From: Pseudoxanthomonas kaohsiungensis
Lineage (GTDB): Bacteria > Pseudomonadota > Gammaproteobacteria > Xanthomonadales > Xanthomonadaceae
DNA length: 64,000 bases
Direction: 5' to 3'
Assembly: GCF_010211765.1 (NCBI RefSeq)
Contig: NZ_PDWO01000015.1
Location: forward strand, 1 to 64,000
Position 1 is the stretch's first letter. Every line of letters begins with the position of its first letter. Below the pieces are notes generated by a model. The model had not been told where the DNA came from, did not search any database, and saw only the letters and a program-made list of their open reading frames with translations. This document shows positions 1-64,000 of the stretch, in pieces. Both the position numbers and the translations under genes were made by a program.

Positions 1-60
1 TTTTACAAGTGTAGCACTATAGAAATCTTTCTCAACAAAAAAATTCCGATGGGAACAAAG

Positions 61-86
61 AAAAAGCCCTCAATGACGAGGGCTTT
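61..86 (-). terminator. Rho-independent terminator after the ArdC-like gene
   Basis: A perfect 9-bp stem (arms 63-71 and 78-86, loop 72-77) is followed on the minus strand by a T-rich run. It lies about 36 bp beyond the stop of the ArdC-like gene and probably ends that transcript. Confidence 0.75.
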
Positions 87-121
87 CTCTACTAAACTCT
101 ACAAAAACGCTTAGGTGTACC

Positions 122-988
122 TCAGAATGGAATGTCGTTGGATTGCTCTCTGCCCTTCTCTTTCGCTTTGGCTTGCGTGCGCTCGCGCTTCGGACGTGGC
201 TCGCTGGCAGGCTTGACCGGCTGCTGCGCCATTTCCTTCCTGGGCACGTTCGCGTAAACCAGTGGCTCGATGCCGACTTCCTTCAAAGCCGCATAGGCGT
301 CATCCAGCGCCCGCACTACCTCTTGCGGATGTGGTCGGTGCTCGATGAAGGGCTTCAACTCCTGGGCGAGTTCGGGTTCGACTTCTCGCGGCAGGCCCAA
401 GCGTGCCTGGCCAGTCATGACCGCGCACTCGCGGCGCAGTGCCATGCGGGCATTATCCTGTACGTCATCCTGCGCCGGAAACTTTTCGGCCATGACCTCC
501 TTCAGCCGTGCGTTGTACTGATCCATGGTCGGCGTCTTCTTGCGCGGCGTGATCAAGGCATCAAGCCCAGCTTGTCGGGTGGCTTGCTGCTCGGATGTCA
601 GTCCCTTCTGCTTGGGCAGGTTCAAGCCCTTGATCTGGTCTGCGTTGAACACTGTGGCCGGTACGCGCTCGGATAGCTGGCCATCCTTGCGGATCCATTT
701 CAGGATCTTCGTACCAACTTCCCCTTTGCGGATGTAGCCACCGGCCGCATTGGCCTGCTCGGTGGACAGCCAATATGGGCTCTGAAAGCCCTGCGCCTTG
801 GCGGCCATGGCCAGCTGCAGCGCGTTGTCAGCTTCGAAGCAGTACCCAGACACACCGCGAGGCTCCCCGCCAATCTGCGGCAGTGGCGTGTCAGGGTCTT
901 GCCATCGAAAGAACGGAGGGGCTATCCCTTCTCGCAGGTTGTCGTAGAAACTCCTGGCTTGCATCCTCTGGTACTCGTGTCGATCCAT
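122..988 (-). CDS. ArdC-like ssDNA-binding anti-restriction protein with SSB-like C-terminal tail
   Basis: 288 aa. Residues about 45-115 resemble the N-terminal ssDNA-binding domain of ArdC (DUF1738-type): a 'SGYCFEADNALQLAMAA' segment, then 'PYWLSTEQANAAGGYIRKGE' and a GTKILKW strand, matching the family pattern of P-x-W, an AxxxGG turn and (V/I)(R/K)KGE. I see no HExxH, so the zincin protease half of full ArdC is absent. The C-terminal third is charged and probably disordered, and it ends in NDIPF, very like the C-terminal peptide of SSB proteins. In the family such proteins protect incoming single-stranded plasmid DNA. That role here is inference. The gene lies in a plasmid backbone region and is followed by a hairpin terminator. 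The 5' end overlaps the next upstream gene by about 98 bp, so the true start could be a little further in. Confidence 0.7.
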   Translation of the reverse strand: MDRHEYQRMQARSFYDNLREGIAPPFFRWQDPDTPLPQIGGEPRGVSGYCFEADNALQLAMAAKAQGFQSPYWLSTEQANAAGGYIRKGEVGTKILKWIRKDGQLSERVPATVFNADQIKGLNLPKQKGLTSEQQATRQAGLDALITPRKKTPTMDQYNARLKEVMAEKFPAQDDVQDNARMALRRECAVMTGQARLGLPREVEPELAQELKPFIEHRPHPQEVVRALDDAYAALKEVGIEPLVYANVPRKEMAQQPVKPASEPRPKRERTQAKAKEKGREQSNDIPF

Positions 989-1196
989 CTTTCACCTTCC
1001 ACTTGATGTGTACGTCATACCCTCGCTCGAACGCGGATCTGGCGTACTTACAGCAAGTCTCGATGGTCGAGTGATGCTTTCCCGGCACGAACCATTCGTC
1101 AGCCAACTGCATGCGGGTTGCGTGCTTTTCGCACACAACCTCAAAGCGGTCGGCCGCCATCAGGATTTCGTCGTCGGTGAAGTTCGGATCAGACAT
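891..1196 (-). CDS. Hypothetical protein, 101 aa
   Basis: I do not recognise this protein. The start chosen is the ATG at 1194-1196 (MSDPNFTDDEIL...). A longer reading frame to 1250 has a low-complexity leader that looks non-coding. The first 65 residues look like a genuine acidic/helical domain (DDEILMAADRF, CEKHATRMQLADEWF) with cysteines around residues 22 and 45. The last 30 residues lie over the start of the ArdC-like gene in another frame, which makes either this C-terminus or the ArdC start uncertain. It is transcribed with the ArdC-like gene and probably belongs to the same plasmid backbone operon. Confidence 0.45.
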   Translation of the reverse strand: MSDPNFTDDEILMAADRFEVVCEKHATRMQLADEWFVPGKHHSTIETCCKYARSAFERGYDVHIKWKVKDGSTRVPEDASQEFLRQPARRDSPSVLSMARP

Positions 1197-1302
1197 GGGA
1201 CGGGTTCCTCTATGCCCCGTCCAGTCTGCGGCAGGTTGACTGGCCCGCAAGTTGGGTCCTGCGAACTGGTACGGTCTTACGCCAACGCAGTGGGCACGGT
1301 AG

Positions 1303-1553
1303 CGGCGCTATCGCGCCGTGGACGGCCGCCTGTGGCGGCCTGTGATCTGGGAGGGGGCGAAGGCCCTGGCGGCGCTGACGCGCCGCGGCTACGCCTTGGG
1401 CTGGGGGTGAAGCGTTGCGTGTTTTCCAGGCCGAAGGCAGGCCGCCTATGGCGGCCATGGTCCTGGCCCCAGGCCAGTGGTCCGCGCCCATAGGGCGCGT
1501 CGGGATGAAGCAGACACATCCGCTCCGCTGGCCGGCGGGGCGAAGCCCCCGGC
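1303..1553. repeat. Cluster of GC-rich short-loop hairpins beside the iteron origin
   Basis: Six inverted repeats are packed into 250 bp: 1303-1318 (CGGCGC stem), 1324-1340 and 1440-1456 (the same arms, GGCCGCC/GGCGGCC, around TGT or TAT), 1369-1386 (GCGGCGC), 1483-1499 (CGCGCCC, loop ATA) and 1531-1553 (imperfect). Loops are 3-4 nt. I see no convincing gene between 1197 and 1888. Position next to the iterons suggests a role in the plasmid origin (single-strand initiation, oriT or fork control), but this is inference. Confidence 0.6.
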
Positions 1554-1692
1554 GCTGTTGCTGTTGCCCTTCGCCTTTTCTCAGATCTAAATGATCCCAC
1601 GCTCGCGCCAGCGGGCCCTTGACCTCTAGAACCTGAAAACCTAGAGAACGGACGTTTAGCCTTGATGATTCAACGTGTTAGCGAACACCCGC

Positions 1693-1794
1693 GTAGCAGG
1701 AAACATAGTCGAGGTAGCACGAAACATAGATGGCGTAACAGGAAACATATTCCCGTATAGCAGGAAACATAGTGCGCCGTAGCAGGAAACATAG
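1693..1794. repeat. Iteron array (probable oriV), five direct repeats
   Basis: Five direct copies of GTAGCAGGAAACATAG or close variants lie at 1693-1708, 1714-1729, 1735-1750, 1757-1772 and 1779-1794. Copies 2, 3 and 4 carry one or two changes. The period is 21-22 bp, two helical turns, so all copies face the same side of the helix. They lie about 95 bp before a TrfA-family initiator in the same orientation, the classic layout of an iteron-controlled theta origin. Confidence 0.88.
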
Positions 1795-1854
1795 TCCGCA
1801 CCGAACCCGTTCGCATAGGCACCAATCAGCGTCATGACATATCACAGGGTACAG

Positions 1855-1882
1855 TTGACAGTCTGGCTTCGCCTTCTACCTT
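1855..1882 (+). promoter_or_regulatory. Putative sigma70 promoter of the replication initiator
   Basis: A consensus -35 box TTGACA (1855-1860) is followed after 16 bp by TACCTT (1877-1882). A start site 6-7 bp further on would coincide with the ATG at 1889, and no Shine-Dalgarno sequence precedes that ATG. If the promoter is real the mRNA would be leaderless or nearly so. Confidence 0.4.
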
Positions 1883-1888
1883 CTGGGT

Positions 1889-2845
1889 ATGAAGACTGCC
1901 AAGACATTCACTCAATCACCTGTGAAGGTTCCCATCGGCCAAGAGCCGTCTGCGGACGAACCCGCGCTCTATACGCAGATCCCGGTTTCAGTTCTACGTT
2001 GCGCTCTCTTTGGTGTGTCTGATAAAGGTGATGACGTTGCGGACTTCACCAAGGTGACTGTCGATCGCAGGCTGACCGGGGCAGAAATCCGGTACAAGGG
2101 TCCGCACCTCAATCAGGACCATTTGAAGCTCTGGCAGGCGTGCCTCTTCCTGGCCCAAGAAACGGTTGGGCTCAATGGAGACAAGTTTGCCATCTCCAAC
2201 ACTGCTGATTTGCTTCGCCTTAGTGGGCGATCTACCGGAGACTCGCGGCAGTACAACAGGGTCTGGGAGCTGTTGAAAGACCTGGTAAGCGCCAAAGTGG
2301 AGATCAGTACGTCCCGCACCAGCTACTTCGGATCGCTCATTCTTGAAGTTGCAAAAGACAAGCCATCAGGTCGGATTGACATCCATATGAGCGGGACCCT
2401 TAAACAGTTCATGTCCAACGAAACATTGAGCAACGACATGCTGCGCCTGGCAGGCCTGGGAAAGGATCAGCTTGCCTCCTGGCTACACAACTACTATGCA
2501 AGCCAAAAGGAACCTCCGAAGCTTTCCATCAGCGAGATCAAGTCTCTCAGCGGGTCACAGCTGAAACTTCCCCAGCTACGGCAGAGGGTGAAGAAAGCCA
2601 TGGCCAAGCTGAAATGCGGTAGCCGTCCCCTCATTACAGACTTCAAGCTGGATGAGACATTTGACACTCTTCACGTTACGAAGAACCCAACTACTGTTGA
2701 CATGCGTGCAGCAGACGCAGTGGCAGCGGCTGCTTTCGAGAAGCGAAAGGCGGCAGATGCCATGAGGAGGGAAAGAGATAAGACCGGGAGTAGATTCAAG
2801 ACGCAAGGAGAGGTCAATCGGCCCAGCGCAAACGTTGTCTTATGA
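1889..2845 (+). CDS. trfA: TrfA-family plasmid replication initiator
   Basis: 318 aa. The protein has the TrfA layout: a short variable N-terminus, then 'QIPVSVLRCALFGV' (TrfA: P-x-x-V-A-R-S-A-L-F), 'LTGAEIRYKGPHLNQDHLKLW' (TrfA: TG-x-E-L-R-x-x-D-x-L-V-W), a winged-helix stretch to about residue 150 (FAISNTADLLRLSGRS...VWELLKDLVSAKVEI), a second winged helix near 190-245, and a basic C-terminus. TrfA proteins bind iterons and open the origin for theta replication, and the iteron array directly upstream supports that role here. The ATG at 1889 has no visible ribosome-binding site. The next in-frame ATG lies far inside the conserved domain, so this start is preferred. A strong hairpin follows the stop. 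A replicon in lower-GC DNA joined to chromosome implies an integrated plasmid or plasmid-derived ICE. Confidence 0.85.
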   Translation: MKTAKTFTQSPVKVPIGQEPSADEPALYTQIPVSVLRCALFGVSDKGDDVADFTKVTVDRRLTGAEIRYKGPHLNQDHLKLWQACLFLAQETVGLNGDKFAISNTADLLRLSGRSTGDSRQYNRVWELLKDLVSAKVEISTSRTSYFGSLILEVAKDKPSGRIDIHMSGTLKQFMSNETLSNDMLRLAGLGKDQLASWLHNYYASQKEPPKLSISEIKSLSGSQLKLPQLRQRVKKAMAKLKCGSRPLITDFKLDETFDTLHVTKNPTTVDMRAADAVAAAAFEKRKAADAMRRERDKTGSRFKTQGEVNRPSANVVL

Positions 2846-2861
2846 CACTACACCCAAGAAG

Positions 2862-2886
2862 AACGGCGCCCAAGGGCGCCGTTTTC
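2862..2886 (+). terminator. Terminator between trfA and klcA (convergent)
   Basis: A perfect 10-bp GC-rich stem (2862-2871 and 2874-2883) with a 2-nt loop is followed by TTTTC on the plus strand. It starts 17 bp after the trfA stop and lies against the end of the convergent klcA-like gene. The minus-strand side has a weaker T-rich run, so it may work in both directions. Confidence 0.75.
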
Positions 2887-2887
2887 G

Positions 2888-3334
2888 TCAATCAAGAAGC
2901 CTCATAATTGATCCCGCCTCGGGGTGCGTGCAGGCGTGGGCCATCAATGTTCGCCAATGAAAGAGTGCATTCTCCCGCCCCATTTCATCTCCAACCTCGT
3001 CCATTTCCCAAGCCATGCGATTGTAGTTGTAGATCGTCGCTGCGAGACCCGCGGCTTGTGCGCTCATGACCACGGGGGTTCCACAGCTGTCCTTGACGGA
3101 ATATGTTGGATGTAGACGCGTGGCGACAGGGGCCAAGTAACAAGCGCCATTCTCAATCAAATACAGCCACTGACCACCATGAAACGCTCCTTCCGTCCAT
3201 TCACTTAGGCTTTCCTCAATGGACTTCTCGAACAGTCTATTGGGGAGAAAGAATAGCGTGGTCCTTTTGATATGAGCAATGTCATGATTGGCTGCTGACC
3301 GGCTAACCATCTTGTCTGTCGCCTCACGCCGCAT
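2888..3334 (-). CDS. klcA: KlcA/ArdB-family anti-restriction protein
   Basis: 148 aa from the ATG at 3334, the usual ArdB/KlcA length. The family pattern is clear along the whole protein: 'LFFLPNRLFEKS' (family: R-F-L-P-x-x-F), 'GAFHGGQWLYLIENGACYLAP' (family: Y-x-G-G-x-W-x-F/Y-Y-x-L-x-N-G-x-F-Y-M-A-P), 'VVMSAQAAGLAATIYNYNRMA' (family: S-A-D-A-A-G-I-x-A-T-L), and a C-terminal 'HWRTLMAHACTHPEAGSIMRLLD'. These proteins block type I restriction in vivo without mimicking DNA in an obvious way. The start overlaps the end of the upstream methylase-like gene by 11 bp, so the three genes 5031-2888 form a translationally coupled operon devoted to escaping host restriction. Confidence 0.88.
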   Translation of the reverse strand: MRREATDKMVSRSAANHDIAHIKRTTLFFLPNRLFEKSIEESLSEWTEGAFHGGQWLYLIENGACYLAPVATRLHPTYSVKDSCGTPVVMSAQAAGLAATIYNYNRMAWEMDEVGDEMGRENALFHWRTLMAHACTHPEAGSIMRLLD

Positions 3335-4058
3335 TGGAATACTCCTTTTTCGTATGCATGAACATCGGTGAGAAGACCACCATCGGTACTTTGGCCTGGT
3401 ATTCCGTGATCGCATTGGCATGCCACACAGTGACGTGAGCCACTTCAACTTGGTGGATTAGGCAGTTCCAGATGATCTGAACCGCCGTTGCTCGCGCCAT
3501 GTCCACATCAATATCCATGGCATACACACCCACCGAGGGAAGCAGTTCCGGCGCTTGTTCTCGCAACTGATGCAGCTGGGCCAACAAGAGCGATCCCGTA
3601 CCCGAGCCCGTCGGGTCGGCCACTTTCACCATGTCACCAGCCGCCACTTTCGCCTTCATGGTCGGCAACAGTCTGTCCATAGCCAGCTGCGCGACAAAGA
3701 GCGCCAAATCTCGCGGCGTAAAGAATTGTCCCATGTCCTTGCCATCACGCCCCAAGAACTCGCTGGCCAAGTCGGTCAACACGTCGTGGAACGGTTCGTT
3801 CGCTTTCACCAGTTCGAGGTATGCCGTCGTCATGGCCGAAATCGACTTCACCTCGTTCTTACGTTCGGGCGCGTTGAAATTGATGAAGTAGTTTTCATCA
3901 ATGACGTGGAAAGCAGACAACGGGCGACAACCAAGGATGTTGAACAGTGCTGCGATCATGGTGTTCATCGCTTTGGTAGGCGTGCGGTCGAAACGTGAAA
4001 TCTTCGCGTGCCAGCGAATGGCGTCAGCCAGTTTTTTGCGCAGTTTGTTATGCGACAT
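3324..4058 (-). CDS. N-6 DNA methylase-like protein with divergent catalytic motifs
   Basis: 244 aa from the ATG at 4058. It resembles the catalytic core of HsdM-type adenine methylases: 'GQFFTPRDLALFVAQL' (family: G-Q-F/Y-F/Y-T-P) and the SAM-binding motif I 'VADPTGSGTGSLLL' in place of DPxCGSGG. Motif IV, normally NPP(F/Y), appears as 'VVFSPMF', and the protein stops about 12 residues later, without a target-recognition domain. It keeps a plausible SAM pocket but may not methylate DNA. Plasmid versions of this protein commonly sit beside klcA-type genes. It overlaps the upstream methyltransferase and the downstream klcA by exactly 11 bp each. Alternative roles are a restriction decoy or a partner of the upstream enzyme. 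Confidence 0.75.
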   Translation of the reverse strand: MSHNKLRKKLADAIRWHAKISRFDRTPTKAMNTMIAALFNILGCRPLSAFHVIDENYFINFNAPERKNEVKSISAMTTAYLELVKANEPFHDVLTDLASEFLGRDGKDMGQFFTPRDLALFVAQLAMDRLLPTMKAKVAAGDMVKVADPTGSGTGSLLLAQLHQLREQAPELLPSVGVYAMDIDVDMARATAVQIIWNCLIHQVEVAHVTVWHANAITEYQAKVPMVVFSPMFMHTKKEYSNAA

Positions 4059-5031
4059 GTCGCACCTCCGCCTTTCGCAGACACACCCTGCCAACCTTTG
4101 ACCTTGCTGACGTACCTCCACCGCGACGCCGGGCCGTTACCGGAGCCTTAGCTTTCGACACCAGTAGGCGACCACCCTTCAACGTCTCCAAGCGTGGCCG
4201 TGCGACCTGATAGGCCTTGGTTGGTTGCGGTTCTGGCTCGCCGTTCTGCGCGCACAGGATCCGGCGACGCGCGATGGCCATGTACTGGGCACTCAACTCG
4301 AACCCAATGAAGTGACGACCCGTCCTTGCGGCTGCCACACCCGTGGTTCCCGATCCCATAGTGAGGTCCAGCACAGTGTGGCCCGGATTGGAGTAGGACT
4401 TGATCAACCACTCCATCAAGGCAACAGGCTTCTGGGTTGGGTGCCAACCACGCTCCCAGGCAAAGAACTGGACTGAGCGCGGATGCCGCGTCCCGTTGTT
4501 CTTGCCTGACTTACGCTTGCCCTTGATCCCGCCTGCGTCGCCGCCCGTGTACGTGCCCCCACGTTCGACGTAGGGCTTACCTTCCACCATCTGCGGGTTG
4601 TAACGGGCTCGCTTACGGCAGAAGACCAGAATGTCTTCGTGCGCCTTCAAAGGGCCGTGCGAGGCCAGGAACGGGTTGGTACCGTTTGACTTCTCCCACA
4701 CGAGGGTTTGACGCAGGTGCTTCAACCCGTAGGGGTTGGACTGGGCCAACACGAACGTGAAAGGCGACTGCGCGGTGAAAACGAACACGCACTCGTGCGT
4801 GCCGACGCGGTACAGCTCGCGCCACATGGCAGCCAAGTCGATGACGGTGTCCCACTTGCAGCCCGTGGTGCCATAGGGCAAGTCGGTCAGCACCAGATCG
4901 ACGGAAGCGTCCGGAAGCTTTTTCAGCTGGGCGAGGCAGTCGCCGCGGGTGAGGGAAACAGAAACACCACCGCCCTTGCGGGCAGTGGTGCGACGGGTGG
5001 AACGGGGAAAACGACGAGCAGCAATCTCCAC
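4048..5031 (-). CDS. Beta-class site-specific DNA methyltransferase (N4-cytosine/N6-adenine type)
   Basis: 327 aa. Motif order is IV before I, the beta-class arrangement: 'VLTDLPYGTTGCKWD' near residue 50 carries the D-x-P-Y catalytic tetrapeptide, 'HPTQKPVALMEWLI' near 220 is motif X, and 'VLDLTMGSGTTGVAAA' near 245 is the SAM-binding motif I. A basic tail follows. No restriction endonuclease is adjacent, so this is probably an orphan protective methylase of the mobile element. The start is GTG at 5029-5031. The conserved domain begins about 22 residues later, so a downstream start is possible. A hairpin (5049-5070) lies just upstream of the gene. It leads the operon with the divergent methylase and klcA. 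Confidence 0.85.
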   Translation of the reverse strand: MEIAARRFPRSTRRTTARKGGGVSVSLTRGDCLAQLKKLPDASVDLVLTDLPYGTTGCKWDTVIDLAAMWRELYRVGTHECVFVFTAQSPFTFVLAQSNPYGLKHLRQTLVWEKSNGTNPFLASHGPLKAHEDILVFCRKRARYNPQMVEGKPYVERGGTYTGGDAGGIKGKRKSGKNNGTRHPRSVQFFAWERGWHPTQKPVALMEWLIKSYSNPGHTVLDLTMGSGTTGVAAARTGRHFIGFELSAQYMAIARRRILCAQNGEPEPQPTKAYQVARPRLETLKGGRLLVSKAKAPVTARRRGGGTSARSKVGRVCLRKAEVRHVA

Positions 5032-5436
5032 GATGAGGGCCTATAAGACCCACCGCGCAAGGGCGGTGGGGCGATAGGCGATCGCGGGAAATCTCTTCCA
5101 GCCGTATGCTGGGTTAGAGCACTGTCCCGGACGTTACCGGGCACTTCTGAGCCTCGTCATAGCCGCCCTTACCGGGTTCCGGACATGCCCGCCTTGCGGC
5201 GTCGGCGCGGCGCACATCATGCGTCGCACAGGTTCCCCAAGGGGTCTGCATGACAAATGCTACGCCGATCGATGGCTGGTTTACCGACCCGACCAGAACG
5301 GGGCTGTCGGCGGGTCAGATGCCGTTTCTCTAATAGGGTCGATGTATTTTTCGGACCTGCGAGAACACCGAAATCGGATGCGGATCAGGGACTTATCTCG
5401 CCGGAGGCTCGGTTTATCTGGCGTTTAGTAAGACCC
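5032..5436. other. Intergenic stretch with a hairpin and two tiny ORFs
   Basis: There is no convincing gene. A stem-loop (5049-5056 with 5063-5070) lies upstream of the methyltransferase operon. A 27-codon ORF (5250-5333, plus strand, preceded by AAGGGG about 7 bp upstream) and a 28-codon ORF (5342-5428) are the only small reading frames I noticed. Neither is recognisable. Confidence 0.4.
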
Positions 5437-5859
5437 TCAAAAGAGGGCCAGTTGCGGCAGAGCTAGCCGGTCTTGCTCGGCCAGCAGCCACAAGATCTGT
5501 GCCTTACAACGGCCGATGTGGTTGCCTACGGCGCGCAGCGCGTCCGCAAGCCCAGACTCGGGGCCCATGGCCCGATAGGCGATGCCGATGTCGTAGTTGG
5601 ACATCGCGTCCAGCCCGCGGGTGCGCAGGTCGTCGTAGCGGCGGATGTAGCGTCGAAGCTCATCCTGATACTCGTCCAGTGCTGCGGGCAGTTGCTCGCG
5701 GCGGCTGTTCTCGTTCTCCGACAGGTCGGGCCACAGCAGGGCGTTCAACTGATGCCAGGGCTCGATGTCGTCTGAGGCCGGGAAGGCCTGGACGATCTGT
5801 TCGATACGGGCGGTGTCCGCGCTGGCACGGAGCTGGGCAACTTCGGATTCAAAGCTCAT
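5437..5859 (-). CDS. Hypothetical protein, 140 aa, helical
   Basis: I do not recognise this protein. It starts at the ATG at 5857-5859 (MSFESEVAQL...), preceded by a good AAGGAGACC ribosome-binding site that excludes the longer upstream reading. The sequence is acidic and almost entirely predicted helix (EYQDELRRYIRRYDDLRTRGLDAM, ALRAVGNHIGRCKAQILWLL), with no signal peptide or membrane segment. It stands alone between the methyltransferase operon and a divergent small gene, in the accessory part of the island. Confidence 0.6.
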   Translation of the reverse strand: MSFESEVAQLRASADTARIEQIVQAFPASDDIEPWHQLNALLWPDLSENENSRREQLPAALDEYQDELRRYIRRYDDLRTRGLDAMSNYDIGIAYRAMGPESGLADALRAVGNHIGRCKAQILWLLAEQDRLALPQLALF

Positions 5860-6084
5860 GGCGGTCTCCTTCGGGTTGGAGACCACCAAAGCTCGGGCGA
5901 AGATGGGACCGGGCACCGTAGGGCGGAACATCGTGGAGCAGGCGCCGCCGAACCTTAGGTTCGCCAATGACGCTGCCCTAGGCTGCGGCGTCGCCTTGCG
6001 CGGGCACGCGACCGTGCTGCCGTGTGTCGGAACCCGACGGGATCGCTAAGATGGGGTCGAACCCTAAATGCCCGGGAAGAGCCA

Positions 6085-6492
6085 ATGGTCGATCAGCCCC
6101 TACTTGAGCGTCTTGAAACCCTGATGGGCTGGGATGACATGCTACCGGAAGAGAAGTACGAGGCATGCCGCCAGGCAGGTTTGCTCGTCTTGTTGAACAA
6201 GGGTGTGGGTGCCTACACCTACGTAGAACTTGAAGGCGAGTCCAAAACCAATCGGGAAGATTTGGAGGACACGCTTGGCTATTACATCACCGACCCTGAC
6301 GACCCGACTGCCGACTACTTCAACATCTCGGATATCGACCAACTGAGTGGGGATGACGTGATGCCGCTGTTGTGCGATCTCTTCCCCGAATTGGAAGCAA
6401 CTGATGAAGCCGACTTCGACGATTGGTTGCGCGCCTTCATTCATCGAACACGCTTGGGGCACATCGCTGGCCAGAGAACATCGACAACTTAG
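6085..6492 (+). CDS. Hypothetical acidic protein, 135 aa
   Basis: I do not recognise this protein. The start chosen is the ATG at 6085 (MVDQPLLERLETLMGWDDML), with GGGAAGAG upstream. The longer frame to 6022 adds a basic leader unlike the rest. The protein is strongly acidic (REDLEDTLGYYITDPDDPTADYF, DEADFDDWLRAFIHR) and predicted soluble. High negative charge on a mobile element raises the possibility of a DNA-mimic anti-restriction or inhibitor protein, but no family match is visible and this is only a suggestion. Confidence 0.55.
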   Translation: MVDQPLLERLETLMGWDDMLPEEKYEACRQAGLLVLLNKGVGAYTYVELEGESKTNREDLEDTLGYYITDPDDPTADYFNISDIDQLSGDDVMPLLCDLFPELEATDEADFDDWLRAFIHRTRLGHIAGQRTSTT

Positions 6493-6517
6493 CCAAGCGA
6501 GTTGTAAGTAAAGTTCA

Positions 6518-7189
6518 CTAGGCTTCCGGATCTAGTTTTCCGAAGTACGCATGCGCCGCTTCGTAGGGTGGCCGCACCAGTCGATCCATGGCTTCGGGAT
6601 CCAGCGGTGACAGCGACATGGCCAACCCAAGCGCGAGCTGGACGAATACCAGAATGTTGTCCACTGCGTGTATCAGCTCGTCCCACTCAATGGTGATGTC
6701 GCCCCAAGCGTCGTGCTGGGTGTAGATCGCCAACACCTCCTTGCCGCCGTGGACCAGGCCAGAAAGGTCCTTGTAGTGGCTCTTTACCGTCCGTAGCAGC
6801 TTCTCTTCATCCCAGCCCAAGTGTGAGGCGGCTTCCTTGGCCACATCGGCCACGTAGATCTGGCTTTTGCCACGATTTGGCATCTTGCCCTTGCGGCGGA
6901 ACCGCGCGATCTCCTTGTCATTGGCGGCCTTTGCGAAGAACGCTGCCCGCAAGACGTACTCCATCTGAGCCCGCTGCAAGATCAGCGCAGCCACCCAGGA
7001 CTTCTCTGGCTGATTGATGAGCAAGGCATAGATAGCCTCGGCCGTGTCCATTGAAGCCAGCACGAGCGGCAAAACGGTGGCCGTGCGCTCAGAGCCGATA
7101 TGGCCCATGTCAGACAGGGTGTTGCGCGTCTGGTGCAGGACCTTCAACGCATCGCTGCTTCGCTGGCGCAGGTTCTTGGAGTCGGCCAT
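6518..7189 (-). CDS. Hypothetical helical protein, 223 aa (DUF6988-like)
   Basis: All-alpha protein. The core 'VLASMDTAEAIYALLI...SWVAALILQRAQMEYVLRAAFFA' is a pattern also seen in the DUF5677-type protein at 24668-25603 (a long helix, then a QxRxxxE helix). The conserved arginine and glutamate (RAQMEYVLR) and a later 'LSGLVHGG' histidine recall HEPN-like or DUF6988 proteins that occur in defence islands. I cannot assign catalysis. It is convergent with the preceding gene and about 380 bp downstream of the GmrSD-like nuclease gene on the same strand. Confidence 0.6.
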   Translation of the reverse strand: MADSKNLRQRSSDALKVLHQTRNTLSDMGHIGSERTATVLPLVLASMDTAEAIYALLINQPEKSWVAALILQRAQMEYVLRAAFFAKAANDKEIARFRRKGKMPNRGKSQIYVADVAKEAASHLGWDEEKLLRTVKSHYKDLSGLVHGGKEVLAIYTQHDAWGDITIEWDELIHAVDNILVFVQLALGLAMSLSPLDPEAMDRLVRPPYEAAHAYFGKLDPEA

Positions 7190-7567
7190 GGTTCCCCCTT
7201 TTGGGGGGAGTGTGCCGCAAGGAGTATCGGATTAGGGAATGCCGCCCTGTCCTTCCTGGACGGCGAGCTTCACGGCCACACCAGACGAATATCGGTGGTG
7301 GTTGTTCCGATCTGGCTACGCAGGCGGCATGGTCAGGATCCACGAGCCCGGGATTGGCTGCCATCGGATAGCGTCCCGCCGTTTGGTCGGAGAATTCCTA
7401 CCCCTGTCGATTGTAGAACTCGAAACGTTTCGCAATACGCGAAATTGCCAAGCGAGGCATATCTGCTTGCATGGAGAACCCGTCGCCTCTGCTCGCGTTG
7501 CCAGACTGTGCGAACGGGGAAGTCTCATAGTCTGGTGGACTCCCGGAGCAATCCGGGAGTCCTTTTG
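7190..7567. other. Gene-free stretch ending in a plus-strand terminator
   Basis: No reading frame here looks protein-coding. The stretch ends in a strong terminator oriented for a plus-strand transcript, although no plus-strand gene lies upstream within it. It could hold a small RNA or a decayed gene. Confidence 0.4.
7537..7566 (+). terminator. Strong orphan rho-independent terminator
   Basis: A perfect 10-bp stem (7537-7546 with 7553-7562), 6-nt loop, then TTTT on the plus strand. It lies directly beyond the stop of the convergent DUF262 gene. It may end an unannotated plus-strand transcript or protect the DUF262 gene from antisense reading. Confidence 0.7.
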
Positions 7568-9454
7568 TTAGCGCGGATACAACAGGATAGCTGCTTCGGC
7601 CAAGAGCTTCCCGCGTTCGGCTATTCCTTCCTCGTCCCACGTCTCACGCCCCATCAGGGATCCGTTGAGGCGCAGCACGGTGTGATCGATGAAGATCTTC
7701 TTCTTGGTCGTGTAATCTTTGTTCTGAGCCTGGCGGTTGACCGACAGGTTGAGCAAGGTCAGGTTCCCCAAAGTGGGGATAGCCTTGCTGCGGCGTTGAA
7801 CATCTTGCTGGTGCGAAGACAGCGCGCCACCTGTCTGCTCCAACAATCTGGCTGCGTACGCCTCAGTGGACGTACCCTTGCTGCCATTCTTCAGAGGCCA
7901 ATGCTCATACCAGGATTGCGGCATGACGTGGTCGATGTCCAGATTGGAAAGATCTGGAATGGTGGGCTCTTCGGTCTTTTTCGTCAGGCGCAACCACCCT
8001 TCCAACTCGGTCAGGATCATGCGGCAACGTGGCGCGTCGAGAATGCTTGTCGAAAGCCCTCCGTACAACGCTGCCGTTTGTAGGGCGTGCGAGAACACAG
8101 CGTCATCCGGCCACACAGAAGCAGGGACTGTCGACTGGCCCAGCAGTGCGCGCATCGCCGCGTGGGTCTGGCTTCCCTGGCTCCACTGGCGCAGGACTGA
8201 CATGAAGAAGTTATTGTAATTCTTCGGCGTGAGCCCACAGATCGCGCGCCGCACGATGTACGAGACGATGTCGTTGAAGATCAGCGTCTTCTCTGCATCG
8301 TCAATGTCGGCAGTGGAAACCCGCAGCGCCAATGGGTGCGTTGTCGTGGTGTCGAATGGCCGCAGACGGTCGCCGAACCTGGCCACAGGCATGGCGCCCT
8401 TGCCGGTACTCAGCTGCAAATAGTGCTTGCCGTAGAGGTCCAGCATGTCCAATTGCTGTGTGGCTGTCCGACCCTGTCCGTAGTTCTTGAAATCAACGTA
8501 CAGTCGCGACAGATCACCATCTTGGCCAGTTTCGGCTCGAATAGCTGAGAAGATTAGCCATTCCAGGCGCGGCTTGGTCATGCGGCCTCGCCGTTCCGGT
8601 TGCTTCCACTTTTCGGCGTCTTCGAATTGCTGCCACTTTTGCTTGTGCAGGTCCTGCTGACTTTCCGTCTTGCGGTCCACCGTCATGAATAGATAGTTTC
8701 GAATGAGATCCGTTGCATGGAGTTCTTCACCACGTCCATTCAAGGTCTCGAAGATCACTTGGGCGTCATCGCCTTTTTCCAGCTTGATCATGACGACCTT
8801 GAGGTCGGATAGAACGGCCATGATTAAAGCTTCAAAGGCCGCCTCATCGCCCCCATTCGCCCGCACCCAATTCTCCGCTTGCTCTGCGAAGTACCAGATG
8901 GCATCCAGTGCAGGCGGGTGAAGGATGGAGTTGACCCGGAAAGTGCCGTGCTTCGTGTAGTGGGCCGGATACTTCGCCTTCAGTTCATCTCGGCTCTTGG
9001 CCTTCATCGCCTTGATGAAGTCCTCCTGATCGGAGTAGGTCGGCCAGACCTTGAAGACCTCCACCTCTGCATCATCCATCGTCGACGGGTTCGGATTGTC
9101 CATGACGGCGCCCAAGAATGAGTCCACGCCGTCGACCTTCATTTCTCGGCTTGCAAGCCGGATACCGGCCAGGATGTACTGCAGGGTCGTCAGCCGCTGC
9201 TGCCCATCGATGATGTGGTACGTCTCCACACCTCGCAGGCCAGACTTGTCTTGTGGCTCCACGACAATCGCACCCAGGAAATGGGGAGCTGGGCCACCGC
9301 CTCCCAAGCGCTCCACCGCCTTGTCCACGATGTCCGCCCAGAGCAAGGGCCATTGCTTTCGCACCGACCAGACATAGGGTCTCTGGTAGAAAGGCACCTT
9401 GTACTGCTTACGGTCCTGAAAGACCTGTTCGATCGTCCACGTATCCGACTTCAT
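7568..9454 (-). CDS. GmrSD-like DUF262/DUF1524 nuclease (type IV restriction-like)
   Basis: 628 aa from the ATG at 9452-9454 (MKSDTWTIEQVFQD). The N-terminal DUF262 (ParB/Srx-like nucleotide-binding) domain shows 'VPFYQRPYVW', 'HIIDGQQRLTTLQYI' (the DGQQR signature) and 'IFETLNGRGEELHATDLIRNY'. The C-terminal DUF1524 His-Me/HNH-type domain shows 'LDIDHVMPQSWYEHWP' and 'LGNLTLLNLSVN', with the D-H-x-x-P and N residues intact. This is the fused GmrS-GmrD architecture: GmrSD cuts glucosylated hydroxymethylcytosine phage DNA, and SspE is a relative that senses phosphorothioate DNA. The substrate here is unknown. It is divergent from a GHKL-ATPase/nuclease gene with a 216-bp gap that must hold both promoters. 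Confidence 0.85.
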   Translation of the reverse strand: MKSDTWTIEQVFQDRKQYKVPFYQRPYVWSVRKQWPLLWADIVDKAVERLGGGGPAPHFLGAIVVEPQDKSGLRGVETYHIIDGQQRLTTLQYILAGIRLASREMKVDGVDSFLGAVMDNPNPSTMDDAEVEVFKVWPTYSDQEDFIKAMKAKSRDELKAKYPAHYTKHGTFRVNSILHPPALDAIWYFAEQAENWVRANGGDEAAFEALIMAVLSDLKVVMIKLEKGDDAQVIFETLNGRGEELHATDLIRNYLFMTVDRKTESQQDLHKQKWQQFEDAEKWKQPERRGRMTKPRLEWLIFSAIRAETGQDGDLSRLYVDFKNYGQGRTATQQLDMLDLYGKHYLQLSTGKGAMPVARFGDRLRPFDTTTTHPLALRVSTADIDDAEKTLIFNDIVSYIVRRAICGLTPKNYNNFFMSVLRQWSQGSQTHAAMRALLGQSTVPASVWPDDAVFSHALQTAALYGGLSTSILDAPRCRMILTELEGWLRLTKKTEEPTIPDLSNLDIDHVMPQSWYEHWPLKNGSKGTSTEAYAARLLEQTGGALSSHQQDVQRRSKAIPTLGNLTLLNLSVNRQAQNKDYTTKKKIFIDHTVLRLNGSLMGRETWDEEGIAERGKLLAEAAILLYPR

Positions 9455-9670
9455 CCCCACTCCGGTCGCAACCCCTGACAACCTATTATGCCCCGGGGGT
9501 CGCAGGCCTTGAGATAGCCCCGGCACAGAGTCCTCAGAACGGGCATGGCCCGAATGCCCCCTACCCGGTATCCTCAGCCTGTTCACCGTTCCGTGGCCAC
9601 CTCCCCCATACCCGCAGCCTGCTTGTCCGGGCCAGGACGGCGAACTACCACTTGGGGAGCGCTCTACGGT

Positions 9671-11701
9671 ATGGCCGACAATCAATCCATGGACATCAAG
9701 ATCGAGGCCAAGCCCGACTTCTTGAAGTCGCTGGCATCCAACGTCAGCCCGATCACGGCAGTCTCGGAGCTGATCTGGAACGGTTTTGACGCAGGCGCCC
9801 AGCACGTCAAGGTCATTCTGGAACCGAACGAACTCAATGGACTCCACGCCATTCGGGTGTCAGATGATGGCGACGGCATAGACCGAAGCAAGGTCGATGC
9901 GCTATTCGGCGGCTTAGGCGACTCGTGGAAGGCCAAATCCCACCGCTACAAGGGTCGGACGCTCCACGGCAAAAACGGCAAGGGTCGTTTCCGTGCCTTT
10001 GCCCTGGGTGAGAGTGTCGAGTGGCGGACCACTTACCTTGATGGAAAAGCATTCAAGGCCTACACGATTACTGGCCGCGCAAGCCAGCTGACAGGTTTCA
10101 GCGCCTCACAACCAACGGATGCCGAAACTACGATCCTTGGCACCGAGGTCGTCATCGAGAACCTTGACTCCAACTTCCCGTCCCTGACGGGCGATAAGGC
10201 AACGCTGGAAATCACCAAACAGTTCGCTGCCTACCTGACGGAATGCCCGAGTCTGACGCTGTACTACAACGGGGACAAGATCGACCCGTCTTCCGTCCAG
10301 AACTACAAGGAGGACCTCCATCTGGGAGAAGTCGAACTCCAAAGTGGAAAGCGCGTCCCAGTGTCTATCACGATCGTCGAATGGTCCGTCCAGACAGACC
10401 GCGTGTTCGAACTTTGCGACAAGGCTGGCGTTTCCCTCCATGAAGTCACAATCGGCCCACAGATCAAGGCGCCCGGCTACAACTTCACGGTGTACGTGAA
10501 ATCAGACCACTTTCGCGACTTGGACAAGGAGGGAGCCCTTGTCCTGTCCGACCTCAACCAGGACGTGGCCGACATCCTAAGCGTCGTCAAGGTTAAGGTT
10601 CGCGAGCATTTCCGGAAACGCATCCTCCAGCACCGCAGCGAAACAATCCAGCGCTGGAAAGACGAGAAGATTTATCCCTACGAGGACAAAGTCGAGGTCA
10701 ACGCCTCCGAACAGATCGAGCGCCAGGTCTTCGACATTCTGGCCGTCAATGTCGAGGATCACCTACCCTCTTTCGATGAGGCATCGACCAAATCGAAGAA
10801 GTTCACGTTCCGACTGCTGTCCCAAGCCATCCGAGAGAACCCAGACTCGGTTATGAAGATCATGGATGAAGTCCTGAATCTCAAAAAGGACGAGCAGGAC
10901 GATCTGGCCACGCTGCTTCATAAGACGACGCTATCTAAGATCATCACCTCGGCCAGGATTGTTGCTGATCGGTTGAACTTCGTGGAAGCACTCAGTGACC
11001 TGCTGTTCAACAAGGAAAGCAAGAAACGGCTATTGGAACGAGACCAACTGCACAAGGCGTTGGAAGTGGAGTCATGGATCTTCAAGGAAGACTTCAACCT
11101 CGCAGGATCCGAGAAGACACTCGAGGACGCTCTTGCCATCCATATCGGCAAGCTCGGCAAGCGCGAGGACGATGCCGATGAATCGGACGACCCAGTCCTA
11201 CGCGAAGACGACAAGGGCGGTCGGATCGACTTGATGCTGGCACGCTCCATCCAGCCAACCCAAGGCAGCCACGAGTATCTGGTAGTTGAGTTGAAGCGCC
11301 CGAAGCAGAAGATCAACTCGGAAGTCCTTACTCAGATCGAGAGCTATGCATTTGCCGTAGCCAAAGACTCACGTTTCGACCAGAAGCGGACCAAGTGGAC
11401 GTTTATGGTGGTCTCCAATGAGATGGATGAGTACGCCAAGCTCAAGAGCCGACAAAAGGACCGGCCTGAGGGCGTCGTCTTCCAGAGTGATGATTCGAGC
11501 ATTGCCGTCTGGGCCAAGACATGGTCCGAGATCCTGAACGACGCTCGGGCGCGGCTGAACTTTTTCAGCCAGCAACTCGACTATCAGGCTGACTCCGATA
11601 GTGAACTTGCCTACCTGAAACGCGCGCACTCGAAGTACATTCCGGACGACCTTGCTGAACTGGCAACAGGTGGCACCACTCAAGACGACGTAGAGAACTA
11701 A
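9671..11701 (+). CDS. GHKL ATPase fused to a PD-(D/E)XK nuclease, probable defence protein
   Basis: 676 aa from the ATG at 9671. The N-terminal 170 residues are a GHKL (Hsp90/MutL-type) ATPase: 'AVSELIWNGFDAGA' (N-box), 'VSDDGDGID' (G1 box, D-x-G-x-G) and 'KNGKGRFRAFALGE' (G2, the ATP lid). A long middle region (about 200-520) is mostly helical. The C-terminal part has 'GGRIDLML' followed about 20 residues later by 'EYLVVELKRPKQ', the D...ExK core of the PD-(D/E)XK nucleases, resembling Shedu-type domains. ATP-driven closure could license the nuclease. I do not recognise a named system with this pair. The stop codon overlaps that of the convergent UvrD-like gene (11698-11701). The alternative start at 9689 is possible because the ribosome-binding site is weak. 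Confidence 0.82.
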   Translation: MADNQSMDIKIEAKPDFLKSLASNVSPITAVSELIWNGFDAGAQHVKVILEPNELNGLHAIRVSDDGDGIDRSKVDALFGGLGDSWKAKSHRYKGRTLHGKNGKGRFRAFALGESVEWRTTYLDGKAFKAYTITGRASQLTGFSASQPTDAETTILGTEVVIENLDSNFPSLTGDKATLEITKQFAAYLTECPSLTLYYNGDKIDPSSVQNYKEDLHLGEVELQSGKRVPVSITIVEWSVQTDRVFELCDKAGVSLHEVTIGPQIKAPGYNFTVYVKSDHFRDLDKEGALVLSDLNQDVADILSVVKVKVREHFRKRILQHRSETIQRWKDEKIYPYEDKVEVNASEQIERQVFDILAVNVEDHLPSFDEASTKSKKFTFRLLSQAIRENPDSVMKIMDEVLNLKKDEQDDLATLLHKTTLSKIITSARIVADRLNFVEALSDLLFNKESKKRLLERDQLHKALEVESWIFKEDFNLAGSEKTLEDALAIHIGKLGKREDDADESDDPVLREDDKGGRIDLMLARSIQPTQGSHEYLVVELKRPKQKINSEVLTQIESYAFAVAKDSRFDQKRTKWTFMVVSNEMDEYAKLKSRQKDRPEGVVFQSDDSSIAVWAKTWSEILNDARARLNFFSQQLDYQADSDSELAYLKRAHSKYIPDDLAELATGGTTQDDVEN

Positions 11702-14700
11702 CGGATGTTCGCCGTCGCCCGGCATCCTTCGCGGTAGCGAGAACAACCGAGGAATGGGCCATTGCGCCCGTTCTTCTCCTGGATGGTGCCGCTGCGGCAC
11801 ACAGGGCATCGATCACCCGACTTGACCTGCACCTGGATCCTCTGTGATCCGGCTGCGCGGGGGCGGGGTTGCCCCACCGCTTGCTCGGCCTTCCGCTTGA
11901 AGTCGCAAGCAGGAAAGCGAGTGCATCCATGAAAGGCACCGTACTGCCCACCCCGCAGTTGCAGGACGCCATTGCCGCACTTGGGGCACGCCTCCATCGC
12001 TTCACCGTCGACCGGATCGATCTTGAGGTGCTCTGCCTTGACCAGCTCGACCAGGAACTGGGAAGGCTGCCCCAGCGTGGTATAGAGGCGCACCTGCTTC
12101 CGAGCGCGGGTCATGGCCACGTAAAACAGACGTCGCTCTTCGGCGAAGGGGTACGGGTCGGGCGCTGGCATGGCCAGCTGCAGTGCGGGATCGTCCTGGA
12201 TCTGGCTGGGGAAGCCGCGGGTGCCTTGAACCACGTTGAGTACGAACACGTACTCGGCCTCCAATCCCTTGGAGCCGTGCGCGGTCCGGAACTCGATCTT
12301 CAATCGATCGCCGAACTGGCGCTGCCACGCTGAGAGCATGGGCGGCTGGTCGTCACGATAGCGACCCAAAAGCATGATGGTGATGTGGCTACCCTTGGCG
12401 GGGGTGAGCTTGCCCTCGCAGGCGAAGCGATGCATACCCGCCAGTTGCTCTTCGACATGCCCCAGCATCCCTTCCTTCTGCTGGAATCCATACGCCAGCA
12501 TGGGCGTCCTAGTCAGCGGGTTGGTGGTTCGCACCGCCTTCTTGATCTGGGCGGGGTTGACCTGGATGAACTCGCTGGACACGTCGCACAGATCCTGCGG
12601 ACAGCGGAACGTGGTGTTGAGCGTCAAGCGCGTGGCGTGGTCGAAGGTCTTCTCGAACTCCGTCATGACGGAGATATCGGAGCCGGCAAATCGGTTAATG
12701 CCCTGCCAGTCGTCGCCGACCACGCACAGGTGGGTCTCAACGTCCGGGTTGGCAGCCAGTGCCTTCAGCAACCGGATTCGGGCGCGGGAGCTGTCCTGGA
12801 ACTCATCAGCCAGGATGATGGTGAACGGGCTCGTGTAAGCCCCGGATTCCACGTATCCAGCGGCCAGGATGAGCATGTCCTCGAAGTCGATGAACTTGCC
12901 ATCACGCAAGCGGCGCCCCCACTCGGCGGCGATGCGCTCGTAGATCGCCAGATACATGCGCAAGCGTGCGGCGAAGCCATCTTCTGACTGCTCTCTCAGT
13001 GCTGCGTGCAACTGCGCATGCGACAGTCCGTTGTTTTTGACATGCTGCTGGAAAACACGGAATGAGCGGGCCAGGTCTTGGTTCGAGACGGGCGGCAGCC
13101 CCAGGGATGGACGATTGGGGTCGAATGTTGGCTGGACGCCTCGCTCAATGAGGGCTGCTTCCAGAGTATCCATCCACTCGCCCGTAGACAGCGTGTGCGA
13201 CGTGGTTTCGACCAACGTCGTTTCCTTCTCAGCGTGGATTTTCCGCTTCCACTTCACCCCGCTCAGGTAATCCTTGAAGTCCTTGGGCGCCTCGCCCTTT
13301 TCGTTCAGGGCGAAGTGCTCGTGGTACAGCTGTGCATCGGGGTAATAGAAGTCGGGAAAGTACTGCCGATGATGCTCGGTGGCGGTGTCGTGTTCGTAGG
13401 TGCGCTCGTACTCATAGTTCACTCCGCAGTAGAACAGCCAATCGGCGATGACACGCTCTTCCTTGCTCTTGACGATGTCGCCTTTGGCCGTGAGGAAGCC
13501 ACGCTTGCCATTGGAATAGGCGTCCGGCTCCTGGGGCTGCCCCCATTTACCCACGTCCCGCCCATAGACGGTTCTGAACAGGTCCCAGTCCTTCCGGAAC
13601 TTCGAGTCCTGGGCGCATAGTGTTTCGATGATGTTGCCCACCTCCCGGATATCCGCGCCCGGATTGCTGGGGTCGACCCAAGGTGCCAGTGACGGCTTCT
13701 TGCCGGTCGCCTTTGCAATAACCTCGATGCCGAACGCGTGGAAGGTGTTGGAACGCACCTTGTCCACGCCCGGAACATCCCGAAGTTGCTCGGCGATACG
13801 TTCCCCTACTTCGTCGGCGGTGGCACGGTTGAATGCCAGTAGCAGGATTTGCTCGGGTGTGGCCAGTCCCTCATGGAGGGCATAGCCCGTTTTGGCAACC
13901 ATGGTGGAGGTCTTCCCCGAGCCGGCGGCAGCAACCACCATCACCGCATCGTCCATGCAGATGCAGGCGTGGATCTGCTCGTCAGTCAGAGGGTTCTTTT
14001 CGACGGTTTCGAAGAAGTGCTTTTGCACTTCGCGCTGGTGAGCCAGGTGCGCGTCGTTCTGGCCAGTCGTGATGTTGCGCAGCGACTCAGCCTCGGTTTC
14101 ACCGCGCGCGATGGCCTTCCATTCCTCGTGGGTCAGCCCGCACCCGAGGTCTTCGATCTCGCCTGGCAGCATCGAGAGGATGTCGAACAACGAAGACCCA
14201 CTCTTGGTCCGCGGGCGCATCCTCAGCTGTTTCATTGCGCCGGCCCAAGTCTCATTCCGCCAACTGGGCGCGGGGGTCGAGCGGACATAGCGATCGATTG
14301 CGCCCTTGGGCATCCATCGATTAGTGCGATAGCGGGATCTAAACGAACCCACCCAGTTAGCTACTTCGACCTTGAACGAGTCGCGTCGAAGCGAATGCGC
14401 CCTGTCGGCCGCAGCGTTGGTGGGCGTCCCTTCCCAGGATGGCCACGCCTTGGCGATCTTCCTCGCTTGGGCAACAGCGCTATGGCCAAGCACCTGGTCC
14501 CAGCTCACGTTACTCGGAGTGGGCGGAGGCCCCAGGCTCGCCATGACTTCCGCCGCACTACGTCGATCTACCTGCGGGCCTGATAGTTCACGGGTACCCC
14601 GCGCAACCCATGCATCCAGTTCCTCGACTGAGCCTTCCACGAGCTTGGCGATGACCCTGGCCTTCGCTTGATCGAATGACTCGATCATGGAAGCGGCCTT

Positions 14701-14937
14701 CTCGTTCGGAATGCCGTCGACGGATCGCCTGACGGTGCCGGCTGGCGTGTGGAAGGCGAGGTTGCACGTGGCCCAGATGATGCCGGGCCGCACCTCCAAC
14801 TCGACCAGGTTCAACAGGTGGACAGTCAGCGCCTCCCCGTCTGCGACCCGCAGGTACACGCTGTCGCCTGTAATGGACAGGGACCACTGACCTGAACCTG
14901 TGAAGGTTGCACCGTTGCTAGTGGGACTCCAATACAT
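11698..14937 (-). CDS. UvrD/Rep-type SF1 helicase with nuclease-like insert and two zinc ribbons
   Basis: 1079 aa. SF1A helicase motifs start late: Walker A 'VAAAGSGKTSTM' near residue 340, 'LLAFNRATADEV' (Ia), 'ILADEFQDSS' (II), 'VVGDDWQGINRFAGS' (III), 'HGSKGLEAEYVFVLNV' (V) and 'RRLFYVAMTRARK' (VI), as in helicase IV. Between motifs Ia and II, 'RQYFPDFYYPDAQLYHEHFA' followed by 'WKRKIHAEK' and 'LVETTS' looks like a PD-(D/E)XK nuclease insert. The C-terminus carries two topoisomerase-type zinc ribbons (CPKCG...GCTRFPAC and CPVCRSG...GCSRYREGC). About 330 residues of uncharacterised N-terminal domain precede the motor. It is the last gene of the long minus-strand operon, 24 bp behind the small membrane protein gene. 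It could unwind and cut phage DNA, or be the effector arm for the ShosTA pair upstream. Confidence 0.88.
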   Translation of the reverse strand: MYWSPTSNGATFTGSGQWSLSITGDSVYLRVADGEALTVHLLNLVELEVRPGIIWATCNLAFHTPAGTVRRSVDGIPNEKAASMIESFDQAKARVIAKLVEGSVEELDAWVARGTRELSGPQVDRRSAAEVMASLGPPPTPSNVSWDQVLGHSAVAQARKIAKAWPSWEGTPTNAAADRAHSLRRDSFKVEVANWVGSFRSRYRTNRWMPKGAIDRYVRSTPAPSWRNETWAGAMKQLRMRPRTKSGSSLFDILSMLPGEIEDLGCGLTHEEWKAIARGETEAESLRNITTGQNDAHLAHQREVQKHFFETVEKNPLTDEQIHACICMDDAVMVVAAAGSGKTSTMVAKTGYALHEGLATPEQILLLAFNRATADEVGERIAEQLRDVPGVDKVRSNTFHAFGIEVIAKATGKKPSLAPWVDPSNPGADIREVGNIIETLCAQDSKFRKDWDLFRTVYGRDVGKWGQPQEPDAYSNGKRGFLTAKGDIVKSKEERVIADWLFYCGVNYEYERTYEHDTATEHHRQYFPDFYYPDAQLYHEHFALNEKGEAPKDFKDYLSGVKWKRKIHAEKETTLVETTSHTLSTGEWMDTLEAALIERGVQPTFDPNRPSLGLPPVSNQDLARSFRVFQQHVKNNGLSHAQLHAALREQSEDGFAARLRMYLAIYERIAAEWGRRLRDGKFIDFEDMLILAAGYVESGAYTSPFTIILADEFQDSSRARIRLLKALAANPDVETHLCVVGDDWQGINRFAGSDISVMTEFEKTFDHATRLTLNTTFRCPQDLCDVSSEFIQVNPAQIKKAVRTTNPLTRTPMLAYGFQQKEGMLGHVEEQLAGMHRFACEGKLTPAKGSHITIMLLGRYRDDQPPMLSAWQRQFGDRLKIEFRTAHGSKGLEAEYVFVLNVVQGTRGFPSQIQDDPALQLAMPAPDPYPFAEERRLFYVAMTRARKQVRLYTTLGQPSQFLVELVKAEHLKIDPVDGEAMEACPKCGNGVLQLRGGQYGAFHGCTRFPACDFKRKAEQAVGQPRPRAAGSQRIQVQVKSGDRCPVCRSGTIQEKNGRNGPFLGCSRYREGCRATANIR

Positions 14938-14961
14938 GCGACCTCAGGATAGCCGGGAGCG

Positions 14962-15207
14962 CTAGCGGGAAACACGCGTTGCGCCACGCCGGGCCATACG
15001 CCAGTTCCAGAACTTCATGCACACCTGATAGGAGAAGTAGATGGTGATGAGTTGCAACGCCATCAGCCCCATCGTGTAGATGCTGCCGAATAGCGTGAAG
15101 ATCACCCAGAATCCGGTTGCCACTTTCAGCCACCCTCGCCCCAGCAGGATGGCGATGAACATGCTGATGAAGATCATCAGTTGGAACGCCAGTACCGCGA
15201 TTGTCAT
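14962..15207 (-). CDS. Small membrane protein, 81 aa
   Basis: It starts at the ATG at 15207 behind a strong AGGGGGAG ribosome-binding site. Two or three hydrophobic segments (residues about 3-22, 27-43 and 46-62) are followed by a basic tail (FWNWRMARRGATRVSR), suggesting an inner-membrane protein with a cytoplasmic C-terminus. It is 8 bp after the DprA-like shosA gene and 24 bp before the UvrD-like helicase gene. I do not know the family. The position suggests it belongs functionally with one or both neighbours, perhaps as a membrane effector. Confidence 0.7.
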   Translation of the reverse strand: MTIAVLAFQLMIFISMFIAILLGRGWLKVATGFWVIFTLFGSIYTMGLMALQLITIYFSYQVCMKFWNWRMARRGATRVSR

Positions 15208-15215
15208 GACTCCCC

Positions 15216-16205
15216 CTAGAACATGCTTCCCTGTGAAGCGGGATTCTCAATAACTGGCGCCGACGTGGACGCCAGGCAGCGCGCGTAGTCCTCCTTTCCC
15301 CGAAGGACAAGAATGCGATCAAGCCCACTGTTGTCTTTGCGACGCAGCAGATCCAGCCGCTCGGCATCGCTGCCATCGGACAACATCAGATTGGCTTGAA
15401 TCTTAGGTTCGTTCCTGCCTCGATCCTGCTCGGTGGGGTAAGGCACGGCCAACCAGCGCCCGTACTCGATGGACGCTCGCGACGCGTGGAGACTGCCGCC
15501 TTGCAGGTCGGACTGGATCATGACCACGCCTTGGGCCATGCCCGCCTGGGTCTTATCGCGTTGGACAAACTGCTGCGGGATCGCATCACGGCCAATCGGG
15601 TACTGACTGACCAGTGCGCCGCCCGCATTAAGGATGTCCTCGGCCAGCTTCCGGTGTTTCGAGGGAGCGATGGTCTGCAGGCCGTGAGCCAGGACAGCAA
15701 CGGTATGGCCACCTGCATCGACCGCCTCTTGGTGGGCTATCCCATCGCACCCCAAAGCCAACCCGCTTACCACGCTCCATCCCTGATCCACAAAGTAGCG
15801 TGTCATGCGCTGGGCGATCAGCTTCCCGTGCTCGGTGGGTTCTCGTGTACCGATGATGGCTACCGATTTTTCGGGGCTGGCAGCCAACGTGCCGCGCACC
15901 CAGAGCAGGAATGGGTCGTCCTTGGTGGCAGCCAGGAGCTTGGGATAGTCCGGATCCATGGGCGACAGGATGCTGCACCCGCCTCGCTCCGCCAGGTCCA
16001 GTTGCTCCTCAGCCTTGATCAGTGCATCACTCCATCCACCGCCGGACAGCGCTGATTTCAGCTTGGGAATGTCCGTCGCCAGCTGCTCCACAGTCTTGTT
16101 GTCAAAGCCAAATACCTGGGACGCTTGGCGCAACGTCGCCGGGCCCACGCCCGACAAAAAGGACATGGCCAGCAGCTTTCCAGTGGCAGGGGAGATCTCG
16201 TTCAA
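15216..16205 (-). CDS. shosA: DprA-like protein, ShosA-type antitoxin of a ShosTA system
   Basis: 329 aa. The Rossmann DprA/Smf domain is clear: 'SVAIIGTREPTEHG' near residue 115, 'VVSGLALGCDGIAHQEAV' (family: S-G-x-A-x-G-I-D-x-x-A-H), 'GHTVAVLAHGL', 'GALVSQYP' and 'GGSLHASRASIEYGRWL'. The N-terminal part has a helix-hairpin-helix-like 'FLSGVGPATLRQASQVF'. I chose a TTG start at 16203-16205: its TTGA overlaps the TGA of shosT, an AGGTG sits upstream, and the protein then begins NEISPATGKLLAMSFL, as relatives do. In ShosTA systems a DprA homologue is the antitoxin of a phosphoribosyltransferase toxin and the pair gives phage defence. The identification rests on the adjacent HAD-PRTase partner. 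Confidence 0.82.
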   Translation of the reverse strand: MNEISPATGKLLAMSFLSGVGPATLRQASQVFGFDNKTVEQLATDIPKLKSALSGGGWSDALIKAEEQLDLAERGGCSILSPMDPDYPKLLAATKDDPFLLWVRGTLAASPEKSVAIIGTREPTEHGKLIAQRMTRYFVDQGWSVVSGLALGCDGIAHQEAVDAGGHTVAVLAHGLQTIAPSKHRKLAEDILNAGGALVSQYPIGRDAIPQQFVQRDKTQAGMAQGVVMIQSDLQGGSLHASRASIEYGRWLAVPYPTEQDRGRNEPKIQANLMLSDGSDAERLDLLRRKDNSGLDRILVLRGKEDYARCLASTSAPVIENPASQGSMF

Positions 16206-17440
16206 CTTGCACCTATGGCCTGAGCCAGGGACAGACAACTCACGCTCCGCGCGCCTGCCTCCCTGAGATAACGGTGGGACCACAGCAATGTGGCCCCGGT
16301 GGTCACGACATCGTCAATCACAATGACGTGCTTGCCCTGGACGTCCTGAGGGCGGGCGACGTGGAGATTTTCGCCCACATTCGCGAACCGCTGGTCCTTG
16401 TCTAGGTGGTTGCCATGGCTGGACACTGCCCCGGGTCGGAAGGCCAACACGTTGGAACGGAAGGTCACAGCCGGGGCCCGGCGCCCCAGGGTCACGCGGG
16501 GAGGTTGGTATGCCTCGGCGAACTGATCCAGCAAGCGTTCAAGCCGTGGCGTCCGACCTGGCTTGAACGGCACGACAATCACTACCGTGTCCGGATTTGC
16601 AACCGTATCCATGTGCACAAACCGCTGGATAGCCTGAATCCACTCTTCGGGAAACTCGTTAGCGTCCTTGTGGGCGATGATCTGGTCGGTCAGCGTATGC
16701 CAACCCCGTCGAAATCGAATGTCCTCGTACTCGCCGAACAGGCGCCCCATGATGTGGACCGGCACAGGCCGGCCACCAATGGCCCGCGGGAAGAAGTGGT
16801 TGACCTTGTCGATCCGGCGCTGCCGACCTTCCAGCCGCTCGCCAGTGATTAGGTACTCCAGCTCCGGCACCCCAAGGTACGGCGAGGCAAGCAATGGTGC
16901 TAGCTCGTCGGCTCCCTCAAACAGCGCATCCGGCACCCGTTCCAGCGCATACCAGTGTTCGCTCACGCGCGGCTGCCACGAGGTTTGGTCTATGAAGACC
17001 CAGCACCCTGAGCGATATGCACAGACCACGTCAGTTTTCTCGTCGCCAACTAATGCAACCTGTTCTCTGCGTCGAATGCCCAGTTGCCGTGCAGCAAGCA
17101 CGATGCCTTCTGGATTGGGTTTCGTGTTCCGCACGTCCTCGTACGCCACGACGATATCCCACTCCACCTCAGGGTAGGCCTCTTCCAGCAAGGTCTTCGC
17201 GTAATGGCGAGGCGCGCGGGTAAACACGCCCCAACGCATGTCGGGGAAATCGTCCTGCAGGCCAGTTAACTGCTCCGGCGTATAGAGCAGCCTGTCATCA
17301 CGCCGATCGTACTCACGCAGTAGTCCGCGTGTGTACTCACGGCTGGTGTTGTTGACGTTCTCCCGACCTCGGAAGCCCTCCAAGTCGTTAGTGCGCAGCA
17401 ACGTATTGTCAAGATCAAACAAGCACAACTGAATGGACAC
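16202..17440 (-). CDS. shosT: HAD-phosphoribosyltransferase fusion, ShosT-type toxin
   Basis: 412 aa with two domains. Residues 1-170 are a HAD phosphatase: 'LCLFDLDNTLL' (DxD), 'GVFTRAPRHY' (motif II threonine), 'KPNPEG' (motif III lysine) and 'VALVGDEKTDV' (motif IV acidic pair). The C-terminal half is a type I phosphoribosyltransferase with the PRPP loop 'VIVIDDVVTTGATL' near residues 375-390. This fusion beside a DprA homologue is the ShosTA toxin-antitoxin arrangement. The toxin is thought to disturb nucleotide metabolism in infected cells. The start is GTG at 17438-17440, preceded by GGAGAAGGGA. The stop overlaps the TTG start of shosA by 4 bp, so antitoxin translation is coupled to toxin translation. 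Confidence 0.85.
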   Translation of the reverse strand: MSIQLCLFDLDNTLLRTNDLEGFRGRENVNNTSREYTRGLLREYDRRDDRLLYTPEQLTGLQDDFPDMRWGVFTRAPRHYAKTLLEEAYPEVEWDIVVAYEDVRNTKPNPEGIVLAARQLGIRRREQVALVGDEKTDVVCAYRSGCWVFIDQTSWQPRVSEHWYALERVPDALFEGADELAPLLASPYLGVPELEYLITGERLEGRQRRIDKVNHFFPRAIGGRPVPVHIMGRLFGEYEDIRFRRGWHTLTDQIIAHKDANEFPEEWIQAIQRFVHMDTVANPDTVVIVVPFKPGRTPRLERLLDQFAEAYQPPRVTLGRRAPAVTFRSNVLAFRPGAVSSHGNHLDKDQRFANVGENLHVARPQDVQGKHVIVIDDVVTTGATLLWSHRYLREAGARSVSCLSLAQAIGAS

Positions 17441-17531
17441 TCCCTTCTCCCCAGAAGGTCATAGAATCATCGCCAACAAGTTGAAGCTGGCTCTCCCCTC
17501 GCAACTACACGACTGCCCTTCTTGGATCAGA

Positions 17532-17786
17532 TCAAACAATCTCGATGTTTCTTTGGCCCCGCCTCACGATCAGACAAACTCTCGGATCCGAAGCGACCTG
17601 CTCTACCAACTGAGACTCCGATACGAGCTCGGTATCCAACACCCTGTGATCGCACATGTCGCAGCGCCTATGACCATCACGCTCTACCTGCAGCTGATTC
17701 AGCTGCACGTTGAGATGGCACGACAAAGACTTAATCACCTGGCCATCGTGTGTCATTAGCGTCTTTGTTTTTGGATTGAACTTCAT
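17532..17786 (-). CDS. Small conserved protein with paired cysteines, 84 aa
   Basis: Begins 'MKFNPKTKTLMTHDGQVIKSL', followed by a 'CHLN' cysteine, a 'CDMCDHRVLDTE' motif and a C-terminal 'DPRVCLIVRRGQRNIEIV'. I recall the same layout (FNPKT..L.T..G..IK.L.CP, CxxCxxxVxDT, then a CLKV-like end) as a widespread uncharacterised small protein family. Four cysteines suggest a zinc knuckle. It starts 8 bp after the stop of the 164-aa gene, so the two are co-translated. Function unknown. Its place between a restriction-like module and ShosTA suggests a defence accessory, but that is inference. Confidence 0.65.
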   Translation of the reverse strand: MKFNPKTKTLMTHDGQVIKSLSCHLNVQLNQLQVERDGHRRCDMCDHRVLDTELVSESQLVEQVASDPRVCLIVRRGQRNIEIV

Positions 17787-17794
17787 GACTTGAT

Positions 17795-18289
17795 CTATCC
17801 AATCCAGAAATCAGCATCTTTGTCGGAATCAAAGAGGATCTCGAAATCCTCTCCATTCCAAATAGCTGGTGCGCACGCCAAGCGGGGGTTATATCCCTGA
17901 TTGCCCCTTACGGCGACGATATCCTCAATCAAATCTTCTAGCCAAACGGTTTCGCCTGGCACTAGGTCATCTGGAATCAGGTAGGCCGCAAAGGGTCTGG
18001 GGAAGTTGTACGGGTAGTAATTCCGAAACTCCATGACCACGTTCCGACCATATTCTCGTAAATCCTCCAAAAGCTCGACTTTCCCGGTCACCGGATCTTG
18101 ATCCACTCCCACCATGAAGTGCACATCAGGACTCGGCTCCACTGCCTTGACGAATGGGAAGAACCCCTCATCGACTGCGGCGTTGATTGCGCGCTCCGTT
18201 CTTGCAGTCCGGATCACCGGGCAATTCTCATAACCCGACCGTGCTGCTGGCCCTTCGGTCAACTCGACACCCCACCTGCGAGCCTTCAT
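17795..18289 (-). CDS. Hypothetical protein, 164 aa
   Basis: Soluble alpha/beta protein with no recognised motif. Visible features are 'PVIRTARTERAINAAVDEGF' near residue 25, 'HFMVGVDQDPVTGKVELL' and an aromatic segment 'EFRNYYPYNFPRPFAAYLIP', ending in an acidic 'FDSDKDADFWIG'. The AAGGGGAC ribosome-binding site before the ATG at 18289 is good. It is 27 bp downstream of the GIY-YIG gene and 8 bp upstream of the small cysteine protein, forming a pair with the latter. I cannot suggest a biochemical function. Confidence 0.65.
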   Translation of the reverse strand: MKARRWGVELTEGPAARSGYENCPVIRTARTERAINAAVDEGFFPFVKAVEPSPDVHFMVGVDQDPVTGKVELLEDLREYGRNVVMEFRNYYPYNFPRPFAAYLIPDDLVPGETVWLEDLIEDIVAVRGNQGYNPRLACAPAIWNGEDFEILFDSDKDADFWIG

Positions 18290-18315
18290 TTCTTGTCCCC
18301 TTGCGTTCGTCGCGC

Positions 18316-19500
18316 CTACTTCTGCGCTTTCAATTGTGCCGATTTCGGATCGTAAATATAGTTGGTAATCGAGCCGTCCCGAATACGGCTTACAGCCTCG
18401 TCAATAGCCTGCAACGGCACCAAGAACCACTCGCGCGGCTTTACGGGCTTGCCAAACCGATCTTCAATGGTCAGTTCCAGCTGCGCGGGCGCAAAGATCT
18501 TGTGGAAGAGGTTTTCCAGCTTCGTGCGATTGATATGGGCCAGCTTGTAGGTAGCCACGATGTCCACGCCCGCCAGCAGATAGGTTGCATCGTCCTTGGC
18601 CGCGGCAATACGCGTTTCGACCTTCCCGCCCGTCACACCGATCTTGTGGATCAGTTCGCGGTGCTGGGCCACGAACGGATGATCGGACTTGCTTTGCAGC
18701 ACGTAGATGGTCCCGCTTTCGATGTCGTCTGGCTCCAACGTATCGCCGAACAGCGGCCCGTTGTCCGCGTCGGTAATGCGTCGCCCCGTTTCGTCCTTGT
18801 ATAGCGCTCGTTGCAGCGAGCGCTGCAACAGGTTGCTCTCCGTCCCGTTCGAGTAGATGACGCGCATGCGGGCATCGGCTTCCCCGTTCGGGGCACGAAT
18901 GGGCTCGCCGACCTCGGCGACGTAAGCCATCTGCCCGCCCAGAATGAAGAAGTTCCCTTGCAAAACGCTGGCATCACGCCCGAACCGCAACGTCTTCCGC
19001 CTTCCATCCTTGAGGTCGTTCTCCACGCTCTCGAAAAGCGGCTGGAACTTCTCGAAGTCCTCGCAGCGCGTGCGGTTGGCGATCTCTTCTGCCGCCTTGC
19101 GTTCGGCAAAGGACGCCACATGGCGCAGCTGGGTGATGTCATCATCCCCAGCCGGCGCATCGATCCCCAGCTCGGCCAACAACGCGTCCTCGTCCAGCTC
19201 GTCCGGGTTGACGGTTGCAGCCGCCTGTCCGTCCAAAAGCCCGGCCGTATCCATGGGAGCCAGTAAATCGCGCGCCTCGGGAAGACCGCGGAGGCGATCC
19301 AGGCGCACTGCGTACAGCCGCTCAAAGATGTCGCGGTCCTCGCCATGCTGGGGCGCGCGACCATGGGCCTCCACGAAACGCAGGATGTCCTCGAACCCCG
19401 CGATCAGCCGCTCCTGCTGCGCCGTATGCATGCTGGCCTTGTTGGGCGCTGCTTCGACTCCCAAGGCTTCCAGCAGGTCATCGTCGTCCATGTCAGCCAT
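18316..19500 (-). CDS. GIY-YIG nuclease-domain protein (T5orf172-like)
   Basis: 394 aa from the ATG at 19498-19500. The C-terminal 130 residues carry a GIY-YIG domain: 'SGTIYVLQSKSDHPF' (degenerate GIY as TIYVL), 'IHKIGVTGGKVETRI' (the YIG-like K-I-G-x-T with the catalytic arginine), then 'INRTKLENLFHKIF' with the glutamate, as in T5orf172 proteins. The N-terminal 200 residues are acidic and helical, possibly for protein contacts. The start overlaps the helicase gene by 8 bp. It would be the nuclease subunit of a three-gene module with the helicase and the methyltransferase, in effect a restriction enzyme split over separate chains. Confidence 0.8.
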   Translation of the reverse strand: MADMDDDDLLEALGVEAAPNKASMHTAQQERLIAGFEDILRFVEAHGRAPQHGEDRDIFERLYAVRLDRLRGLPEARDLLAPMDTAGLLDGQAAATVNPDELDEDALLAELGIDAPAGDDDITQLRHVASFAERKAAEEIANRTRCEDFEKFQPLFESVENDLKDGRRKTLRFGRDASVLQGNFFILGGQMAYVAEVGEPIRAPNGEADARMRVIYSNGTESNLLQRSLQRALYKDETGRRITDADNGPLFGDTLEPDDIESGTIYVLQSKSDHPFVAQHRELIHKIGVTGGKVETRIAAAKDDATYLLAGVDIVATYKLAHINRTKLENLFHKIFAPAQLELTIEDRFGKPVKPREWFLVPLQAIDEAVSRIRDGSITNYIYDPKSAQLKAQK

Positions 19501-21586
19501 TGCCCTGGGCCTCCTTGGCCTTCTCTTCAGCCCGGTACTTGGCAAAGGCCGCTACGCCTTCGGCCATTCGCTTTTCCCAGGCGTCTGGCGAATTGATGTC
19601 TGGCAGCCGTCCCTTCTCGATCTTGAACTCCAGCGCCCGCTTGGCCAGTTCGCGCGCTTCCTCTTTCGGAATGTTCACGCGCTTTGCCGAGATGCTGGCT
19701 TGGACCTGACGCAGCACCTTCTCATCCATGGCCTTGGCCAGTACCGAGTAGGCCGCCTCAAACGGATTGATCCGGTCGATCAAGTCGATATCCAGGTCTC
19801 GGACATTGATGAACTTGCGCACGCCGTCGATCAGAGCAGTATTGCCCTGCTGCTCGCTTGCAGTGCCTTCGGCTTCGGCCTTCGCCAAGACTTGCTTGGC
19901 CTGCTGCGTGAGGTTCAGCGCAGCAATAGCGTGTTGGCGAATGGCTTCCTGGTCTGCCTCGCTCAACTCCGGATAACGATCGCGCACGATCTTACCCATC
20001 TGAACTTGGGTCAGTTCTTCGGGCAGGGTGTTGTCGTTGAACAACCCATTCTCAATCGCCGTCTTGTCTTGAACGAACGCGGTGATGACCTCGTTCAAGT
20101 CCTCCTTGCAGATCCGCTTGGCTTCCTGGGTTTCGGGCATGGTCAGCCCGCCAATCTCGACGTGGACTTGGCCCGTGGCCACATTCACGCCGACGTTGGA
20201 CCCGCCCTCTACGTATCCACCCTCGTACTCGAAGCCTTCAAGCTTGCCCTGGTTCTTGGGGGTGAACTCAAAACGCGGGGCCAGCACCTGTTCCATCAGC
20301 AGACTCGCTGCGATGGCTTTCAGTGTGTCGTTCACGGCTGCCACAACTTCCGCTTCACCTGCGGCTGGCTCGGCGATCAGATTGGTGAACCGGGAACGCT
20401 CCTTGCCGGGCGCATCGCGGGTGGCGCGGCCGATGATCTGGACGATTTCGGTCAGACTACTGCGGTAGCCGATGGTCAGGGCGTGTTCGCACCAGATCCA
20501 GTCGAACCCTTCCTTGGCCATCCCTAACGCGATGATGATGTCCACATGATCGCGATTGTTCTTCTGCGCAGGGTCTTTCAGTGAGTTCAGCACCTTGGCG
20601 CGTTTGGTAGCGTCGCTGTCGTCCACCAGGTCGGCCACCTTCAACACCGACCCATCGGCACGCTCGATCAGATGGAAGCCCGTGGCCGGATCGACACCCT
20701 TCCAGGTGCCGATGGACTCCATGACCTCTTCGACTTCCTTGTATTTGTCCTTCAAGCTCTCACGGGCGTTGACATTCGGGATGTGGACGATGGTCTTCAT
20801 CGCCGGATCCAGCACCTTGGTGATCGCGTCCAGATACCTGCCTGTGTAGAAGTAGTAGCCGATCTCCAGCGACTTCAAGTACGTGTAGCCGTTCAACTGC
20901 TCGTAGTAGGTGTATGTCACCGTCTCGAAGCGGTTTTCGTCCTGCGGCGCCAACACGGCCACCGTGTCGCCCCGGAAGTAAGAGCCGGTCATGGCCACCA
21001 GGTGGACGGAGCCTGCCGCAATCAGTTGCGTGAGCTGGCTACCCAGCACGTTATCTGGATTGCTGCTGACATGATGGAACTCGTCCACTGCCACCAGTCG
21101 GTCGTTGAACGCAGCAATGCCGTATTCCTCCACGGCAAAGCGGAAGGTGGCATGTGTACAGACCAGCACCTTGTCCTCGCTCTCCAGGAAGCGGCCCACG
21201 GCCCGCACCTTGCTCTTGTCGGCCTTGACCTCGTCGTCGCCGGGGGCATTGCACAGGTTCCATTGCGGCTCGACCTTCCAGTCCGCCCAGAAGCCGAACT
21301 TGGTCAACTCTTCGTCAGCGAAGCTGCCACCGATGGACTTCTCGGGCACCACGATGATCGCTTGCTTGAGGCCCTGATTGTGCAGCTTGTCCAGCGCAAT
21401 GAACATCAGGGCGCGCGACTTGCCCGACGCGGGCGGCGACTTGATCAGCAGGTACTGCTCGCCCCGCTTGGCGTAGGCGCGCTCCTGCATGGGACGCATG
21501 CCCAGCGCGTTGACCTTGCTCGACGCGCCAGTACGGGCTGTGGCAATCGAGACTGACGGGACTGCCTTGGTGCCTTCCGATGTCAT
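19493..21586 (-). CDS. SF2 DEAD/DEAH-type helicase of a restriction-like module
   Basis: 697 aa. Motor motifs are Walker A 'IKSPPASGKSRALMF' near residue 55, 'IIVVPEKSIGGSF' (Ia), 'LVAVDEFHHVSS' (motif II, DEFH), 'VAMTGSYFRGD' (III), 'IIIALGMAKEGFDW' (V) and 'EIVQIIGRATRDAPGKER' (VI, Q-x-x-G-R-x-x-R). The arrangement resembles the motor of type I/III restriction subunits. The C-terminal 250 residues are helical. The start codon overlaps the stop of the methyltransferase by 4 bp and its own stop overlaps the GIY-YIG start, so the three proteins are made from one coupled message. Confidence 0.87.
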   Translation of the reverse strand: MTSEGTKAVPSVSIATARTGASSKVNALGMRPMQERAYAKRGEQYLLIKSPPASGKSRALMFIALDKLHNQGLKQAIIVVPEKSIGGSFADEELTKFGFWADWKVEPQWNLCNAPGDDEVKADKSKVRAVGRFLESEDKVLVCTHATFRFAVEEYGIAAFNDRLVAVDEFHHVSSNPDNVLGSQLTQLIAAGSVHLVAMTGSYFRGDTVAVLAPQDENRFETVTYTYYEQLNGYTYLKSLEIGYYFYTGRYLDAITKVLDPAMKTIVHIPNVNARESLKDKYKEVEEVMESIGTWKGVDPATGFHLIERADGSVLKVADLVDDSDATKRAKVLNSLKDPAQKNNRDHVDIIIALGMAKEGFDWIWCEHALTIGYRSSLTEIVQIIGRATRDAPGKERSRFTNLIAEPAAGEAEVVAAVNDTLKAIAASLLMEQVLAPRFEFTPKNQGKLEGFEYEGGYVEGGSNVGVNVATGQVHVEIGGLTMPETQEAKRICKEDLNEVITAFVQDKTAIENGLFNDNTLPEELTQVQMGKIVRDRYPELSEADQEAIRQHAIAALNLTQQAKQVLAKAEAEGTASEQQGNTALIDGVRKFINVRDLDIDLIDRINPFEAAYSVLAKAMDEKVLRQVQASISAKRVNIPKEEARELAKRALEFKIEKGRLPDINSPDAWEKRMAEGVAAFAKYRAEEKAKEAQGNG

Positions 21587-24351
21587 GTCCGCTTCCCCTT
21601 CTTCGGCTTGGCCTGGCCTGCCGTCATCTTGGTGTACAGGTCGAACAGCTTTTCCAGCCGTTCGGTGTCGTTCTTGAACTTCCGCCCGATGTAGATCCGC
21701 TCCAGAACCTCATCGTTCTTTTCGTGGGCCCGCCGCAGGTCTTCCGGCATGTTCTCCGGGTCGTACAGGTCTGCGATGGTGGCCGGGAAGTGGTTTTCAC
21801 GGGCCAGCAATATCTCTTCGGCGCAAGTAGTTAGGTCTGCTTTGTTCTGCTCGGTCAGAGTTGGGACTGGAAAGGTGTTCCAACCGAGCGTGTTCGAGTA
21901 GCGAATGCGGGTTTCCAACTGACCGCAAACAGCTGCAATCCAGACAATGTGCAAACGACTAGCAATCAAGGCCATGTTCCACAATGGAGCATCGTAGGAT
22001 GCGAAAGCGGCATCCGACACCACTGTATCGGCAGGCTCGTATCCACATGGCAAAAACTCCCTGGACTCGGAAGAGACGCGTGGGACTACTAGAGTTGAGT
22101 ACTCACTGCCATGAGTCCTTTGAAATTGATGAGGACGATCTGCCAAATCTCTCGCCGTCTTACCACCAGTTAACCGTAGCTTTCTGACTTCACCAATGCG
22201 CTGCGCTATCGGCGCAATATCTAGCGCCTCTTTCAAGTGATCATCTTTTATCCACAGGCAGTAGCGCATCGTGCCGCGAATGAACTCGGCTGATCCGACA
22301 ATTCGCCGAGTGAATCGCCGCTGCTGACTGCAAGACAAGCCAAGTCCCTCACGATCCGCACGTGAAAGCAGCAGATATCCGCCATCGATGGGCATATTCC
22401 CGAACGTCATCTCGGAAACCTCCGAGATCGGCCTTCCACTTTTTTCTACAATAACTTCTCCACCTGCCGCCAAGTACGCATTGATATGCTCACATTGACG
22501 TTCAGTTGTTCCACCTGACTTATCTATTGAAAAAAGACGTCGGGGGCTGCGAGGCCTCACAGAGATACCAACAATTATTACAGTGACACCCGCATTGTGG
22601 CTTGCGAGGTTTGCCCACCGAAAGGACGTATGAGCCATTTCGATTTGGCAACCAACTCGAAATATTTCTGGCCAAAGAATTGGGATTTGCAGACCTTGAC
22701 AGATGGAGTTCGTCGACACGAAAGCTACAGATGACTGAGTCCGCGTTGTGTAATCCGCAGCTTTTAGGAACCAACCGCATACGTAATCGAGTGACTTCCA
22801 GTTCAGGACTCTACGGTCAAATATGTGTTTCAAGTCTGATTTTTGCTCTTCCTGTTGGTCACGGGACCCGAGATATGGTGGATTACCGCAGATATAGGTC
22901 TCTCCCCCTTCGTTCTGGAAGTCGATTTCCGACTGATCCTGCGGCGTGTTGAACAGGTCGTCGCCGATCAGCTTCACTCCGGTTCCAGTGGGTGGACAGA
23001 TTGCCAACCAGTCCAGGCGCAGCGCATTCCCGCAGGTGATCCAGTTCTGGCTATCCAGCGGCAGAACGTCTTTCAAAGCTTCCTTCTGGCCGCGATACAG
23101 CACATCACATTGGAACTCCGCAATGATCAGTGCCAGACGCGCAATCTCGGCCGGGAAGTCACGCAACTCGATTCCACGAAAATTGTTAATCGGGATTTCC
23201 GAAGGCTGCTCGACCTCGCCACGTCGCCGGTTGATCTCGGCTTCGATCTCGCGCATCTGTTTGTAGGCGACGACAAGGAAGTTTCCGCTACCGCATGCCG
23301 GATCGAACACACGAATGTGCGCCATGCGCTTGCGCAAGTTCAACAGCTTGATCTTGTTATCCCCCGACGTTTCCAGCTGCGTCCGCAGGTCGTCCAAGAA
23401 CAGCGGGTTTAGCACCTTCAAGATGTTGGGCACGCTCGTGTAATGCATGCCCAATGCGCCGCGCTCTTCGTCGTCGGCCACCGCCTGGATCATCGACCCG
23501 AAGATGTCGGGATTGATCTCTCGCCAGTCCAGCTTTCCGGCTTGATACAGATACGCGCGAGCCGTGCGTGTGAACTTCGGCACATCGGTATTGCCGGAGA
23601 ACAACCCACCATTGACGTAGGGAAACTCAATTGCCCAGCGCGGAATGCCCGCCGCCGCCCGATCTTCCGTCTTGGTATTCATGGCGAGGAAGATGGTGCT
23701 CAACACCTCGTGGACGTTCGAGCCATCTGGCTGCGTCATCTTGTCCACGGTAGCCGTGAACAGCGTCGCACCGGGAAAGATGTCGGTGTCTTCGGCAAAG
23801 AAACAGAAGATCAACCGGGCCATGAAGTGGTTCATGTCTGGTCGACGCGCTGTCGTGGCCCAATCAGGGTTCTCGCGCAGCAATTCGACGTACAACTTGT
23901 TCAGGCGTCCGGTAGCCCGAACGTCGATGGGGTTGTCCTTGATCTCCTTAATCGTGGAGATGCCTGCCAACGGCAAGAAGAAGCCAAAGTGGTCCGGGAA
24001 CTGAGGGAACTCGCACGCGATAGCGTCGCCGGAGGCCAGTTCCTCGGCCTCCAAAGTGGTCCCATCGGTGGCCAGAATGAACTTGGCCTTGGCCTGGGCG
24101 GTCTTGGCGCTGGCCTTCAATGCCGTCAGCGTTTGCCCCACTTGGCCGGGCTCGGCCACAGCGACGTGGATATGGTTGCGCTGCAGCACACCACCCGCCA
24201 CATCGGAGGCGTTGCTATCGCCCTTGCGCAGCCGCTGGATGGTGGTTGCCTTGTTGCCGAACGCGGCCAGGAACTGGAAAGGAAACTCTGCGCCATCAAA
24301 GGCTTGCGCAGCCAAGTCAGATAGGGCCTGTTCGATCTCAACAGCATTCAT
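21583..24351 (-). CDS. MmeI-like class I DNA methyltransferase with target-recognition domain
   Basis: 922 aa. The layout follows MmeI/type IIG proteins: an N-terminal domain, a helical spacer ('LNKLYVELLRENPDW', 'MNHFMARLIFCFFAEDTDIF'), the SAM motif I 'VFDPACGSGNFLVVAY' near residue 355, motif IV 'YICGNPPYLGS' near 500, a variable target-recognition region (about 600-840), and a C-terminal helical part. The D...ExK nuclease of true MmeI is not visible in the first 100 residues, which fits a module where cutting is done by the separate GIY-YIG protein. By eye the segment around 22.4-22.9 kb is markedly AT-richer than the rest, suggesting that the recognition region was exchanged. It leads the nine-gene minus-strand run. 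Confidence 0.88.
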   Translation of the reverse strand: MNAVEIEQALSDLAAQAFDGAEFPFQFLAAFGNKATTIQRLRKGDSNASDVAGGVLQRNHIHVAVAEPGQVGQTLTALKASAKTAQAKAKFILATDGTTLEAEELASGDAIACEFPQFPDHFGFFLPLAGISTIKEIKDNPIDVRATGRLNKLYVELLRENPDWATTARRPDMNHFMARLIFCFFAEDTDIFPGATLFTATVDKMTQPDGSNVHEVLSTIFLAMNTKTEDRAAAGIPRWAIEFPYVNGGLFSGNTDVPKFTRTARAYLYQAGKLDWREINPDIFGSMIQAVADDEERGALGMHYTSVPNILKVLNPLFLDDLRTQLETSGDNKIKLLNLRKRMAHIRVFDPACGSGNFLVVAYKQMREIEAEINRRRGEVEQPSEIPINNFRGIELRDFPAEIARLALIIAEFQCDVLYRGQKEALKDVLPLDSQNWITCGNALRLDWLAICPPTGTGVKLIGDDLFNTPQDQSEIDFQNEGGETYICGNPPYLGSRDQQEEQKSDLKHIFDRRVLNWKSLDYVCGWFLKAADYTTRTQSSVAFVSTNSICQGLQIPILWPEIFRVGCQIEMAHTSFRWANLASHNAGVTVIIVGISVRPRSPRRLFSIDKSGGTTERQCEHINAYLAAGGEVIVEKSGRPISEVSEMTFGNMPIDGGYLLLSRADREGLGLSCSQQRRFTRRIVGSAEFIRGTMRYCLWIKDDHLKEALDIAPIAQRIGEVRKLRLTGGKTARDLADRPHQFQRTHGSEYSTLVVPRVSSESREFLPCGYEPADTVVSDAAFASYDAPLWNMALIASRLHIVWIAAVCGQLETRIRYSNTLGWNTFPVPTLTEQNKADLTTCAEEILLARENHFPATIADLYDPENMPEDLRRAHEKNDEVLERIYIGRKFKNDTERLEKLFDLYTKMTAGQAKPKKGKRT

Positions 24352-24667
24352 GCAAGTGTGATTTCCAGCTCGTGGCGCGACCCGGAAGGGTCAAAAAGGG
24401 GCAATTTTGATTGTCCCACGCCACCGCCGTGGAACAGAAGCCCGCCGCGCGTGAAACATCCCACTTAGCCGACTCAGGCAAACACTATTTGCCCATCCCG
24501 CCCCCATGCGCAGTCTCTTCACTCCGTGTCTCACTGGGTGATTCGCGGGTTGCCCGGGATCTGCCGCTATGCTCGCTCAGAGCCTCCTACCCCGCCAATC
24601 AAGTGCCCCTCCCCTGCTGGCCGCGTGAGGTGGTTTATGACTTCCCCAGCCCCATTGAGATCTAGGC
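24352..24667. promoter_or_regulatory. Divergent intergenic region with an inverted repeat
   Basis: This 316-bp gap separates the minus-strand defence operon from the plus-strand DUF5677 gene and must hold both promoters. An 8-bp inverted repeat (24398-24405 and 24410-24417, one mismatch, spacer TTTG) lies about 50 bp before the methyltransferase start and could be an operator. The 12-mer GGGGCAATTTTG inside it recurs before the island HAD gene. Confidence 0.35.
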
Positions 24668-25603
24668 ATGTACGAACCAGCTGACCCGCTCCTGCTCGAC
24701 CGCAACGCTTCTCAGGAGCAGGCCCGCGCTGTTCTGGACGAACCCCTCGCGTTCCTGGCCGACTTGGTGAACTACGGAACGCACCTCATCATCAAGGCGC
24801 TGGGTGATGGGGAAGGCGATACGTCCCGACTGGTGGTGTGTGCCGGCCTGTTGAAGCACATCGTCGGAATGCTGGACGCCGCCGTCGTACTACTGGAAAA
24901 CGGGCACTCGACAACAGCCCTGACGCAGGTTCGCTCGGCATTCGAGGCTACGCTTTACCTCGAACTGATCCTGCAGGAGGACACTGAGTACAGGGCCCGG
25001 GTTTACCTGGTGGGCGAGTATCGAAGGAGGCTTGCGTTCCTCCAGCGGGCGCTCGACCCGTCTACGGCGCCAGGCTCCTTCAATCACGACTACGCGCACA
25101 TCGGAATGAGCACCCAGACGCTCAGTGAGGAAGCAAAGACCACGGGCGTTGAGCATGTCGCCCACATTCAGTCCTTACTGGTCCAACCCAGCCTGGCTAG
25201 CATCAATGCGGCCTACCAGAAGAAGCGCGGCAACAAGGCCTTCGATCCCCACTGGTATGAGCTACTGGGCCACAGAAGCATTCGCCAGCTCGCCAAGGTA
25301 TTGAAGGAAGGGCCCGCATACGACCTTTGGTACGGGGGCGGCAGCCAGGTTGTGCACGCCCAGTCGCCCACCCAGCATTGGTCTGTGCTGGGCGATGTCG
25401 CGGCACTGAAAGCCATCCGCCACTTGGAAGACGCCCATTCCGTGAAGGATGGCGTGGCGCAAATGGCCTTGCGCGCCTACCGGCTCGTTGTCCGTCGATA
25501 CCTGCCCGAAGAGTTTCCCAGCTTGCAACAGAAGTATCTGGCAGACTGGCAAAAGCCCTTCCGGAGCGGCATCAAGGTTCGATACGAATACCAAGGGCGA
25601 TAG
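24668..25603 (+). CDS. DUF5677-type helical protein, 311 aa
   Basis: All-alpha protein. A central pair of helices 'MLDAAVVLLENGHSTTALTQVRSAFEATLYLELIL' gives the R-S-x-x-E pattern of DUF5677/HEPN-like proteins, and a later 'VHAQSPTQHWS' has the histidine often seen after that pattern ('SxxVHA'). Such proteins turn up as solitary genes in defence islands. Some HEPN relatives are RNases, but I cannot place a full R-x(4-6)-H motif with confidence. It opens a short plus-strand unit with the ankyrin gene, 29 bp apart. Confidence 0.65.
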   Translation: MYEPADPLLLDRNASQEQARAVLDEPLAFLADLVNYGTHLIIKALGDGEGDTSRLVVCAGLLKHIVGMLDAAVVLLENGHSTTALTQVRSAFEATLYLELILQEDTEYRARVYLVGEYRRRLAFLQRALDPSTAPGSFNHDYAHIGMSTQTLSEEAKTTGVEHVAHIQSLLVQPSLASINAAYQKKRGNKAFDPHWYELLGHRSIRQLAKVLKEGPAYDLWYGGGSQVVHAQSPTQHWSVLGDVAALKAIRHLEDAHSVKDGVAQMALRAYRLVVRRYLPEEFPSLQQKYLADWQKPFRSGIKVRYEYQGR

Positions 25604-25632
25604 CCACCACCATCCACTCTATATGAAGCTCT

Positions 25633-26133
25633 ATGACTGACTCTGCGGATTGGTCACAGCATCCTCTGGCACGTCGTGCGTTGGCTAAGGGCGATCAGCC
25701 GACCCCCATGACGCACCTGCACCATGCTGCCCGACATGGCTGGCTGGAAGACATCGAAGTCGAGCTGGACGAAGGAGCAGACATCGAGGCCCCCACCGCC
25801 GATCAGCACCAATGGACACCGCTTCATTGGGCGGCATTGTCTGGGCAGACCGCAGCGGTCCGCCTGTTGCTCACGCGAGGCGCGAACATCAACTCCCTAG
25901 AAAGCAAAGGCAGTTCGCCGTTGATGTTTGCCATCCATGGCAAGCACGTGGAGACTGCGTATGTGTTGCTGGAAGCAGGCGCCGATACGCGGGTGGTCAA
26001 CGAAGCAGGACGAACGGCTGAGGAGCTGGCGTCCCACTATGACCCGGAGCTGCAAGCGGCAGTTCGTCGTTATGGCTTGAACAAGGTAGCCGGCGTCAGT
26101 GGCGAACAGGCGCGGGAGAAGCCGATCTTCTAG
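25633..26133 (+). CDS. Ankyrin-repeat protein, 166 aa
   Basis: Three or four ankyrin repeats occupy residues about 25-135: 'MTHLHHAARHGWLEDIEVELDEGADIEAP', 'WTPLHWAALSGQTAAVRLLLTRGANINSL', 'SSPLMFAIHGKHVETAYVLLEAGADTRVV', and a final capped half repeat 'GRTAEELASHYDPELQAAV'. Ankyrin stacks bind proteins, so this is probably an adaptor or inhibitor. It lies 29 bp after the DUF5677 gene on the same strand and may act with it. No signal peptide. It converges with the HTH gene, leaving a gap of only 8 bp. Confidence 0.85.
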   Translation: MTDSADWSQHPLARRALAKGDQPTPMTHLHHAARHGWLEDIEVELDEGADIEAPTADQHQWTPLHWAALSGQTAAVRLLLTRGANINSLESKGSSPLMFAIHGKHVETAYVLLEAGADTRVVNEAGRTAEELASHYDPELQAAVRRYGLNKVAGVSGEQAREKPIF

Positions 26134-26141
26134 TTGGCCTC

Positions 26142-26633
26142 TTAAAGGTCATCGATCCGGCCAGCCTCAGCATCGCTTGTCCTGGATGTGCTGGCAATCG
26201 CCGCCAACTGCGCGCGGCGACGATCTGCTCGCGCTGTGAGGTACGCCCGAACTTCACTGTCGTACAAATCCTGGGCGGCCTGATCTAGCCCGTCTGCGGT
26301 CTCGACATCGCCCAGCACCCGGGCAACCTGCGCCCAGAACCGGTCCCGACGGTAGTTCATCACGATCGCCTTGCGGCGTCGTGCAGCGCCGACGATGACC
26401 GGTGGTGGCGGGATCTGCGGAGCTTTCGGAGTGGGCTCTATATGCTCTGCCAGGTCTGGAAGTGGCATTTTCCATATGCCATCGCGTTTCTCCGCCCCGG
26501 GAAGCTCGCCGTTGCGCATCCGCTCGCGCACCGTGTACGGATGCTGCTTCAAGACCTTCGCAGTTTCTTCGGCCGTCAAATGAGTCTCGCCGGGCCATTG
26601 CCGGATCAGAAGATCGAGCATCCGTTCGGACAT
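26142..26633 (-). CDS. HTH DNA-binding protein (excisionase/MerR-like), 163 aa
   Basis: The N-terminus reads as a winged helix-turn-helix of the excisionase type: 'HLTAEETAKVLKQHPYTVRERMRNGELPGAEKRDGIWKM' (residues about 17-55), where helix 2 selects the site and 'GIWKMPLPDLAEHI' is the wing. A proline-rich linker follows (PTPKAPQIPPPPVI), then a basic helical C-terminus 'AARRRKAIVMNYRRDRFW'. It could regulate the island or help recombination. It is encoded on the same strand as the Hsp70 operon but 50 bp behind its last gene. Confidence 0.7.
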   Translation of the reverse strand: MSERMLDLLIRQWPGETHLTAEETAKVLKQHPYTVRERMRNGELPGAEKRDGIWKMPLPDLAEHIEPTPKAPQIPPPPVIVGAARRRKAIVMNYRRDRFWAQVARVLGDVETADGLDQAAQDLYDSEVRAYLTARADRRRAQLAAIASTSRTSDAEAGRIDDL

Positions 26634-26683
26634 CCGCCCCCCAAGAAGTCAACAACATGCCTCAACTAATGGGGCGGCAAAGA

Positions 26684-28225
26684 TTAACGCCCGATTGAAC
26701 TAAGTTGCCTAGCCAAACATCGGTTATATGACGCAGCACCACTAGCTTTCGTAGAAATACAAGCAAGCTCAACAGATGATCTATCCTGATAGCTGAGCCC
26801 ACTCATGTTCGGTGACCTAGGCGCGCCATCGAGTTGACTTAGCTGGTCAACAAGGCAGCGATTGTAGCCAGCCGCCCCACTCGATTTTCTCGTGATACAA
26901 GCAAGCTCAATAGAAGATTTCTCGTCGTATGAAAGTCCAGCGAAACTCGGCTCACGAGGTCCGCCGGCCAAGGCATTGAGCTGATCTGTCTGGCAGCGGT
27001 TATATGTAGCGGCACCTTGGGACTTCTTCGTGATACAGGCTAGCTCAATGGCTGACTTCTCGTTATAGGAAAGACCAGCCAAGCTAGGTTGACGAGGCGC
27101 GTCGGCCAGTGCATCAATTTGCCCAACTAAACAGCGATTGTACTCCGCTGGACCACGCGACTTCGTCGTAATACAAGCAAGTTCAATAGCAGATTTCTCA
27201 TCATACGAAAGACCAGCTGTGCTTGGGGTCCTCGGAGCATCAGCCAGTCGCCGCAACTGGTCGCTTACACATCCACCGTATGCGGCTGGACCTCGTGATT
27301 TGACGGTGATGCACGCAAGCTCAACAGATGAGCGCTCATCATAAGAAAGAGATTCTTGTCGCAGTGATTCCTGGTTCGAGTAGGAACTCGATTCTGAATC
27401 ATATGAGGATCTCTCTATCACCGAATTATCCGTTGCGACAGGTTGCAAAGGAATTTCTTGAAACTCCGGTTTCTCTGGAAACTCCATGGGCAGATCCGCA
27501 CCAGCGACAGATCCGTCATCTTCGATGCCCATGATTTCGGTTGAATCTGAAGTGGATTCTCTGACGGGAGTACCTCTCATCCGCGCCCTTCCCTCATTCT
27601 CCAATTCGGCTCGAAGTCCTTCTGCCTCACGCTCAATGGGCGCAAGAGCCCCAGATCGGTACCTAAAGGATCCACAGCGGCTATTGAAATCCTCCACCAT
27701 GGCGTTGAAGGTATCTACAGACCATTGATCATAGTTGTCTACGACCCTTTCTGCCGCCTTGATCCGAATATCCTCAAAAACACAAAATCGGATCTGAGGA
27801 CTCGTAAACACGAGATTGCTTCCTACAGGCGGTTTCGTGATAGTAGGCTCGTTGCTCGGCGGCGGCGGGGTCACGATTGGGCCCGCATTCGCATCTGAAG
27901 GCTGTTGCTGATTTGCGATGCTGGGCGGCGGGTAAGCTCGCTTCGATGGTGACTGATTTACCAACCATATGAAGAATAGGACAATTGCTGCCAAGACCCC
28001 AAGACCAACAGCCCACCCACGCCAAGGTGAAGGCGCGGTCGTGCTTTGAGGTTGTGAAGACTGCTGATATGCATCACTTTGCTGCGACCAGGCGGCAGGC
28101 AATTTAGGGGCTTCTACTCTTCGTTCCGGCGCTGATGGACGTTCCGACGCGTCGCCTGGCTTTGAGCCCAGAGATCTAAGCCCCTTAAAACCCTTCGCTT
28201 GGTCATTATTCTCAGACTCGTTCAT
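26684..28225 (-). CDS. Single-pass membrane protein with five 46-residue CX13C repeats
   Basis: 513 aa. Residues 1-65 are a basic/proline-rich cytoplasmic segment. One transmembrane helix follows ('WAVGLGVLAAIVLFFIWLV', about 70-88), then a proline-rich spacer, a domain with 'RFCVFEDIRIKAAERVVDNY' and 'FNAMVEDFNSRCGSFRYRSG' (about 145-200), and from residue 293 to the end five tandem repeats of the form L-S-Y-D-E-x-S-x-x-E-L-A-C-I-T-x-K-S-x-G-x-A-x-Y-x-x-C. The cysteines are spaced CX13C, fitting one disulfide per repeat if the tail is periplasmic, which the charge distribution allows. It is the last gene of the chaperone-like operon, 1 bp after the J-like gene. Codon use is more AT-rich than the chromosomal part. 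Confidence 0.8.
   Translation of the reverse strand: MNESENNDQAKGFKGLRSLGSKPGDASERPSAPERRVEAPKLPAAWSQQSDAYQQSSQPQSTTAPSPWRGWAVGLGVLAAIVLFFIWLVNQSPSKRAYPPPSIANQQQPSDANAGPIVTPPPPSNEPTITKPPVGSNLVFTSPQIRFCVFEDIRIKAAERVVDNYDQWSVDTFNAMVEDFNSRCGSFRYRSGALAPIEREAEGLRAELENEGRARMRGTPVRESTSDSTEIMGIEDDGSVAGADLPMEFPEKPEFQEIPLQPVATDNSVIERSSYDSESSSYSNQESLRQESLSYDERSSVELACITVKSRGPAAYGGCVSDQLRRLADAPRTPSTAGLSYDEKSAIELACITTKSRGPAEYNRCLVGQIDALADAPRQPSLAGLSYNEKSAIELACITKKSQGAATYNRCQTDQLNALAGGPREPSFAGLSYDEKSSIELACITRKSSGAAGYNRCLVDQLSQLDGAPRSPNMSGLSYQDRSSVELACISTKASGAASYNRCLARQLSSIGR
26687..27349 (-). repeat. Five in-frame 138-bp coding repeats
   Basis: Repeat units at 27349-27212, 27211-27074, 27073-26936, 26935-26798 and a shortened one at 26797-26687. 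Protein similarity is strong between units while the DNA differs at many third positions, so the duplications are old and kept by selection. Confidence 0.85.
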
Positions 28226-28226
28226 A

Positions 28227-29864
28227 TCACTGTCCGAATATTTTGCTCAATTTACTTGCCTTTCCTTCCCAGATCCTGTCAATCGCGAAGTCTAGGACAT
28301 GAACGTTCCATCCGTCCTTGTAGCTAAACGAGGCCGAAAACTTCTTTTCAGGTTTTCCATAAAAATTTAGGCTTCCATCGTAGGCTGACTTGCTGACGTC
28401 GAACCATGAGAAGAACTTTGCCTCATCTTCTTTAAAGATTCGACTGCGCCTTAGTATCAGCCCATCGTCAGAAACCTCGACACCCGCGATATTTACCTTG
28501 CGCCCTTTGCTCCAATCGTCCATCCAACCCAACAGGATGCGAATACAGACAGCCCGCCACGCTCGCTGGATGATGGCTTGATACTGACTGCTGTTCGGCT
28601 GCAACAACACGGACGTAGCCGACGTACCATAGCCGAAATAGTAGTCAGTCCCCGTGGGAATTCCGTTCGTGGACTTCTTCACTGCACCCCATCGAACACC
28701 AGTTATTTGGTCCAGGGGTATGAGCGAACCCTTATAGTCAAACCCCGCTGGTGAAATGCGGAACTTGTCCTTGAAAATGAACCCGAACTCGGTTTCGTAA
28801 GTGATTTCCTTAGCAAATTCTGCCTCACTCGCAGCTTCGCTCCTTCTCTGTTGGGCCCGTTCGATCACAATGCCTTCCAGAGCCTCAATATCCTCATCGA
28901 CGCGATCGCTTACCGCAGTAACTTCGGAAAACAACTCCTGAAGCGCCTCACTCATGAGCTTCGCGTCGTCCAAGTAGTCATGCTTGTTGAAAAGATGGAT
29001 ACCCAGACCGCGCGCAGTGAATGCCAGATCTTGACTTTCATCGTGGTCAATGCCGCGACTCTTATAGGCAAGTTGTATGGGTTGAGCCACCCTGTCCCAA
29101 GTACGCAGTGCGTCAATAATCTCATTGACGCTTGCCCGCACCTGCCTTTCAGCGACATGCCTATCAGCCGCCGTCTTGGCCTTTTCGATCAACCCCTTGA
29201 TCCGGGCAGCCTCTTCCGAAAGGTAACTGCTGGCCTTCAACTCATAGCTGTCAATCAGAGCGTCGATTAAGCGATGTCCCGCATCTTCGCCTGCATTGGT
29301 GCTGTCGGAGATCAGACCTTCATAGACCTCCACCATCTCCATGCTCGGCAGGTCTTCAAGGAGCGCCGTCGCTATGCGCTCGTAATGCTTCACACGCTCA
29401 TTGATCTGCGCTTCTATCAAGGATGGATCGGCAACGGCAGGCAATCCAGCTGCCTGGCGATCCTCGTTGATCGCCTGCAGCACGTCATCGACGTCGATTT
29501 CCTCGACATAGGATGCAAGCACCTCGATGCCTTCCCGAAGCTCCACCGGACCGGCCTTGGAACAAGCTTCCAGTGTTTCAACAAGAAAGTTGGCGCAGCT
29601 CAATGCATTGAAGCCGTCCAGCTCAGGGGACCCGCCCCGGGCAATGTGCTCCAATGTCTGCGTGATCCGCTTTGGGCTCAGCCCTGGAAACCAGGCCACT
29701 TCGGCCGCAAGACGCGTGCGTGGGTTCGAGAGAATATTGCGCGCGTCTACGGCTGAGTCATGATCGCCGTGCAGAGCAGCCTCTTCTGCGAGCTCATTCA
29801 AGTGAGTTTTTCGGTCCCGCGTCGATGCTCTCAGGAGGGAGAAAGGATTTTCGTTGGCAATCAT
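28227..29864 (-). CDS. J-domain-like co-chaperone candidate, 545 aa
   Basis: The N-terminus 'NPFSLLRASTRDRKTHLNELAEEAAL' and 'ARNILSNPRTRLAAEVAWFPG' matches the helical pattern of J-like domains (N-P-F-x-L-L, a charged helix II, and a 'L-x-N/D-P-x-x-R' end), but the HPD tripeptide that stimulates Hsp70 is replaced by 'HGDHD'. A long helical middle (about 100-330, coiled-coil-like) is followed by two beta-rich PH-like segments ('FGFIFKDKFRISPAGFDYKG', 'VNIAGVEVSDDGLILRRS'). Position directly after the AAA+ gene (TAATG overlap) and in the same operon as Hsp70 supports a co-chaperone role. It could present clients or anchor the complex. Confidence 0.65.
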   Translation of the reverse strand: MIANENPFSLLRASTRDRKTHLNELAEEAALHGDHDSAVDARNILSNPRTRLAAEVAWFPGLSPKRITQTLEHIARGGSPELDGFNALSCANFLVETLEACSKAGPVELREGIEVLASYVEEIDVDDVLQAINEDRQAAGLPAVADPSLIEAQINERVKHYERIATALLEDLPSMEMVEVYEGLISDSTNAGEDAGHRLIDALIDSYELKASSYLSEEAARIKGLIEKAKTAADRHVAERQVRASVNEIIDALRTWDRVAQPIQLAYKSRGIDHDESQDLAFTARGLGIHLFNKHDYLDDAKLMSEALQELFSEVTAVSDRVDEDIEALEGIVIERAQQRRSEAASEAEFAKEITYETEFGFIFKDKFRISPAGFDYKGSLIPLDQITGVRWGAVKKSTNGIPTGTDYYFGYGTSATSVLLQPNSSQYQAIIQRAWRAVCIRILLGWMDDWSKGRKVNIAGVEVSDDGLILRRSRIFKEDEAKFFSWFDVSKSAYDGSLNFYGKPEKKFSASFSYKDGWNVHVLDFAIDRIWEGKASKLSKIFGQ

Positions 29865-31285
29865 TAGATGAAACCTATCTTGCGGGGCTTTGGCTCGGTG
29901 GGCATTCGCGATGGAGATGTGTCCAGAGCCGTCTTGAAATGGGCGGCACCTACCTTGGCGGCTCCCGACTTGGCGGCCAAACGGCAGGCTTCTCGAAGAA
30001 TGAAGCCAACGTCGGACAAAGGCCGGCCAGCCAACGCTTTGGCCATTTCTGTAATGTCGATGTCGCCATCGGCGGGTATCTCTGCCAGCTTGGCAGTCAA
30101 CAGGGAATGCACCTCGACCTCACTAGGCATGCCGACTTCAAGGATGTGATCGAACCGCCCACGTCGCACAACTGCAGGGTCCAAGCTGTCCAGACGATTG
30201 GTCATTCCGATGACCAATACTTTGTTCTCGGCTGCCTTGGGAATGCTGCGCAAAAACTCCGCCACCTCTTCGACGCGATGTTGCCCTCCTGCAGAGCTAT
30301 CACGCGCCGCTAGGAATGCGTCGATCTCATCGATAACGACCACGGAGGGCGAGACCTTGGACGCCTGCTCAAAGGCTTCAGCGATCTTCTTGCCGGTCTC
30401 GTGGATGAAGGGGCTTCCAATGCTCCCTGAGTCGATGGCGAAAAATGGCCAATCTAAGTACTCGACCAGCTTCTCGACCGCGAATGTCTTGCCGCAGCCC
30501 GGCGGACCGTGCAGGAGTACCGCGCCAGGAAACGTAATGCCTAACGCCTTGTAGCGTGCCTCGTTCCGAACGAGGTCGATGACGTGCTCATTGAAGAAGG
30601 CCTCAAGGATGGGGCGTCCCGGTAGGCTGAACTCGCCCAACGATTTCTCAACTGTTGGAGATTTGCGCGCCCGCTTTTTCGCGGACACGCTTTGAGGCGT
30701 TGGCTCATCTGCCACATTGACTTCGGGCTCAGCCAGGTTCAAGGCCTCGGCTAATTGATTCAATTGCCCAGCCCTCAGCCAGGGGGCTAGTGAGCGCATC
30801 CGACGTGTGGACAGGATCGAGACGTTGACCCCACCAGTGATCCAGAAACCCACCAGCGTGGCATCGTCTGTACTGGGAGCGGGTGTGTAGCACGGCAACA
30901 AACGGGACAATCGCTCAACATAGAGCGCGTCGTGAAATCCTGCATCTGGAACGAGCTTACGCGTTTCGGAAATAGCCGCGACGAACGCCTGGCAATCCGT
31001 GAAATCGTCGGGCGCTTCCGCCTCATCCACGGGCTCTAATCGATAACTTCTCCCACCCAGCACCAACGCATAGCGCTGGCTACCACAGGCAAATTCGGCC
31101 AACTCTGATCCCGTCAGCAGCCCCTCGTCCAGCCATCGATCGGCCAGACTTGCCTTAACAACTATCACCCGCCCGCTATTTGACGTGTCATAGATCTGCC
31201 AGCGATCCTCCGCGAACAGACAACGCTGCACGACCGTACCGGCCTTGGGAGAAAATCCGCGCGCCAACCAAGGATCGATCGCCAT
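29864..31285 (-). CDS. AAA+ ATPase of the Hsp70-associated operon
   Basis: 473 aa from the ATG at 31283-31285. A single classic AAA domain occupies about 215-440: Walker A 'LLHGPPGCGKTFAVEKL', Walker B 'VVVIDEIDAFLAAR', sensor 1 'VLVIGMTNRLDSLDP', arginine finger 'VVRRGRFDHILEVG', and a C-terminal lid 'RPLSDVGFILREACRLAAKSG'. It resembles Cdc48/FtsH-type AAA modules without a protease. The N-terminal 200 residues form a separate, unrecognised domain. It lies 4 bp downstream of Hsp70, and its stop overlaps the J-like start by 1 bp. The likely job is ATP-driven remodelling of a protein complex together with the Hsp70. Confidence 0.87.
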   Translation of the reverse strand: MAIDPWLARGFSPKAGTVVQRCLFAEDRWQIYDTSNSGRVIVVKASLADRWLDEGLLTGSELAEFACGSQRYALVLGGRSYRLEPVDEAEAPDDFTDCQAFVAAISETRKLVPDAGFHDALYVERLSRLLPCYTPAPSTDDATLVGFWITGGVNVSILSTRRMRSLAPWLRAGQLNQLAEALNLAEPEVNVADEPTPQSVSAKKRARKSPTVEKSLGEFSLPGRPILEAFFNEHVIDLVRNEARYKALGITFPGAVLLHGPPGCGKTFAVEKLVEYLDWPFFAIDSGSIGSPFIHETGKKIAEAFEQASKVSPSVVVIDEIDAFLAARDSSAGGQHRVEEVAEFLRSIPKAAENKVLVIGMTNRLDSLDPAVVRRGRFDHILEVGMPSEVEVHSLLTAKLAEIPADGDIDITEMAKALAGRPLSDVGFILREACRLAAKSGAAKVGAAHFKTALDTSPSRMPTEPKPRKIGFI

Positions 31286-31289
31286 CGGA

Positions 31290-33776
31290 TTAGGCCACAA
31301 TGATGTTGGCGCCTTCGGACATGCCATCGTCCCCGCCAATGTGGATACGGATGGAATCCATCAGCAAGACAGCTTCGCGCAACTTGTGCATGTCATCGTC
31401 TTCTGCTGCCTTCTGACCTATGCCAACCAACTGCCTGAACTGAGCTTTGTCCGTGAACAGATGGGGCGACTTGGAAAGCCACTGGAACCGCTGAATGACG
31501 AACGAATCTTGCCGCCAGAGGATGTCCCAGTTTTTTCCGCATAAGTCGGACAGGTAATTTTCGAATGATGAGTCGTTGTTGTCGATGGCACGCTTCGCAC
31601 TGCGTACTGCATTGTCGAACTGGGTCTCTTCGGAGGGCTTCGCGTGCTCTCGGACGTAGTTATCGAAGAACTCGACAACACTGTCCAACTCCATCTGACG
31701 AATCGTCTTAAGATTGGCGTCCCGGATCTTGGCGATCAGCTTCTTTGCATCCTGAACACGATCCATAGCTTCTTTGGACTGTTCTGGGTTCCCGTCATCA
31801 GTACTAGCGGCCAACGCCTGGTCCAGTTTTTCGCGTGCCCGATCGATTTGAGGGTCGTCGATCTTCTCTGCAATTTCGTCCAATCGAGACAATTGTCGCT
31901 CAGCTTCTTCGTGGACTTGCTGGCCGACGGCCGAGTAATCGATACCCGACTCCTGCCGCGAATATAGGTTGTGGCCTGTCTTGAACGATCCTCCTACTGA
32001 TGGCACGGTGACTTCGAGCATGACGTTGCCTGAGTCGCTGACCTCGTATTCACAGATCAGTTCTGCCCCCTTGGCGATGACACCCTGTTCCAGCTCACTA
32101 CCCGGAATTCTGAGAGAGCCTACCCAACGGTTGTCCATGACGGGCGATGCGATTTCACCTTCCCAGATCTTGAAATCCAAGCTGTTCTGGGAGCCGGCCT
32201 TGATGGCCTCGCCCGCTAGGAAATTCATGGTGCCCTTCTTCGGCAATGGGTCGCCAGCTCGGACAAGCCATGACATCACCGGTTGACCGCCAGCCTTCTC
32301 GAGCGATGCAATGCCTATGGAATGCGAGGCCGGAATAGAATCGATCGCCGCCGCTGTACGCGCAATAGTTATGCGGTCATTCTCCAAAGCGATGGGCGAA
32401 CCACTTGGGTCGAAAACGAACACCTTGAATTCATTCTCGCCCAGCCTGGACAGCGTCAATTCAACAGAGGCGCCGTCTTTTAGGGTTTGTCGGCCAGAGC
32501 TCCAACCAGTTTCTAAGCTATCGACCTGAAACTCACTGCCAGCGGCTACAGTTCCCTGAGCCTTCACTACCAGCTTGGATTTGATGTCCGGTGTGCGTGC
32601 GATGTAATTGAAACTTATCGCCAATGCAGACCCGGCCGAAACCGAACCGCGGGTTGCCTTGCGACCCTTGCGCTGTGAGCCCCAATCCACCGACTCGGCG
32701 AAAATTGCCGCGCCCTCGGCCACGGCGGTCATGGGATTGACGTCCAACGCGCCTGGCAAACCAAGTTCGAAGGCGACCTTGTCTCGCACCGTCTTGTATT
32801 GGGTCGGGCCGCCGACGAAGACAACACGATCCACATCCTGGGAGCTAAGGTGTGCCTTGGACATGGTCTCGCGCACAGACTCAATCGAGTCCTTCAACTT
32901 GTCCTCAATCAGCTGGTCCAACTGCTCCTTGCCCAGCGGAATGTCCAGGTAGATTTCGGCGCCATTTTGGTCCTGCAGACCAATTTCAACTTCCGACAAC
33001 AGGATGACGGCTTCACCACGCGAGGAAAGCTCGATCTTGGCCTTCTCTGAGGCCATATCCAGCTTGGCGAACAGCTTTCGGTAGGCGGGATTGGTTGGTG
33101 CGTCCTCCGGCAAGTCGAACGTCCTCTCCAACCACGGACGCACGATGTTGGCCACGATGGCCCGATCCCAGTCGCGGCCACCGCACATTTCGATGCCACC
33201 ATGGGCCTGCAGGCTGACTCGCCCATTGAGTCCTTCTGCAATCGCTACATCCAGCGTGCCGCCACCCAAGTCGTAGATGATGAAGGTGCCATTGGAGGAC
33301 CTCGCCCTCATAACACTCATCACAGCGGCTACCGGTTCCTGCATCAGGGTCACTGCACCAATGCCTGCCATTTCTGCTGCCTGCAGAGTGGCGTCTTTTT
33401 GCATCTGGTTGAAGGCCGCGGGCACCGTGATGACCGTTCCCTGCACTTGCGAGCGCACTTCCTCAGGCAGGTAGGCAAACAGCGTCTTCAGGATTTCGGC
33501 TGAGCACCACTCAGGGGTCACAGAATCCTGCCCACTGATATTAATCGGCGTGGTGGTGCCCATGAGACGCTTAAACAGTGTCGCCGACTTGCTGCGATCC
33601 TGAGGCACGAGGTCATAGGCTCGCTTGCCGACATAACGACCACGCCTATCGAAGTAGATGGCAGAGGGCGTGACGTCGTTCTGTTCTGGGCTCTTCCAAA
33701 GCTTGAGGGCAGACCCATCCCAAGTGGCGATGGCGCTATTGGTCGTTCCCAGATCAATACCTGCGTAGTAAGCCAT
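31290..33776 (-). CDS. Hsp70 (DnaK-like) chaperone with an unusual C-terminus, 828 aa
   Basis: The nucleotide-binding domain (about 1-385) is intact: 'AGIDLGTTNSAIATWDG' (phosphate 1), 'VITVPAAFNQMQKDATLQAA', 'MQEPVAAVM', 'FIIYDLGGGTLDVAIAEG' (phosphate 2) and 'VVFVGGPTQYKTVRDKV' (adenosine). The substrate half is about 200 residues longer than DnaK: two beta-rich stretches (390-600) and then a long helical tail with 'QLSRLDEIAEKI', 'KKLIAKIRD' and 'SAKRAIDNNDSSFENYL'. There is no EEVD-like or DnaK-type end. The ATG at 33776 overlaps the stop of the GrpE-like gene (TGATG), while a GTG one codon earlier is the alternative. This is not the housekeeping dnaK, which lies with grpE and dnaJ elsewhere. 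Confidence 0.88.
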   Translation of the reverse strand: MAYYAGIDLGTTNSAIATWDGSALKLWKSPEQNDVTPSAIYFDRRGRYVGKRAYDLVPQDRSKSATLFKRLMGTTTPINISGQDSVTPEWCSAEILKTLFAYLPEEVRSQVQGTVITVPAAFNQMQKDATLQAAEMAGIGAVTLMQEPVAAVMSVMRARSSNGTFIIYDLGGGTLDVAIAEGLNGRVSLQAHGGIEMCGGRDWDRAIVANIVRPWLERTFDLPEDAPTNPAYRKLFAKLDMASEKAKIELSSRGEAVILLSEVEIGLQDQNGAEIYLDIPLGKEQLDQLIEDKLKDSIESVRETMSKAHLSSQDVDRVVFVGGPTQYKTVRDKVAFELGLPGALDVNPMTAVAEGAAIFAESVDWGSQRKGRKATRGSVSAGSALAISFNYIARTPDIKSKLVVKAQGTVAAGSEFQVDSLETGWSSGRQTLKDGASVELTLSRLGENEFKVFVFDPSGSPIALENDRITIARTAAAIDSIPASHSIGIASLEKAGGQPVMSWLVRAGDPLPKKGTMNFLAGEAIKAGSQNSLDFKIWEGEIASPVMDNRWVGSLRIPGSELEQGVIAKGAELICEYEVSDSGNVMLEVTVPSVGGSFKTGHNLYSRQESGIDYSAVGQQVHEEAERQLSRLDEIAEKIDDPQIDRAREKLDQALAASTDDGNPEQSKEAMDRVQDAKKLIAKIRDANLKTIRQMELDSVVEFFDNYVREHAKPSEETQFDNAVRSAKRAIDNNDSSFENYLSDLCGKNWDILWRQDSFVIQRFQWLSKSPHLFTDKAQFRQLVGIGQKAAEDDDMHKLREAVLLMDSIRIHIGGDDGMSEGANIIVA

Positions 33777-34141
33777 CACAGTTTCCTCAACATCATGGTG
33801 CCTGTCCGAAGCACGCCGTCATTGCCCATTACAATGGGCTCTAGCATCTGATCGACGAGAAGCGCATCCCCATCACCAAAGTCTTCAAGGTTTAGAGGGC
33901 TGGCCGCCATGCCGGGCTCAAAGGGTTGCCCTTCGATCGTCACGATCCGGGCCCCTGCTGCCTCGGCAGCACTGTCTATGCGCTTCTGAAAGAAACGCAT
34001 CTGATTGGCATAGCGGGCTTGCTCCCCGGCGTCCAACTTGGAAATGACTCGCGTAAACAGCCTGGCGAATTTCCAGGAGTCCACAGCCAAGTCAATCAGC
34101 GCCGCGGTTGCGGGCGCATCGGCCTTCTCTACATCTGTCAT
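33776..34141 (-). CDS. Small GrpE-like protein, 121 aa
   Basis: First gene of the Hsp70 operon. Residues 10-62 form a charged helix (SWKFARLFTRVISKLDAGEQ, FFQKRIDSAAEAAG). The C-terminal half 'TIEGQPFEPGMAASPLN' and 'VDQMLEPIVMGNDGVLRTGTMMLRKL' follows the GrpE beta-wing pattern (G-Q-x-F-D/E-P-x-x-H/M, then V-x-x-x-x-E-P-G-Y-x-x-x-x-x-x-L-R-x-A). Together with its position before an Hsp70 gene this suggests a miniature nucleotide-exchange factor. The typical GrpE length is 170-200 aa, so the coiled coil is short. The assignment is inference from pattern and context. Confidence 0.6.
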   Translation of the reverse strand: MTDVEKADAPATAALIDLAVDSWKFARLFTRVISKLDAGEQARYANQMRFFQKRIDSAAEAAGARIVTIEGQPFEPGMAASPLNLEDFGDGDALLVDQMLEPIVMGNDGVLRTGTMMLRKL

Positions 34142-34327
34142 TTGAGCCCCTTCCGAACGATTCCCAGGCCGCCTTGGGGTAGAACCCCTCTATCCCCGAT
34201 AGGCGGCTATTCGCCCCCAAGTATAGTCATGGAAACTGCCGCTTTTTGGGCAAATCATCAACCTGGTGAGACCCACCTAGAAGGCCCAGACTTTCAGGGA
34301 CTTATGCCCGCCGCAGGCCGGAAAGCG
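34142..34327 (-). promoter_or_regulatory. Promoter region of the Hsp70-type operon
   Basis: This 186-bp gap lies between the island HAD gene and the GrpE-like gene, both on the minus strand. It holds a perfect GGGGT/ACCCC hairpin with a 3-nt loop (34176-34188) and, on the minus strand, a TATACT -10-like box near 34222-34227. No clear heat-shock sigma32 promoter is seen. Confidence 0.35.
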
Positions 34328-35050
34328 CTATTTACTACTCGGCAATCGCAGTTGCCGCGCTATTCGGTCGATAGCTCCGGTTATCCCGGACGCACCTTCC
34401 ACCTCCAAGACCCTCCCCGCCCCGTCAAAGCCCTCCAGCAGTTCATGCTCCCAAGTGGCGTGGTACGGCATGTAGACGCCCCATCCTCCCAGTTCGATGA
34501 CGGGGGCGATATCCGATTTCAGGGAGTTGCCCACCATGGCGAATTCATGGGGCTGGACCTCGAACTCTTCCAGCAGCCGGCGGTAGGTGGCCACGTCCTT
34601 CTCGGACACGATTTCAATGCGCTGGAACGCGGTCAATCCGCACAGCGCCACCTTCCGCTCTTGATGAAACAGATCCCCTTTGGTGATCAGGACAACTCGG
34701 TAGCGCTGGGCCACCTGCTCGACGGCCTCGGCAATTCCGGGCAACAACTCCACGGGATGGACCAGCAGGTCCTTGCCCATGTCCATGATCGTACGAATGT
34801 CCTTGGCCTCGATCCGACCACCCGTCAGGTCGATAGCCGCTTCCACCATCGACAGGATCATGCCCTTCACGCCGTAGCCGTACTGGGCAAGGTTGCCGCG
34901 CTCGGTGGCCAGTAGCGTTGCTCGCAGCCCCGCGGAGTCCAAGTCGATGTAGCGGGCGATGATCGCCTCGAAATCAAGCTGCGCCTGGTCGTAGAACTCC
35001 TGACTGCGCCATAGGGTGTCGTCCCCGTCAAACCCCACGATCCGGATCAT
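34328..35050 (-). CDS. Complete HAD-family hydrolase carried by the island
   Basis: 240 aa from the ATG at 35048-35050. HAD motifs: 'IVGFDGDDTLWRS' (D-x-D nucleophile and acid/base), 'VVLITKGDLFHQ' (motif II), 'VSEKDVATYRRL' (motif III lysine) and 'FAMVGNSLKSDIAPV' (motif IV). It is the full-length version of the broken host gene at 35047-35610. By hand count 79 of 132 aligned residues are identical, and its codons are less GC-rich. The ATG overlaps the TGA of the fused host fragment (ATGA), so ribosomes finishing the fragment can restart here. It probably restores the function lost when the island inserted. The substrate is unknown. Confidence 0.88.
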   Translation of the reverse strand: MIRIVGFDGDDTLWRSQEFYDQAQLDFEAIIARYIDLDSAGLRATLLATERGNLAQYGYGVKGMILSMVEAAIDLTGGRIEAKDIRTIMDMGKDLLVHPVELLPGIAEAVEQVAQRYRVVLITKGDLFHQERKVALCGLTAFQRIEIVSEKDVATYRRLLEEFEVQPHEFAMVGNSLKSDIAPVIELGGWGVYMPYHATWEHELLEGFDGAGRVLEVEGASGITGAIDRIARQLRLPSSK

Positions 35051-35610
35051 GCCGCCCCCGAAACCGTGGCAAAACCGGGGCAATTTTGCGCTACATCCGG
35101 CCCCATCTGACTACATGAATGCCCCTTTCCTTGGCGCCTCCGCAAGGAACATTTCATAAAATTCAATTGCTTACGGATATTGGCACGCCTTCTGCATGGG
35201 GGTGCCTTCCGTTCCTGGTGGAACAGGTCGCCCTTGGTGACCAGCACCACGGGCAGCTCGCGCGCGATCTCGGCGACCGCGTCGCGGATGCCGGCGATGA
35301 GCTCCACGGGGTGCTGCAGGGTGTCGCGACCGATCTCCACCACCTTCTGCAGGTCGCGTGCCTGGATGCGGCCATCGGTCAGTTCGATCGCCGCCTCGAT
35401 CATCGACAGGGTCATGCCCTTGACCCCGTACCCGAACACCTTGAGGTTGCGCCGCTCCACCTCGAGCAGGTGGCGCAGGGTGCGGGCATCGTGCAGGTCG
35501 ATGTAGCGGCCGATGATCTCTTCGTACTGCTTCTCGGCGGCGCGGTAGTAATCCTCGCTGCGCCAGAGGGTATCGTCGCCATCGAAGCCGACCAGGCGGA
35601 TGTCGGACAT
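35047..35610 (-). pseudogene. Host HAD hydrolase truncated by island insertion, fused to 52 foreign codons
   Basis: The ATG at 35608-35610 begins a normal HAD protein (MSDIRLVGFDGDDTLW) in GC-rich host codons. After codon 135 (AAG at 35206-35208, in 'GDLFHQERK') homology ends abruptly, in the middle of the domain, before motifs III and IV. The frame then runs 52 codons through low-GC DNA encoding a meaningless basic tail and stops at 35047-35049. About 105 residues of the normal protein are missing and should lie at the other end of the island, beyond the left edge of the window. The break point marks the right junction of the island. The product is almost certainly inactive, but its translation may feed the downstream replacement copy. 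Confidence 0.88.
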
Positions 35611-35769
35611 GGAGGTTCGCTGCTCCAGGTGGGGTGCGCAGGATAGCAAGCGCCCCTGTGCGCATCCGGCCGCCAGGCCGGCAAAAGGCGCGGCGGGCCG
35701 CCAGGCGGCCCGCCGCGCGAGTGCTGCCGGGTTCGGCACGGGGTGTTCGCTCCATCCGTGCCGCAGGCG

Positions 35770-36141
35770 CTATTCCTGGGCCGCCTCCGCCTGCTGCTTC
35801 TGGATGTAGCCGCGGTACTCGTCCGCGCTCAGCTCGCCGTTGGCGTCGGCGTCGGCCTCGGCGAACACACTGGCCAGGCCGCCGTGGCGCCGGGCCTCGC
35901 CCAGGCTCAGGCTGCCGTTGCCGTCGGCGTCCAGGTCGGCCCAGCTCGTGCCCTGGCCGCTGGCGGACGACTGCGCCGGCTGCTGCTCAGCCGCGCCGGT
36001 CGCCGGCGGGCTGGTGGTGCCGGCCTCGGTCTTCGGCTCGCTCGGCGGCGTGGTCTGCGCGAACGCCAGCGGGGCGGCGGCGACCATGCCCAGGACCAGC
36101 AGGCCGGTGGCGAGGGACTTGGTGTGGGACTTGGTATTCAT
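35770..36141 (-). CDS. Secreted EF-hand protein, 123 aa
   Basis: It starts at the ATG at 36139-36141 with a signal peptide (TKSLATGLLVLGMVAAAPLAFAQ). A low-complexity Pro/Thr/Ala spacer precedes two EF-hand loops, 'DLDADGNGSLSLGEA' and 'EADADANGELSADEY', both with the D-x-D-x-N-G spacing for calcium. It is typical of the small periplasmic calcium-binding proteins of Xanthomonadales, and a second one lies at 61645. First gene to the right of the island. Role unknown beyond likely calcium binding. Confidence 0.85.
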   Translation of the reverse strand: MNTKSHTKSLATGLLVLGMVAAAPLAFAQTTPPSEPKTEAGTTSPPATGAAEQQPAQSSASGQGTSWADLDADGNGSLSLGEARRHGGLASVFAEADADANGELSADEYRGYIQKQQAEAAQE

Positions 36142-36328
36142 GGCGTACTCCTGCATCGGGTGGAATGTCGTGAGATGCCATCGGCAGTTCACGGCACCGA
36201 CCCTGACCGCCGCGCCATGAACCGGCTTTGGGTCGCGATCGCGGCGTGCACGCCGGATTAACCACCGCCTTCGATGAAGCAGGTACCGCGCGGGTTAGCG
36301 AGTCGTCGATGCCCGGTTAGCGCGAGGT

Positions 36329-36742
36329 TCAATCGGCCGATGTATCCGTTTTCCCGATGCGATCGCCATCGTCGCCGCGATGGTGGCCAGCCAAGCCGTG
36401 GCTGAACAGCCACCAGCCCAGCACGGTGCCGGCGAGCGCGCCGATGATCTGCAGGAGCACCCGGGTCCCCAGGAAATCCGGATCGTGGATACCCGCCAGC
36501 GCCAGCCGCGCATACAGCGGCGACTCCAGCCTGGCGATGCCCAGGTAGAACAGGTTCCAGCTGTCCAGGCCGGCGGCGACCGCCACCGCGATCGCCGCAC
36601 CCCAGCCGATCGCATGGGCCACGGTCAGCCCCGCGCGGCGGCATACCCACGCCCAGAGCGCGTACACCAGCACGCCGATCGCGAACGCGATCAGGCCCGC
36701 CTCCAGGGCACCGAGCAGGCCGGTATGCAGGGTCAGGTTCAT
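36329..36742 (-). CDS. Membrane protein, 137 aa, probably three or four helices
   Basis: It starts at the ATG at 36740-36742. Hydrophobic stretches lie at about residues 10-30 (GALEAGLIAFAIGVLVYALW), 42-62, 70-82 and 100-122, with a charged hydrophilic C-terminus (GHHRGDDGDRIGKTDTSAD). It belongs to no family I recognise. It is a stand-alone gene between the EF-hand gene and the small zinc protein, in host codon usage. Confidence 0.65.
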   Translation of the reverse strand: MNLTLHTGLLGALEAGLIAFAIGVLVYALWAWVCRRAGLTVAHAIGWGAAIAVAVAAGLDSWNLFYLGIARLESPLYARLALAGIHDPDFLGTRVLLQIIGALAGTVLGWWLFSHGLAGHHRGDDGDRIGKTDTSAD

Positions 36743-36803
36743 CGGGCGGCACGCAAGCGGCAAGGCGGCCAGTCTAAACGCCGGCGGGTCCGGGTCGTCG
36801 TGG

Positions 36804-36992
36804 TCAGGCCTCGTCCTCGCGCCGCGCGCGCAGGCGCGGCTCGCCGTCGTCGTCCAGGCGCACGCGCATGACGATGGGCCGGCAGCAGACCTGGCAGTCC
36901 TCGACGTAGTCCTGGTCGCCGGCGCTTTCGTCGACCACCGCCTCGATCGGCTCGCCGCAATACGGGCAGTGCAGGTCGAGCCAGCGCGGCAT
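36804..36992 (-). CDS. CPXCG-motif cysteine-rich protein, 62 aa
   Basis: Small protein starting 'MPRWLDLHCPYCGEPIEAVVD' and continuing 'DCQVCCRPIVMRVRLD'. The two CxxC pairs about 25 residues apart (CPYC, CQVC) define the CPXCG cysteine-rich family, presumed zinc ribbon. The ATG shares one base with the stop of the dipeptidase gene (TGATG), so the two are translated together. Function of the family is unknown. Confidence 0.85.
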   Translation of the reverse strand: MPRWLDLHCPYCGEPIEAVVDESAGDQDYVEDCQVCCRPIVMRVRLDDDGEPRLRARREDEA

Positions 36993-37783
36993 CAGCGCAC
37001 CGGGAAATCGTAGGCGGTACCCGGATCGGGTTCGGGCCTGAGGGTGAAATGCCACCACTCCATCGAGTAGCCGGCCAGGCCCTGGGCGGCCATGGCGTCG
37101 CGCAGGCGATGGCGGTTGGCCAGATGCACGGGCGTGGTGCCCGGCGCATCCGTGTGTGCGCTGGGGTCGAAGAAGTCGTACGGGGTGCCCATGTCCAGCG
37201 GCTCGCAGCCGCCGCCATCGCAGCGCACCAGGGTCAGGTCGACGGTGGCGCCGCGGCTGTGCCCGGAGACCTCGCCGATGTAGCCGTCGGTCAGCCGGGC
37301 CTTGTCCACGTTGGGATACCAGCGCGCCTTCAGCGCCGGGTCGTCCGCTTCGCCGACCCAATGCATGAAGCTGGCCACCGAATGGACGGGCCGGTAACAG
37401 TCGTAGACGCGCAGGCCCAGGCCTTCGGCGCGCAGCGACGCCTGCACGCGCGCCAGGGCCCGGGCCACCGGCTCGAGCAGGTAGCAGCGGTTGGCCTCGT
37501 AGCCCGGCACCGGCGCGCCGGTGAAATTGTCCGAACCGGCGTAGCGCATTTCGACCTGGATATCCGGCGCCAGGCTGGGCACTTCGACCATGCCCGCGGC
37601 GGCGGCATCGCCTGCGGGCGAAATCCGCGGCGGTTCGGCGGCGCCGGCCACCGGGGTCGCCAGCGCAAGGATCGCGGCCAGCGCGACGGCTGCCGCCACC
37701 GTGGCGTGGTCGCCCAGGGGTCGCCGGACCGCCCGGCGCGATCCCTCAGGGGCAGTCGCGCAGGCGCGTGAAAGCGAGATCGC
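36992..37783 (-). CDS. ddpX: D-alanyl-D-alanine dipeptidase (VanX/DdpX family, M15)
   Basis: Zinc dipeptidase that releases D-alanine from D-Ala-D-Ala. The M15D motifs are all present: 'RYAGSDNFTGAPVPGY', 'LRVYDCYRP' (the active-site arginine), 'SGHSRGATVDLTL' (S-x-H-x-x-G-x-A-x-D, zinc His and Asp) and 'SMEWWHFTL' (E-x-W-H, catalytic Glu and zinc His). A hydrophobic leader ending 'LALATPVAGAAEP' shows it is exported. The N-terminus is uncertain. I give the ATG at 37781-37783, which overlaps the serine hydrolase gene by 38 bp; a GTG closer to the leader is possible. It sits in the cell-wall peptide cluster, so its likely role is degrading peptidoglycan-derived dipeptide in the periplasm rather than vancomycin resistance. 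Confidence 0.85.
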   Translation of the reverse strand, partial: AISLSRACATAPEGSRRAVRRPLGDHATVAAAVALAAILALATPVAGAAEPPRISPAGDAAAAGMVEVPSLAPDIQVEMRYAGSDNFTGAPVPGYEANRCYLLEPVARALARVQASLRAEGLGLRVYDCYRPVHSVASFMHWVGEADDPALKARWYPNVDKARLTDGYIGEVSGHSRGATVDLTLVRCDGGGCEPLDMGTPYDFFDPSAHTDAPGTTPVHLANRHRLRDAMAAQGLAGYSMEWWHFTLRPEPDPGTAYDFPVR

Positions 37784-39422
37784 CATAGTCGTAGCTGAAG
37801 TCCGCATCCGGATCGACATGGGAGAGGGTCAGGGTAGCGCCGTTTCCGTCCGCGGGAGAAGGTGGGTGCAGCCAGACTTCCGCATCGACGCTGTCCGCGT
37901 CCCAGTCCACCAGCCAGCGTTCGCCGACCCGCATCAGGCGGCCGCGCATCAGCGGCGAGCGGGCCGAGGCGAAGCCGACCCCGTCGGCGCGCGGGCAGAG
38001 CGCCACCTCGCCGAACCACGGGTCGCGCCACACGCCCAGCAACGACCTGGCTTGCGCGGCGTCGGCCGGGCGCCGCGACGACGTGTCCGGGAGCGGCTCA
38101 TCCGCGCTGCGCTGCGCACGCTCCCTGTCGAGCAGGCCGGCGTAGTGCGCCACGTCGGTCCGGGCATCGGGAGCGGTGTAGTGCTCGAGCAATACCTGCC
38201 CGAGCGCGGTACGCGCCGCCTCGCCCTCGCCGTTGATCAGGATGACGATGCCGGTCCTGCGGTCCGGCAGCAGGATCACCGAGGAGTACATGCCCGACAG
38301 CGTGCCGGTGTGCGCCACCTTCCATTCGCCCTGCACGTCCGACAGGCGCCAGCCGTAGCCGTAGGCGGAGAAGTGGCTGTTGTCCCATTGCCGCATGCGC
38401 TCGCTCACCGGCATCGGCATGTGCGCGGTCCACGCCGCGCGGCGCTGCGCCGGCGACAGCCAGGGATCGGCCGGATCCAGCCACATGCCGACCCACTTGA
38501 GCATGTCGTCGACGCCGCAGCGGATGCCGCCGGCGGCCATGGAGGTGATGTCGGGCACGACGCCACCGGCGTCGACGCGCTCGCCGACCGGCACGTTGCG
38601 GCCATCCACGCGCCGATGCGGCCGGGCCACGCTGCCGGCCTCGTCCAGGCGCCAGGCGCCGACCCGGCAGCCGTCCATGCCCAGCGGCCCGAACAGCTCG
38701 CGGCGCACCAGTTCGTCGAACGGCATGCCGCCGGCCGCGGCGGCGACCTCGCCGGCGACGACGTACAGCAGGTTGTCGTACGCGTAACCGGAACGGAAGC
38801 TGGTCACCGGCCGCAGGTGCTCCAGCCCGGCGATGATGTCGGCCCGGGTGAAGGTGTTCGGCTCCGGCCACAGCATCAGGTCGCCGGCGCCCAGGCCCAG
38901 GCCGCTGTTGTGGATCAGCAGGTCGCGCACCTGCATGTTCGCGGTGACCCACGGATCGTGCATGCGGAACTGCGGCAGGTGCTTCACCACCGGGTCGTGC
39001 CAGCGCAGCTTGCCCTGGTCGACCAGCCGCGCCAGCACGCCGGCGGTCATCGCCTTGGTGTTGGAGGCGATCTTGAACAGCGTGTCCGGCGTGACCGCCT
39101 CGCCGCCGCCGGCGGCCAGTTCGCCGCGGGTCTCCACCGCGACGACACGGCCGTCTTCGATCACGCCGACGGCGATCCCCGGCAGGCCGTAGATGTCCAT
39201 GGCGGCATCGATGGCGTCGGCAATGGCCTGCTGCCCGGGAGCACGGCCGGTGCGCGCGACCGGCTCGGCCGGCGGCGGTGTCGCGGGGCCGTTGCGCTGC
39301 CTAGCTGCAGCCGGGCCGGCAGGTGCGCCGGTCTCAGCGCCCAGGGCGCCAGCGGGTATCGAAAGAAAAGCGGCCGCAAGGGCGGCCGCAAATGGGAGGG
39401 GGAAACGCATTTCGGTGGTCAT
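37746..39422 (-). CDS. Serine hydrolase, class C beta-lactamase/DD-peptidase family
   Basis: 558 aa with a signal peptide (FAAALAAAFLSIPAGALG). The penicillin-binding-type active site is seen as 'FKIASNTKAMTAGVLA' (S-x-x-K), 'YAYDNLLYVVAGEV' (Y-x-N) and 'KVAHTGTLSGMYS' (H-T-G for K-T-G). A C-terminal beta-rich domain (about 440-558) is the DUF3471-like extension of this subfamily. It probably acts on D-amino-acid peptides in the periplasm. It stands between the TonB receptor and the dipeptidase. An ATG four codons in (39410) has a better-placed AGGGA and may be the true start. Confidence 0.85.
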   Translation of the reverse strand: MTTEMRFPLPFAAALAAAFLSIPAGALGAETGAPAGPAAARQRNGPATPPPAEPVARTGRAPGQQAIADAIDAAMDIYGLPGIAVGVIEDGRVVAVETRGELAAGGGEAVTPDTLFKIASNTKAMTAGVLARLVDQGKLRWHDPVVKHLPQFRMHDPWVTANMQVRDLLIHNSGLGLGAGDLMLWPEPNTFTRADIIAGLEHLRPVTSFRSGYAYDNLLYVVAGEVAAAAGGMPFDELVRRELFGPLGMDGCRVGAWRLDEAGSVARPHRRVDGRNVPVGERVDAGGVVPDITSMAAGGIRCGVDDMLKWVGMWLDPADPWLSPAQRRAAWTAHMPMPVSERMRQWDNSHFSAYGYGWRLSDVQGEWKVAHTGTLSGMYSSVILLPDRRTGIVILINGEGEAARTALGQVLLEHYTAPDARTDVAHYAGLLDRERAQRSADEPLPDTSSRRPADAAQARSLLGVWRDPWFGEVALCPRADGVGFASARSPLMRGRLMRVGERWLVDWDADSVDAEVWLHPPSPADGNGATLTLSHVDPDADFSYDYGDLAFTRLRDCP

Positions 39423-39483
39423 CCCTGCATGGGCGATGGTTCCCCGGCCGCCGCCCCGGCAGGGGCGGGCGGCCGGATGCCGG

Positions 39484-42400
39484 TCAGAAGTTCCAGGTCA
39501 GCACGAGTTCGCCGTAGCGCGGCGACTGCCAGCGCGTGCCCTCGGCAAAGGTGGTGCGATAGACGCCCGGCTGCTTCTCGTAGCGGCTGCGGATGTTGAT
39601 GACCTCCTGGTCGTTGAGCAGGTTGTAGACGGCGAAGCGGATATTCATGTCCACATCCTCCACCGGCAGGGTCCAGGTCACGTTGGCGCTTAGGTCATAG
39701 GTCCATGGCAGGTTGCCGAACGCGCCGCGGGGCGAATACTCGTAAACGCGCTGCGCATTGGGCGCGGTGCAGTTGGACACGCAGATCCAGCCGGTGCCGC
39801 CGCCACTGCCTTCGCTGGTGTAGCTGGCCACCGAATCCTCGCCCGGCCACGAAACGCCGAAGGCGGTGATCGGACCGCCCGACAGGGCCATGACGGTGGC
39901 GCCGAAGAGCCACTGCTCGTTGAGCTTGTAGCTGCCACGCAGCTTGACCTGGTGGCGATGGTCGTTGAACAGGTAGCCCGAGCGCTCGTTGTTCGCCGGG
40001 TGGTCCCAGTGCTGGACCATGCCGGTGTCGCCGTAGTTGGTGTCCGAGTTGACCGGGCCTTCGTGGTTGCCTTCCAGCTTCGACCACAGGTAGGAGGCAT
40101 TGAACGCCCACTTGTCGTCCCAGGCGCGGTCGATCTGGAGTTCCACCGCCTTGTAGGTACGCTCCGGGGTCTTGTAACCGATGATCTGGTTGCTGCCTGC
40201 CGTGATGTAGCCTTCCTTGGACGTGTCGATGGTCACCCAGCCGTCCTGCGCGCAGCCCTGGGCCGTGGTGCCCCACAGCGTGACCTTCTCGCCCGGGTTG
40301 GCGATCGGCCAGAGGTTGCCGTGGCGCACGCCGCACAGCGCGTTGATGCGCATGTCGTCGACCGCATGGGTCATGTCCCGGTAGGTGGCATTCACGCCCC
40401 ACGACCAGGCCTGGTTGATCATGGTCTGGAAGCCGAGGATGAACTCGTCCTGGTACATCGCCTCGAGGTCGCGGTCCACGCTCTGGCGCAGGTCGCCCAC
40501 GCCGATGTTGCCGCTGTCGTCCACCGGGCCGATCTGCGCGCCCAGCACCGGCTGCATGTAGGCCGTGCCGGTGACCGGGTTGGTCGCCGGAGTCCAGCCG
40601 CTGAGCGCGTAGTAGGTGTACTCGTCGGTCAGGCCGCCGGCGAAGGTGTAGTTGATGATGTTGTTGACCGGCAGGTAGTAGCGGCCTGCGTTGCCGAACA
40701 GCTTGGTGCTGCCGTCACCTTTCATGTCCCAGGAGAAGCCGACCCGCGGCGACACCAGTTCGTCCAGTTCGATGAAGCTGGACCCGGTGGCGGTCTTGTA
40801 GTCGAGGTTGTCCATGCGGACGCCCAGGTTCAGCAGGAAGTATGGGGTGATGTTCCAGTTGTCCTCGATGTACCAGGCGCTGGCCTCGGTATCGAAGACG
40901 CCGCCGTCGGCGCGCTCGCGACCCATCGCCACCGCGGTGACCCCGGCGGGCACGGTGGCGCCGTTGCCCAGCACCGCGCCCGGTGCGTACGAATAGATCG
41001 TGAAACGCTGGCCGGTCGGACCGGGGTAGAACGTGGTCCGGTCGGTGGTCATCGTTTCGGTGTCCAGGCCGAAGCGCAGCTGGTGGCTGCCGAGCGTCCA
41101 CTCGAAATCCAGCCGCCCCACCTCGCGCTCGTCGTGGTGGTCGACGACCGAGGCGCTGGTGCTCGGGTGGCAGCTCACCGGCGGCCGGCCCATCGAGTTG
41201 TAGACGGCGTTGTAGCTGGAATTGATGATGACCTGCGCGCACTGCTGGTCCGCGGGCGAGTAGACCACGCTCTGGCTGCGGTTGGTGCCCCACATCGCCT
41301 TGGCGACGAAGTTCTCGCCGAAGCGGCCGGTGTAGGTGATCGAGCCGCTGTCGCCGCCGCTCTCGTTGGTGCTGATGCCGCTCAGTGCGCCGCGCTCGTC
41401 CGCGTCCCAGTTGTAGGCGTAGGTCGTGGTTTCGGTGTCGCCTTCATCCGAGAACGCCAGCAGTTCCAGCAGGTGGTTGTCGGTGATGGCCCAGTCCATC
41501 TTCGCGCCCCAGAACCCGTTGTCGGATTCGGCGTCGCTCCACGTCGAGCCCGAGCTATTGGTGAAGCTGGAATTGCTGTTGCGCTGTTCGTACATCGCGA
41601 ACAGGAACAGCTTGTCCTCGATCACCGGACCGGAGGCCCAGACGTTGGTCTTGATGAGGCTGCTCTTGTCGCGGCTGGCGCGGTAGTCCACCGGGACCGG
41701 GTTCCCGGCACCGTCGGTGTCGTAGTAGCGGTGGTCCTCGGCATTGGAGCTGAGCGCCTCCGGCAGGAAGGTTGCCTGGACGCCGCCTTGGAACACGTTG
41801 GTGCCGCGGCGGGTCACCGTGTTGATCACGCCGCCGGTGCTGCGCCCGAACTCGACCGAGTAGCCGCCGGTCTTGATCTGGAACTGGTCGTAGAACGCGA
41901 AAGGCGCGGTGGAGTAGCTCTGGCGACGATAGAAGTCGGTGACATTGAGGCCGTTGATGTACACCGAGTTTTCGGCGATCGACGAGCCGCCGAAGGAAAG
42001 GCCGCCCAGCGATGAGTTGCCGCCGATGACGCCTGGCGCCAGCATCGCCACCGAACCGAGGTTCTGGGCCACCGGAATCCGGGCGATCTCTTCGCGGCTG
42101 ACATTGGTGGCCGTCTCGATCGAGAACACGTCGACGCGGTTGACCACGCGCGACCCCACCACCTGGATCGCGTCCAGGTTGCTGACCGCACCGTCGGCGC
42201 CGAGGTTGACCGCGGTGGTGCCGCCGAGCAGGACGTTGACCGCCACCGGGCTTCCCACCGGCTGCCCGTCGCGCACCACCTGGAGGCTGTAGTCGCCGAC
42301 CGGCAGCTGGCTGAGGCGGTAGCTGCCGTCGCCACTGGCCGTGACCGTGCGGCTTATGCCGGTCTGCTTGCTGGTCACCACCAGCTGGTCACCCGCGCTG

Positions 42401-42516
42401 GCGCGGCCGGCGATGGCGCCGGTCGTGCTCTGGGCCATGGCCAGCGGCGCCATTGCACCGATGCACGCGCCGAGTGCGACGCACAACGCCGCCTTCCTGA
42501 AAGTCCTGCTGTTCAT
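39484..42516 (-). CDS. Oar-like TonB-dependent outer-membrane receptor
   Basis: 1010 aa. Signal peptide (ALCVALGACIGAMAPLAMAQ), then a carboxypeptidase-regulatory-like beta sandwich (about 30-105, 'GSYRLSQLPVGDYSLQVVRDG'), the plug domain ('NVSREEIARIPVAQNLGSVA', 'SVYINGLNVTDFYRR', 'FGRSTGGVINTVTRRGTNVF') and a long beta barrel ending 'YGELVLTWNF' with the terminal phenylalanine. This is the Oar subgroup used for peptides and other large ligands. Its ATG overlaps the stop of the upstream transglutaminase gene by 4 bp. In this cluster the probable cargo is cell-wall peptides or peptide-rich debris. Confidence 0.9.
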   Translation of the reverse strand: MNSRTFRKAALCVALGACIGAMAPLAMAQSTTGAIAGRASAGDQLVVTSKQTGISRTVTASGDGSYRLSQLPVGDYSLQVVRDGQPVGSPVAVNVLLGGTTAVNLGADGAVSNLDAIQVVGSRVVNRVDVFSIETATNVSREEIARIPVAQNLGSVAMLAPGVIGGNSSLGGLSFGGSSIAENSVYINGLNVTDFYRRQSYSTAPFAFYDQFQIKTGGYSVEFGRSTGGVINTVTRRGTNVFQGGVQATFLPEALSSNAEDHRYYDTDGAGNPVPVDYRASRDKSSLIKTNVWASGPVIEDKLFLFAMYEQRNSNSSFTNSSGSTWSDAESDNGFWGAKMDWAITDNHLLELLAFSDEGDTETTTYAYNWDADERGALSGISTNESGGDSGSITYTGRFGENFVAKAMWGTNRSQSVVYSPADQQCAQVIINSSYNAVYNSMGRPPVSCHPSTSASVVDHHDEREVGRLDFEWTLGSHQLRFGLDTETMTTDRTTFYPGPTGQRFTIYSYAPGAVLGNGATVPAGVTAVAMGRERADGGVFDTEASAWYIEDNWNITPYFLLNLGVRMDNLDYKTATGSSFIELDELVSPRVGFSWDMKGDGSTKLFGNAGRYYLPVNNIINYTFAGGLTDEYTYYALSGWTPATNPVTGTAYMQPVLGAQIGPVDDSGNIGVGDLRQSVDRDLEAMYQDEFILGFQTMINQAWSWGVNATYRDMTHAVDDMRINALCGVRHGNLWPIANPGEKVTLWGTTAQGCAQDGWVTIDTSKEGYITAGSNQIIGYKTPERTYKAVELQIDRAWDDKWAFNASYLWSKLEGNHEGPVNSDTNYGDTGMVQHWDHPANNERSGYLFNDHRHQVKLRGSYKLNEQWLFGATVMALSGGPITAFGVSWPGEDSVASYTSEGSGGGTGWICVSNCTAPNAQRVYEYSPRGAFGNLPWTYDLSANVTWTLPVEDVDMNIRFAVYNLLNDQEVINIRSRYEKQPGVYRTTFAEGTRWQSPRYGELVLTWNF

Positions 42517-44129
42517 CCCCGTGTCTCTCCCACAGTGGTGTTGAAGTTGTCCCCGCCCGTGCTGGTGGCGTCATTGCCAGTCGGCAGCATCTGCCATTCG
42601 AACCGGTAGTCCCATTGGTCGAAGTAGAGGTTCCCGCCGCGCCACTCCACTTCGCCCCGTTGCGAATCCACGGTTTCGGAGCGGAAGTGCTGCTTGGCCG
42701 GAACGAAGTCCCGCGAATAGTCGTCGTTGAAGGCGATCCGGTACGCGTCCAGGCCGCCGAGGTAGAACCAGCGCAGCGCCGGGTCGGCGCTGTCCAGCTG
42801 GCCGGTGGTCACGTCCATCGGCACCCAGCCGTACGGCGCCAGGTACAGCCAGCCCCAGTCGTGCATGTTGTCGTAGCCGACCGCATCGTCGGAGTACACC
42901 CAGCCCGATTGCCAGCGCGCCGGGATCCCGTTGAGCCGCAGCAGCGCCATCAGCAGCAGGGTCTGCTGGCCGCAGTCGGCATGGCCGGTCTTGAGCGCGT
43001 AGTCGCTGATGTTGGAGATCGTCGAGTACTCGCGCGCCCCGGCCCAGGGAATGCGATCCACCGCCTCGAACAGCTTGCGCGCTACCAGGTACGGGTTGGT
43101 CTCGTCGCCGACCACCTGCCGCGAGAAGGCGCGCAATTCGGGCGTGAACACGATGTGCGGCGCCTGCTCGCGCAGGTACGGCGCCAGCGCCGCGTCGTCG
43201 GGCGTGGCGGTGACGCGCCGCGGGTCGATCGCGAAGTGGCGCCCGTACACGGTCAGTTCGTAGCTCACCGAGAACTCGGTGGGCTGGCCGGCCACGGCGG
43301 TGCGCTCCATGTAGGCGGTGCGCTGCATCGTGCTTTCCGGCGCGACCTGGCCCCCTGCCGGTGCCGTACCGAGCAGGCGGATGTCCTCCTGCTGGCCGTC
43401 GATCGCGCGGGGATACGGGATCCACGCGCGGACGGTTTCGCCTGCGGGCACCGCGTCGGCATCGACCACCAGCGACTGGGTCACGCGCAGGCGTCGCGGG
43501 GCCACGCTGGTCGCGCCGCCGGCGGCGGCCGCCAGCACCTCGGCATGGTGCGGATGCAGCCGCTCGAACGGACCTTCGCTGAAGGGCTTGACCGGCGGCG
43601 CGCGGCGCGCGGCCGCCTCGGCGCTGAGGCGGAACAGGTTGGGGATGGCGCGCTTGAAGTAGCGCGGCTCGCCATCGATATCCATGCGTTCGATCAGGCC
43701 GGCACGGTCCCAGGCGTCGAATTCGGCCTCCTCGAGGTCGGGGATCGACTTGCGCAGCTGGGCCATGGCGGCGGCCCGGTCGAGGGTGAAGTCCAGGCGG
43801 ATGCGGCGCATGCGCTCGCGCTCGAACGCCAGCGCGCGCTGCTTGTCCGCCGGCACGCCGGGCGCGGCCAGCGCGGCATCGATCGACGATTGCGCCTGCC
43901 GGAAGTCGCCGCGATCCACGGCGGCGACCACCTCGCCCACCGTGTCGGCCGCGCGTGCGTCCGCCTGCGCGGCCGTTGCCAGCCCCATGGCCAGCAGGCA
44001 CAGCGCCGGCCACGCGACACGGCGGCCGGGACGCGCAGGACGCGGCGGCAGGCTGGAAACGGAAGGCTGGCAACTGCGGACATCCACGACGACACTTCCC
44101 GGGTGCGGTGGTGATGGCTGGTGTAACAC
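42513..44129 (-). CDS. Exported transglutaminase-like cysteine peptidase
   Basis: Up to 538 aa. The transglutaminase core is near residues 385-460: 'GHADCGQQTLLLMALLRLNG' (Cys), 'YDNMHDWGWLYLAPYGWVPMD' (His and Asp/second His). A beta-rich domain precedes it. The leader 'VAWPALCLLAMGLATAAQADA' is a signal peptide. The annotated ATG gives an odd proline-rich lead. A GTG at 44085-44087 preceded by GGGAAG is an attractive alternative. It is first in the minus-strand arm of the muropeptide cluster and is translationally coupled to the TonB receptor. It probably trims peptides for uptake. Confidence 0.82.
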   Translation of the reverse strand: MLHQPSPPHPGSVVVDVRSCQPSVSSLPPRPARPGRRVAWPALCLLAMGLATAAQADARAADTVGEVVAAVDRGDFRQAQSSIDAALAAPGVPADKQRALAFERERMRRIRLDFTLDRAAAMAQLRKSIPDLEEAEFDAWDRAGLIERMDIDGEPRYFKRAIPNLFRLSAEAAARRAPPVKPFSEGPFERLHPHHAEVLAAAAGGATSVAPRRLRVTQSLVVDADAVPAGETVRAWIPYPRAIDGQQEDIRLLGTAPAGGQVAPESTMQRTAYMERTAVAGQPTEFSVSYELTVYGRHFAIDPRRVTATPDDAALAPYLREQAPHIVFTPELRAFSRQVVGDETNPYLVARKLFEAVDRIPWAGAREYSTISNISDYALKTGHADCGQQTLLLMALLRLNGIPARWQSGWVYSDDAVGYDNMHDWGWLYLAPYGWVPMDVTTGQLDSADPALRWFYLGGLDAYRIAFNDDYSRDFVPAKQHFRSETVDSQRGEVEWRGGNLYFDQWDYRFEWQMLPTGNDATSTGGDNFNTTVGETRG

Positions 44130-44146
44130 GGGTCTGGTAGTGGGTC

Positions 44147-44189
44147 AATAATTTATTCTTGACGGCGCGAATATTCGGAATAACTATTC
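44147..44189. promoter_or_regulatory. AT-rich palindromes overlapping the divergent promoter of the muropeptide cluster
   Basis: In a GC-rich setting this 43-bp stretch has three palindromes: AATAATTTATT (44147-44157), GAATATTC (44169-44176) and GAATAACTATTC (44178-44189). A plus-strand promoter can be read through them: TTGACG (44159-44164) and a TAACTA/AACTAT -10 at 44181-44187. The RpiR-family regulator encoded in the plus-strand operon is the natural candidate to bind. Confidence 0.55.
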
Positions 44190-44222
44190 TTCCGGACACG
44201 CCCCCGGGGAGGACCGGCGCCC

Positions 44223-45668
44223 ATGCATGCCGCCAATGCGTCAACCAACGCCGCCGCGCACGGCCTCCGCCACGGCGCCGCGGTCGCCGCCCTTCTGGCG
44301 CTGCTGCTGGCCGCGGCGGCGCCTGCGCCCGCGTTCCAGGCCGACGCACCGACCGCGGTGGTCGACGTTCGCCAAGCCGACCTGACCCCGGAGCACTGGA
44401 TCGCCCAGCTCGCCGAACCGGACCGGGTGATCCTGGACCGTGCCGGCATCGCCGCGCAAAACGCGCGCATGCGCGCCCAGGACCGCTCGATCCACGACAT
44501 CGCCACCCTGGCCGATCCACTGCCGCGCGCGGTGGTGCGCGAGCAGGTCGTGGCGCTTTCGGCGCCGCCGACCCGCGCCCTGTTCGACGTGCAGGGCAAG
44601 GCGGTGCCGAAGAAGACGCTGGATGCGCTGCAGCAGGCGATCGCGCTGGACGCCATCCCCGCCAGCCAGCCCCTGCAGTACGGCCTGGTGGTCCATCGCG
44701 CCGCGCTGCGTACCTTCCCGACCGCGCTGCGCGTGTTCAGCAGCGCCGGCGAGACCGACATCGACCGCTTCCAGGAGTCGGCGCTGTTCCCCGGCGACGC
44801 GGTCGCGGTGCTGCACCGCAGCCGCGACGGCCAGTGGCTGTTCGTGGCCAGCGAGCGCTACGCCGCGTGGATCGAGGCGGCGCACGTGGCCGTCGGCCCG
44901 CGCGAGACCGTGCTCGGCTATGCCCGGCGCGCGCCCTACGTGGTCGTCACCGGCGCCACCGTGCGCACCACCTACACCCCGGAGGAACCGCGCGTGTCGG
45001 CGCTGCAGCTGGACATGGGCGTGCGCCTGCCGCTGCGCGCGGACTGGCCGCCGATGCAGGCGGTCAACGGCCAGCACCCGTACGCCTCGCACGTGGTCGA
45101 CCTGCCGGTGCGCGATGCCGACGGGCGCCTGGCGCTGGTGCCGGCGCTGGTCCCGCGCTCGGCCGACGTGTCCGACGATTACCTGCCGCTGACCCCGGCC
45201 AACCTGCTGCGGCAGTCGTTCAAGTTCCTCGGCGAGCGCTACGGCTGGGGCCACAGCTACGACGCCCGCGACTGCAGCGGTTTCGTCTCGGAGATCTACC
45301 GCAGCTTCGGCCTCTTGGTCCCGCGCAACACCCGCGACCAGGCGGTCAGCCCGGCGCTGGACCGGATCGCGTTCGAACCCACCGACAGCCGCGAAAAGCG
45401 CATGGCGGCGGTACGCGCGCTGCAGGTCGGCGACCTGGTCTACATCCCCGGCCACGTGATGATGGCCATCGGCCACCAGCGTGGCCTGGCCTTCATGATC
45501 CACGACACCAACGGCGGCAGCTGGCGCGGGGCCGACGGCCAGCGCGTGCGCGCCGGCCTCAACGGCGTGTCGGTCACCCCGCTCGAGCCGATGCTGTTCG
45601 GCGACACGGAGACCTACGTGGACCGCATCACCAGCATCCAGAGGATCCGGCCGCGAGCCACCCCATGA
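44223..45668 (+). CDS. NlpC/P60 peptidase with SH3 domains (YkfC-like)
   Basis: 481 aa with an N-terminal signal (AAVAALLALLLAAAAPAPAF). Two SH3-like segments lie at about 165-300 ('FSSAGETDIDRFQESALFPGD', 'LFVASERYAAWIEA'). The C-terminal NlpC/P60 domain has 'YGWGHSYDARDCSGFVSEIY' (catalytic Cys) and 'GDLVYIPGHVMMAIGHQRG' (His). This is the layout of YkfC, which cuts gamma-D-Glu-diaminopimelate bonds in peptides with free L-Ala-D-Glu ends. It begins the plus-strand arm, and its stop overlaps the epimerase start (ATGA), which fits production of L-Ala-D-Glu for that enzyme. Confidence 0.88.
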   Translation: MHAANASTNAAAHGLRHGAAVAALLALLLAAAAPAPAFQADAPTAVVDVRQADLTPEHWIAQLAEPDRVILDRAGIAAQNARMRAQDRSIHDIATLADPLPRAVVREQVVALSAPPTRALFDVQGKAVPKKTLDALQQAIALDAIPASQPLQYGLVVHRAALRTFPTALRVFSSAGETDIDRFQESALFPGDAVAVLHRSRDGQWLFVASERYAAWIEAAHVAVGPRETVLGYARRAPYVVVTGATVRTTYTPEEPRVSALQLDMGVRLPLRADWPPMQAVNGQHPYASHVVDLPVRDADGRLALVPALVPRSADVSDDYLPLTPANLLRQSFKFLGERYGWGHSYDARDCSGFVSEIYRSFGLLVPRNTRDQAVSPALDRIAFEPTDSREKRMAAVRALQVGDLVYIPGHVMMAIGHQRGLAFMIHDTNGGSWRGADGQRVRAGLNGVSVTPLEPMLFGDTETYVDRITSIQRIRPRATP

Positions 45669-46762
45669 AGATCACCGACATCGAACTGGGCATGCTGCGC
45701 GTGCCGCTCAAGACCCCGTTCAAGACCGCGCTGCGCGCCGTCGACACGGTCGAGGACATCGTGGTGCTGGTGCGCACCGACACCGGCCACACCGGCCACG
45801 GCGAGGCCCCGGCCACCGCGGTGATCACTGGCGACACCCACGGCTCGATCGTCGAGGCGATCGACCGCTTCATCAAGCCGCGCCTGATCGGCCAGGACAT
45901 CGCCAACCTCAACCGCATCTGCGCCCTGGTCCAGGGTTCGCTGGAGCGCAACACCAGCGCCAAGGCGGCGGTGGAGATCGCCGTCTACGACCTGTGGGGC
46001 CAGCTCTACGACGCGCCGCTGTACAAGATGCTCGGCGGCGGCGACCCGGTGATCACCACCGACATCACCATCTCGGTGGACCACATCGACAAGATGGTGG
46101 CCGACTCGATCGCCGCGGTGGAGCGCGGCTTCGATTCGCTGAAGATCAAGGTCGGCAAGGACATCGGCCTGGACATCGAGCGGGTCAAGGCGATCCACGC
46201 CGCGGTCGAGGGCCGGGCGCTGCTTCGGCTGGACGCGAACCAGGGCTGGACCCCGAAGCAGGCGGTCTACGCGATGAGCACGCTGGAGGATGCCGGCGTA
46301 CTGCTCGAGCTGCTGGAGCAGCCGGTCAAGGCCGCCGACATCGAGGGGCTGAAGTACGTCACCGAGCGCGTGCACACCCCGGTGATGGCCGACGAAAGCG
46401 TGTTCGGCCCGGCCCAGGTGTTCGACCTGATCGAACGCCGCGCCGCGGACATCATCAACATCAAGCTGATGAAGACCGGCGGCCTGTCCAACGCGATCCG
46501 GATCGCCGACATCGCCTCCATCTACGGCGTGCAGTGCATGATCGGCTGCATGATCGAATCGGCGATCTCGGTGGCCGCCGCCGTGCACCTGGCCGTGGCC
46601 AAGTCCGACGTGATCACCAAGGTCGACCTGGACGGACCTTCGCTGGGCCAGTTCAACCCGGTCGAGGGCGGGGTGATCTTCGACGAGTCCGAGATCACCG
46701 TCACCGACGCGCCGGGCCTGGGCATCCGCGAGATCCGCGGCCTGGAACTGCTCGCGCGCTGA
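45665..46762 (+). CDS. ykfB: L-Ala-D/L-Glu epimerase (enolase superfamily)
   Basis: 365 aa. Muconate-lactonizing-type enolase fold: an N-terminal capping domain ('LGMLRVPLKTPFKTALR'), the catalytic lysine pair in 'FDSLKIKVGKD' (K-x-K), metal ligands in 'LLRLDANQGWTPKQA' (D), 'LLEQPVKAADIEG' (E) and 'PVMADESVFG' (D), the second lysine in 'DIINIKLMKTGGLSNA', and a closing 'CMIESAISVAAAVHLA' typical of dipeptide epimerases. It converts L-Ala-D-Glu from peptidoglycan into L-Ala-L-Glu, which ordinary peptidases can use. It is coupled to the NlpC/P60 gene and is the second step of muropeptide catabolism. The same enzyme is called ycjG in E. coli. Confidence 0.9.
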   Translation: MKITDIELGMLRVPLKTPFKTALRAVDTVEDIVVLVRTDTGHTGHGEAPATAVITGDTHGSIVEAIDRFIKPRLIGQDIANLNRICALVQGSLERNTSAKAAVEIAVYDLWGQLYDAPLYKMLGGGDPVITTDITISVDHIDKMVADSIAAVERGFDSLKIKVGKDIGLDIERVKAIHAAVEGRALLRLDANQGWTPKQAVYAMSTLEDAGVLLELLEQPVKAADIEGLKYVTERVHTPVMADESVFGPAQVFDLIERRAADIINIKLMKTGGLSNAIRIADIASIYGVQCMIGCMIESAISVAAAVHLAVAKSDVITKVDLDGPSLGQFNPVEGGVIFDESEITVTDAPGLGIREIRGLELLAR

Positions 46763-46805
46763 GCGCGGTTGCCAGGTGCGCCCGCCCCGGATGAAGATCG
46801 CACCC

Positions 46806-47654
46806 ATGCCGCCCCTGGTGAAGATCCGCTCCGAACGCGACCACATGTCGGCGATCGAACGCCGCATCGCCGACTTCATCCTCGACAACGCCCACCTGCT
46901 GCGCGACTACTCTTCGCAGCAGCTGGCCAGCGCGCTGGGCATCAGCCAGTCCAGCGTGGTCAAGTTCAGCCAGAAGTTCGGCTTCCGCGGCTACCCGGAC
47001 CTGAAGTACAGCATCGTCCAGGCGGTGGCGCGCAACGGCGCCGACGCGCCGGCGCAGGCGGCGCCCGCGGCCGACGGCGACGAGTACACGCGCCTGGAGG
47101 AGAGCCTGCGCCGCAGCAAGGCCGCCGCCGAGGAAGAGACCCGCCTGCTCAACCCGCGCGAAGGCATCGAGCGGATCGTCGGCCTGGTCGACGGCGCCGG
47201 CAAGGTGTTCGTCTGCGGACTGGGCGACGACGGGCTGTTCGCGCGCGAGTTCGGCATGCGCCTATCGCTGCTGGGGGTGCTCACCGTGCACCACAACGAC
47301 CCGATCCTGATGATGGCCAACCTCTCGGCGGCGCGGCCCGGCGACGTGCTGCTGCTGTTCTCCGAGTACGGCCAGCTGCCGCAGCTGTCGCAGATCAGCC
47401 GCCAGTTCCAGGCCTGCGAGGGCAAGGTAGTCTCGATCACCCGGCACACCGCCAACCCGCTGCGCGCGCACGCCGACGCCTCGCTGGTGGTGTCCGCGCA
47501 CGATCCCGCCCCGCACGTGGAGGCGTTGCTGTACCGTTCCTCGCTGCAGTACCTGCTCGACTTCCTGTTCGTGCTGCTGTGCCAGGCCAACCCGGACCGG
47601 CACCGCCAGCTCGGCATCAACCTCGAACGCATCCGGCACCTGCTGGATACCTGA
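46806..47654 (+). CDS. MurR/RpiR-family transcriptional regulator
   Basis: 282 aa from the ATG at 46806. An earlier in-frame ATG at 46776 exists, but the family starts near 'PPLVKIRSERDHMSAIERRI'. The N-terminal HTH-6 domain has 'YSSQQLASALGISQSSVVKFSQKFGFRGYPDLK'. The C-terminal SIS domain (about 120-260) has 'KVFVCGLGDDGLFAREFG', 'RPGDVLLLFSEYG' and 'VVSITRHTANPL'. RpiR proteins sense phosphosugars such as MurNAc-6-phosphate. It probably controls this operon and its divergent partner through the palindromes at 44147-44189. Confidence 0.87.
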   Translation: MPPLVKIRSERDHMSAIERRIADFILDNAHLLRDYSSQQLASALGISQSSVVKFSQKFGFRGYPDLKYSIVQAVARNGADAPAQAAPAADGDEYTRLEESLRRSKAAAEEETRLLNPREGIERIVGLVDGAGKVFVCGLGDDGLFAREFGMRLSLLGVLTVHHNDPILMMANLSAARPGDVLLLFSEYGQLPQLSQISRQFQACEGKVVSITRHTANPLRAHADASLVVSAHDPAPHVEALLYRSSLQYLLDFLFVLLCQANPDRHRQLGINLERIRHLLDT

Positions 47655-47667
47655 CCGACCCGACTCG

Positions 47668-48504
47668 ATGCCCGCGAATCCCGACGCGACACCCCGTGCC
47701 TCCCGTTTCGCCTGGCCGCTGCTGGCCGCCCTCGGACTGGCGTGGGGCATCGCCGCCCTGGCCGGCGAGTCCGCCGGCAACCCCTCCGGTTCGGACGACC
47801 CGCTGCGCGGCGCGCAGCAGCTGGTGCTGGTCACCACCGATGGCTGGGACGATGCCCAGGGCATGGCGCGTCGCTTCGAACGTCCCGACGACGCGGCACC
47901 GTGGACCGAGGTGGCGTCGTTCCCGGTCAGCATCGGCCGCCACGGCAGCGCCTGGGGCACCGGCCTGCATGCCGCCGCCGACGTGGACGACGGCCCGCGC
48001 AAGCGCGAGGGCGATGGGCGCAGCCCGGCCGGGGTGTTCGCGCTGGGTACCGCGTTCGGTTACGCCGACGCCGTCGCCTCCGGCCTGCCCTACCAGGCGA
48101 TGACGCGCGACGACTGGTGCATGGACGTGCCGGCCTCGCCCCACTACAACCGCATCGTCGATGCCCGCCAGGTCGGCGCCGATGCGGTCGCCGGCTCGAG
48201 CGAGCCAATGCGGCTGGACCTGCACCGCGACGGCAACCCCAGCTACCGCCTGGGCTTCGTGATCGAACACAACCCCGGCAACGTGCCGCAGGGCGGCAGC
48301 TGCATCTTCGCCCACCTGTGGCGCGCGCCCGGCGAGCCGACCGCCGGCTGCACCGCGATGGCCGATGCCGACATGGAAGCGATGCTGGAATGGCTGGATG
48401 CGGACAAGGCCCCGCGCTTCGTCCTGCTGCCCCGGGCGCAATACGCGCGCCTGGCCACGCGCTGGCAACTGCCGGCGCCGGCACCGGCGGAGCCGGAACG
48501 GTGA
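47668..48504 (+). CDS. L,D-transpeptidase-family (YkuD-like) protein
   Basis: 278 aa, with an N-terminal membrane or signal helix (FAWPLLAALGLAWGIAALAG). The C-terminal part shows 'GGSCIFAHLWRAPGEPTAGCTAMADADM', that is H-x(n)-x-G-C with the catalytic cysteine of YkuD-type enzymes, and 'DGRSPAGVFALGTAFGY', a typical YkuD strand. Family members make or cut 3-3 crosslinks or attach to peptidoglycan tripeptides. This non-canonical subgroup may act as a carboxypeptidase. Its TGA overlaps the GTG of the symporter (GTGA). Confidence 0.8.
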   Translation: MPANPDATPRASRFAWPLLAALGLAWGIAALAGESAGNPSGSDDPLRGAQQLVLVTTDGWDDAQGMARRFERPDDAAPWTEVASFPVSIGRHGSAWGTGLHAAADVDDGPRKREGDGRSPAGVFALGTAFGYADAVASGLPYQAMTRDDWCMDVPASPHYNRIVDARQVGADAVAGSSEPMRLDLHRDGNPSYRLGFVIEHNPGNVPQGGSCIFAHLWRAPGEPTAGCTAMADADMEAMLEWLDADKAPRFVLLPRAQYARLATRWQLPAPAPAEPER

Positions 48505-49760
48505 GGTGGCCCGGCGCGACCGCGCGGGTGCTGCTGGCGCTGGCCGCCGGCGCGATCCTCGGCCTCGCACTGGCGCACTGGCAGCCCGATGCGGCCACGA
48601 CCGCGGCCGGCATCGCCCAGCCGATCGGCCGGCTCTGGCTCAGCGCGCTGCAGATGACCGTGGTGCCGCTGGTGCTGGCGCTGGTGATCCTCGGCGTGGC
48701 CACCGCTTCGGACGCCGCCGCGTCCGGGCGGGTGGCACGGCGGGCGATGGTGGTGTTCATCGCGATGCTGGCGTTCTTCGCCGGCTATGCCGCGCTGGTC
48801 GCGCCGGCGCTGCTCTCGCTGGTGCCAGCCAGCCCGGCGCTGACCGCCACCCTGCAGGCCTCCGCCACCAGCGCCGATGCCGCCGCGGCGCCGTCGCTGG
48901 CGCAGTGGATCGGCAATGTCATCCCGTCCAACGCGATCATGGCCGCCGCACAGGGCGCGATGCTGCCGCTGGTGGTGTTCGCGCTGTTCTTCGGCTTCGC
49001 CCTCACCCGCATCGACGGCGAGCGCCGCGCGCAGGTGATCGGGCTGTGCCACGGCATCGCCGACACCATGATCGTGATCGTGCACTGGGTGCTGCTGGCC
49101 GCGCCGGTCGGCGTGTTCGCGCTGATGCTGGCGGTGTGCGCGCAGGCGGGGCTGGGCGTGGTCGGCGCGCTGGCCGGCTACATCCTGCTGCAGTGCGCGA
49201 TGTACCTGGGGGCGATCGCGATCTGCTACGTGCTCATCGCCGTGTTCGCGCGCCGCTCGCCGGCCGCGTTCGCCGGCGCGATCCTGCCGGCGCAGGTGGT
49301 GGCGGCGAGCACCCAGTCCTCGCTGGCCTCACTGCCGGCAATGCTGGAGAGCGCGCGCGAGCGCCTCGGCCTGCCGCGGGCCGTCGCCGCGCTGGTGCTG
49401 CCGATGGCGGTAACCCTGTTCCGCATCACCAGCCCGATCCAGTACATCGTCGCCGCCTCCTTCGTCGCCTGGGCCTACGGCATCGAGCTGACCGCGGTGC
49501 AGCTGGCCGCCGGCGCGGCGCTGGCGGTGGTGATCAGCCTGGGCTCGGTCGGCCTGCCCGGCCAGGTCAGCTTCATGGCGACGGTCATGCCGGTGACCCA
49601 GTCGATGGGCCTGCCGGTGGAACCGCTGGGCCTGCTGCTGGCTGTGGACACCATTCCCGATGTGTTCGCCACCACCGGCAATGTCACCGGCGACCTCACC
49701 GCCACGACGATCGTCGCCCGGCAGAGCCCGGAAGCCTCCGACCCGCCGACTGCGGGCTGA
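48501..49760 (+). CDS. Dicarboxylate/amino acid:cation symporter (DAACS/GltP family)
   Basis: 419 aa from a GTG at 48501 that overlaps the previous stop. It has about eight to ten hydrophobic segments. Family signatures are visible: 'QMTVVPLVLALVILGV' in the early helices, 'PAQVVAASTQSSLASLPAML' (the serine-rich reentrant loop), 'VLPMAVTLFRITSPIQYI' and 'VDTIPDVFATTGNVTGDLTAT' with the D-x(n)-R/T-x-x-N-V-x-G-D substrate/cation motif. It sits in the inner membrane and probably imports the glutamate, alanine or dipeptides released by the cluster. It is the last gene of the plus-strand arm. Confidence 0.88.
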   Translation: MRWPGATARVLLALAAGAILGLALAHWQPDAATTAAGIAQPIGRLWLSALQMTVVPLVLALVILGVATASDAAASGRVARRAMVVFIAMLAFFAGYAALVAPALLSLVPASPALTATLQASATSADAAAAPSLAQWIGNVIPSNAIMAAAQGAMLPLVVFALFFGFALTRIDGERRAQVIGLCHGIADTMIVIVHWVLLAAPVGVFALMLAVCAQAGLGVVGALAGYILLQCAMYLGAIAICYVLIAVFARRSPAAFAGAILPAQVVAASTQSSLASLPAMLESARERLGLPRAVAALVLPMAVTLFRITSPIQYIVAASFVAWAYGIELTAVQLAAGAALAVVISLGSVGLPGQVSFMATVMPVTQSMGLPVEPLGLLLAVDTIPDVFATTGNVTGDLTATTIVARQSPEASDPPTAG

Positions 49761-49872
49761 ATCCCCGCGGCGCGCGCTCACGCGCGTGTCACCGTGCGCG
49801 ACCGACAGTGGCCCCCTCCGCGGCCGCTGCGCCCTGCCTGCCGGCCGCCCTCCCCCCGCCGGAGCACGCCGC

Positions 49873-50370
49873 ATGAAGACCCGACGCATCTACGCCTCGC
49901 CCAACCTCGCCGCCGCGCAGGCGGCGCTGGCCGCCGCCCGCGACACCGGCATCGAGCGCGACGCGCTGTCGCTGATCGCCCGCTCCGACATCGAGATGGA
50001 CGCGGTGCCCGACGACCTGCGCGAGGCGCATACCGACATGGTGCCCGCCGCGCTGCGCGGTGCCGCCGGCGGCGGCGCGGTCGGCCTGGTCGCCGGACTG
50101 ATCGCGGTGGCGGTGCCGCCGCTGGGTATCACCCTCGCCGGTGCCGGCCTGATGGCCGCGGTCGGCGCGCTGGTGGGCTCCTGGTCCTCGGCGCTCGTCG
50201 GCGCCACCGTGCCCGACCCGGTACGGCGCCAGTTCGAGGAGGCGATCGAGGCGGGCCGGATCCTGCTGGTCGTCGACGCCGACGAGGAGGCCCTGGCGCG
50301 AGCCGAACAGGCGGTGATCCGCGCCGGCGCGCACCCGCTGCCGTACGAGGCGGCCACCGCGGTCAGCTGA
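49873..50370 (+). CDS. Conserved protein with a glycine-rich membrane hairpin, 165 aa
   Basis: It starts at the ATG at 49873 with GGAG upstream. The N-terminal part 'RRIYASPNLAAAQAALAAARDTGIERDALSLIAR' looks like a small ferredoxin-like domain of the general-stress type. Then comes a Gly/Ala hydrophobic hairpin (GAAGGGAVGLVAGLIAVAV...AGAGLMAAVGALVGS), and the C-terminus 'GRILLVVDADEEALARAEQAV' repeats the ferredoxin-like pattern. This resembles DUF1269-like stress membrane proteins. No operon partner is visible. Confidence 0.7.
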   Translation: MKTRRIYASPNLAAAQAALAAARDTGIERDALSLIARSDIEMDAVPDDLREAHTDMVPAALRGAAGGGAVGLVAGLIAVAVPPLGITLAGAGLMAAVGALVGSWSSALVGATVPDPVRRQFEEAIEAGRILLVVDADEEALARAEQAVIRAGAHPLPYEAATAVS

Positions 50371-50526
50371 GCGCACCGCACCGACAAGCACTCGAGCCCT
50401 GAGCCATCCAGTGCGCCACGCGTGCTGCAGCCCGCGGCTAACATCGCACTCACGCCGCGGGCTACAGGTATTAACCGCTCCGCTCCTATCGTGGATGCCA
50501 GCCCCACGTGCAGGAGACAGCCCGCC

Positions 50527-50838
50527 ATGAGTCCGCAACCCGGCTACCAGGTCCCCGGCCGCGCGCCGGTCGAGTCGTTCCCCGATTCCGGTTACTGGAA
50601 CCAGCAGTTCCGCAGCGAACCCTACTTCCTGGAAGGCGACAGCTACGACGATTACGAACCCGCCTACCGCCTGGGTTACCAGGCGCGGCACCAGCACCCC
50701 GGCCGCGACTTCGACAGCCTCGACGAGCAGCTGCAGCGCGACTGGGCGGCCAGCAAGGGCCTGTCGCGACTGGACTGGCAGCGCGCGCGCCAGGCCGCGC
50801 TGCGCGCCTGGGAACGCGGCGAGCCGCGCGGCATGTAA
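50527..50838 (+). CDS. Hypothetical protein, 103 aa, aromatic and acidic
   Basis: The ATG at 50527 lies 8 bp after AGGAGACA. The longer reading to 50422 lacks such a site. The sequence 'SGYWNQQFRSEPYFLEGDSYDDYEPAYRLGYQARHQHPG' is rich in Tyr, Asp and Arg, followed by 'LDEQLQRDWAASKGLSRLDWQRARQAALRAWER'. I recognise this as a type of conserved hypothetical protein common in Xanthomonadales and other proteobacteria, without known function. It is soluble and stands alone. Confidence 0.7.
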   Translation: MSPQPGYQVPGRAPVESFPDSGYWNQQFRSEPYFLEGDSYDDYEPAYRLGYQARHQHPGRDFDSLDEQLQRDWAASKGLSRLDWQRARQAALRAWERGEPRGM

Positions 50839-50851
50839 TCCAATGCCCCCT

Positions 50852-50964
50852 GTAGAGCCCATCCTCATCGGCAACGCGAGCCGCCTTGGCCGATGCGGCT
50901 GCTGGCCAGCATGCTCGCGTCGCCGGCCGGAGACGTCGGGTCGCCCATGAGGATGGGCTCCTAC
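50852..50964. repeat. Xanthomonadales-type extragenic palindrome, copy 1 (one arm degenerate)
   Basis: The right arm is intact at 50941-50964 (TCGCCCATGAGGATGGGCTC...), while the left arm at 50852-50877 has lost a base and carries changes. It is the same element as at 55131-55221, here between the 103-aa gene and the GH3 gene. Confidence 0.8.
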
Positions 50965-51004
50965 ACGGGGAAACAGGGCTCTCGCGCAGGAACGAGGTCG
51001 CTTC

Positions 51005-53197
51005 TCAGCGCGACGCCAGCAGCTCGAACCGCGCCGGCTCGCCCGCCACGGACGATGGGGCGATCCAGACGTCGAACGCGCCCGGCTCGGCGGCGAAGCG
51101 GCCATCGGCGCCGGTAAAGGCCAGCTGCGCGCGCGACAGCGTGAACACCACCTCGCGCGATTCGCCCGGCTGCAGCCGCAACTTGCGGAAGCCCTTCAAC
51201 TCGCGGACCGGGCGCACCCGGCTGCCGACCCGGTCGTGCACGTACAGCTGCACGACCTCTTCGGCCGCGCGCGCGCCGGTGTTGGCGACGGTCGCGCGCA
51301 CCTGCAGGCTGCCGTCCCATTCCAGCGCCGGCGCATCGACCCGGGTGGCACCGTACTCGATCCGGCCGTAACCCAGGCCGTGGCCGAACGGGTACAGCGC
51401 GGTGTTGGGATACTCGCGCCAGCGCGCCTTGAACTCGGTCATCTCGGGCGTTTCCGGGCGGCCGGTGCGCGGATGGTTGTAGAAGAACGGCTGCTGCCCG
51501 GAATCGTGCGGGAAACTCACCGGCAACCGCCCCGACGGGCTGTACTCGCCGAACACCACGTCGGCCACCGCGTGCCCGGTCTGGCTGCCCAGGAACCAGG
51601 TCACCAGGATCGCCTGCGCATCGCGCACCGCGCCTTCCAGCGCCAGCGCGCGGCCATTGCGCAGCAACACCACGACCGGCGTCCCGGTCGCGGCCACCGC
51701 CTCGGCCAGCGCCTGCTGCGCCGCCGGCAGCACGATCCGGGTACGCGATTGCGCCTCGCCGCTGTAGCGCTGCGGCTCGCCCACCGCCAGCAGCACGACG
51801 TCGGCGCCGCGCGCCGCGGCCACAGCGCTCTCGATGCCACCATCCAGCGGCGCTTCCAGGGCGCAACCATCGACCACGTCCAGCGCCGCGCCTTCCGGCA
51901 GCGCCGCACGCAGGCCGGCTTCCAGGGTCACGTAGCGCGACTTGTCGCCGAACAGGGTCCAGCAGCCCTCGATGTTGTCAACGTCGCGCGCGAACGGGCC
52001 GATGAGCGCGATCCGCGCCTGCCGCGACACCGGCAGCACGTCGCCCTCGTTCTTCAGCAGCACGATCGAGCGCCGCGCCGCGTCGCGCGCCAGCGCCTCG
52101 TGCGCGGCCCGCTGCGAGGTGTCCACCTCGCGCGCCGGGTCCAGCGAGCGGTATGGATCGTCGAGCAGGCCGATGGCCGACTTCACCGACAGCACGCGCC
52201 GCACCGCCTCGTCGAGCAGCGCCACCGGCACCTCGCCCGATTCCACCAGGCCGGGCAGGTGCTCGGCGTAGAACCCGCTCTGCATGCTCATGTCCATGCC
52301 GGCCAGGAACGCGCGGCGGGTCGCGTCGCGCGCGTCCTCGGCATAGCCATGCGCGACCAGCTCCATGTCGGCGGTGTAGTCGGACACCACCAGGCCGGGG
52401 AACCCCCAGGCATCGCGCAGCACGCCGGTGAGCATGGCGTGGTTGGCGCTGGCCGGCACGCCGTTGATGTCGTTGAACGCGGTCATCACCGTCAGCGCGC
52501 CGGCATCGACGGCGGCCTTGAACGGCGGCAGGTGCACGTCGTGCAGGGTGCCCTCGGCGATCTCGACGTAGTTGTAGTCCATGCCGCCGGCGACGGCGCC
52601 GTAGGCGACGAAATGCTTGGGCGTGGCCAGCAGCGAATCGGCCGCGCGCAGGTCCTCGCCCTGGAAGCCGCGCACGCGCGCGGCGGCGAAGGCGCAGCCG
52701 AGGAAGGTGTCCTCGCCCGCGCCTTCCGCGCCCCGGCCCCAGCGCTGGTCGCGGGCGATATCCACCGCCGGCGCGTAGGTCCAGTGCAGGCCGGCGGCGG
52801 TGGCCTCGACCGCGGTGGCGCGGGCGGTGCGCTCGGCCAGCTGCGGCTCGAAGCTGGCCGCCTCGCCCAGCGGGATCGGGAACACGGTACGCATGCCATG
52901 GATCACGTCGGCGGCCAGCAGCACCGGGATGCCCAGCCGGCTCTCCTCCACCGCCACCCGCTGGATCTCGCGGCCCTGGGCGGCGCCGACGCCGTTGAAC
53001 AGGCAGCCGACCTGGCCGGCGCGCACCTGCTCCAGCACCTGGGCGGCATTGCTGACGTTCACTTCCGGATTCACGTCCGGCGCGAACGGGCGGACCATGT
53101 CGGCGAACACCCCGAGCTGACCGACCTTCTCCTCGACGGTCATGCGCGCGAGCAGGGACTCGATTCTCGCGTCGGTGGCGGGGTGGGCGATCGGCAT
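51005..53197 (-). CDS. Glycoside hydrolase family 3 beta-glucosidase
   Basis: 730 aa from the ATG at 53195-53197. The N-terminal TIM-like domain has 'RMTVEEKVGQLG', 'IPVLLAADVIHGMRTVFPIP', 'KHFVAYGAVAGGMDYNY' and the nucleophile aspartate in 'GLVVSDYTADMELVAHG' (about D273). The alpha/beta sandwich domain follows ('SIVLLKNEGDVLPV', 'VDNIEGCWTLFGDKSR') and a fibronectin-III-like end ('VATVANTG-type' fold near 660-730). It lacks a signal peptide, unlike BglX, so it is probably cytoplasmic and hydrolyses imported beta-linked oligosaccharides. It stands alone between a REP element and a terminator. Confidence 0.9.
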   Translation of the reverse strand: MPIAHPATDARIESLLARMTVEEKVGQLGVFADMVRPFAPDVNPEVNVSNAAQVLEQVRAGQVGCLFNGVGAAQGREIQRVAVEESRLGIPVLLAADVIHGMRTVFPIPLGEAASFEPQLAERTARATAVEATAAGLHWTYAPAVDIARDQRWGRGAEGAGEDTFLGCAFAAARVRGFQGEDLRAADSLLATPKHFVAYGAVAGGMDYNYVEIAEGTLHDVHLPPFKAAVDAGALTVMTAFNDINGVPASANHAMLTGVLRDAWGFPGLVVSDYTADMELVAHGYAEDARDATRRAFLAGMDMSMQSGFYAEHLPGLVESGEVPVALLDEAVRRVLSVKSAIGLLDDPYRSLDPAREVDTSQRAAHEALARDAARRSIVLLKNEGDVLPVSRQARIALIGPFARDVDNIEGCWTLFGDKSRYVTLEAGLRAALPEGAALDVVDGCALEAPLDGGIESAVAAARGADVVLLAVGEPQRYSGEAQSRTRIVLPAAQQALAEAVAATGTPVVVLLRNGRALALEGAVRDAQAILVTWFLGSQTGHAVADVVFGEYSPSGRLPVSFPHDSGQQPFFYNHPRTGRPETPEMTEFKARWREYPNTALYPFGHGLGYGRIEYGATRVDAPALEWDGSLQVRATVANTGARAAEEVVQLYVHDRVGSRVRPVRELKGFRKLRLQPGESREVVFTLSRAQLAFTGADGRFAAEPGAFDVWIAPSSVAGEPARFELLASR

Positions 53198-53311
53198 CGT
53201 GCGTCGGCGGCTGGGCGGCGGAGGGCCGATTCTAACGGAGCCCCGGCCCGCCACCAGTCGTCGGGGCCCTCTTCACGCATGTAATGGAATGTAACGCCGG
53301 CGACCGCCGCA

Positions 53312-53347
53312 CAAGAAAGCGGCGCGGAGCCGCGAGGCCCCGCGCCG
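53312..53347 (-). terminator. Terminator of the BON-domain gene
   Basis: On the minus strand an 8-bp GC-rich stem (53320-53327 with 53340-53347) is followed by CTTTCTTG. It lies about 50 bp past the stop of the BON gene. Confidence 0.6.
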
Positions 53348-53398
53348 CCGTGGCGCACCGTCGTCACCCCGGTGCGCCAGCAAAACGACCGATCCGGA

Positions 53399-53746
53399 TC
53401 AGCCGCCGGATGGCATCACCTTCAGCTTGGACGTGTCGACCTTGGTCACGCCCTGGATGCCGGCGGCGACCTTCTTGGCCTGGTCGGCCTGGGCCTGGGT
53501 GCTGGCGGTGCCGGTCAGGTAGACCACGCCGTTGACGGTATCGACGTCGATCTTGGTGCCGGCCACGGCGGTGTCGGCCAGCAGGCTGGACTTGACCTTG
53601 GTGGTGATCCAGGTGTCGTCGACCGGCTGGGCAGAGGCCGCTTCGGCGGCGGGCTTCTTCGCCGGCTTGTCGTCGTTGGCCATGGCTGCGCCGGAGAACA
53701 GTACGGCGGTCAGGGCGGCGGCGAGGATCGTGGTGCTCTTGCGCAT
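53399..53746 (-). CDS. Periplasmic BON-domain protein (OsmY-like)
   Basis: 115 aa. Signal peptide 'RKSTTILAAALTAVLFSGAAMA', a short Lys/Pro/Ala linker, then one BON domain: 'DDTWITTKVKSSLLADTAVAG', 'IDVDTVNGVVYLTGTASTQAQADQA', 'GVTKVDTSKLKVMP'. OsmY-type proteins are periplasmic stress proteins thought to bind phospholipid or act as chaperones. The ATG is preceded by GGAGGGACCC. A hairpin terminator follows, so the gene is monocistronic. Confidence 0.9.
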   Translation of the reverse strand: MRKSTTILAAALTAVLFSGAAMANDDKPAKKPAAEAASAQPVDDTWITTKVKSSLLADTAVAGTKIDVDTVNGVVYLTGTASTQAQADQAKKVAAGIQGVTKVDTSKLKVMPSGG

Positions 53747-53928
53747 GGGTCCCTCCTGTTACGGCACTGTGCCGTGTGGTTTGGAGCGAGTGTCGGCGGC
53801 AAGACGTGCAGCGACGGTGAATCCAGGCGTGAAGGTTGTGCAGTGTTCAGTGCGATGAGCGCACTTGCACGGGTGCGTCGATGGCGCGTGTAATGCGCCA
53901 CTTCCCCGCCATGCCACGCAGGTGCACG

Positions 53929-54999
53929 ATGGCCCGCGAACTGAACGTCGCCCTGGTCGGCTTCGGCCTGGCCGGCAGCGTCTTCCACGCCCCGCTGGTG
54001 GCATGCACGCCCGGCCTGCGCCTGCACACGGTGGTGTCGCGCGATCCGGCCAAGGTCCGCGCCGCGCATCCGCGCGCCAGCGTGGTCGGCGATCCGGCGA
54101 CTGCATTCGCCGATCCGGACATCGACCTCGTCGTCGTGGCCACGCCGAACGACACCCACGCGCCGCTGGCGCTGGCCGCGCTGGAGGCCGGCAAGCACGT
54201 GGTGGTGGACAAGCCGTTCGCCCTCGACGTGGTCCAGGCGCAGGCCGTGATCGACGCGGCCGCGTCAGCCCGCCGCGTGCTCAGCGTGTTCCACAACCGA
54301 CGCTGGGATGCCGACTTCCTCGCGCTGCGCGCCCTGCTCGATGGCGGCGCGCTGGGCGACGTCGCCGAACTGCACTCGCACTTCGACCGGTTCCGTCCGC
54401 AGGTGCCCGATCGCTGGCGCGACCGCGCCGGCGCCGGCAGCGGGCTGTGGTACGACCTGGGCCCGCACCTGGTCGACCAGGCCGTGCAGCTGTTCGGCGC
54501 GCCGCTCGCGGTGCACGCCGACCTGGCGCAGCAGCGCGACGGCGCCCAGGCCACCGACTACTTCCACGTGCAGCTGCGCTACCGGCGCCTGCGCGTGGTG
54601 CTGCACGCCGGCGCCCTGGTGCCAGCCGCCGCGCTGCCCGCCCACGGCCTGCGCTTTGCGGTCCACGGCACCGGCGGCAGCTGGATCAAGCACGGGCTCG
54701 ACCCGCAGGAGGACGCGCTGCGCGCGGGCATGCTGCCCGGCGGCGAGGGCTGGGGCCACGATCCGCGCCCCGGCACGTGGCTGCGTGCCGGCGACGATGG
54801 CGTGCAGCAGGCGCCGTCGCCCGCGCCGGCCGGCGACTACCCCGCGTACTACGCGCGCCTGCGCGACGCGATCCTCGAGGGCACCGCGCCCCCGGTGACC
54901 GGGGAAGAGGCCCTCACCGTGATGCGGGTGATCGAAGCCGGCCTGCGCAGCGACGCCGGGCGTCGCGAAGTGCCGTTCCCCGACGAACGCACCTTCTAG
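53929..54999 (+). CDS. Gfo/Idh/MocA-family NAD(P)-dependent oxidoreductase
   Basis: 356 aa from the ATG at 53929. The Rossmann fold begins 'LNVALVGFGLAGSVFHAPL' (G-x-G-x-x-G). The 'VVVATPNDTHAPLALAALEAGKHVVVDKPFAL' segment contains the family's conserved lysine (here D-K-P rather than E-K-P). The C-terminal domain starts 'SVFHNRRWDADFLALRALL' and has 'GLWYDLGPHLVDQAVQLFG' with the catalytic D-x-x-x-H. It resembles YdgJ-type sugar or inositol dehydrogenases. The substrate is not evident. Monocistronic. Confidence 0.9.
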   Translation: MARELNVALVGFGLAGSVFHAPLVACTPGLRLHTVVSRDPAKVRAAHPRASVVGDPATAFADPDIDLVVVATPNDTHAPLALAALEAGKHVVVDKPFALDVVQAQAVIDAAASARRVLSVFHNRRWDADFLALRALLDGGALGDVAELHSHFDRFRPQVPDRWRDRAGAGSGLWYDLGPHLVDQAVQLFGAPLAVHADLAQQRDGAQATDYFHVQLRYRRLRVVLHAGALVPAAALPAHGLRFAVHGTGGSWIKHGLDPQEDALRAGMLPGGEGWGHDPRPGTWLRAGDDGVQQAPSPAPAGDYPAYYARLRDAILEGTAPPVTGEEALTVMRVIEAGLRSDAGRREVPFPDERTF

Positions 55000-55130
55000 G
55001 TCCAGCGAGGACCAGACATCCGTCCGTGGAAAAGCACTCGCGACTCGAGTCCGCTGCACGGGCGATGCCACCGCGCACCGACGCCATGTCGCCAGCAAGC
55101 TGTGCTCCTACAAAGTCCGCCGCCCTCTAG

Positions 55131-55221
55131 GTAGGAGCCCATCCTCATGGGCGACCCGACGCACCCCCAAGGCGGCTGCGCGCTGGCAGGTGGCGTGTCG
55201 CCCATGAGGATGGGCTCCTAC
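55131..55221. repeat. Xanthomonadales-type extragenic palindrome, copy 2 (perfect 24-bp arms)
   Basis: Arms 55131-55154 and 55198-55221 are exact inverted copies (GTAGGAGCCCATCCTCATGG...). The 43-bp centre holds GC-rich sequence. A related partial motif (GCTCCTACAAAG) lies at 55104-55115. Such elements recur through genomes of this family between genes. Confidence 0.85.
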
Positions 55222-55265
55222 ACACACACCCGGAGCCGTCGCCGCCCGCATCGCCGGCGCAGCGC

Positions 55266-56174
55266 TCAGCCGCGCTTCACCCCATGCCCGCCGAAGCGGT
55301 CGCGCAGCGCGGCGAGCATCTTGTCGGCGAAGGAGTCCTTGTCGCGCGAGCGCAGCCGCTCCATCAGCGACAGGGTGATCACCGGCGCCGACACGTCCAG
55401 CTCGATCGCCTCGGCCACCGTCCAGCGGCCTTCGCCCGAGTCGGCCACGTAGGGCGCGATGCCCTCCAGCGCCGGGTTGTCCTCCAGCGCCTCGGCGGCC
55501 AGGTCCAGCAACCAGGAACGGACCACGCTGCCATGCCGCCAGATCTCCGCCACCTGCGGCAGGTCCAGCGCCAGCGATTCCTTGCGCTGCATGATCGCGA
55601 AGCCCTCGGCGTAGGCCTGCATCATTCCGTACTCGATGCCGTTGTGGACCATCTTGGCGAAGTGGCCGGCGCCGCTCGGGCCGACCCGGCCCCAGCCGCG
55701 GTCCGGCGCCGGCGCCAGGGTTTCCAGCAGCGGTCGCAACCGCTCGCAGGCCGACTCCTCGCCGCCGACCATCAGGCTGTAGCCCTCGGCCAGTCCCCAC
55801 ACGCCGCCGCTGGTGCCGCAATCGAGGAAATGAATGCCGCTCCCGCGGCACTGCGCCGCCCGACGCTGGCTGTCCTTGTAGTTCGAGTTGCCGCCATCGA
55901 CCACGATGTCGCCCGCGCGCAGCAGCGGGCCCAGCGCGTCCAGCGTCGCATCCACGGCCGCGCCGGCAGGCACCATCAGCCACAGCACGCGCGGCGCCGG
56001 CAGCGCGGCCACCAGCGCGGCGAGAGAATCGAACGTCTCCAACCCGTGCGCCTGCTGCGCCGCCTCGCGCGCGGCCGCGCCCGGATCGAAGCCGGCCACG
56101 CGATGGCCGCCGCGTTTCAGCCGCGCGGCCATGTTCGCGCCCATCCGTCCCAGCCCGACCATGCCGATGTCCAT
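55266..56174 (-). CDS. gnd: 6-phosphogluconate dehydrogenase, short NAD-type (Gnd-like)
   Basis: 302 aa from the ATG at 56172-56174. 'MDIGMVGLGRMGANMAARL' is the G-x-G-x-x-G/A cofactor motif. 'VVDGGNSNYKDSQRRAAQ' and 'FLDCGTSGGVWGLAEGYSLMVGG' are the 6PGDH substrate motifs, and 'GAGHFAKMVHNGIEYGMMQAYAEGF' carries the catalytic lysine. The length is that of the short YqeC/GndA-type enzyme rather than the 470-aa form. It oxidises 6-phosphogluconate to ribulose 5-phosphate. Reading frames extending upstream into 56.2-56.8 kb are out-of-context leader, not part of the protein. Confidence 0.9.
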   Translation of the reverse strand: MDIGMVGLGRMGANMAARLKRGGHRVAGFDPGAAAREAAQQAHGLETFDSLAALVAALPAPRVLWLMVPAGAAVDATLDALGPLLRAGDIVVDGGNSNYKDSQRRAAQCRGSGIHFLDCGTSGGVWGLAEGYSLMVGGEESACERLRPLLETLAPAPDRGWGRVGPSGAGHFAKMVHNGIEYGMMQAYAEGFAIMQRKESLALDLPQVAEIWRHGSVVRSWLLDLAAEALEDNPALEGIAPYVADSGEGRWTVAEAIELDVSAPVITLSLMERLRSRDKDSFADKMLAALRDRFGGHGVKRG

Positions 56175-56359
56175 GCGACCTCCTCGCGTGCGAAAGGCCA
56201 AGCCTCGCACAGGGCGAAGGATGCACACCACCCGCGGCGCTGGAACGCAGCACCGCCGTCGACGGTGAGGCAGCGACACCCTCGGCGCCGGGCCAGCACG
56301 CCAGGCTTCCCGGAACGCGCCAGGCCTCCCTGCGTAGTCGCCGGCGCGCACCCCGTCCT

Positions 56360-56680
56360 TCAGCCGAGCAGGTCCACGCCCTTGTGGTCGTCCGGCACGC
56401 CCTGGACCAGCAACAGGTCGCCCTCGGTATGCCCGGCACGCAAGGGACGGATCGCCTGGTAGGCGTCGGACTCGTACCAGCCGCGCGCCTGCTCCATGCT
56501 GGGGAACTCGATGACCACCAGGTCGCCGGACCACGCACCTTCCACCGGCTCGTACGGGCCGCCATGGATGCGGAACCTGCCGGAGAACGGCGCCAGCGTG
56601 CCATCGATCCTCTGCAGGTACTCCATGATCTCCGGACCGAACCGCGTCTCCCGTATCACGGCCACAGCGTAAGCGCGCAT
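56360..56680 (-). CDS. DUF1330 protein, 106 aa
   Basis: It starts at the ATG at 56678-56680 with GGAGAGCT just upstream. The pattern 'RAYAVAVIRETRFGPEIMEYLQRI', 'FRIHGGPYEPVEGAWSGDLVVIEFPSMEQARGWYESDAYQAI' and 'LLLVQGVP' is the DUF1330 ferredoxin-like fold (dimeric alpha/beta barrel) of unknown function. Single gene. It is followed by the 185-bp gap before the 6PGDH start. Confidence 0.9.
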   Translation of the reverse strand: MRAYAVAVIRETRFGPEIMEYLQRIDGTLAPFSGRFRIHGGPYEPVEGAWSGDLVVIEFPSMEQARGWYESDAYQAIRPLRAGHTEGDLLLVQGVPDDHKGVDLLG

Positions 56681-56876
56681 CGAGCTCTCCTGGCAATCTT
56701 CGAATACCGGGCACTCTAACGCCTTCGCGATCGGGGGCGCTCCGGTGCGGGCGGGCCGCCGACGGTCCAGGTCGCGAAACCGCTCGAGCGGCACGCACCT
56801 GCGCGGATGAGACACGCCCATGGCTGGGCCAGGGTATCCGCCGAACCGGAACCGCTGCGTCGGCTTGGTCTGACCG

Positions 56877-57299
56877 TCAGGCCGCGGGCCCATGCCACGC
56901 GACCCGTTGCACCCGACAGCCCGAGCGAAGTGTGTTGTGTATCTCCGCAAGCCGATCCGTCTCGGACAGCAGGAACTCGATTTCTTCATCCGAAGCGGAA
57001 GAGTCCACCCTCGCCGAGTATGTGACCGACTCCGCAGGCAGGCCTACAGCTCCGAACCGCGCGGAGGCGATTACTTCACACCCGGTTATGGCGATGCCGA
57101 GCCGCTGGGCCTCGCGATACAGGTCATTGCAGTAGCAAGTGGCGAGGGCGAGCATCAGGAGCTCGCCGCCATTCACGGAACTGCCGAAGCCCGATTCTTT
57201 CGAGGGGACGTCCAGCGACTTGGTAGAGCCGGCAGTGGAGACATGTACAGCGTTCTGCCCCGGCTCGTTCCGGACCTGCGCGGAGATCTCCACGTGCAC
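56877..57299 (-). CDS. OsmC-family peroxiredoxin-like protein
   Basis: 140 aa. OsmC features are 'SVNGGELLMLALATCYCNDLYREAQRLGI' with the first active-site cysteine region, a basic beta strand region, and the closing 'HNTLRSGCRVQRV' with the second cysteine. Classical OsmC/Ohr proteins reduce organic hydroperoxides with such a cysteine pair. GC content is lower than in neighbouring genes by eye, so this could be a more recent arrival. Monocistronic. Confidence 0.85.
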   Translation of the reverse strand: MHVEISAQVRNEPGQNAVHVSTAGSTKSLDVPSKESGFGSSVNGGELLMLALATCYCNDLYREAQRLGIAITGCEVIASARFGAVGLPAESVTYSARVDSSASDEEIEFLLSETDRLAEIHNTLRSGCRVQRVAWHGPAA

Positions 57300-57438
57300 C
57301 CCTCCGTTCCGGGCGGCCTAATGGCCGAGATGAGCCGAATGGCGAAGCCAGTTCGGCCCGGTTGAGTCGCGAGGCACGCCAAGCGCACCTCGCTCCTGGC
57401 GAAGACTGCCATTGCAGGCAATCCTCGCACCGCGGCCG

Positions 57439-57951
57439 TCAGCTGCGGCCCAGGTAATCCAGCTTGCCCAGCGGCACGCCGTTGTGGCGCAGGATCGCGT
57501 AGGCGGTGGCGAAGTGGAAGTACAGGTTGGGCAGGGCGAAGCCGGTGAGGTAGTCCAGGCCCTCGAAGGCATGCTCGCCGCCGGGGGTGCGCAGCACCAC
57601 CGGTCGGGTTTCGCTGCCGTCGATCTGCGCCGGCGCGAACGTGCCGAGGTAGGCGATGGCGCGGTCCAGGCGCGCGTAGAGGCCGGCGAAGTCGGTCTCG
57701 TCGTCGGCGAACACCGGCGCCTCGACCCCGGCCAGGCGCGCGGCGCCGTTCTTGGCGGTGTCGCTGGCCATCTGCACCTGGTTGAGCAATGGCCGCATGT
57801 CCGGAGCCAGCCGGGACTGAAGCAGCACGGCCGGATCGAAGCCGCGCTCGATCGCGTGCGCCTGGCCGCGTTCGAGCACGTGCCGCAGGTTGCGCAGGGC
57901 GCGCACGAAGGCGGGGATGGACGCACCGTACATCGAGATCGTGGGGGTCAT
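57439..57951 (-). CDS. DUF1993 protein, 170 aa
   Basis: It begins 'MTPTISMYGASIPAFVRALRNLRHVLERGQAHA', the hallmark start of DUF1993 (M-S-x-Y-x-A-S-V-P-x-F-x-R-x-L-x-x-L). Continuing features are 'LAPDMRPLLNQVQMASDTAKNGAARLAG' and 'DYLTGFALPNLYFHFATAYAILRHNGVPLGKLDYLG'. The family belongs to the DinB-like four-helix bundles. Function unknown. It is 62 bp from the membrane protein gene at 58015, same strand. Confidence 0.9.
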   Translation of the reverse strand: MTPTISMYGASIPAFVRALRNLRHVLERGQAHAIERGFDPAVLLQSRLAPDMRPLLNQVQMASDTAKNGAARLAGVEAPVFADDETDFAGLYARLDRAIAYLGTFAPAQIDGSETRPVVLRTPGGEHAFEGLDYLTGFALPNLYFHFATAYAILRHNGVPLGKLDYLGRS

Positions 57952-58014
57952 GACGGAGTCCGCAGGCGGGAACGGGAAGATGCGCCGGCCGGCCAGGCCG
58001 GCGCATCGGGTGGA

Positions 58015-58452
58015 TCAGCGCAACCAGCCGCGCGCGCGGCAGCGCCCGGCATACACCCACAACCCGGCGGCGAAGGCCAGCACCAGCACCGGCATCGCCA
58101 GCCCTGCCGGACCATAGGCCTGCCAGGCCGGGGTCAGCGCGTAGGCGCCGGAGAACTGCACCACCACCGCCAGCAGCGAGACCGCGAACAGCGGCACGGC
58201 CCAGCGCCTGCGCAGCAGCAGGCCGAGCGCACCGAGCACCCCGCCGATGACGCCGATCCCGAACATCACGTTCAACCAGGCCGGCGTGGCCAGGAATATC
58301 TGCCGGTCGACCTCCGGCAGCGTCGCCAGCCGGGCCTCGTCCATGGTCACCTGGACCCCGAACATGGCCAGCCCCAGCAGGTTCCACACCAGGGCCAGTA
58401 TCGCCACCCACCAGTAAGCCTTGGGCCGCACGGGCCCGGACTGCATCTGCAT
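58015..58452 (-). CDS. Four-helix membrane protein, 145 aa
   Basis: The ATG at 58450-58452 follows a strong GAGGGGAGGAG site. Four transmembrane helices are visible: 'YWWVAILALVWNLLGLAMFG', 'WLNVMFGIGVIGGVLGALGLLL', 'WAVPLFAVSLLAVVVQFSGAYAL' and 'GPAGLAMPVLVLAFAAGLWVYAG', with a basic C-terminus (RCRARGWLR). I recognise the layout as a common hypothetical inner-membrane protein of this group. It precedes the DUF1993 gene and may be co-transcribed with it. Confidence 0.8.
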   Translation of the reverse strand: MQMQSGPVRPKAYWWVAILALVWNLLGLAMFGVQVTMDEARLATLPEVDRQIFLATPAWLNVMFGIGVIGGVLGALGLLLRRRWAVPLFAVSLLAVVVQFSGAYALTPAWQAYGPAGLAMPVLVLAFAAGLWVYAGRCRARGWLR

Positions 58453-58676
58453 GAGCTCCTCCCCTCGCGGCGCCGTTGCCGCCCCGCAGAGCCTACCCCT
58501 CCCTCCGCCGGCCGGGCAGTGCCGCGCGCGGCGGACCGGACCCACGGGCACCGGCGCGCCCCCGCCGCGCCAATGCCGCTAAACCCCGGCCCGCGGCGGC
58601 CGCTATCCCGACGACCCCCGTGATCCCGCCCGGCCGCCCGCATCGCACGCGCGAGCCGATCCACCCGGAGCCCCAG

Positions 58677-60131
58677 ATGTCCATCGATCGCCGCTTTACC
58701 GCCTCCCTGCGCGATCCCGGCCCGGCGCCGGACGCGACCGGGCCGCTTGCGGTGCTGCCCGCCTTCGCCGACGGCATGGCCGCCCTGCCCGGGGAACTGG
58801 GCGGGCTGGGCAAGCGCCTGCAGTCGGCCGCGCGCGGCGAGGACTGGCGCAGCTACCAGCGCCTGCTGCAGCAGTTCCTGGACAAGTACCTGCAGGATTT
58901 CGCCCGCAGCCTGGACAGCGGCGCGATGGCCGAATCCGACCAGCTGCGCGAGCTGCTGCGGCAGGCGCTGGGCGTGGCCCTGGCCTCGCTGCTGCAGCCG
59001 CTGCCGGCGCTGGCCGGCGAGTCCACCGCCCTGGGCAGCGAGCTGAAGCAGTGGCGGCCCGGCAGCGACCTGGCGCCGCTGGCGCTGCGCGTACGCGAGC
59101 TGTGCCACCAGGTCGGCGTGCACGCCGGCGAAACCAGCGAGCAGCAGGCCCTGCTGCTGGGCCTGTTCGACCTGCTGCTGGAAAACCTGTTCGAACTGCT
59201 CGACGACGGCAGCTGGCTGCGCGGCCAGGTGGCGGTGGTGCGCGAACTGCTGGCCGGCAATCCCGACCGCCAGACCCTGGAGGCTACCCGCCAGGGGCTG
59301 CGCGAGCTGGCCTACCAGCAGGGGCTGCTGAAACGGGGCATCGACCAGTCCAAGGACGCGATGCGGGTGATGATGGTGTCCTTCGTCGAGCGGCTGGACG
59401 GCATGGCCGCCAGCACCGGCGAGTTCCAGTCGCGCCTGGAGGTGCACATGGGCGCGATCCGGCAGGCCCGCACCATCGCCGACCTCGGCCACAGCCTGGA
59501 GGACGTGCTCGACGACACCGCGCGCCTGCAGGCGCAGGCGCTGCAGTCGCGCGAGCAGATGCTGGCCGCGCGTGCCGAGGTCGACGCGGCCGAAGACCGG
59601 ATCCGCGAGCTGGAGGCGCGCCTGCGCGACGTCGGCGACCTGCTCCGCAGCGACCCGCTGACCGGCGCGCTGAACCGGCGCGGGTTCGAGGAGGAGTACG
59701 CGCGCGAATCGCTGCGCGCCGAGCGCGAGGCACGGCCGCTGTCGCTGGCGGTGATCGACCTGGACGAGTTCAGCCGGCTCAATGCGCGCCATGGGCATGC
59801 CGGGGGCGACGTGGCGCTGCGCCACCTGGTCAGCCTGGCCCAGGCCACGCTGCGCGCTGGCGATGCGATCTGCCGCCACGGCGGCGAGGAGTTCGTGCTG
59901 CTGCTGCCGGGCACGCCGCTGGCCGAGGCGCAGGCGGTGGTGCAGCGCCTGCAGAAGCGGCTGGCCGCCGAACCGGCGGTGCACGAGGGCCAGCGCATCG
60001 CGTTCGCGTTCAGCGCCGGCGTGGCCGCGCGCCAGCTCGGCGAGGACCGCGACCACCTGCTGCGCCGCGCCGACCGCGCGATGTACCAGGCCAAGCGCGA
60101 CGGCCGCAACCGCGTCAGCATCGCCCACTAG
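58677..60131 (+). CDS. Diguanylate cyclase (GGDEF) with helical N-terminal sensor
   Basis: 484 aa from the ATG at 58677, GGAG 7 bp upstream. The N-terminal 300 residues are helical and probably coiled coil, with no membrane segment, like the cytosolic sensor of the DgcB type. The C-terminal GGDEF domain (about 315-480) has 'SDPLTGALNRRGFEEEYARES', the active loop as 'HGGEEFVLLLPGTPLAEA' (GGEEF, a functional variant), and 'FAFSAGVA'. It should make c-di-GMP. A product-binding RxxD five residues before GGEEF is not evident, so feedback inhibition may be weak. Monocistronic. Confidence 0.9.
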   Translation: MSIDRRFTASLRDPGPAPDATGPLAVLPAFADGMAALPGELGGLGKRLQSAARGEDWRSYQRLLQQFLDKYLQDFARSLDSGAMAESDQLRELLRQALGVALASLLQPLPALAGESTALGSELKQWRPGSDLAPLALRVRELCHQVGVHAGETSEQQALLLGLFDLLLENLFELLDDGSWLRGQVAVVRELLAGNPDRQTLEATRQGLRELAYQQGLLKRGIDQSKDAMRVMMVSFVERLDGMAASTGEFQSRLEVHMGAIRQARTIADLGHSLEDVLDDTARLQAQALQSREQMLAARAEVDAAEDRIRELEARLRDVGDLLRSDPLTGALNRRGFEEEYARESLRAEREARPLSLAVIDLDEFSRLNARHGHAGGDVALRHLVSLAQATLRAGDAICRHGGEEFVLLLPGTPLAEAQAVVQRLQKRLAAEPAVHEGQRIAFAFSAGVAARQLGEDRDHLLRRADRAMYQAKRDGRNRVSIAH

Positions 60132-60149
60132 GCCGCGCGCGCGGGCCGG

Positions 60150-60503
60150 TCAGCGGCGTCGCGGCGGCCGCCCGGCGGGGCGCTCGTCGCCGTCCCGGGT
60201 GTAGGCCGGCGGCGAGTAGAAGTTGAGCGTCTTCAGCGGCGTGCGTCCGGTGTTGCGGATCTCGTGCGCCTCGCCGCGCTCGATCAGCAGCAGGCTGCCG
60301 GCGGCCAGCGCGCGGCGCGCGCCGGCGACGATCGCCACGCCCGAGCCGGCCACCACGTAGAGCCACTGCTCGGCGCCGCGATGGCGGTTGTCCGGGCCGC
60401 CTTCGCTGGCCCCGGGCGCGATCACCATCTGCGCGGCCTGCACGCCGCGCCGGTCGAACAGCACGCGAAAGCCACGGCCGAAGCGCAGTCGCCGATGCTC
60501 CAT
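60150..60503 (-). CDS. Cupin-domain protein, 117 aa
   Basis: It starts at the ATG at 60501-60503. Cupin motif 1 is 'GGPDNRHRGAEQWLYVVAGSGVAIV' (with H-x-H-like metal ligands and a glutamate-type Q) and motif 2 is 'GSLLLIERGEAHEIRNTGRTPLKTLNFY' (G-x-x-x-x-P/R-x-x-x-H). It resembles phosphomannose-isomerase-like single cupins. Substrate unknown. It converges with the cyclase gene, 18 bp apart. Confidence 0.85.
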   Translation of the reverse strand: MEHRRLRFGRGFRVLFDRRGVQAAQMVIAPGASEGGPDNRHRGAEQWLYVVAGSGVAIVAGARRALAAGSLLLIERGEAHEIRNTGRTPLKTLNFYSPPAYTRDGDERPAGRPPRRR

Positions 60504-60664
60504 GCCCTTCCCCTTCGCGTGCGACGTGGGCCGACGATCGCCAACGCCTCGTGAACCGCGCGTATCCATGCAGCTGAACGCGACAGCTTCACGGCAGCGG
60601 TTTCACGGTGCCTTGCAGGCGCGCGCGCCACTGTGCGCTTCCCCGTCACCGCAGGACACGTCCG

Positions 60665-61516
60665 ATGCTGATCAGGCTCGGCTTCGAGATCGCCTACCGC
60701 TTCGTGCAGCCGACGCCGATGGTGGTGATGCTGGACATCCACGGCTCGCGCAGCGGCGACGTGGTCGCCTCGGTGCCGCTCCATACCGACCCGGCGGTGC
60801 CGCTGCGCCGCTACCGCGACGAATTCGGCAACACCTGCGTGCGCCTGCATGCGCCCGCCGGGCTGCTGGTCCTGGCCGCCGACGCGGTCGTCCGTGATTC
60901 CGGCCAGCCGGACCGGCAGCAACCCGATGCGATGCAGGTGCCCGTGGAGGCCCTGCCGGAAGACACGCTGGTGTTCTTGCGCGGCAGCCGCTACTGCGAG
61001 ACCGACGCGCTGATGCAGTACGCCTGGGACCACTTCGGCCATGTCCCCGCCGGCTGGGCGCGGGTGCAGGCGATCTGCGACCACGTCCACGCCGCGATCG
61101 AGTTCGGCTATCCGCACGCCGATGCCACCCGCGGCGCGGCGCGCGCGCTGGAGGAAGGCCGCGGCGTGTGCCGGGACTTCGCCCACGCCGCGATCGCCCT
61201 GTGCCGTTGCATGAACATCCCGGCGCGCTACTGCACCGGCTACCTCGGCGACATCGGCGTGCCGCCGGTGGATGCGCCGATGGATTTCTCGGCCTGGTTC
61301 GAGGTCTGGCTCGATGGCGACTGGTACACCTTCGACGCGCGCCACAACGTGCCGCGGATCGGCCGGGTGCTGGTCGCGCGCGGGCGCGACGCGGCGGACG
61401 TGGCGATCAGCAGCACCTTCGGCCCCAACACGCTCGAGCGCTTCGAGATCCATACCTGGGAAGCGGGCCCGGAGTCGCTGGACCTGGGCAGCGGGCCGCT
61501 GCGCTGCGTCGCCTGA
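60665..61516 (+). CDS. Transglutaminase-like cysteine protease family protein, 283 aa
   Basis: It starts at the ATG at 60665. The N-terminal beta domain ('LIRLGFEIAYRFVQPTPMVVML') is the bacterial transglutaminase-associated domain. The catalytic core is 'LEEGRGVCRDFAHAAIALCRCMNIPARYCTGYLG' (Cys), 'AWFEVWLDGDWYTFDARHNVPRIGRVLVARGRDAADV' (His, Asp). There is no signal peptide, so it is probably cytoplasmic. Members of this group are often encoded with circularly permuted ATP-grasp and alpha-E proteins, which are not present here. Confidence 0.88.
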   Translation: MLIRLGFEIAYRFVQPTPMVVMLDIHGSRSGDVVASVPLHTDPAVPLRRYRDEFGNTCVRLHAPAGLLVLAADAVVRDSGQPDRQQPDAMQVPVEALPEDTLVFLRGSRYCETDALMQYAWDHFGHVPAGWARVQAICDHVHAAIEFGYPHADATRGAARALEEGRGVCRDFAHAAIALCRCMNIPARYCTGYLGDIGVPPVDAPMDFSAWFEVWLDGDWYTFDARHNVPRIGRVLVARGRDAADVAISSTFGPNTLERFEIHTWEAGPESLDLGSGPLRCVA

Positions 61517-61644
61517 ACGCACGGCGAGCAGCGCGCCGCCCTTCACGCGCTGCAGCCGCAGCCTTCGCGCCACTGCCACGGCGCCGGCAGGAAGATCGAC
61601 CCACGTCCGGACGGTCTGTCGCCGTCCTTCCAAGGAGACCGACG

Positions 61645-61989
61645 ATGAAGAAGCTTCCCCTGGTCCTCGCATCCGCCGCCTTCGCGTTCGCCGGCGCCGC
61701 GTTCGCCGGCGACGGCAACATGTCCAGCACCGACAAGGTCAGGAAGATGGACCTCGACGGCGACAACCGCCTGTCGCTGAGCGAGTTCACCGCCGGCGGC
61801 CACAAGACCGCCGACGACTTCGCCAAGTACGACGTCAACGGCGACGGCTACGTCAACGACGAGGAGATCGACGTGGGCAAGGAGCGCGGCATGACCCCGG
61901 GCGAGAAGAAGGACGTCCGCGCCAAGGGCCGCCCGGTGCCGACCACCAACCCGAAGTCCCCCGAGCCGGCGACCACGACCGAACCGTAA
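61645..61989 (+). CDS. Secreted EF-hand protein, 114 aa
   Basis: The ATG at 61645 follows AAGGAGACC. Signal peptide 'KKLPLVLASAAFAFAGAAFA'. Two EF-hand loops, 'DLDGDNRLSLSEF' and 'DVNGDGYVNDEEID', fit the 12-residue D-x-D/N-x-D calcium pattern. A Pro/Thr/Lys-rich tail follows. It is of the same type as the protein at 35770-36141. A strong terminator follows. Confidence 0.88.
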   Translation: MKKLPLVLASAAFAFAGAAFAGDGNMSSTDKVRKMDLDGDNRLSLSEFTAGGHKTADDFAKYDVNGDGYVNDEEIDVGKERGMTPGEKKDVRAKGRPVPTTNPKSPEPATTTEP

Positions 61990-62016
61990 GCCAGCGCACT
62001 GCAGGTCATCTGCACG

Positions 62017-62047
62017 GTCCGCCTGCTGCTTGCAGGCGGACTTTCTT
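62017..62047 (+). terminator. Rho-independent terminator after the EF-hand gene
   Basis: Perfect 10-bp stem (62017-62026 with 62032-62041), 5-nt loop, then TTTCTT. It lies 28 bp past the stop of the EF-hand gene. Confidence 0.85.
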
Positions 62048-62789
62048 ATGCGCCGGAAAGCTGTCTTCGCAAAGCGGCGGAGGGTGGTCGGCTTCGGTGG
62101 GGGCGACCGTGTAAGGTTGCGCTGGCTCCGGAGGGGGCCGCCGTGCTGCCACCATGGGGGTCGTCCAGCAAGTCGCGGTCATGGCTTCGATCATTCCGTT
62201 ACCTTCGACGGCTTTTTTATGACCGTTCGGCGGGCCCAGCCACCGGGCTAGCCGCTCCTGGCGTGTCGTGAGCTGCAAGGAATCACCGCAAGCACGGGAG
62301 TCGACGACACCGGCCATGCGGATTCGAGCGATTCGGCGCGCAGCGCCCAGCGCGGCAACCAATACACCATCGCCACGCTGGCTGCGAAGTTCACCGCGCC
62401 CGCTGCGCCCTGCTTCGAACGAAGCCGCGACCTCCAAGCCCACGAAGGACGCCGCACCCTGGCGGTATGGCCCAAGTGGCACATGGATGTGCCACGGCCC
62501 TTCGTAAAGACAGGATGTCGTCCCGAAGGGTGGGCCATACCGCCAGGGTGCGGTGGCCCCTTCCGGAGCTGGCGCTCCCCGCTCAACGGCCCCGCCTGGA
62601 GCTCACGTTTCCGGACGCTGCAACCGGGCCCGGAGAGCAGGCGCTCCAGCAGGTCAACCTGTCCAACGCCTCGACAGAAGCGGAAAAATAGGAACGCCGG
62701 AGGCGCGAACCCCCGGCGTTCATTCCTTACGCTGCAGTTGCGGCGGCCGACGCGAATAGCCGCCCGGCCGACGCCCGCAAACCCGCCTG
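62048..62789. other. Non-coding stretch with a three-way-junction repeat
   Basis: I see no credible gene in these 742 bp. Reading frames on both strands are proline/arginine-rich and of the kind often mis-annotated in this family. The only clear structure is the nested palindrome at 62452-62553. Confidence 0.5.
62452..62553. repeat. Nested palindrome folding as a three-way junction
   Basis: The outer stem is 23 bp and perfect (62452-62474 with 62531-62553). Inside it lie two further hairpins: 62476-62495 (9-bp stem, 2-nt loop) and 62498-62530 (7-bp stem CCCTTCG/CGAAGGG, with a small GACA/TGTC stem at 62509-62519). As DNA or RNA it would form a three-way junction. It resembles dispersed extragenic elements of Xanthomonadales. 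Confidence 0.85.
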
Positions 62790-63437
62790 TCAACGACCGT
62801 ATGCCGGCAGCCCCGCCAGCGTCTGCGTCGCCACCGCATCGAGCCGGTCCTGCGTCCACTCCCCCGGCCGCACCGTGCCGGTGTTCAGCGCGCGCCACAC
62901 CACGCGGATGCTACGCGGCTCGATCACCTCGACCAGCAGCCCGCCCTCGGTGCGCTCGCTGCTGCGCGTGCGCTGCGCCGGCGTGCCCTCGCCGGTGACC
63001 ATCAACTGCGAACAACTGCCGCCGGAGCACTTCACGCCCGCCATCGGCGTGACCGCGCCGGCCTCGCCTGGTACCGCCAGCACCTCGTTGACGTCGCGCA
63101 CCCCGACCCGGTGGGCGACCACGAACGCCGCGTCCGCGCGATCGACCAGGCGATAGCCCTTGGCCTGCAGCGCCCGGTCGAGCGAGGCCTGCAGCGCCTC
63201 GCGGAACTGCGCATCCTGCACCCGCGCGTCGCGCTCGGGCGCGGTGGGCGCGGGCATCGGCACCCAGGCATAGCCCTGCCCCGGCAACACCGAGGCCTGC
63301 GTGGTCACGGTGACGTGGCCGGCGGGCGCGGGCGCGCGCGCCGCACTGGGCGAGAAGGAACAGGCCGCGGTGGCGGCGAGCATGCAGGACAGCAGCAGCG
63401 AAGCGGTGGCGCGGACGGACACGGGACGTGGTCTCAC
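62790..63437 (-). CDS. Outer-membrane lipoprotein candidate, DUF4136-like, 215 aa
   Basis: I chose the GTG at 63435-63437 because AAGGAG lies 6 bp upstream. The ATG-started longer frame has an unlikely proline/serine leader. The N-terminus then reads as a lipoprotein signal with lipobox 'LAATAAC'. The mature part 'SVLPGQGYAWVPMPAP...FREALQASLDRALQAKGYRLVDRADAAFVVAHRVGVRDV' matches the DUF4136 pattern (Y-x-W, then an (I/L)-x-x-x-L-x-x-K-G-Y-x strand). The C-terminus 'VVWRALNTGTVRPGEWTQDRLDAVATQTLAGLP' also fits. Function unknown. Confidence 0.8.
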   Translation of the reverse strand: MRPRPVSVRATASLLLSCMLAATAACSFSPSAARAPAPAGHVTVTTQASVLPGQGYAWVPMPAPTAPERDARVQDAQFREALQASLDRALQAKGYRLVDRADAAFVVAHRVGVRDVNEVLAVPGEAGAVTPMAGVKCSGGSCSQLMVTGEGTPAQRTRSSERTEGGLLVEVIEPRSIRVVWRALNTGTVRPGEWTQDRLDAVATQTLAGLPAYGR

Positions 63438-63598
63438 GGAACGACTCCTTTGACTTCGCGAAGGATGCGTCCCAAGCATAGCCAATTGCCGGCCCGCCCC
63501 GGGCGATGGCGGCGATGGCATCGGCGCCCGGCCGCTCACGCCCGCTTACCGCGCATGCGGCAAGGTGGGGCCCCGCACCCGACACGGAGTCCCCGAGC

Positions 63599-64000
63599 AT
63601 GGAAACCCAGGAACTGCACCGCGGCCGCCTGATCGACCACCTGCAACTGGTGGTGCGCGACCTGCCCGCCAGCCAGGCCTTCTACCAGGCGGTGCTGGAC
63701 GCGCTCGGCGTCCCGATGGGCGGCAGCGGCGACGGCTACTTCTGGGCCGACGAGCTGTTCGTCTCGACCGCCGACAGCGAGGCGGCGCAGGGCCAGCTCA
63801 CCGGCCGCCACCACCTCGCCTTCCAGGCCCGCGACCGCGCCGCGGTCGATGCGTTCCACGCCGCCGCGCTCGCCCACGGCGGCCGCGACAACGGCGCGCC
63901 CGGCGAGCGTCCCTACCATCCCGGCTACTACGCCGCCTTCGTGCTGGACCCGGACGGCAACAACATCGAAGCCGTGTACCACGGCCCGGCCGGGCGCAGC
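63599..64000 (+). CDS. VOC-family (glyoxalase-like) protein, 3' end outside the window
   Basis: The ATG at 63599-63601 begins an open frame still open at 64000 (134 codons). The VOC fold shows 'LIDHLQLVVRDLPASQAFYQAVLDALG' (metal His region), 'GYFWADELFVSTA', 'HHLAFQARDRAAVDAFHAAALAHGG' and 'YYAAFVLDPDGNNIEAVYH' with the terminal glutamate metal ligand. Only a few residues can be missing. Substrate unknown. Confidence 0.88.
   Translation, partial: METQELHRGRLIDHLQLVVRDLPASQAFYQAVLDALGVPMGGSGDGYFWADELFVSTADSEAAQGQLTGRHHLAFQARDRAAVDAFHAAALAHGGRDNGAPGERPYHPGYYAAFVLDPDGNNIEAVYHGPAGRS

Follow-up and report, generated by a model that had tools for sequence, protein, structure and literature searches.

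The operon described here, which joins an Hsp70 (H), a putative GrpE-like protein (S), an AAA+ ATPase (A), a J-like protein (J) and a membrane protein (M), appears to be an undescribed system. It was found in a 64,000-nucleotide stretch of Pseudoxanthomonas kaohsiungensis DNA, hereafter the window. Comparison across loci showed that the core genes are co-inherited as one unit. Judged by its distribution, the operon is rare and mobile, lies among defence systems and is transferred from one bacterium to another as a single block. We place roughly even confidence in the view that it encodes a membrane-tethered Hsp70/AAA+ unfolding machine, moving horizontally and addressed by a peptide tag, that helps to protect its host from phages or other mobile elements.

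Table 1. Coordinates in the window of the five genes and their parts.
Feature	Position	Strand	Basis
S, small GrpE-like protein, putative nucleotide-exchange factor (121 aa)	33776-34141	minus	ORF
H, private Hsp70 (829 aa)	31290-33779	minus	ORF, PF00012
H nucleotide-binding domain (NBD)	32694-33764	minus	Pfam
H extra stretch, ~residues 375-486, NBD/SBD-like interval	32322-32657	minus	position; conserved in alignments
H SBD-beta-like segment, ~residues 487-588 (approximate)	32016-32321	minus	hhalign
A, AAA+ ATPase	29864-31339 as listed; likely start 31285	minus	ORF, PF00004
A AAA domain	30131-30520	minus	PF00004
J, J-like adaptor (545 aa)	28227-29864	minus	ORF, alignment, AlphaFold2 model
M, single-pass membrane protein (513 aa)	26684-28225	minus	ORF, hydropathy
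M tag GFKGLRSLGS...	28142-28210	minus	profile
M transmembrane helix, residues 71-89	27959-28015	minus	hydropathy
M two-cysteine domain, predicted periplasmic, boundaries approximate	27641-27835	minus	alignment
M five ~46-aa cysteine-bearing repeats, boundaries approximate	26684-27355	minus	read in sequence

The five open reading frames run from 34141 down to 26684 on the minus strand in the order S-H-A-J-M (Table 1). They are real and their junctions measure 1-4 bp, confirming the first-pass annotation, which had described five same-strand genes joined by short overlaps or gaps. S and H overlap by 4 bp with a GTG start and by 1 bp with an ATG, and a gap of 4 bp separates H from A when A begins at the ATG at 31285, the start position in most A homologues. 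A and J overlap by 1 bp, followed by a 1 bp gap between J and M. The number of sites returned by a promoter and terminator scan was not above that in shuffled sequences.

H matches the Pfam family HSP70 (PF00012, E 1.2e-56) over residues 6-362 only. Among its full-length relatives the phosphate-1 motif is kept in 85/85, phosphate-2 in 82/85 and the adenosine motif, with a loose pattern, in 85/85. The C-terminus consists of an extra stretch of ~110 aa, a segment that may correspond to the DnaK SBD-beta and a tail that looks helical. When compared with 30 DnaK C-termini, the middle segment aligned in register over 88 columns (hhalign 20%, P 0.0011; 20 column-shuffled controls reached at most 1.14%). 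The long C-terminus, described earlier as non-DnaK, is thus probably not wholly unlike DnaK. By eye, residues 363-400 of the window H contain no VLLLDV-type hydrophobic inter-domain linker. A duplicated host DnaK operon was rejected, given the restriction of the HSP70 match to the NBD and the separate dnaK, grpE and dnaJ of the host; the host genome already encodes all three proteins.

The GrpE likeness of S, also proposed at first pass, emerged from profile comparison but not from Pfam. An alignment of 60 S rows matched 29 GrpE sequences over 50 columns around a G-x-x-F-[DE]-P segment (hhalign 78%, P 1.7e-5), against at most 0.38% in 30 column-shuffled controls and 0.83% in four unrelated families, while PF01025 (GrpE) was not matched at E 0.1. 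A has one AAA domain (PF00004, E 3.2e-32), as had been claimed, besides an N-terminal region of ~230 aa. Its motifs are widely kept. Of the 78 relatives with more than 420 aa, 74 have the Walker A pattern, all 78 have Walker B and sensor 1, 77 have the R-finger and 64 the pattern SP[FYH]IHE[TS]. A is absent from the rhizobial clusters.

J had been described as carrying a J-like N-terminus without HPD. The missing motif was borne out in all 52 fully printed J N-termini (of 53; one, L065, is incomplete). The fold itself is weakly supported. In the AlphaFold2 model (pLDDT 94.6, pTM 0.74), J-like helices without HPD occupy residues ~2-57, in an order that fits a J domain and with a loop of 2 residues at the HPD position, and a helical body spans residues 64-354. 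From strand order we read residues 356-452 and 457-532 of the model as two PH-like domains. In hhalign, J matched a DnaJ profile weakly (10%; 30 shuffles reached no more than 3.22%), and PF00226 was not among the Pfam matches of 53 J members at 0.05. With the whole chain as query, Foldseek returned no PDB entry at E 0.001; the best entry, a DH-PH-SH3 protein, had E 6.8e-3. A crude hydropathy rule placed a transmembrane segment in 11/80 J proteins, and in three rhizobial loci examined J is fused to the transmembrane-cysteine region of M.

The window M has one predicted transmembrane helix and five repeats, in line with the single-pass membrane protein with cysteine repeats initially noted and supporting the proposed membrane anchoring of the machine. 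Two cysteine columns are conserved in 97% of alignment rows, and the profile of the two-cysteine domain matches 74 open reading frames. Repeats resembling those of the window M also occur in relative locus L010. The same crude rule found no transmembrane segment in 12/65 M proteins. PG_binding_1 was detected in 25/68 M or tagged proteins, and SLT, SH3_3 and TonB_C once each; the window M has no Pfam match and matches no wall-binding family. The peptide tag on M is, at the level of sequence comparison, a new observation of this analysis. An N-terminal peptide, KGF(A/S)GLSSLVSDVD, is common to M and further proteins encoded next to the operon, and across 12 genomes examined it occurs beside the operon only. 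The tag of the window M matches the profile at E 8.2e-8, with the window row itself part of that profile, and the pattern is missing from 14/70 M genes.

A tag common to operon-adjacent proteins with differing outer parts would also suit a biogenesis machine, in which the tag would be a targeting peptide and the M-type proteins, inserted or assembled by the other products, the real effectors. The mitochondrial import motor PAM combines an Hsp70, a GrpE-type factor and the HPD-less scaffold Pam16 at the membrane. The operon resembles it, by analogy, in its Hsp70, putative GrpE-type factor and proposed HPD-less J-like scaffold at the membrane, and the PH-like domains of J and its membrane link point the same way; unlike PAM, it has an AAA+ partner and no translocase. 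We nevertheless consider biogenesis quite unlikely, given that some loci hold a single M of only ~200 residues and that ordinary single-pass proteins need no such machine.

Searching with the alignment of the Hsp70 C-terminus, we identified 134 relatives, of which the best 80 were used. A scan via the Hsp70 gave 84 loci, 54 of them with enough DNA. S, A and J lie beside the Hsp70 in 53/54 of these and M is present in 46. Gene order is fixed as S-H-A-(M)-J-(M), so the neighbourhood is kept across genomes and the earlier idea of one private machine, which would have suffered had the genes rarely been neighbours, is supported. The cysteine domain of M was undetected in 7/53 loci with S, A and J, 2 of which have another tagged protein. 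The distances of S, H, A and J across 52 loci correlate with r 0.87-0.92 (Mantel, shared ancestry still included), a value reached in 0/499 permutations. Out of 72,556 plasmids, an identical set of 13 was matched by J (E 1e-5) and by the H C-terminus (E 1e-15). Conserved order, co-occurrence and this identical plasmid set rule out a chance neighbourhood.

The distribution of the operon is sparse. J was found in 3/398 genomes of the phylum, its own genome counted, and a scan of genome contigs with the single J sequence gave no match. On two plasmids the operon adjoins tnsD/tnsE; at the matching junction of one sister island, which is integrated and has variable cargo, the cassette is simply absent. 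A phage-borne system was rejected, with 0 matches in 50,697 phage records and only 4 viral contigs. The presence on plasmids, beside Tn7-like genes and in an integrated island of variable cargo would fit competition between mobile elements, the target being the machinery of a rival plasmid or integrative element rather than a phage. We regard this as very unlikely: the systems co-located in the window are of restriction and anti-phage types.

These systems are ShosTA, GmrSD and MmeI. Elsewhere, zorA and brxD surround the Polaromonas copy, and RADAR rdrB and a dptF remnant lie beside the copy in E. coli HeN100. That copy runs from 15630 to 22413 of locus L192 in the order S-H-A-M-J. PtuA, GajB and HamA are also among the neighbours, as are Hma, HamB, DrmA/DrmD, DruE, Hhe and ZacC in a long-protein set that has no control. 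The enrichment beside defence genes for which the first pass had proposed a test was found, with 143 PADLOC families at 1e-10 among neighbours against 10 among controls (110 vs 110 proteins), a comparison that counts families rather than proteins and takes its unmatched control from arbitrary stretches of other genomes. A second flank comparison, with Pfam at 1e-5, was uninformative (141 vs 142 families). The islands hold non-defence cargo too. From this location we infer a defence role.

The same setting would arise if the operon were a mobile proteostasis or envelope-stress cassette, rescuing aggregated or mislocalised envelope proteins and residing in defence islands only because cargo of any kind can land there. 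A model is provided by transmissible loci of heat resistance, and an Hsp70, an exchange factor and an AAA+ protein make up the classic disaggregation set. The ATPase motifs kept in H and A and the wall-binding domains of many M relatives agree with such a role. Against it stand the lean of the neighbours toward defence (part of it in the uncontrolled long-protein set), a rarity unlike a general stress function and the host's own DnaK, GrpE and DnaJ; we judge it unlikely, if worth keeping in mind.

Several known systems offer partial parallels. In the DnaK-DnaJ-GrpE and ClpB disaggregase, an Hsp70, a J protein, an exchange factor and an AAA+ ring share labour. The operon may divide labour in the same way but differs in the one AAA domain of A, the HPD-less J, the extra stretch after the NBD of H and the membrane link. 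Zorya couples an envelope-anchored membrane component to cytosolic ATPases, an arrangement that the proposed machine would share. An annotated zorA lies near one copy of the operon; the five genes match none of the Zorya components in PADLOC. The best PADLOC match of the A AAA domain is IetA of IetAS (PDLC02196, NF042959), yet it spans that domain only, its score of 86.9 bits falls far below the NCBIfam cut-off (510), and no protease partner is among the five. In CoCoNuT systems (PMC11090510), a defence operon encodes CnuD, which is homologous to the Hsp70 NBD and SBD. CnuD is accompanied by homologues of McrBC and has ATPase motifs described as degenerate, whereas H keeps these motifs in a set of five genes with no nuclease match. 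Passages of Kaur et al. 2020 (PMC7159879) include HSP70, GrpE and DnaJ-FNIII proteins in GAP1-N2 GTPase-centric conflict systems, which place a private Hsp70, GrpE and J-type protein in a predicted conflict neighbourhood. Those systems are centred on a GTPase and are described as occurring mainly in actinobacteria and firmicutes, and the same passages mention neither an AAA+ partner nor a tag-bearing membrane protein; no central GTPase or FNIII-DnaJ family was found among the five proteins in Pfam or NCBIfam.

A known system under another name was rejected. S, J and M had zero matches in Pfam, PADLOC and NCBIfam at E 0.1, and a literature search, largely of open-access main texts, found no description of the operon, so that the initial impression of no named system with this gene set persists within these libraries and texts. 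For example, Hsp70, DnaK and chaperone are unmentioned in the main text of a Tn7 cargo paper (PMC8649781), DnaK, Hsp, GrpE and chaperone in DefensePredictor (PMC13092281), and Hsp70, GrpE and DnaK in a PSP paper (PMC11237479).

Returning to the tag-addressed unfolding machine, M would cross the inner membrane, its tag facing the cytosol and its cysteine domain lying outside, together with the peptidoglycan-binding domains that many relatives have. With this topology, M may anchor the machine to the envelope and sense damage there, for instance as a phage enters. Conservation is what suggests that the tag might serve as an address, recognised by J, H or A. J, HPD-less and with PH-like domains, would act as a membrane scaffold like Pam16 rather than a classical activator. 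H would hold an exposed client segment and hand it to the A ring, which would thread and unfold it, and S would reset H through nucleotide exchange. Since no family of nucleases, proteases or toxins was matched by any of the five genes, the effect may itself lie in unfolding or extracting a phage or membrane protein. Counting against this reading, no recognised killing or nucleic-acid-attacking enzyme is among the five, the DnaK SBD and J-domain matches are weak, A is missing from the rhizobial clusters, and the tag, the transmembrane segment and the cysteine domain of M each go undetected in a minority of cases. Immunity by such a chaperone motor, envelope-tethered, guided by the tag via swappable membrane sensors and acting on invader proteins without nuclease, protease or toxin, is possible, if somewhat short of probable.

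The operon would provide a compact, transferable chaperone relay whose tag is defined, and because one copy occurs in E. coli HeN100, laboratory strains could be used to test it. Most known bacterial immune systems act by cutting nucleic acids, depleting metabolites or rupturing membranes. If our preferred reading is true, a stand-alone Hsp70/GrpE-like/AAA+ machine addressed by a tag would make the unfolding of proteins a form of immunity. It would also account for a mobile island bringing its own chaperones to a host that already has DnaK, GrpE and DnaJ.

The first-pass annotation had described five genes on one strand, encoding a small GrpE-like protein (S), an Hsp70 (H), an AAA+ ATPase (A), a J-like protein (J) and a membrane protein (M), and our analysis confirms and enlarges this observation. 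All five lie head to tail on the minus strand at 34141-26684. Four of five aligned homologues of A begin at the position of an in-frame ATG inside the listed gene. G+C content is 54-57% in 26-34 kb versus 65-74% in 2-kb bins from 36 kb on. Pfam recognized HSP70 in H (residues 6-362) and AAA in A, and S, J and M had zero matches in Pfam, PADLOC and NCBIfam at E 0.1. The host retains DnaK, GrpE and DnaJ genes elsewhere in its genome.

Coordinates of the five genes and of neighboring features in the window
Feature	Position	Strand	Remark
S, GrpE-like	33776-34141	-	121 aa
H, Hsp70	31290-33779	-	829 aa
A, AAA+ ATPase	29864-31339 as listed	-	in-frame ATG at 31285
J, J-like	28227-29864	-	545 aa
M, membrane protein	26684-28225	-	513 aa
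ArdC N-terminal (anti-restriction) domain protein	122-988		
GmrSD-type type IV restriction enzyme	7568-9847		single chain
ShosTA-like pair	15216-17440		DprA-type and HAD/phosphoribosyltransferase proteins
DEAD-type helicase with MmeI-type enzyme	19493-24351		span of the pair
MmeI-type restriction-modification enzyme	21583-24351		
HTH gene	26142-26633		
Full-length HAD copy	34328-35083		
N-terminal part of split HAD gene	35179-35601		region 34328-35739

A genome collection of 84,980 species, one genome each, was scanned with an alignment of the Hsp70 C-terminus (A6), and the best 80 of 134 relatives were taken together with 4 from viral contigs. The relatives belong to several classes of Pseudomonadota and, among metagenome-assembled genomes whose assignments are possibly wrong, to Verrucomicrobia, Planctomycetes, Nitrospirae, Synergistaceae, Chlorobium, Gemmatimonadetes, Acidobacteria and Hydrogenedentota. 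The loci were searched with profiles of the other four proteins; 54 of the 84 have at least 1 kb before and at least 6 kb after H, and 30 were set aside. S, A and J occur together in 53 of these 54 loci, the sole exception being H alone at locus L091, and the cysteine domain of M is also present in 46, both figures being conditional on H because the loci were located through it. This joint inheritance upholds the earlier proposal of one machine. Gene order is likewise kept across genomes: among 93 loci, a set to which the window and 8 loci from plasmids and genome G072 belong, S-H-A-M-J was found in 41, S-H-A-J-M in 13 (window included) and S-H-A-J in 10, the remaining 29 having variant orders or breaking off at contig ends. 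Of 86 loci, 70 have an S/H overlap of exactly 4 bp. Across 52 loci, the pairwise distances of S, H, A and J are correlated with one another (0.87-0.92, shared ancestry included), and 0 of 499 permutations gave a value as high. Among 72,556 plasmid records the J query (E 1e-5) matched 13, and a separate query with the Hsp70 C-terminus (E 1e-15) matched the identical 13. Finally, in all three rhizobial loci examined (L007, L008 and L009) the J-like N-terminus and the TM-cysteine region of M are fused in one protein, followed by S and H in a cluster without A. By our own estimate it is nearly certain that the five genes form one unit.

Several variants were also seen. A Cupriavidus locus (L050) carries a second J-like gene upstream of S. 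Degraded copies occur in Aeromonas (L004 3067-5564), where the Hsp70 is broken into two ORFs, and on a Sinorhizobium plasmid (L008 11256-15658), where it is interrupted by an ISNCY-type transposase gene. One lineage (L003, L010, L045) has accessory genes downstream of J; those found after J include a cluster of ~214-aa proteins in 20 loci, a tagged membrane protein of ~349 aa in 10 and an RDD protein in 4.

The operon is rare. With the source genome itself included in each count, J was found in 2 of 199 relatives and in 3 of 398 genomes of the phylum, and a DNA search found a relative of H in 1 of 5,426 E. coli genomes. It is also mobile, adjoining tnsD/tnsE on one Shewanella and one Aeromonas plasmid and occurring on other plasmids, and the island that carries the window copy interrupts a HAD gene. 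The C-terminus of H was not found in the phage records searched. The defence-island setting proposed earlier is borne out by the ShosTA-like, GmrSD-type and MmeI-type genes of the window. Elsewhere, zorA and brxD surround the Polaromonas copy, and the S-H-A-M-J operon of E. coli HeN100 (L192 15630-22413) has RADAR rdrB and, as a remnant, dptF for neighbors on its island. When 110 of the 291 flanking proteins in the size range 220-700 aa were run against PADLOC, 143 families were matched at 1e-10, versus 10 when 110 of the 191 proteins of 19 control stretches were run. This enrichment is to be read with the control unmatched for genome or island type and with families being counted, of which a single protein may match many. 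The complete flanking ORFs longer than 700 aa, 47 in all and a set without control, gave 32 families at 1e-60; among the matches listed are Hma, HamB, DrmA/DrmD, DruE, Hhe, ZacC, TmtA and BrxH.

An island of the same kind occupies the same site in a genome of the same genus (G007). Its HAD copy and HTH gene align to the window, as do its ShosTA-like pair (82.5% over 2.5 kb) and its MmeI-like gene (84% over 1.3 kb, up to its contig end). The HTH gene and the HAD copy are direct neighbors in G007 but are separated in the window by the five genes, and a J search of G007 gave no match. The comparison shows a cassette-sized difference at this junction; ShosTA and MmeI stand in opposite order in the two islands, which thus differ elsewhere too, and other changes are possible. 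The C-terminal part of the HAD-hydrolase gene split by the window island lies on another contig (G000:C33:248547-248888). At the junction the island supplies a full-length HAD copy, as it does in G007, and the other 15 genus members searched have one HAD match each.

The C-terminal half of S (EGQPFDPGMA..., 60 aligned sequences) resembles the start of the GrpE beta-wing, and the GrpE-like pattern noticed at first reading is supported by profile comparison: hhalign scored S against 29 GrpE sequences at 78% over 50 columns (P 1.7e-5), with four unrelated profiles at or below 0.83% and 30 column-shuffled GrpE profiles at or below 0.38%. H retains its ATPase motifs in nearly all of 85 full-length relatives. 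The long non-DnaK C-terminus attributed to it stands in part, with ~110 more residues after the NBD, but hhalign places residues ~487-588 in register with the substrate-binding beta domain of DnaK (20%; 20 shuffles at or below 1.14%), so that client binding by H is likely. A is an AAA+ ATPase as annotated, with Walker B and sensor 1 in all 78 relatives, the R-finger in 77 and the Walker A pattern in 74; 64 of the 78 carry a segment SP[FYH]IHE[TS], which, by comparison with FtsH/p97, we place at a putative pore loop 1.

For J, an AlphaFold2 model built from 53 sequences (mean pLDDT 94.6, pTM 0.74) places helices at 7-10, 19-32, 35-46 and 48-57, the order of a J-domain, with a loop of 2 residues at the expected HPD position. 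The J-like N-terminus without HPD therefore fits in helix order, but comparison with the DnaJ profile gave a weak score (10%; 30 shuffles at or below 3.22%), Foldseek with the model gave no match at 0.001, and DnaJ is absent from the matches of the 53 members at 0.05. Beyond a helical body up to residue 354, the model shows two domains (356-452 and 457-532), each made up of seven strands and one helix, which we read as a putative PH domain pattern; weak matches to DUF6585 were obtained for 9 of the 53 members (best E 8.8e-4). In L003 (8605-9000) and L010, J has an extra N-terminal zinc-ribbon-like stretch with two CxxC pairs before the J-like part.

M was annotated as a single-pass membrane protein, and prediction agrees: the window protein has one predicted TM (residues 71-89). 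A crude hydropathy rule, which also picks out 11 of 80 J proteins, gives exactly one TM for 53 of 65 complete relatives and zero for the other 12. Two cysteine columns are kept in 97% of the aligned rows. PG_binding_1 was matched by 25 of 68 M or tagged proteins, and SLT, SH3_3, TonB_C or TPR models by single ones; the window M matches none of these. Many M proteins, that of HeN100 included, bear a tag, KGF(A/S)GLSSLVSDVD, in a polar stretch at their start. A loose tag pattern was found in 75 of 1,260 called genes from 92 loci: 56 of the 70 M genes carry it, and so do 19 non-M genes, although the one in L033 on the minus strand appears spurious. A strict pattern gave 40 M and 16 non-M genes and, in a 5,036-ORF set, 60 real versus 0 shuffled N-termini. 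All non-M tagged proteins inspected adjoin the operon; some, such as L005 3045-4319 (SH3/TPR-type) and L048 14493-15245, have different outer parts and, by eye, a hydrophobic stretch. Positions 0, 1 and 3 are invariant G, F and G in 67 tags (L014-L097), a set leaving out the spurious row and tags with too short a start, even though M/L at 1 and S at 3 would have satisfied the pattern. A tag profile of 29 rows, window row included, was searched against 12 whole genomes, eight without the operon. Its 6 matches (E 2e-6 or better) fall in the four operon-carrying genomes, all within ~2 kb of J, with nothing elsewhere better than E 0.2; the tag is thus private to the system in those genomes. It may be a docking or client signal.

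In keeping with the earlier statement that no named system has this gene set, no published description was found in the literature searched, whose coverage is incomplete. Among published cases the GAP1-N2 GTPase group (PMC7159879), with HSP70, GrpE and FNIII-DnaJ proteins, comes nearest, and CoCoNuT CnuD (PMC11090510) is another Hsp70 in defence; the five-gene set is missing from both in the portions of these papers available. In the available portion of a third (PMC12169576), bNACHT25 sensing requires DnaJ, apparently with DnaK, so chaperones can take part in immunity. The most economical picture of our system, to which we give about an even chance of being right in its mechanism, is a relay of M, J, H/S and A. 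M would fix the machine to the envelope and present the tag, J would organize it via its PH-like domains, H would hold a client and be recycled by S, and A would thread it. Since no match to a family attacking DNA, RNA or metabolites was seen for any of the five proteins, the effect would lie in the unfolding of proteins or the extraction of membrane proteins. The sequence data show that the genes are inherited together, that ATPase motifs are kept, that S has a GrpE-like profile, that the tag is private in the genomes searched and that the operon sits on islands; how M is oriented, how the tag is read, the sequence of the relay steps, the target and the defence role are inferred. A role in defence is, on balance, likely.
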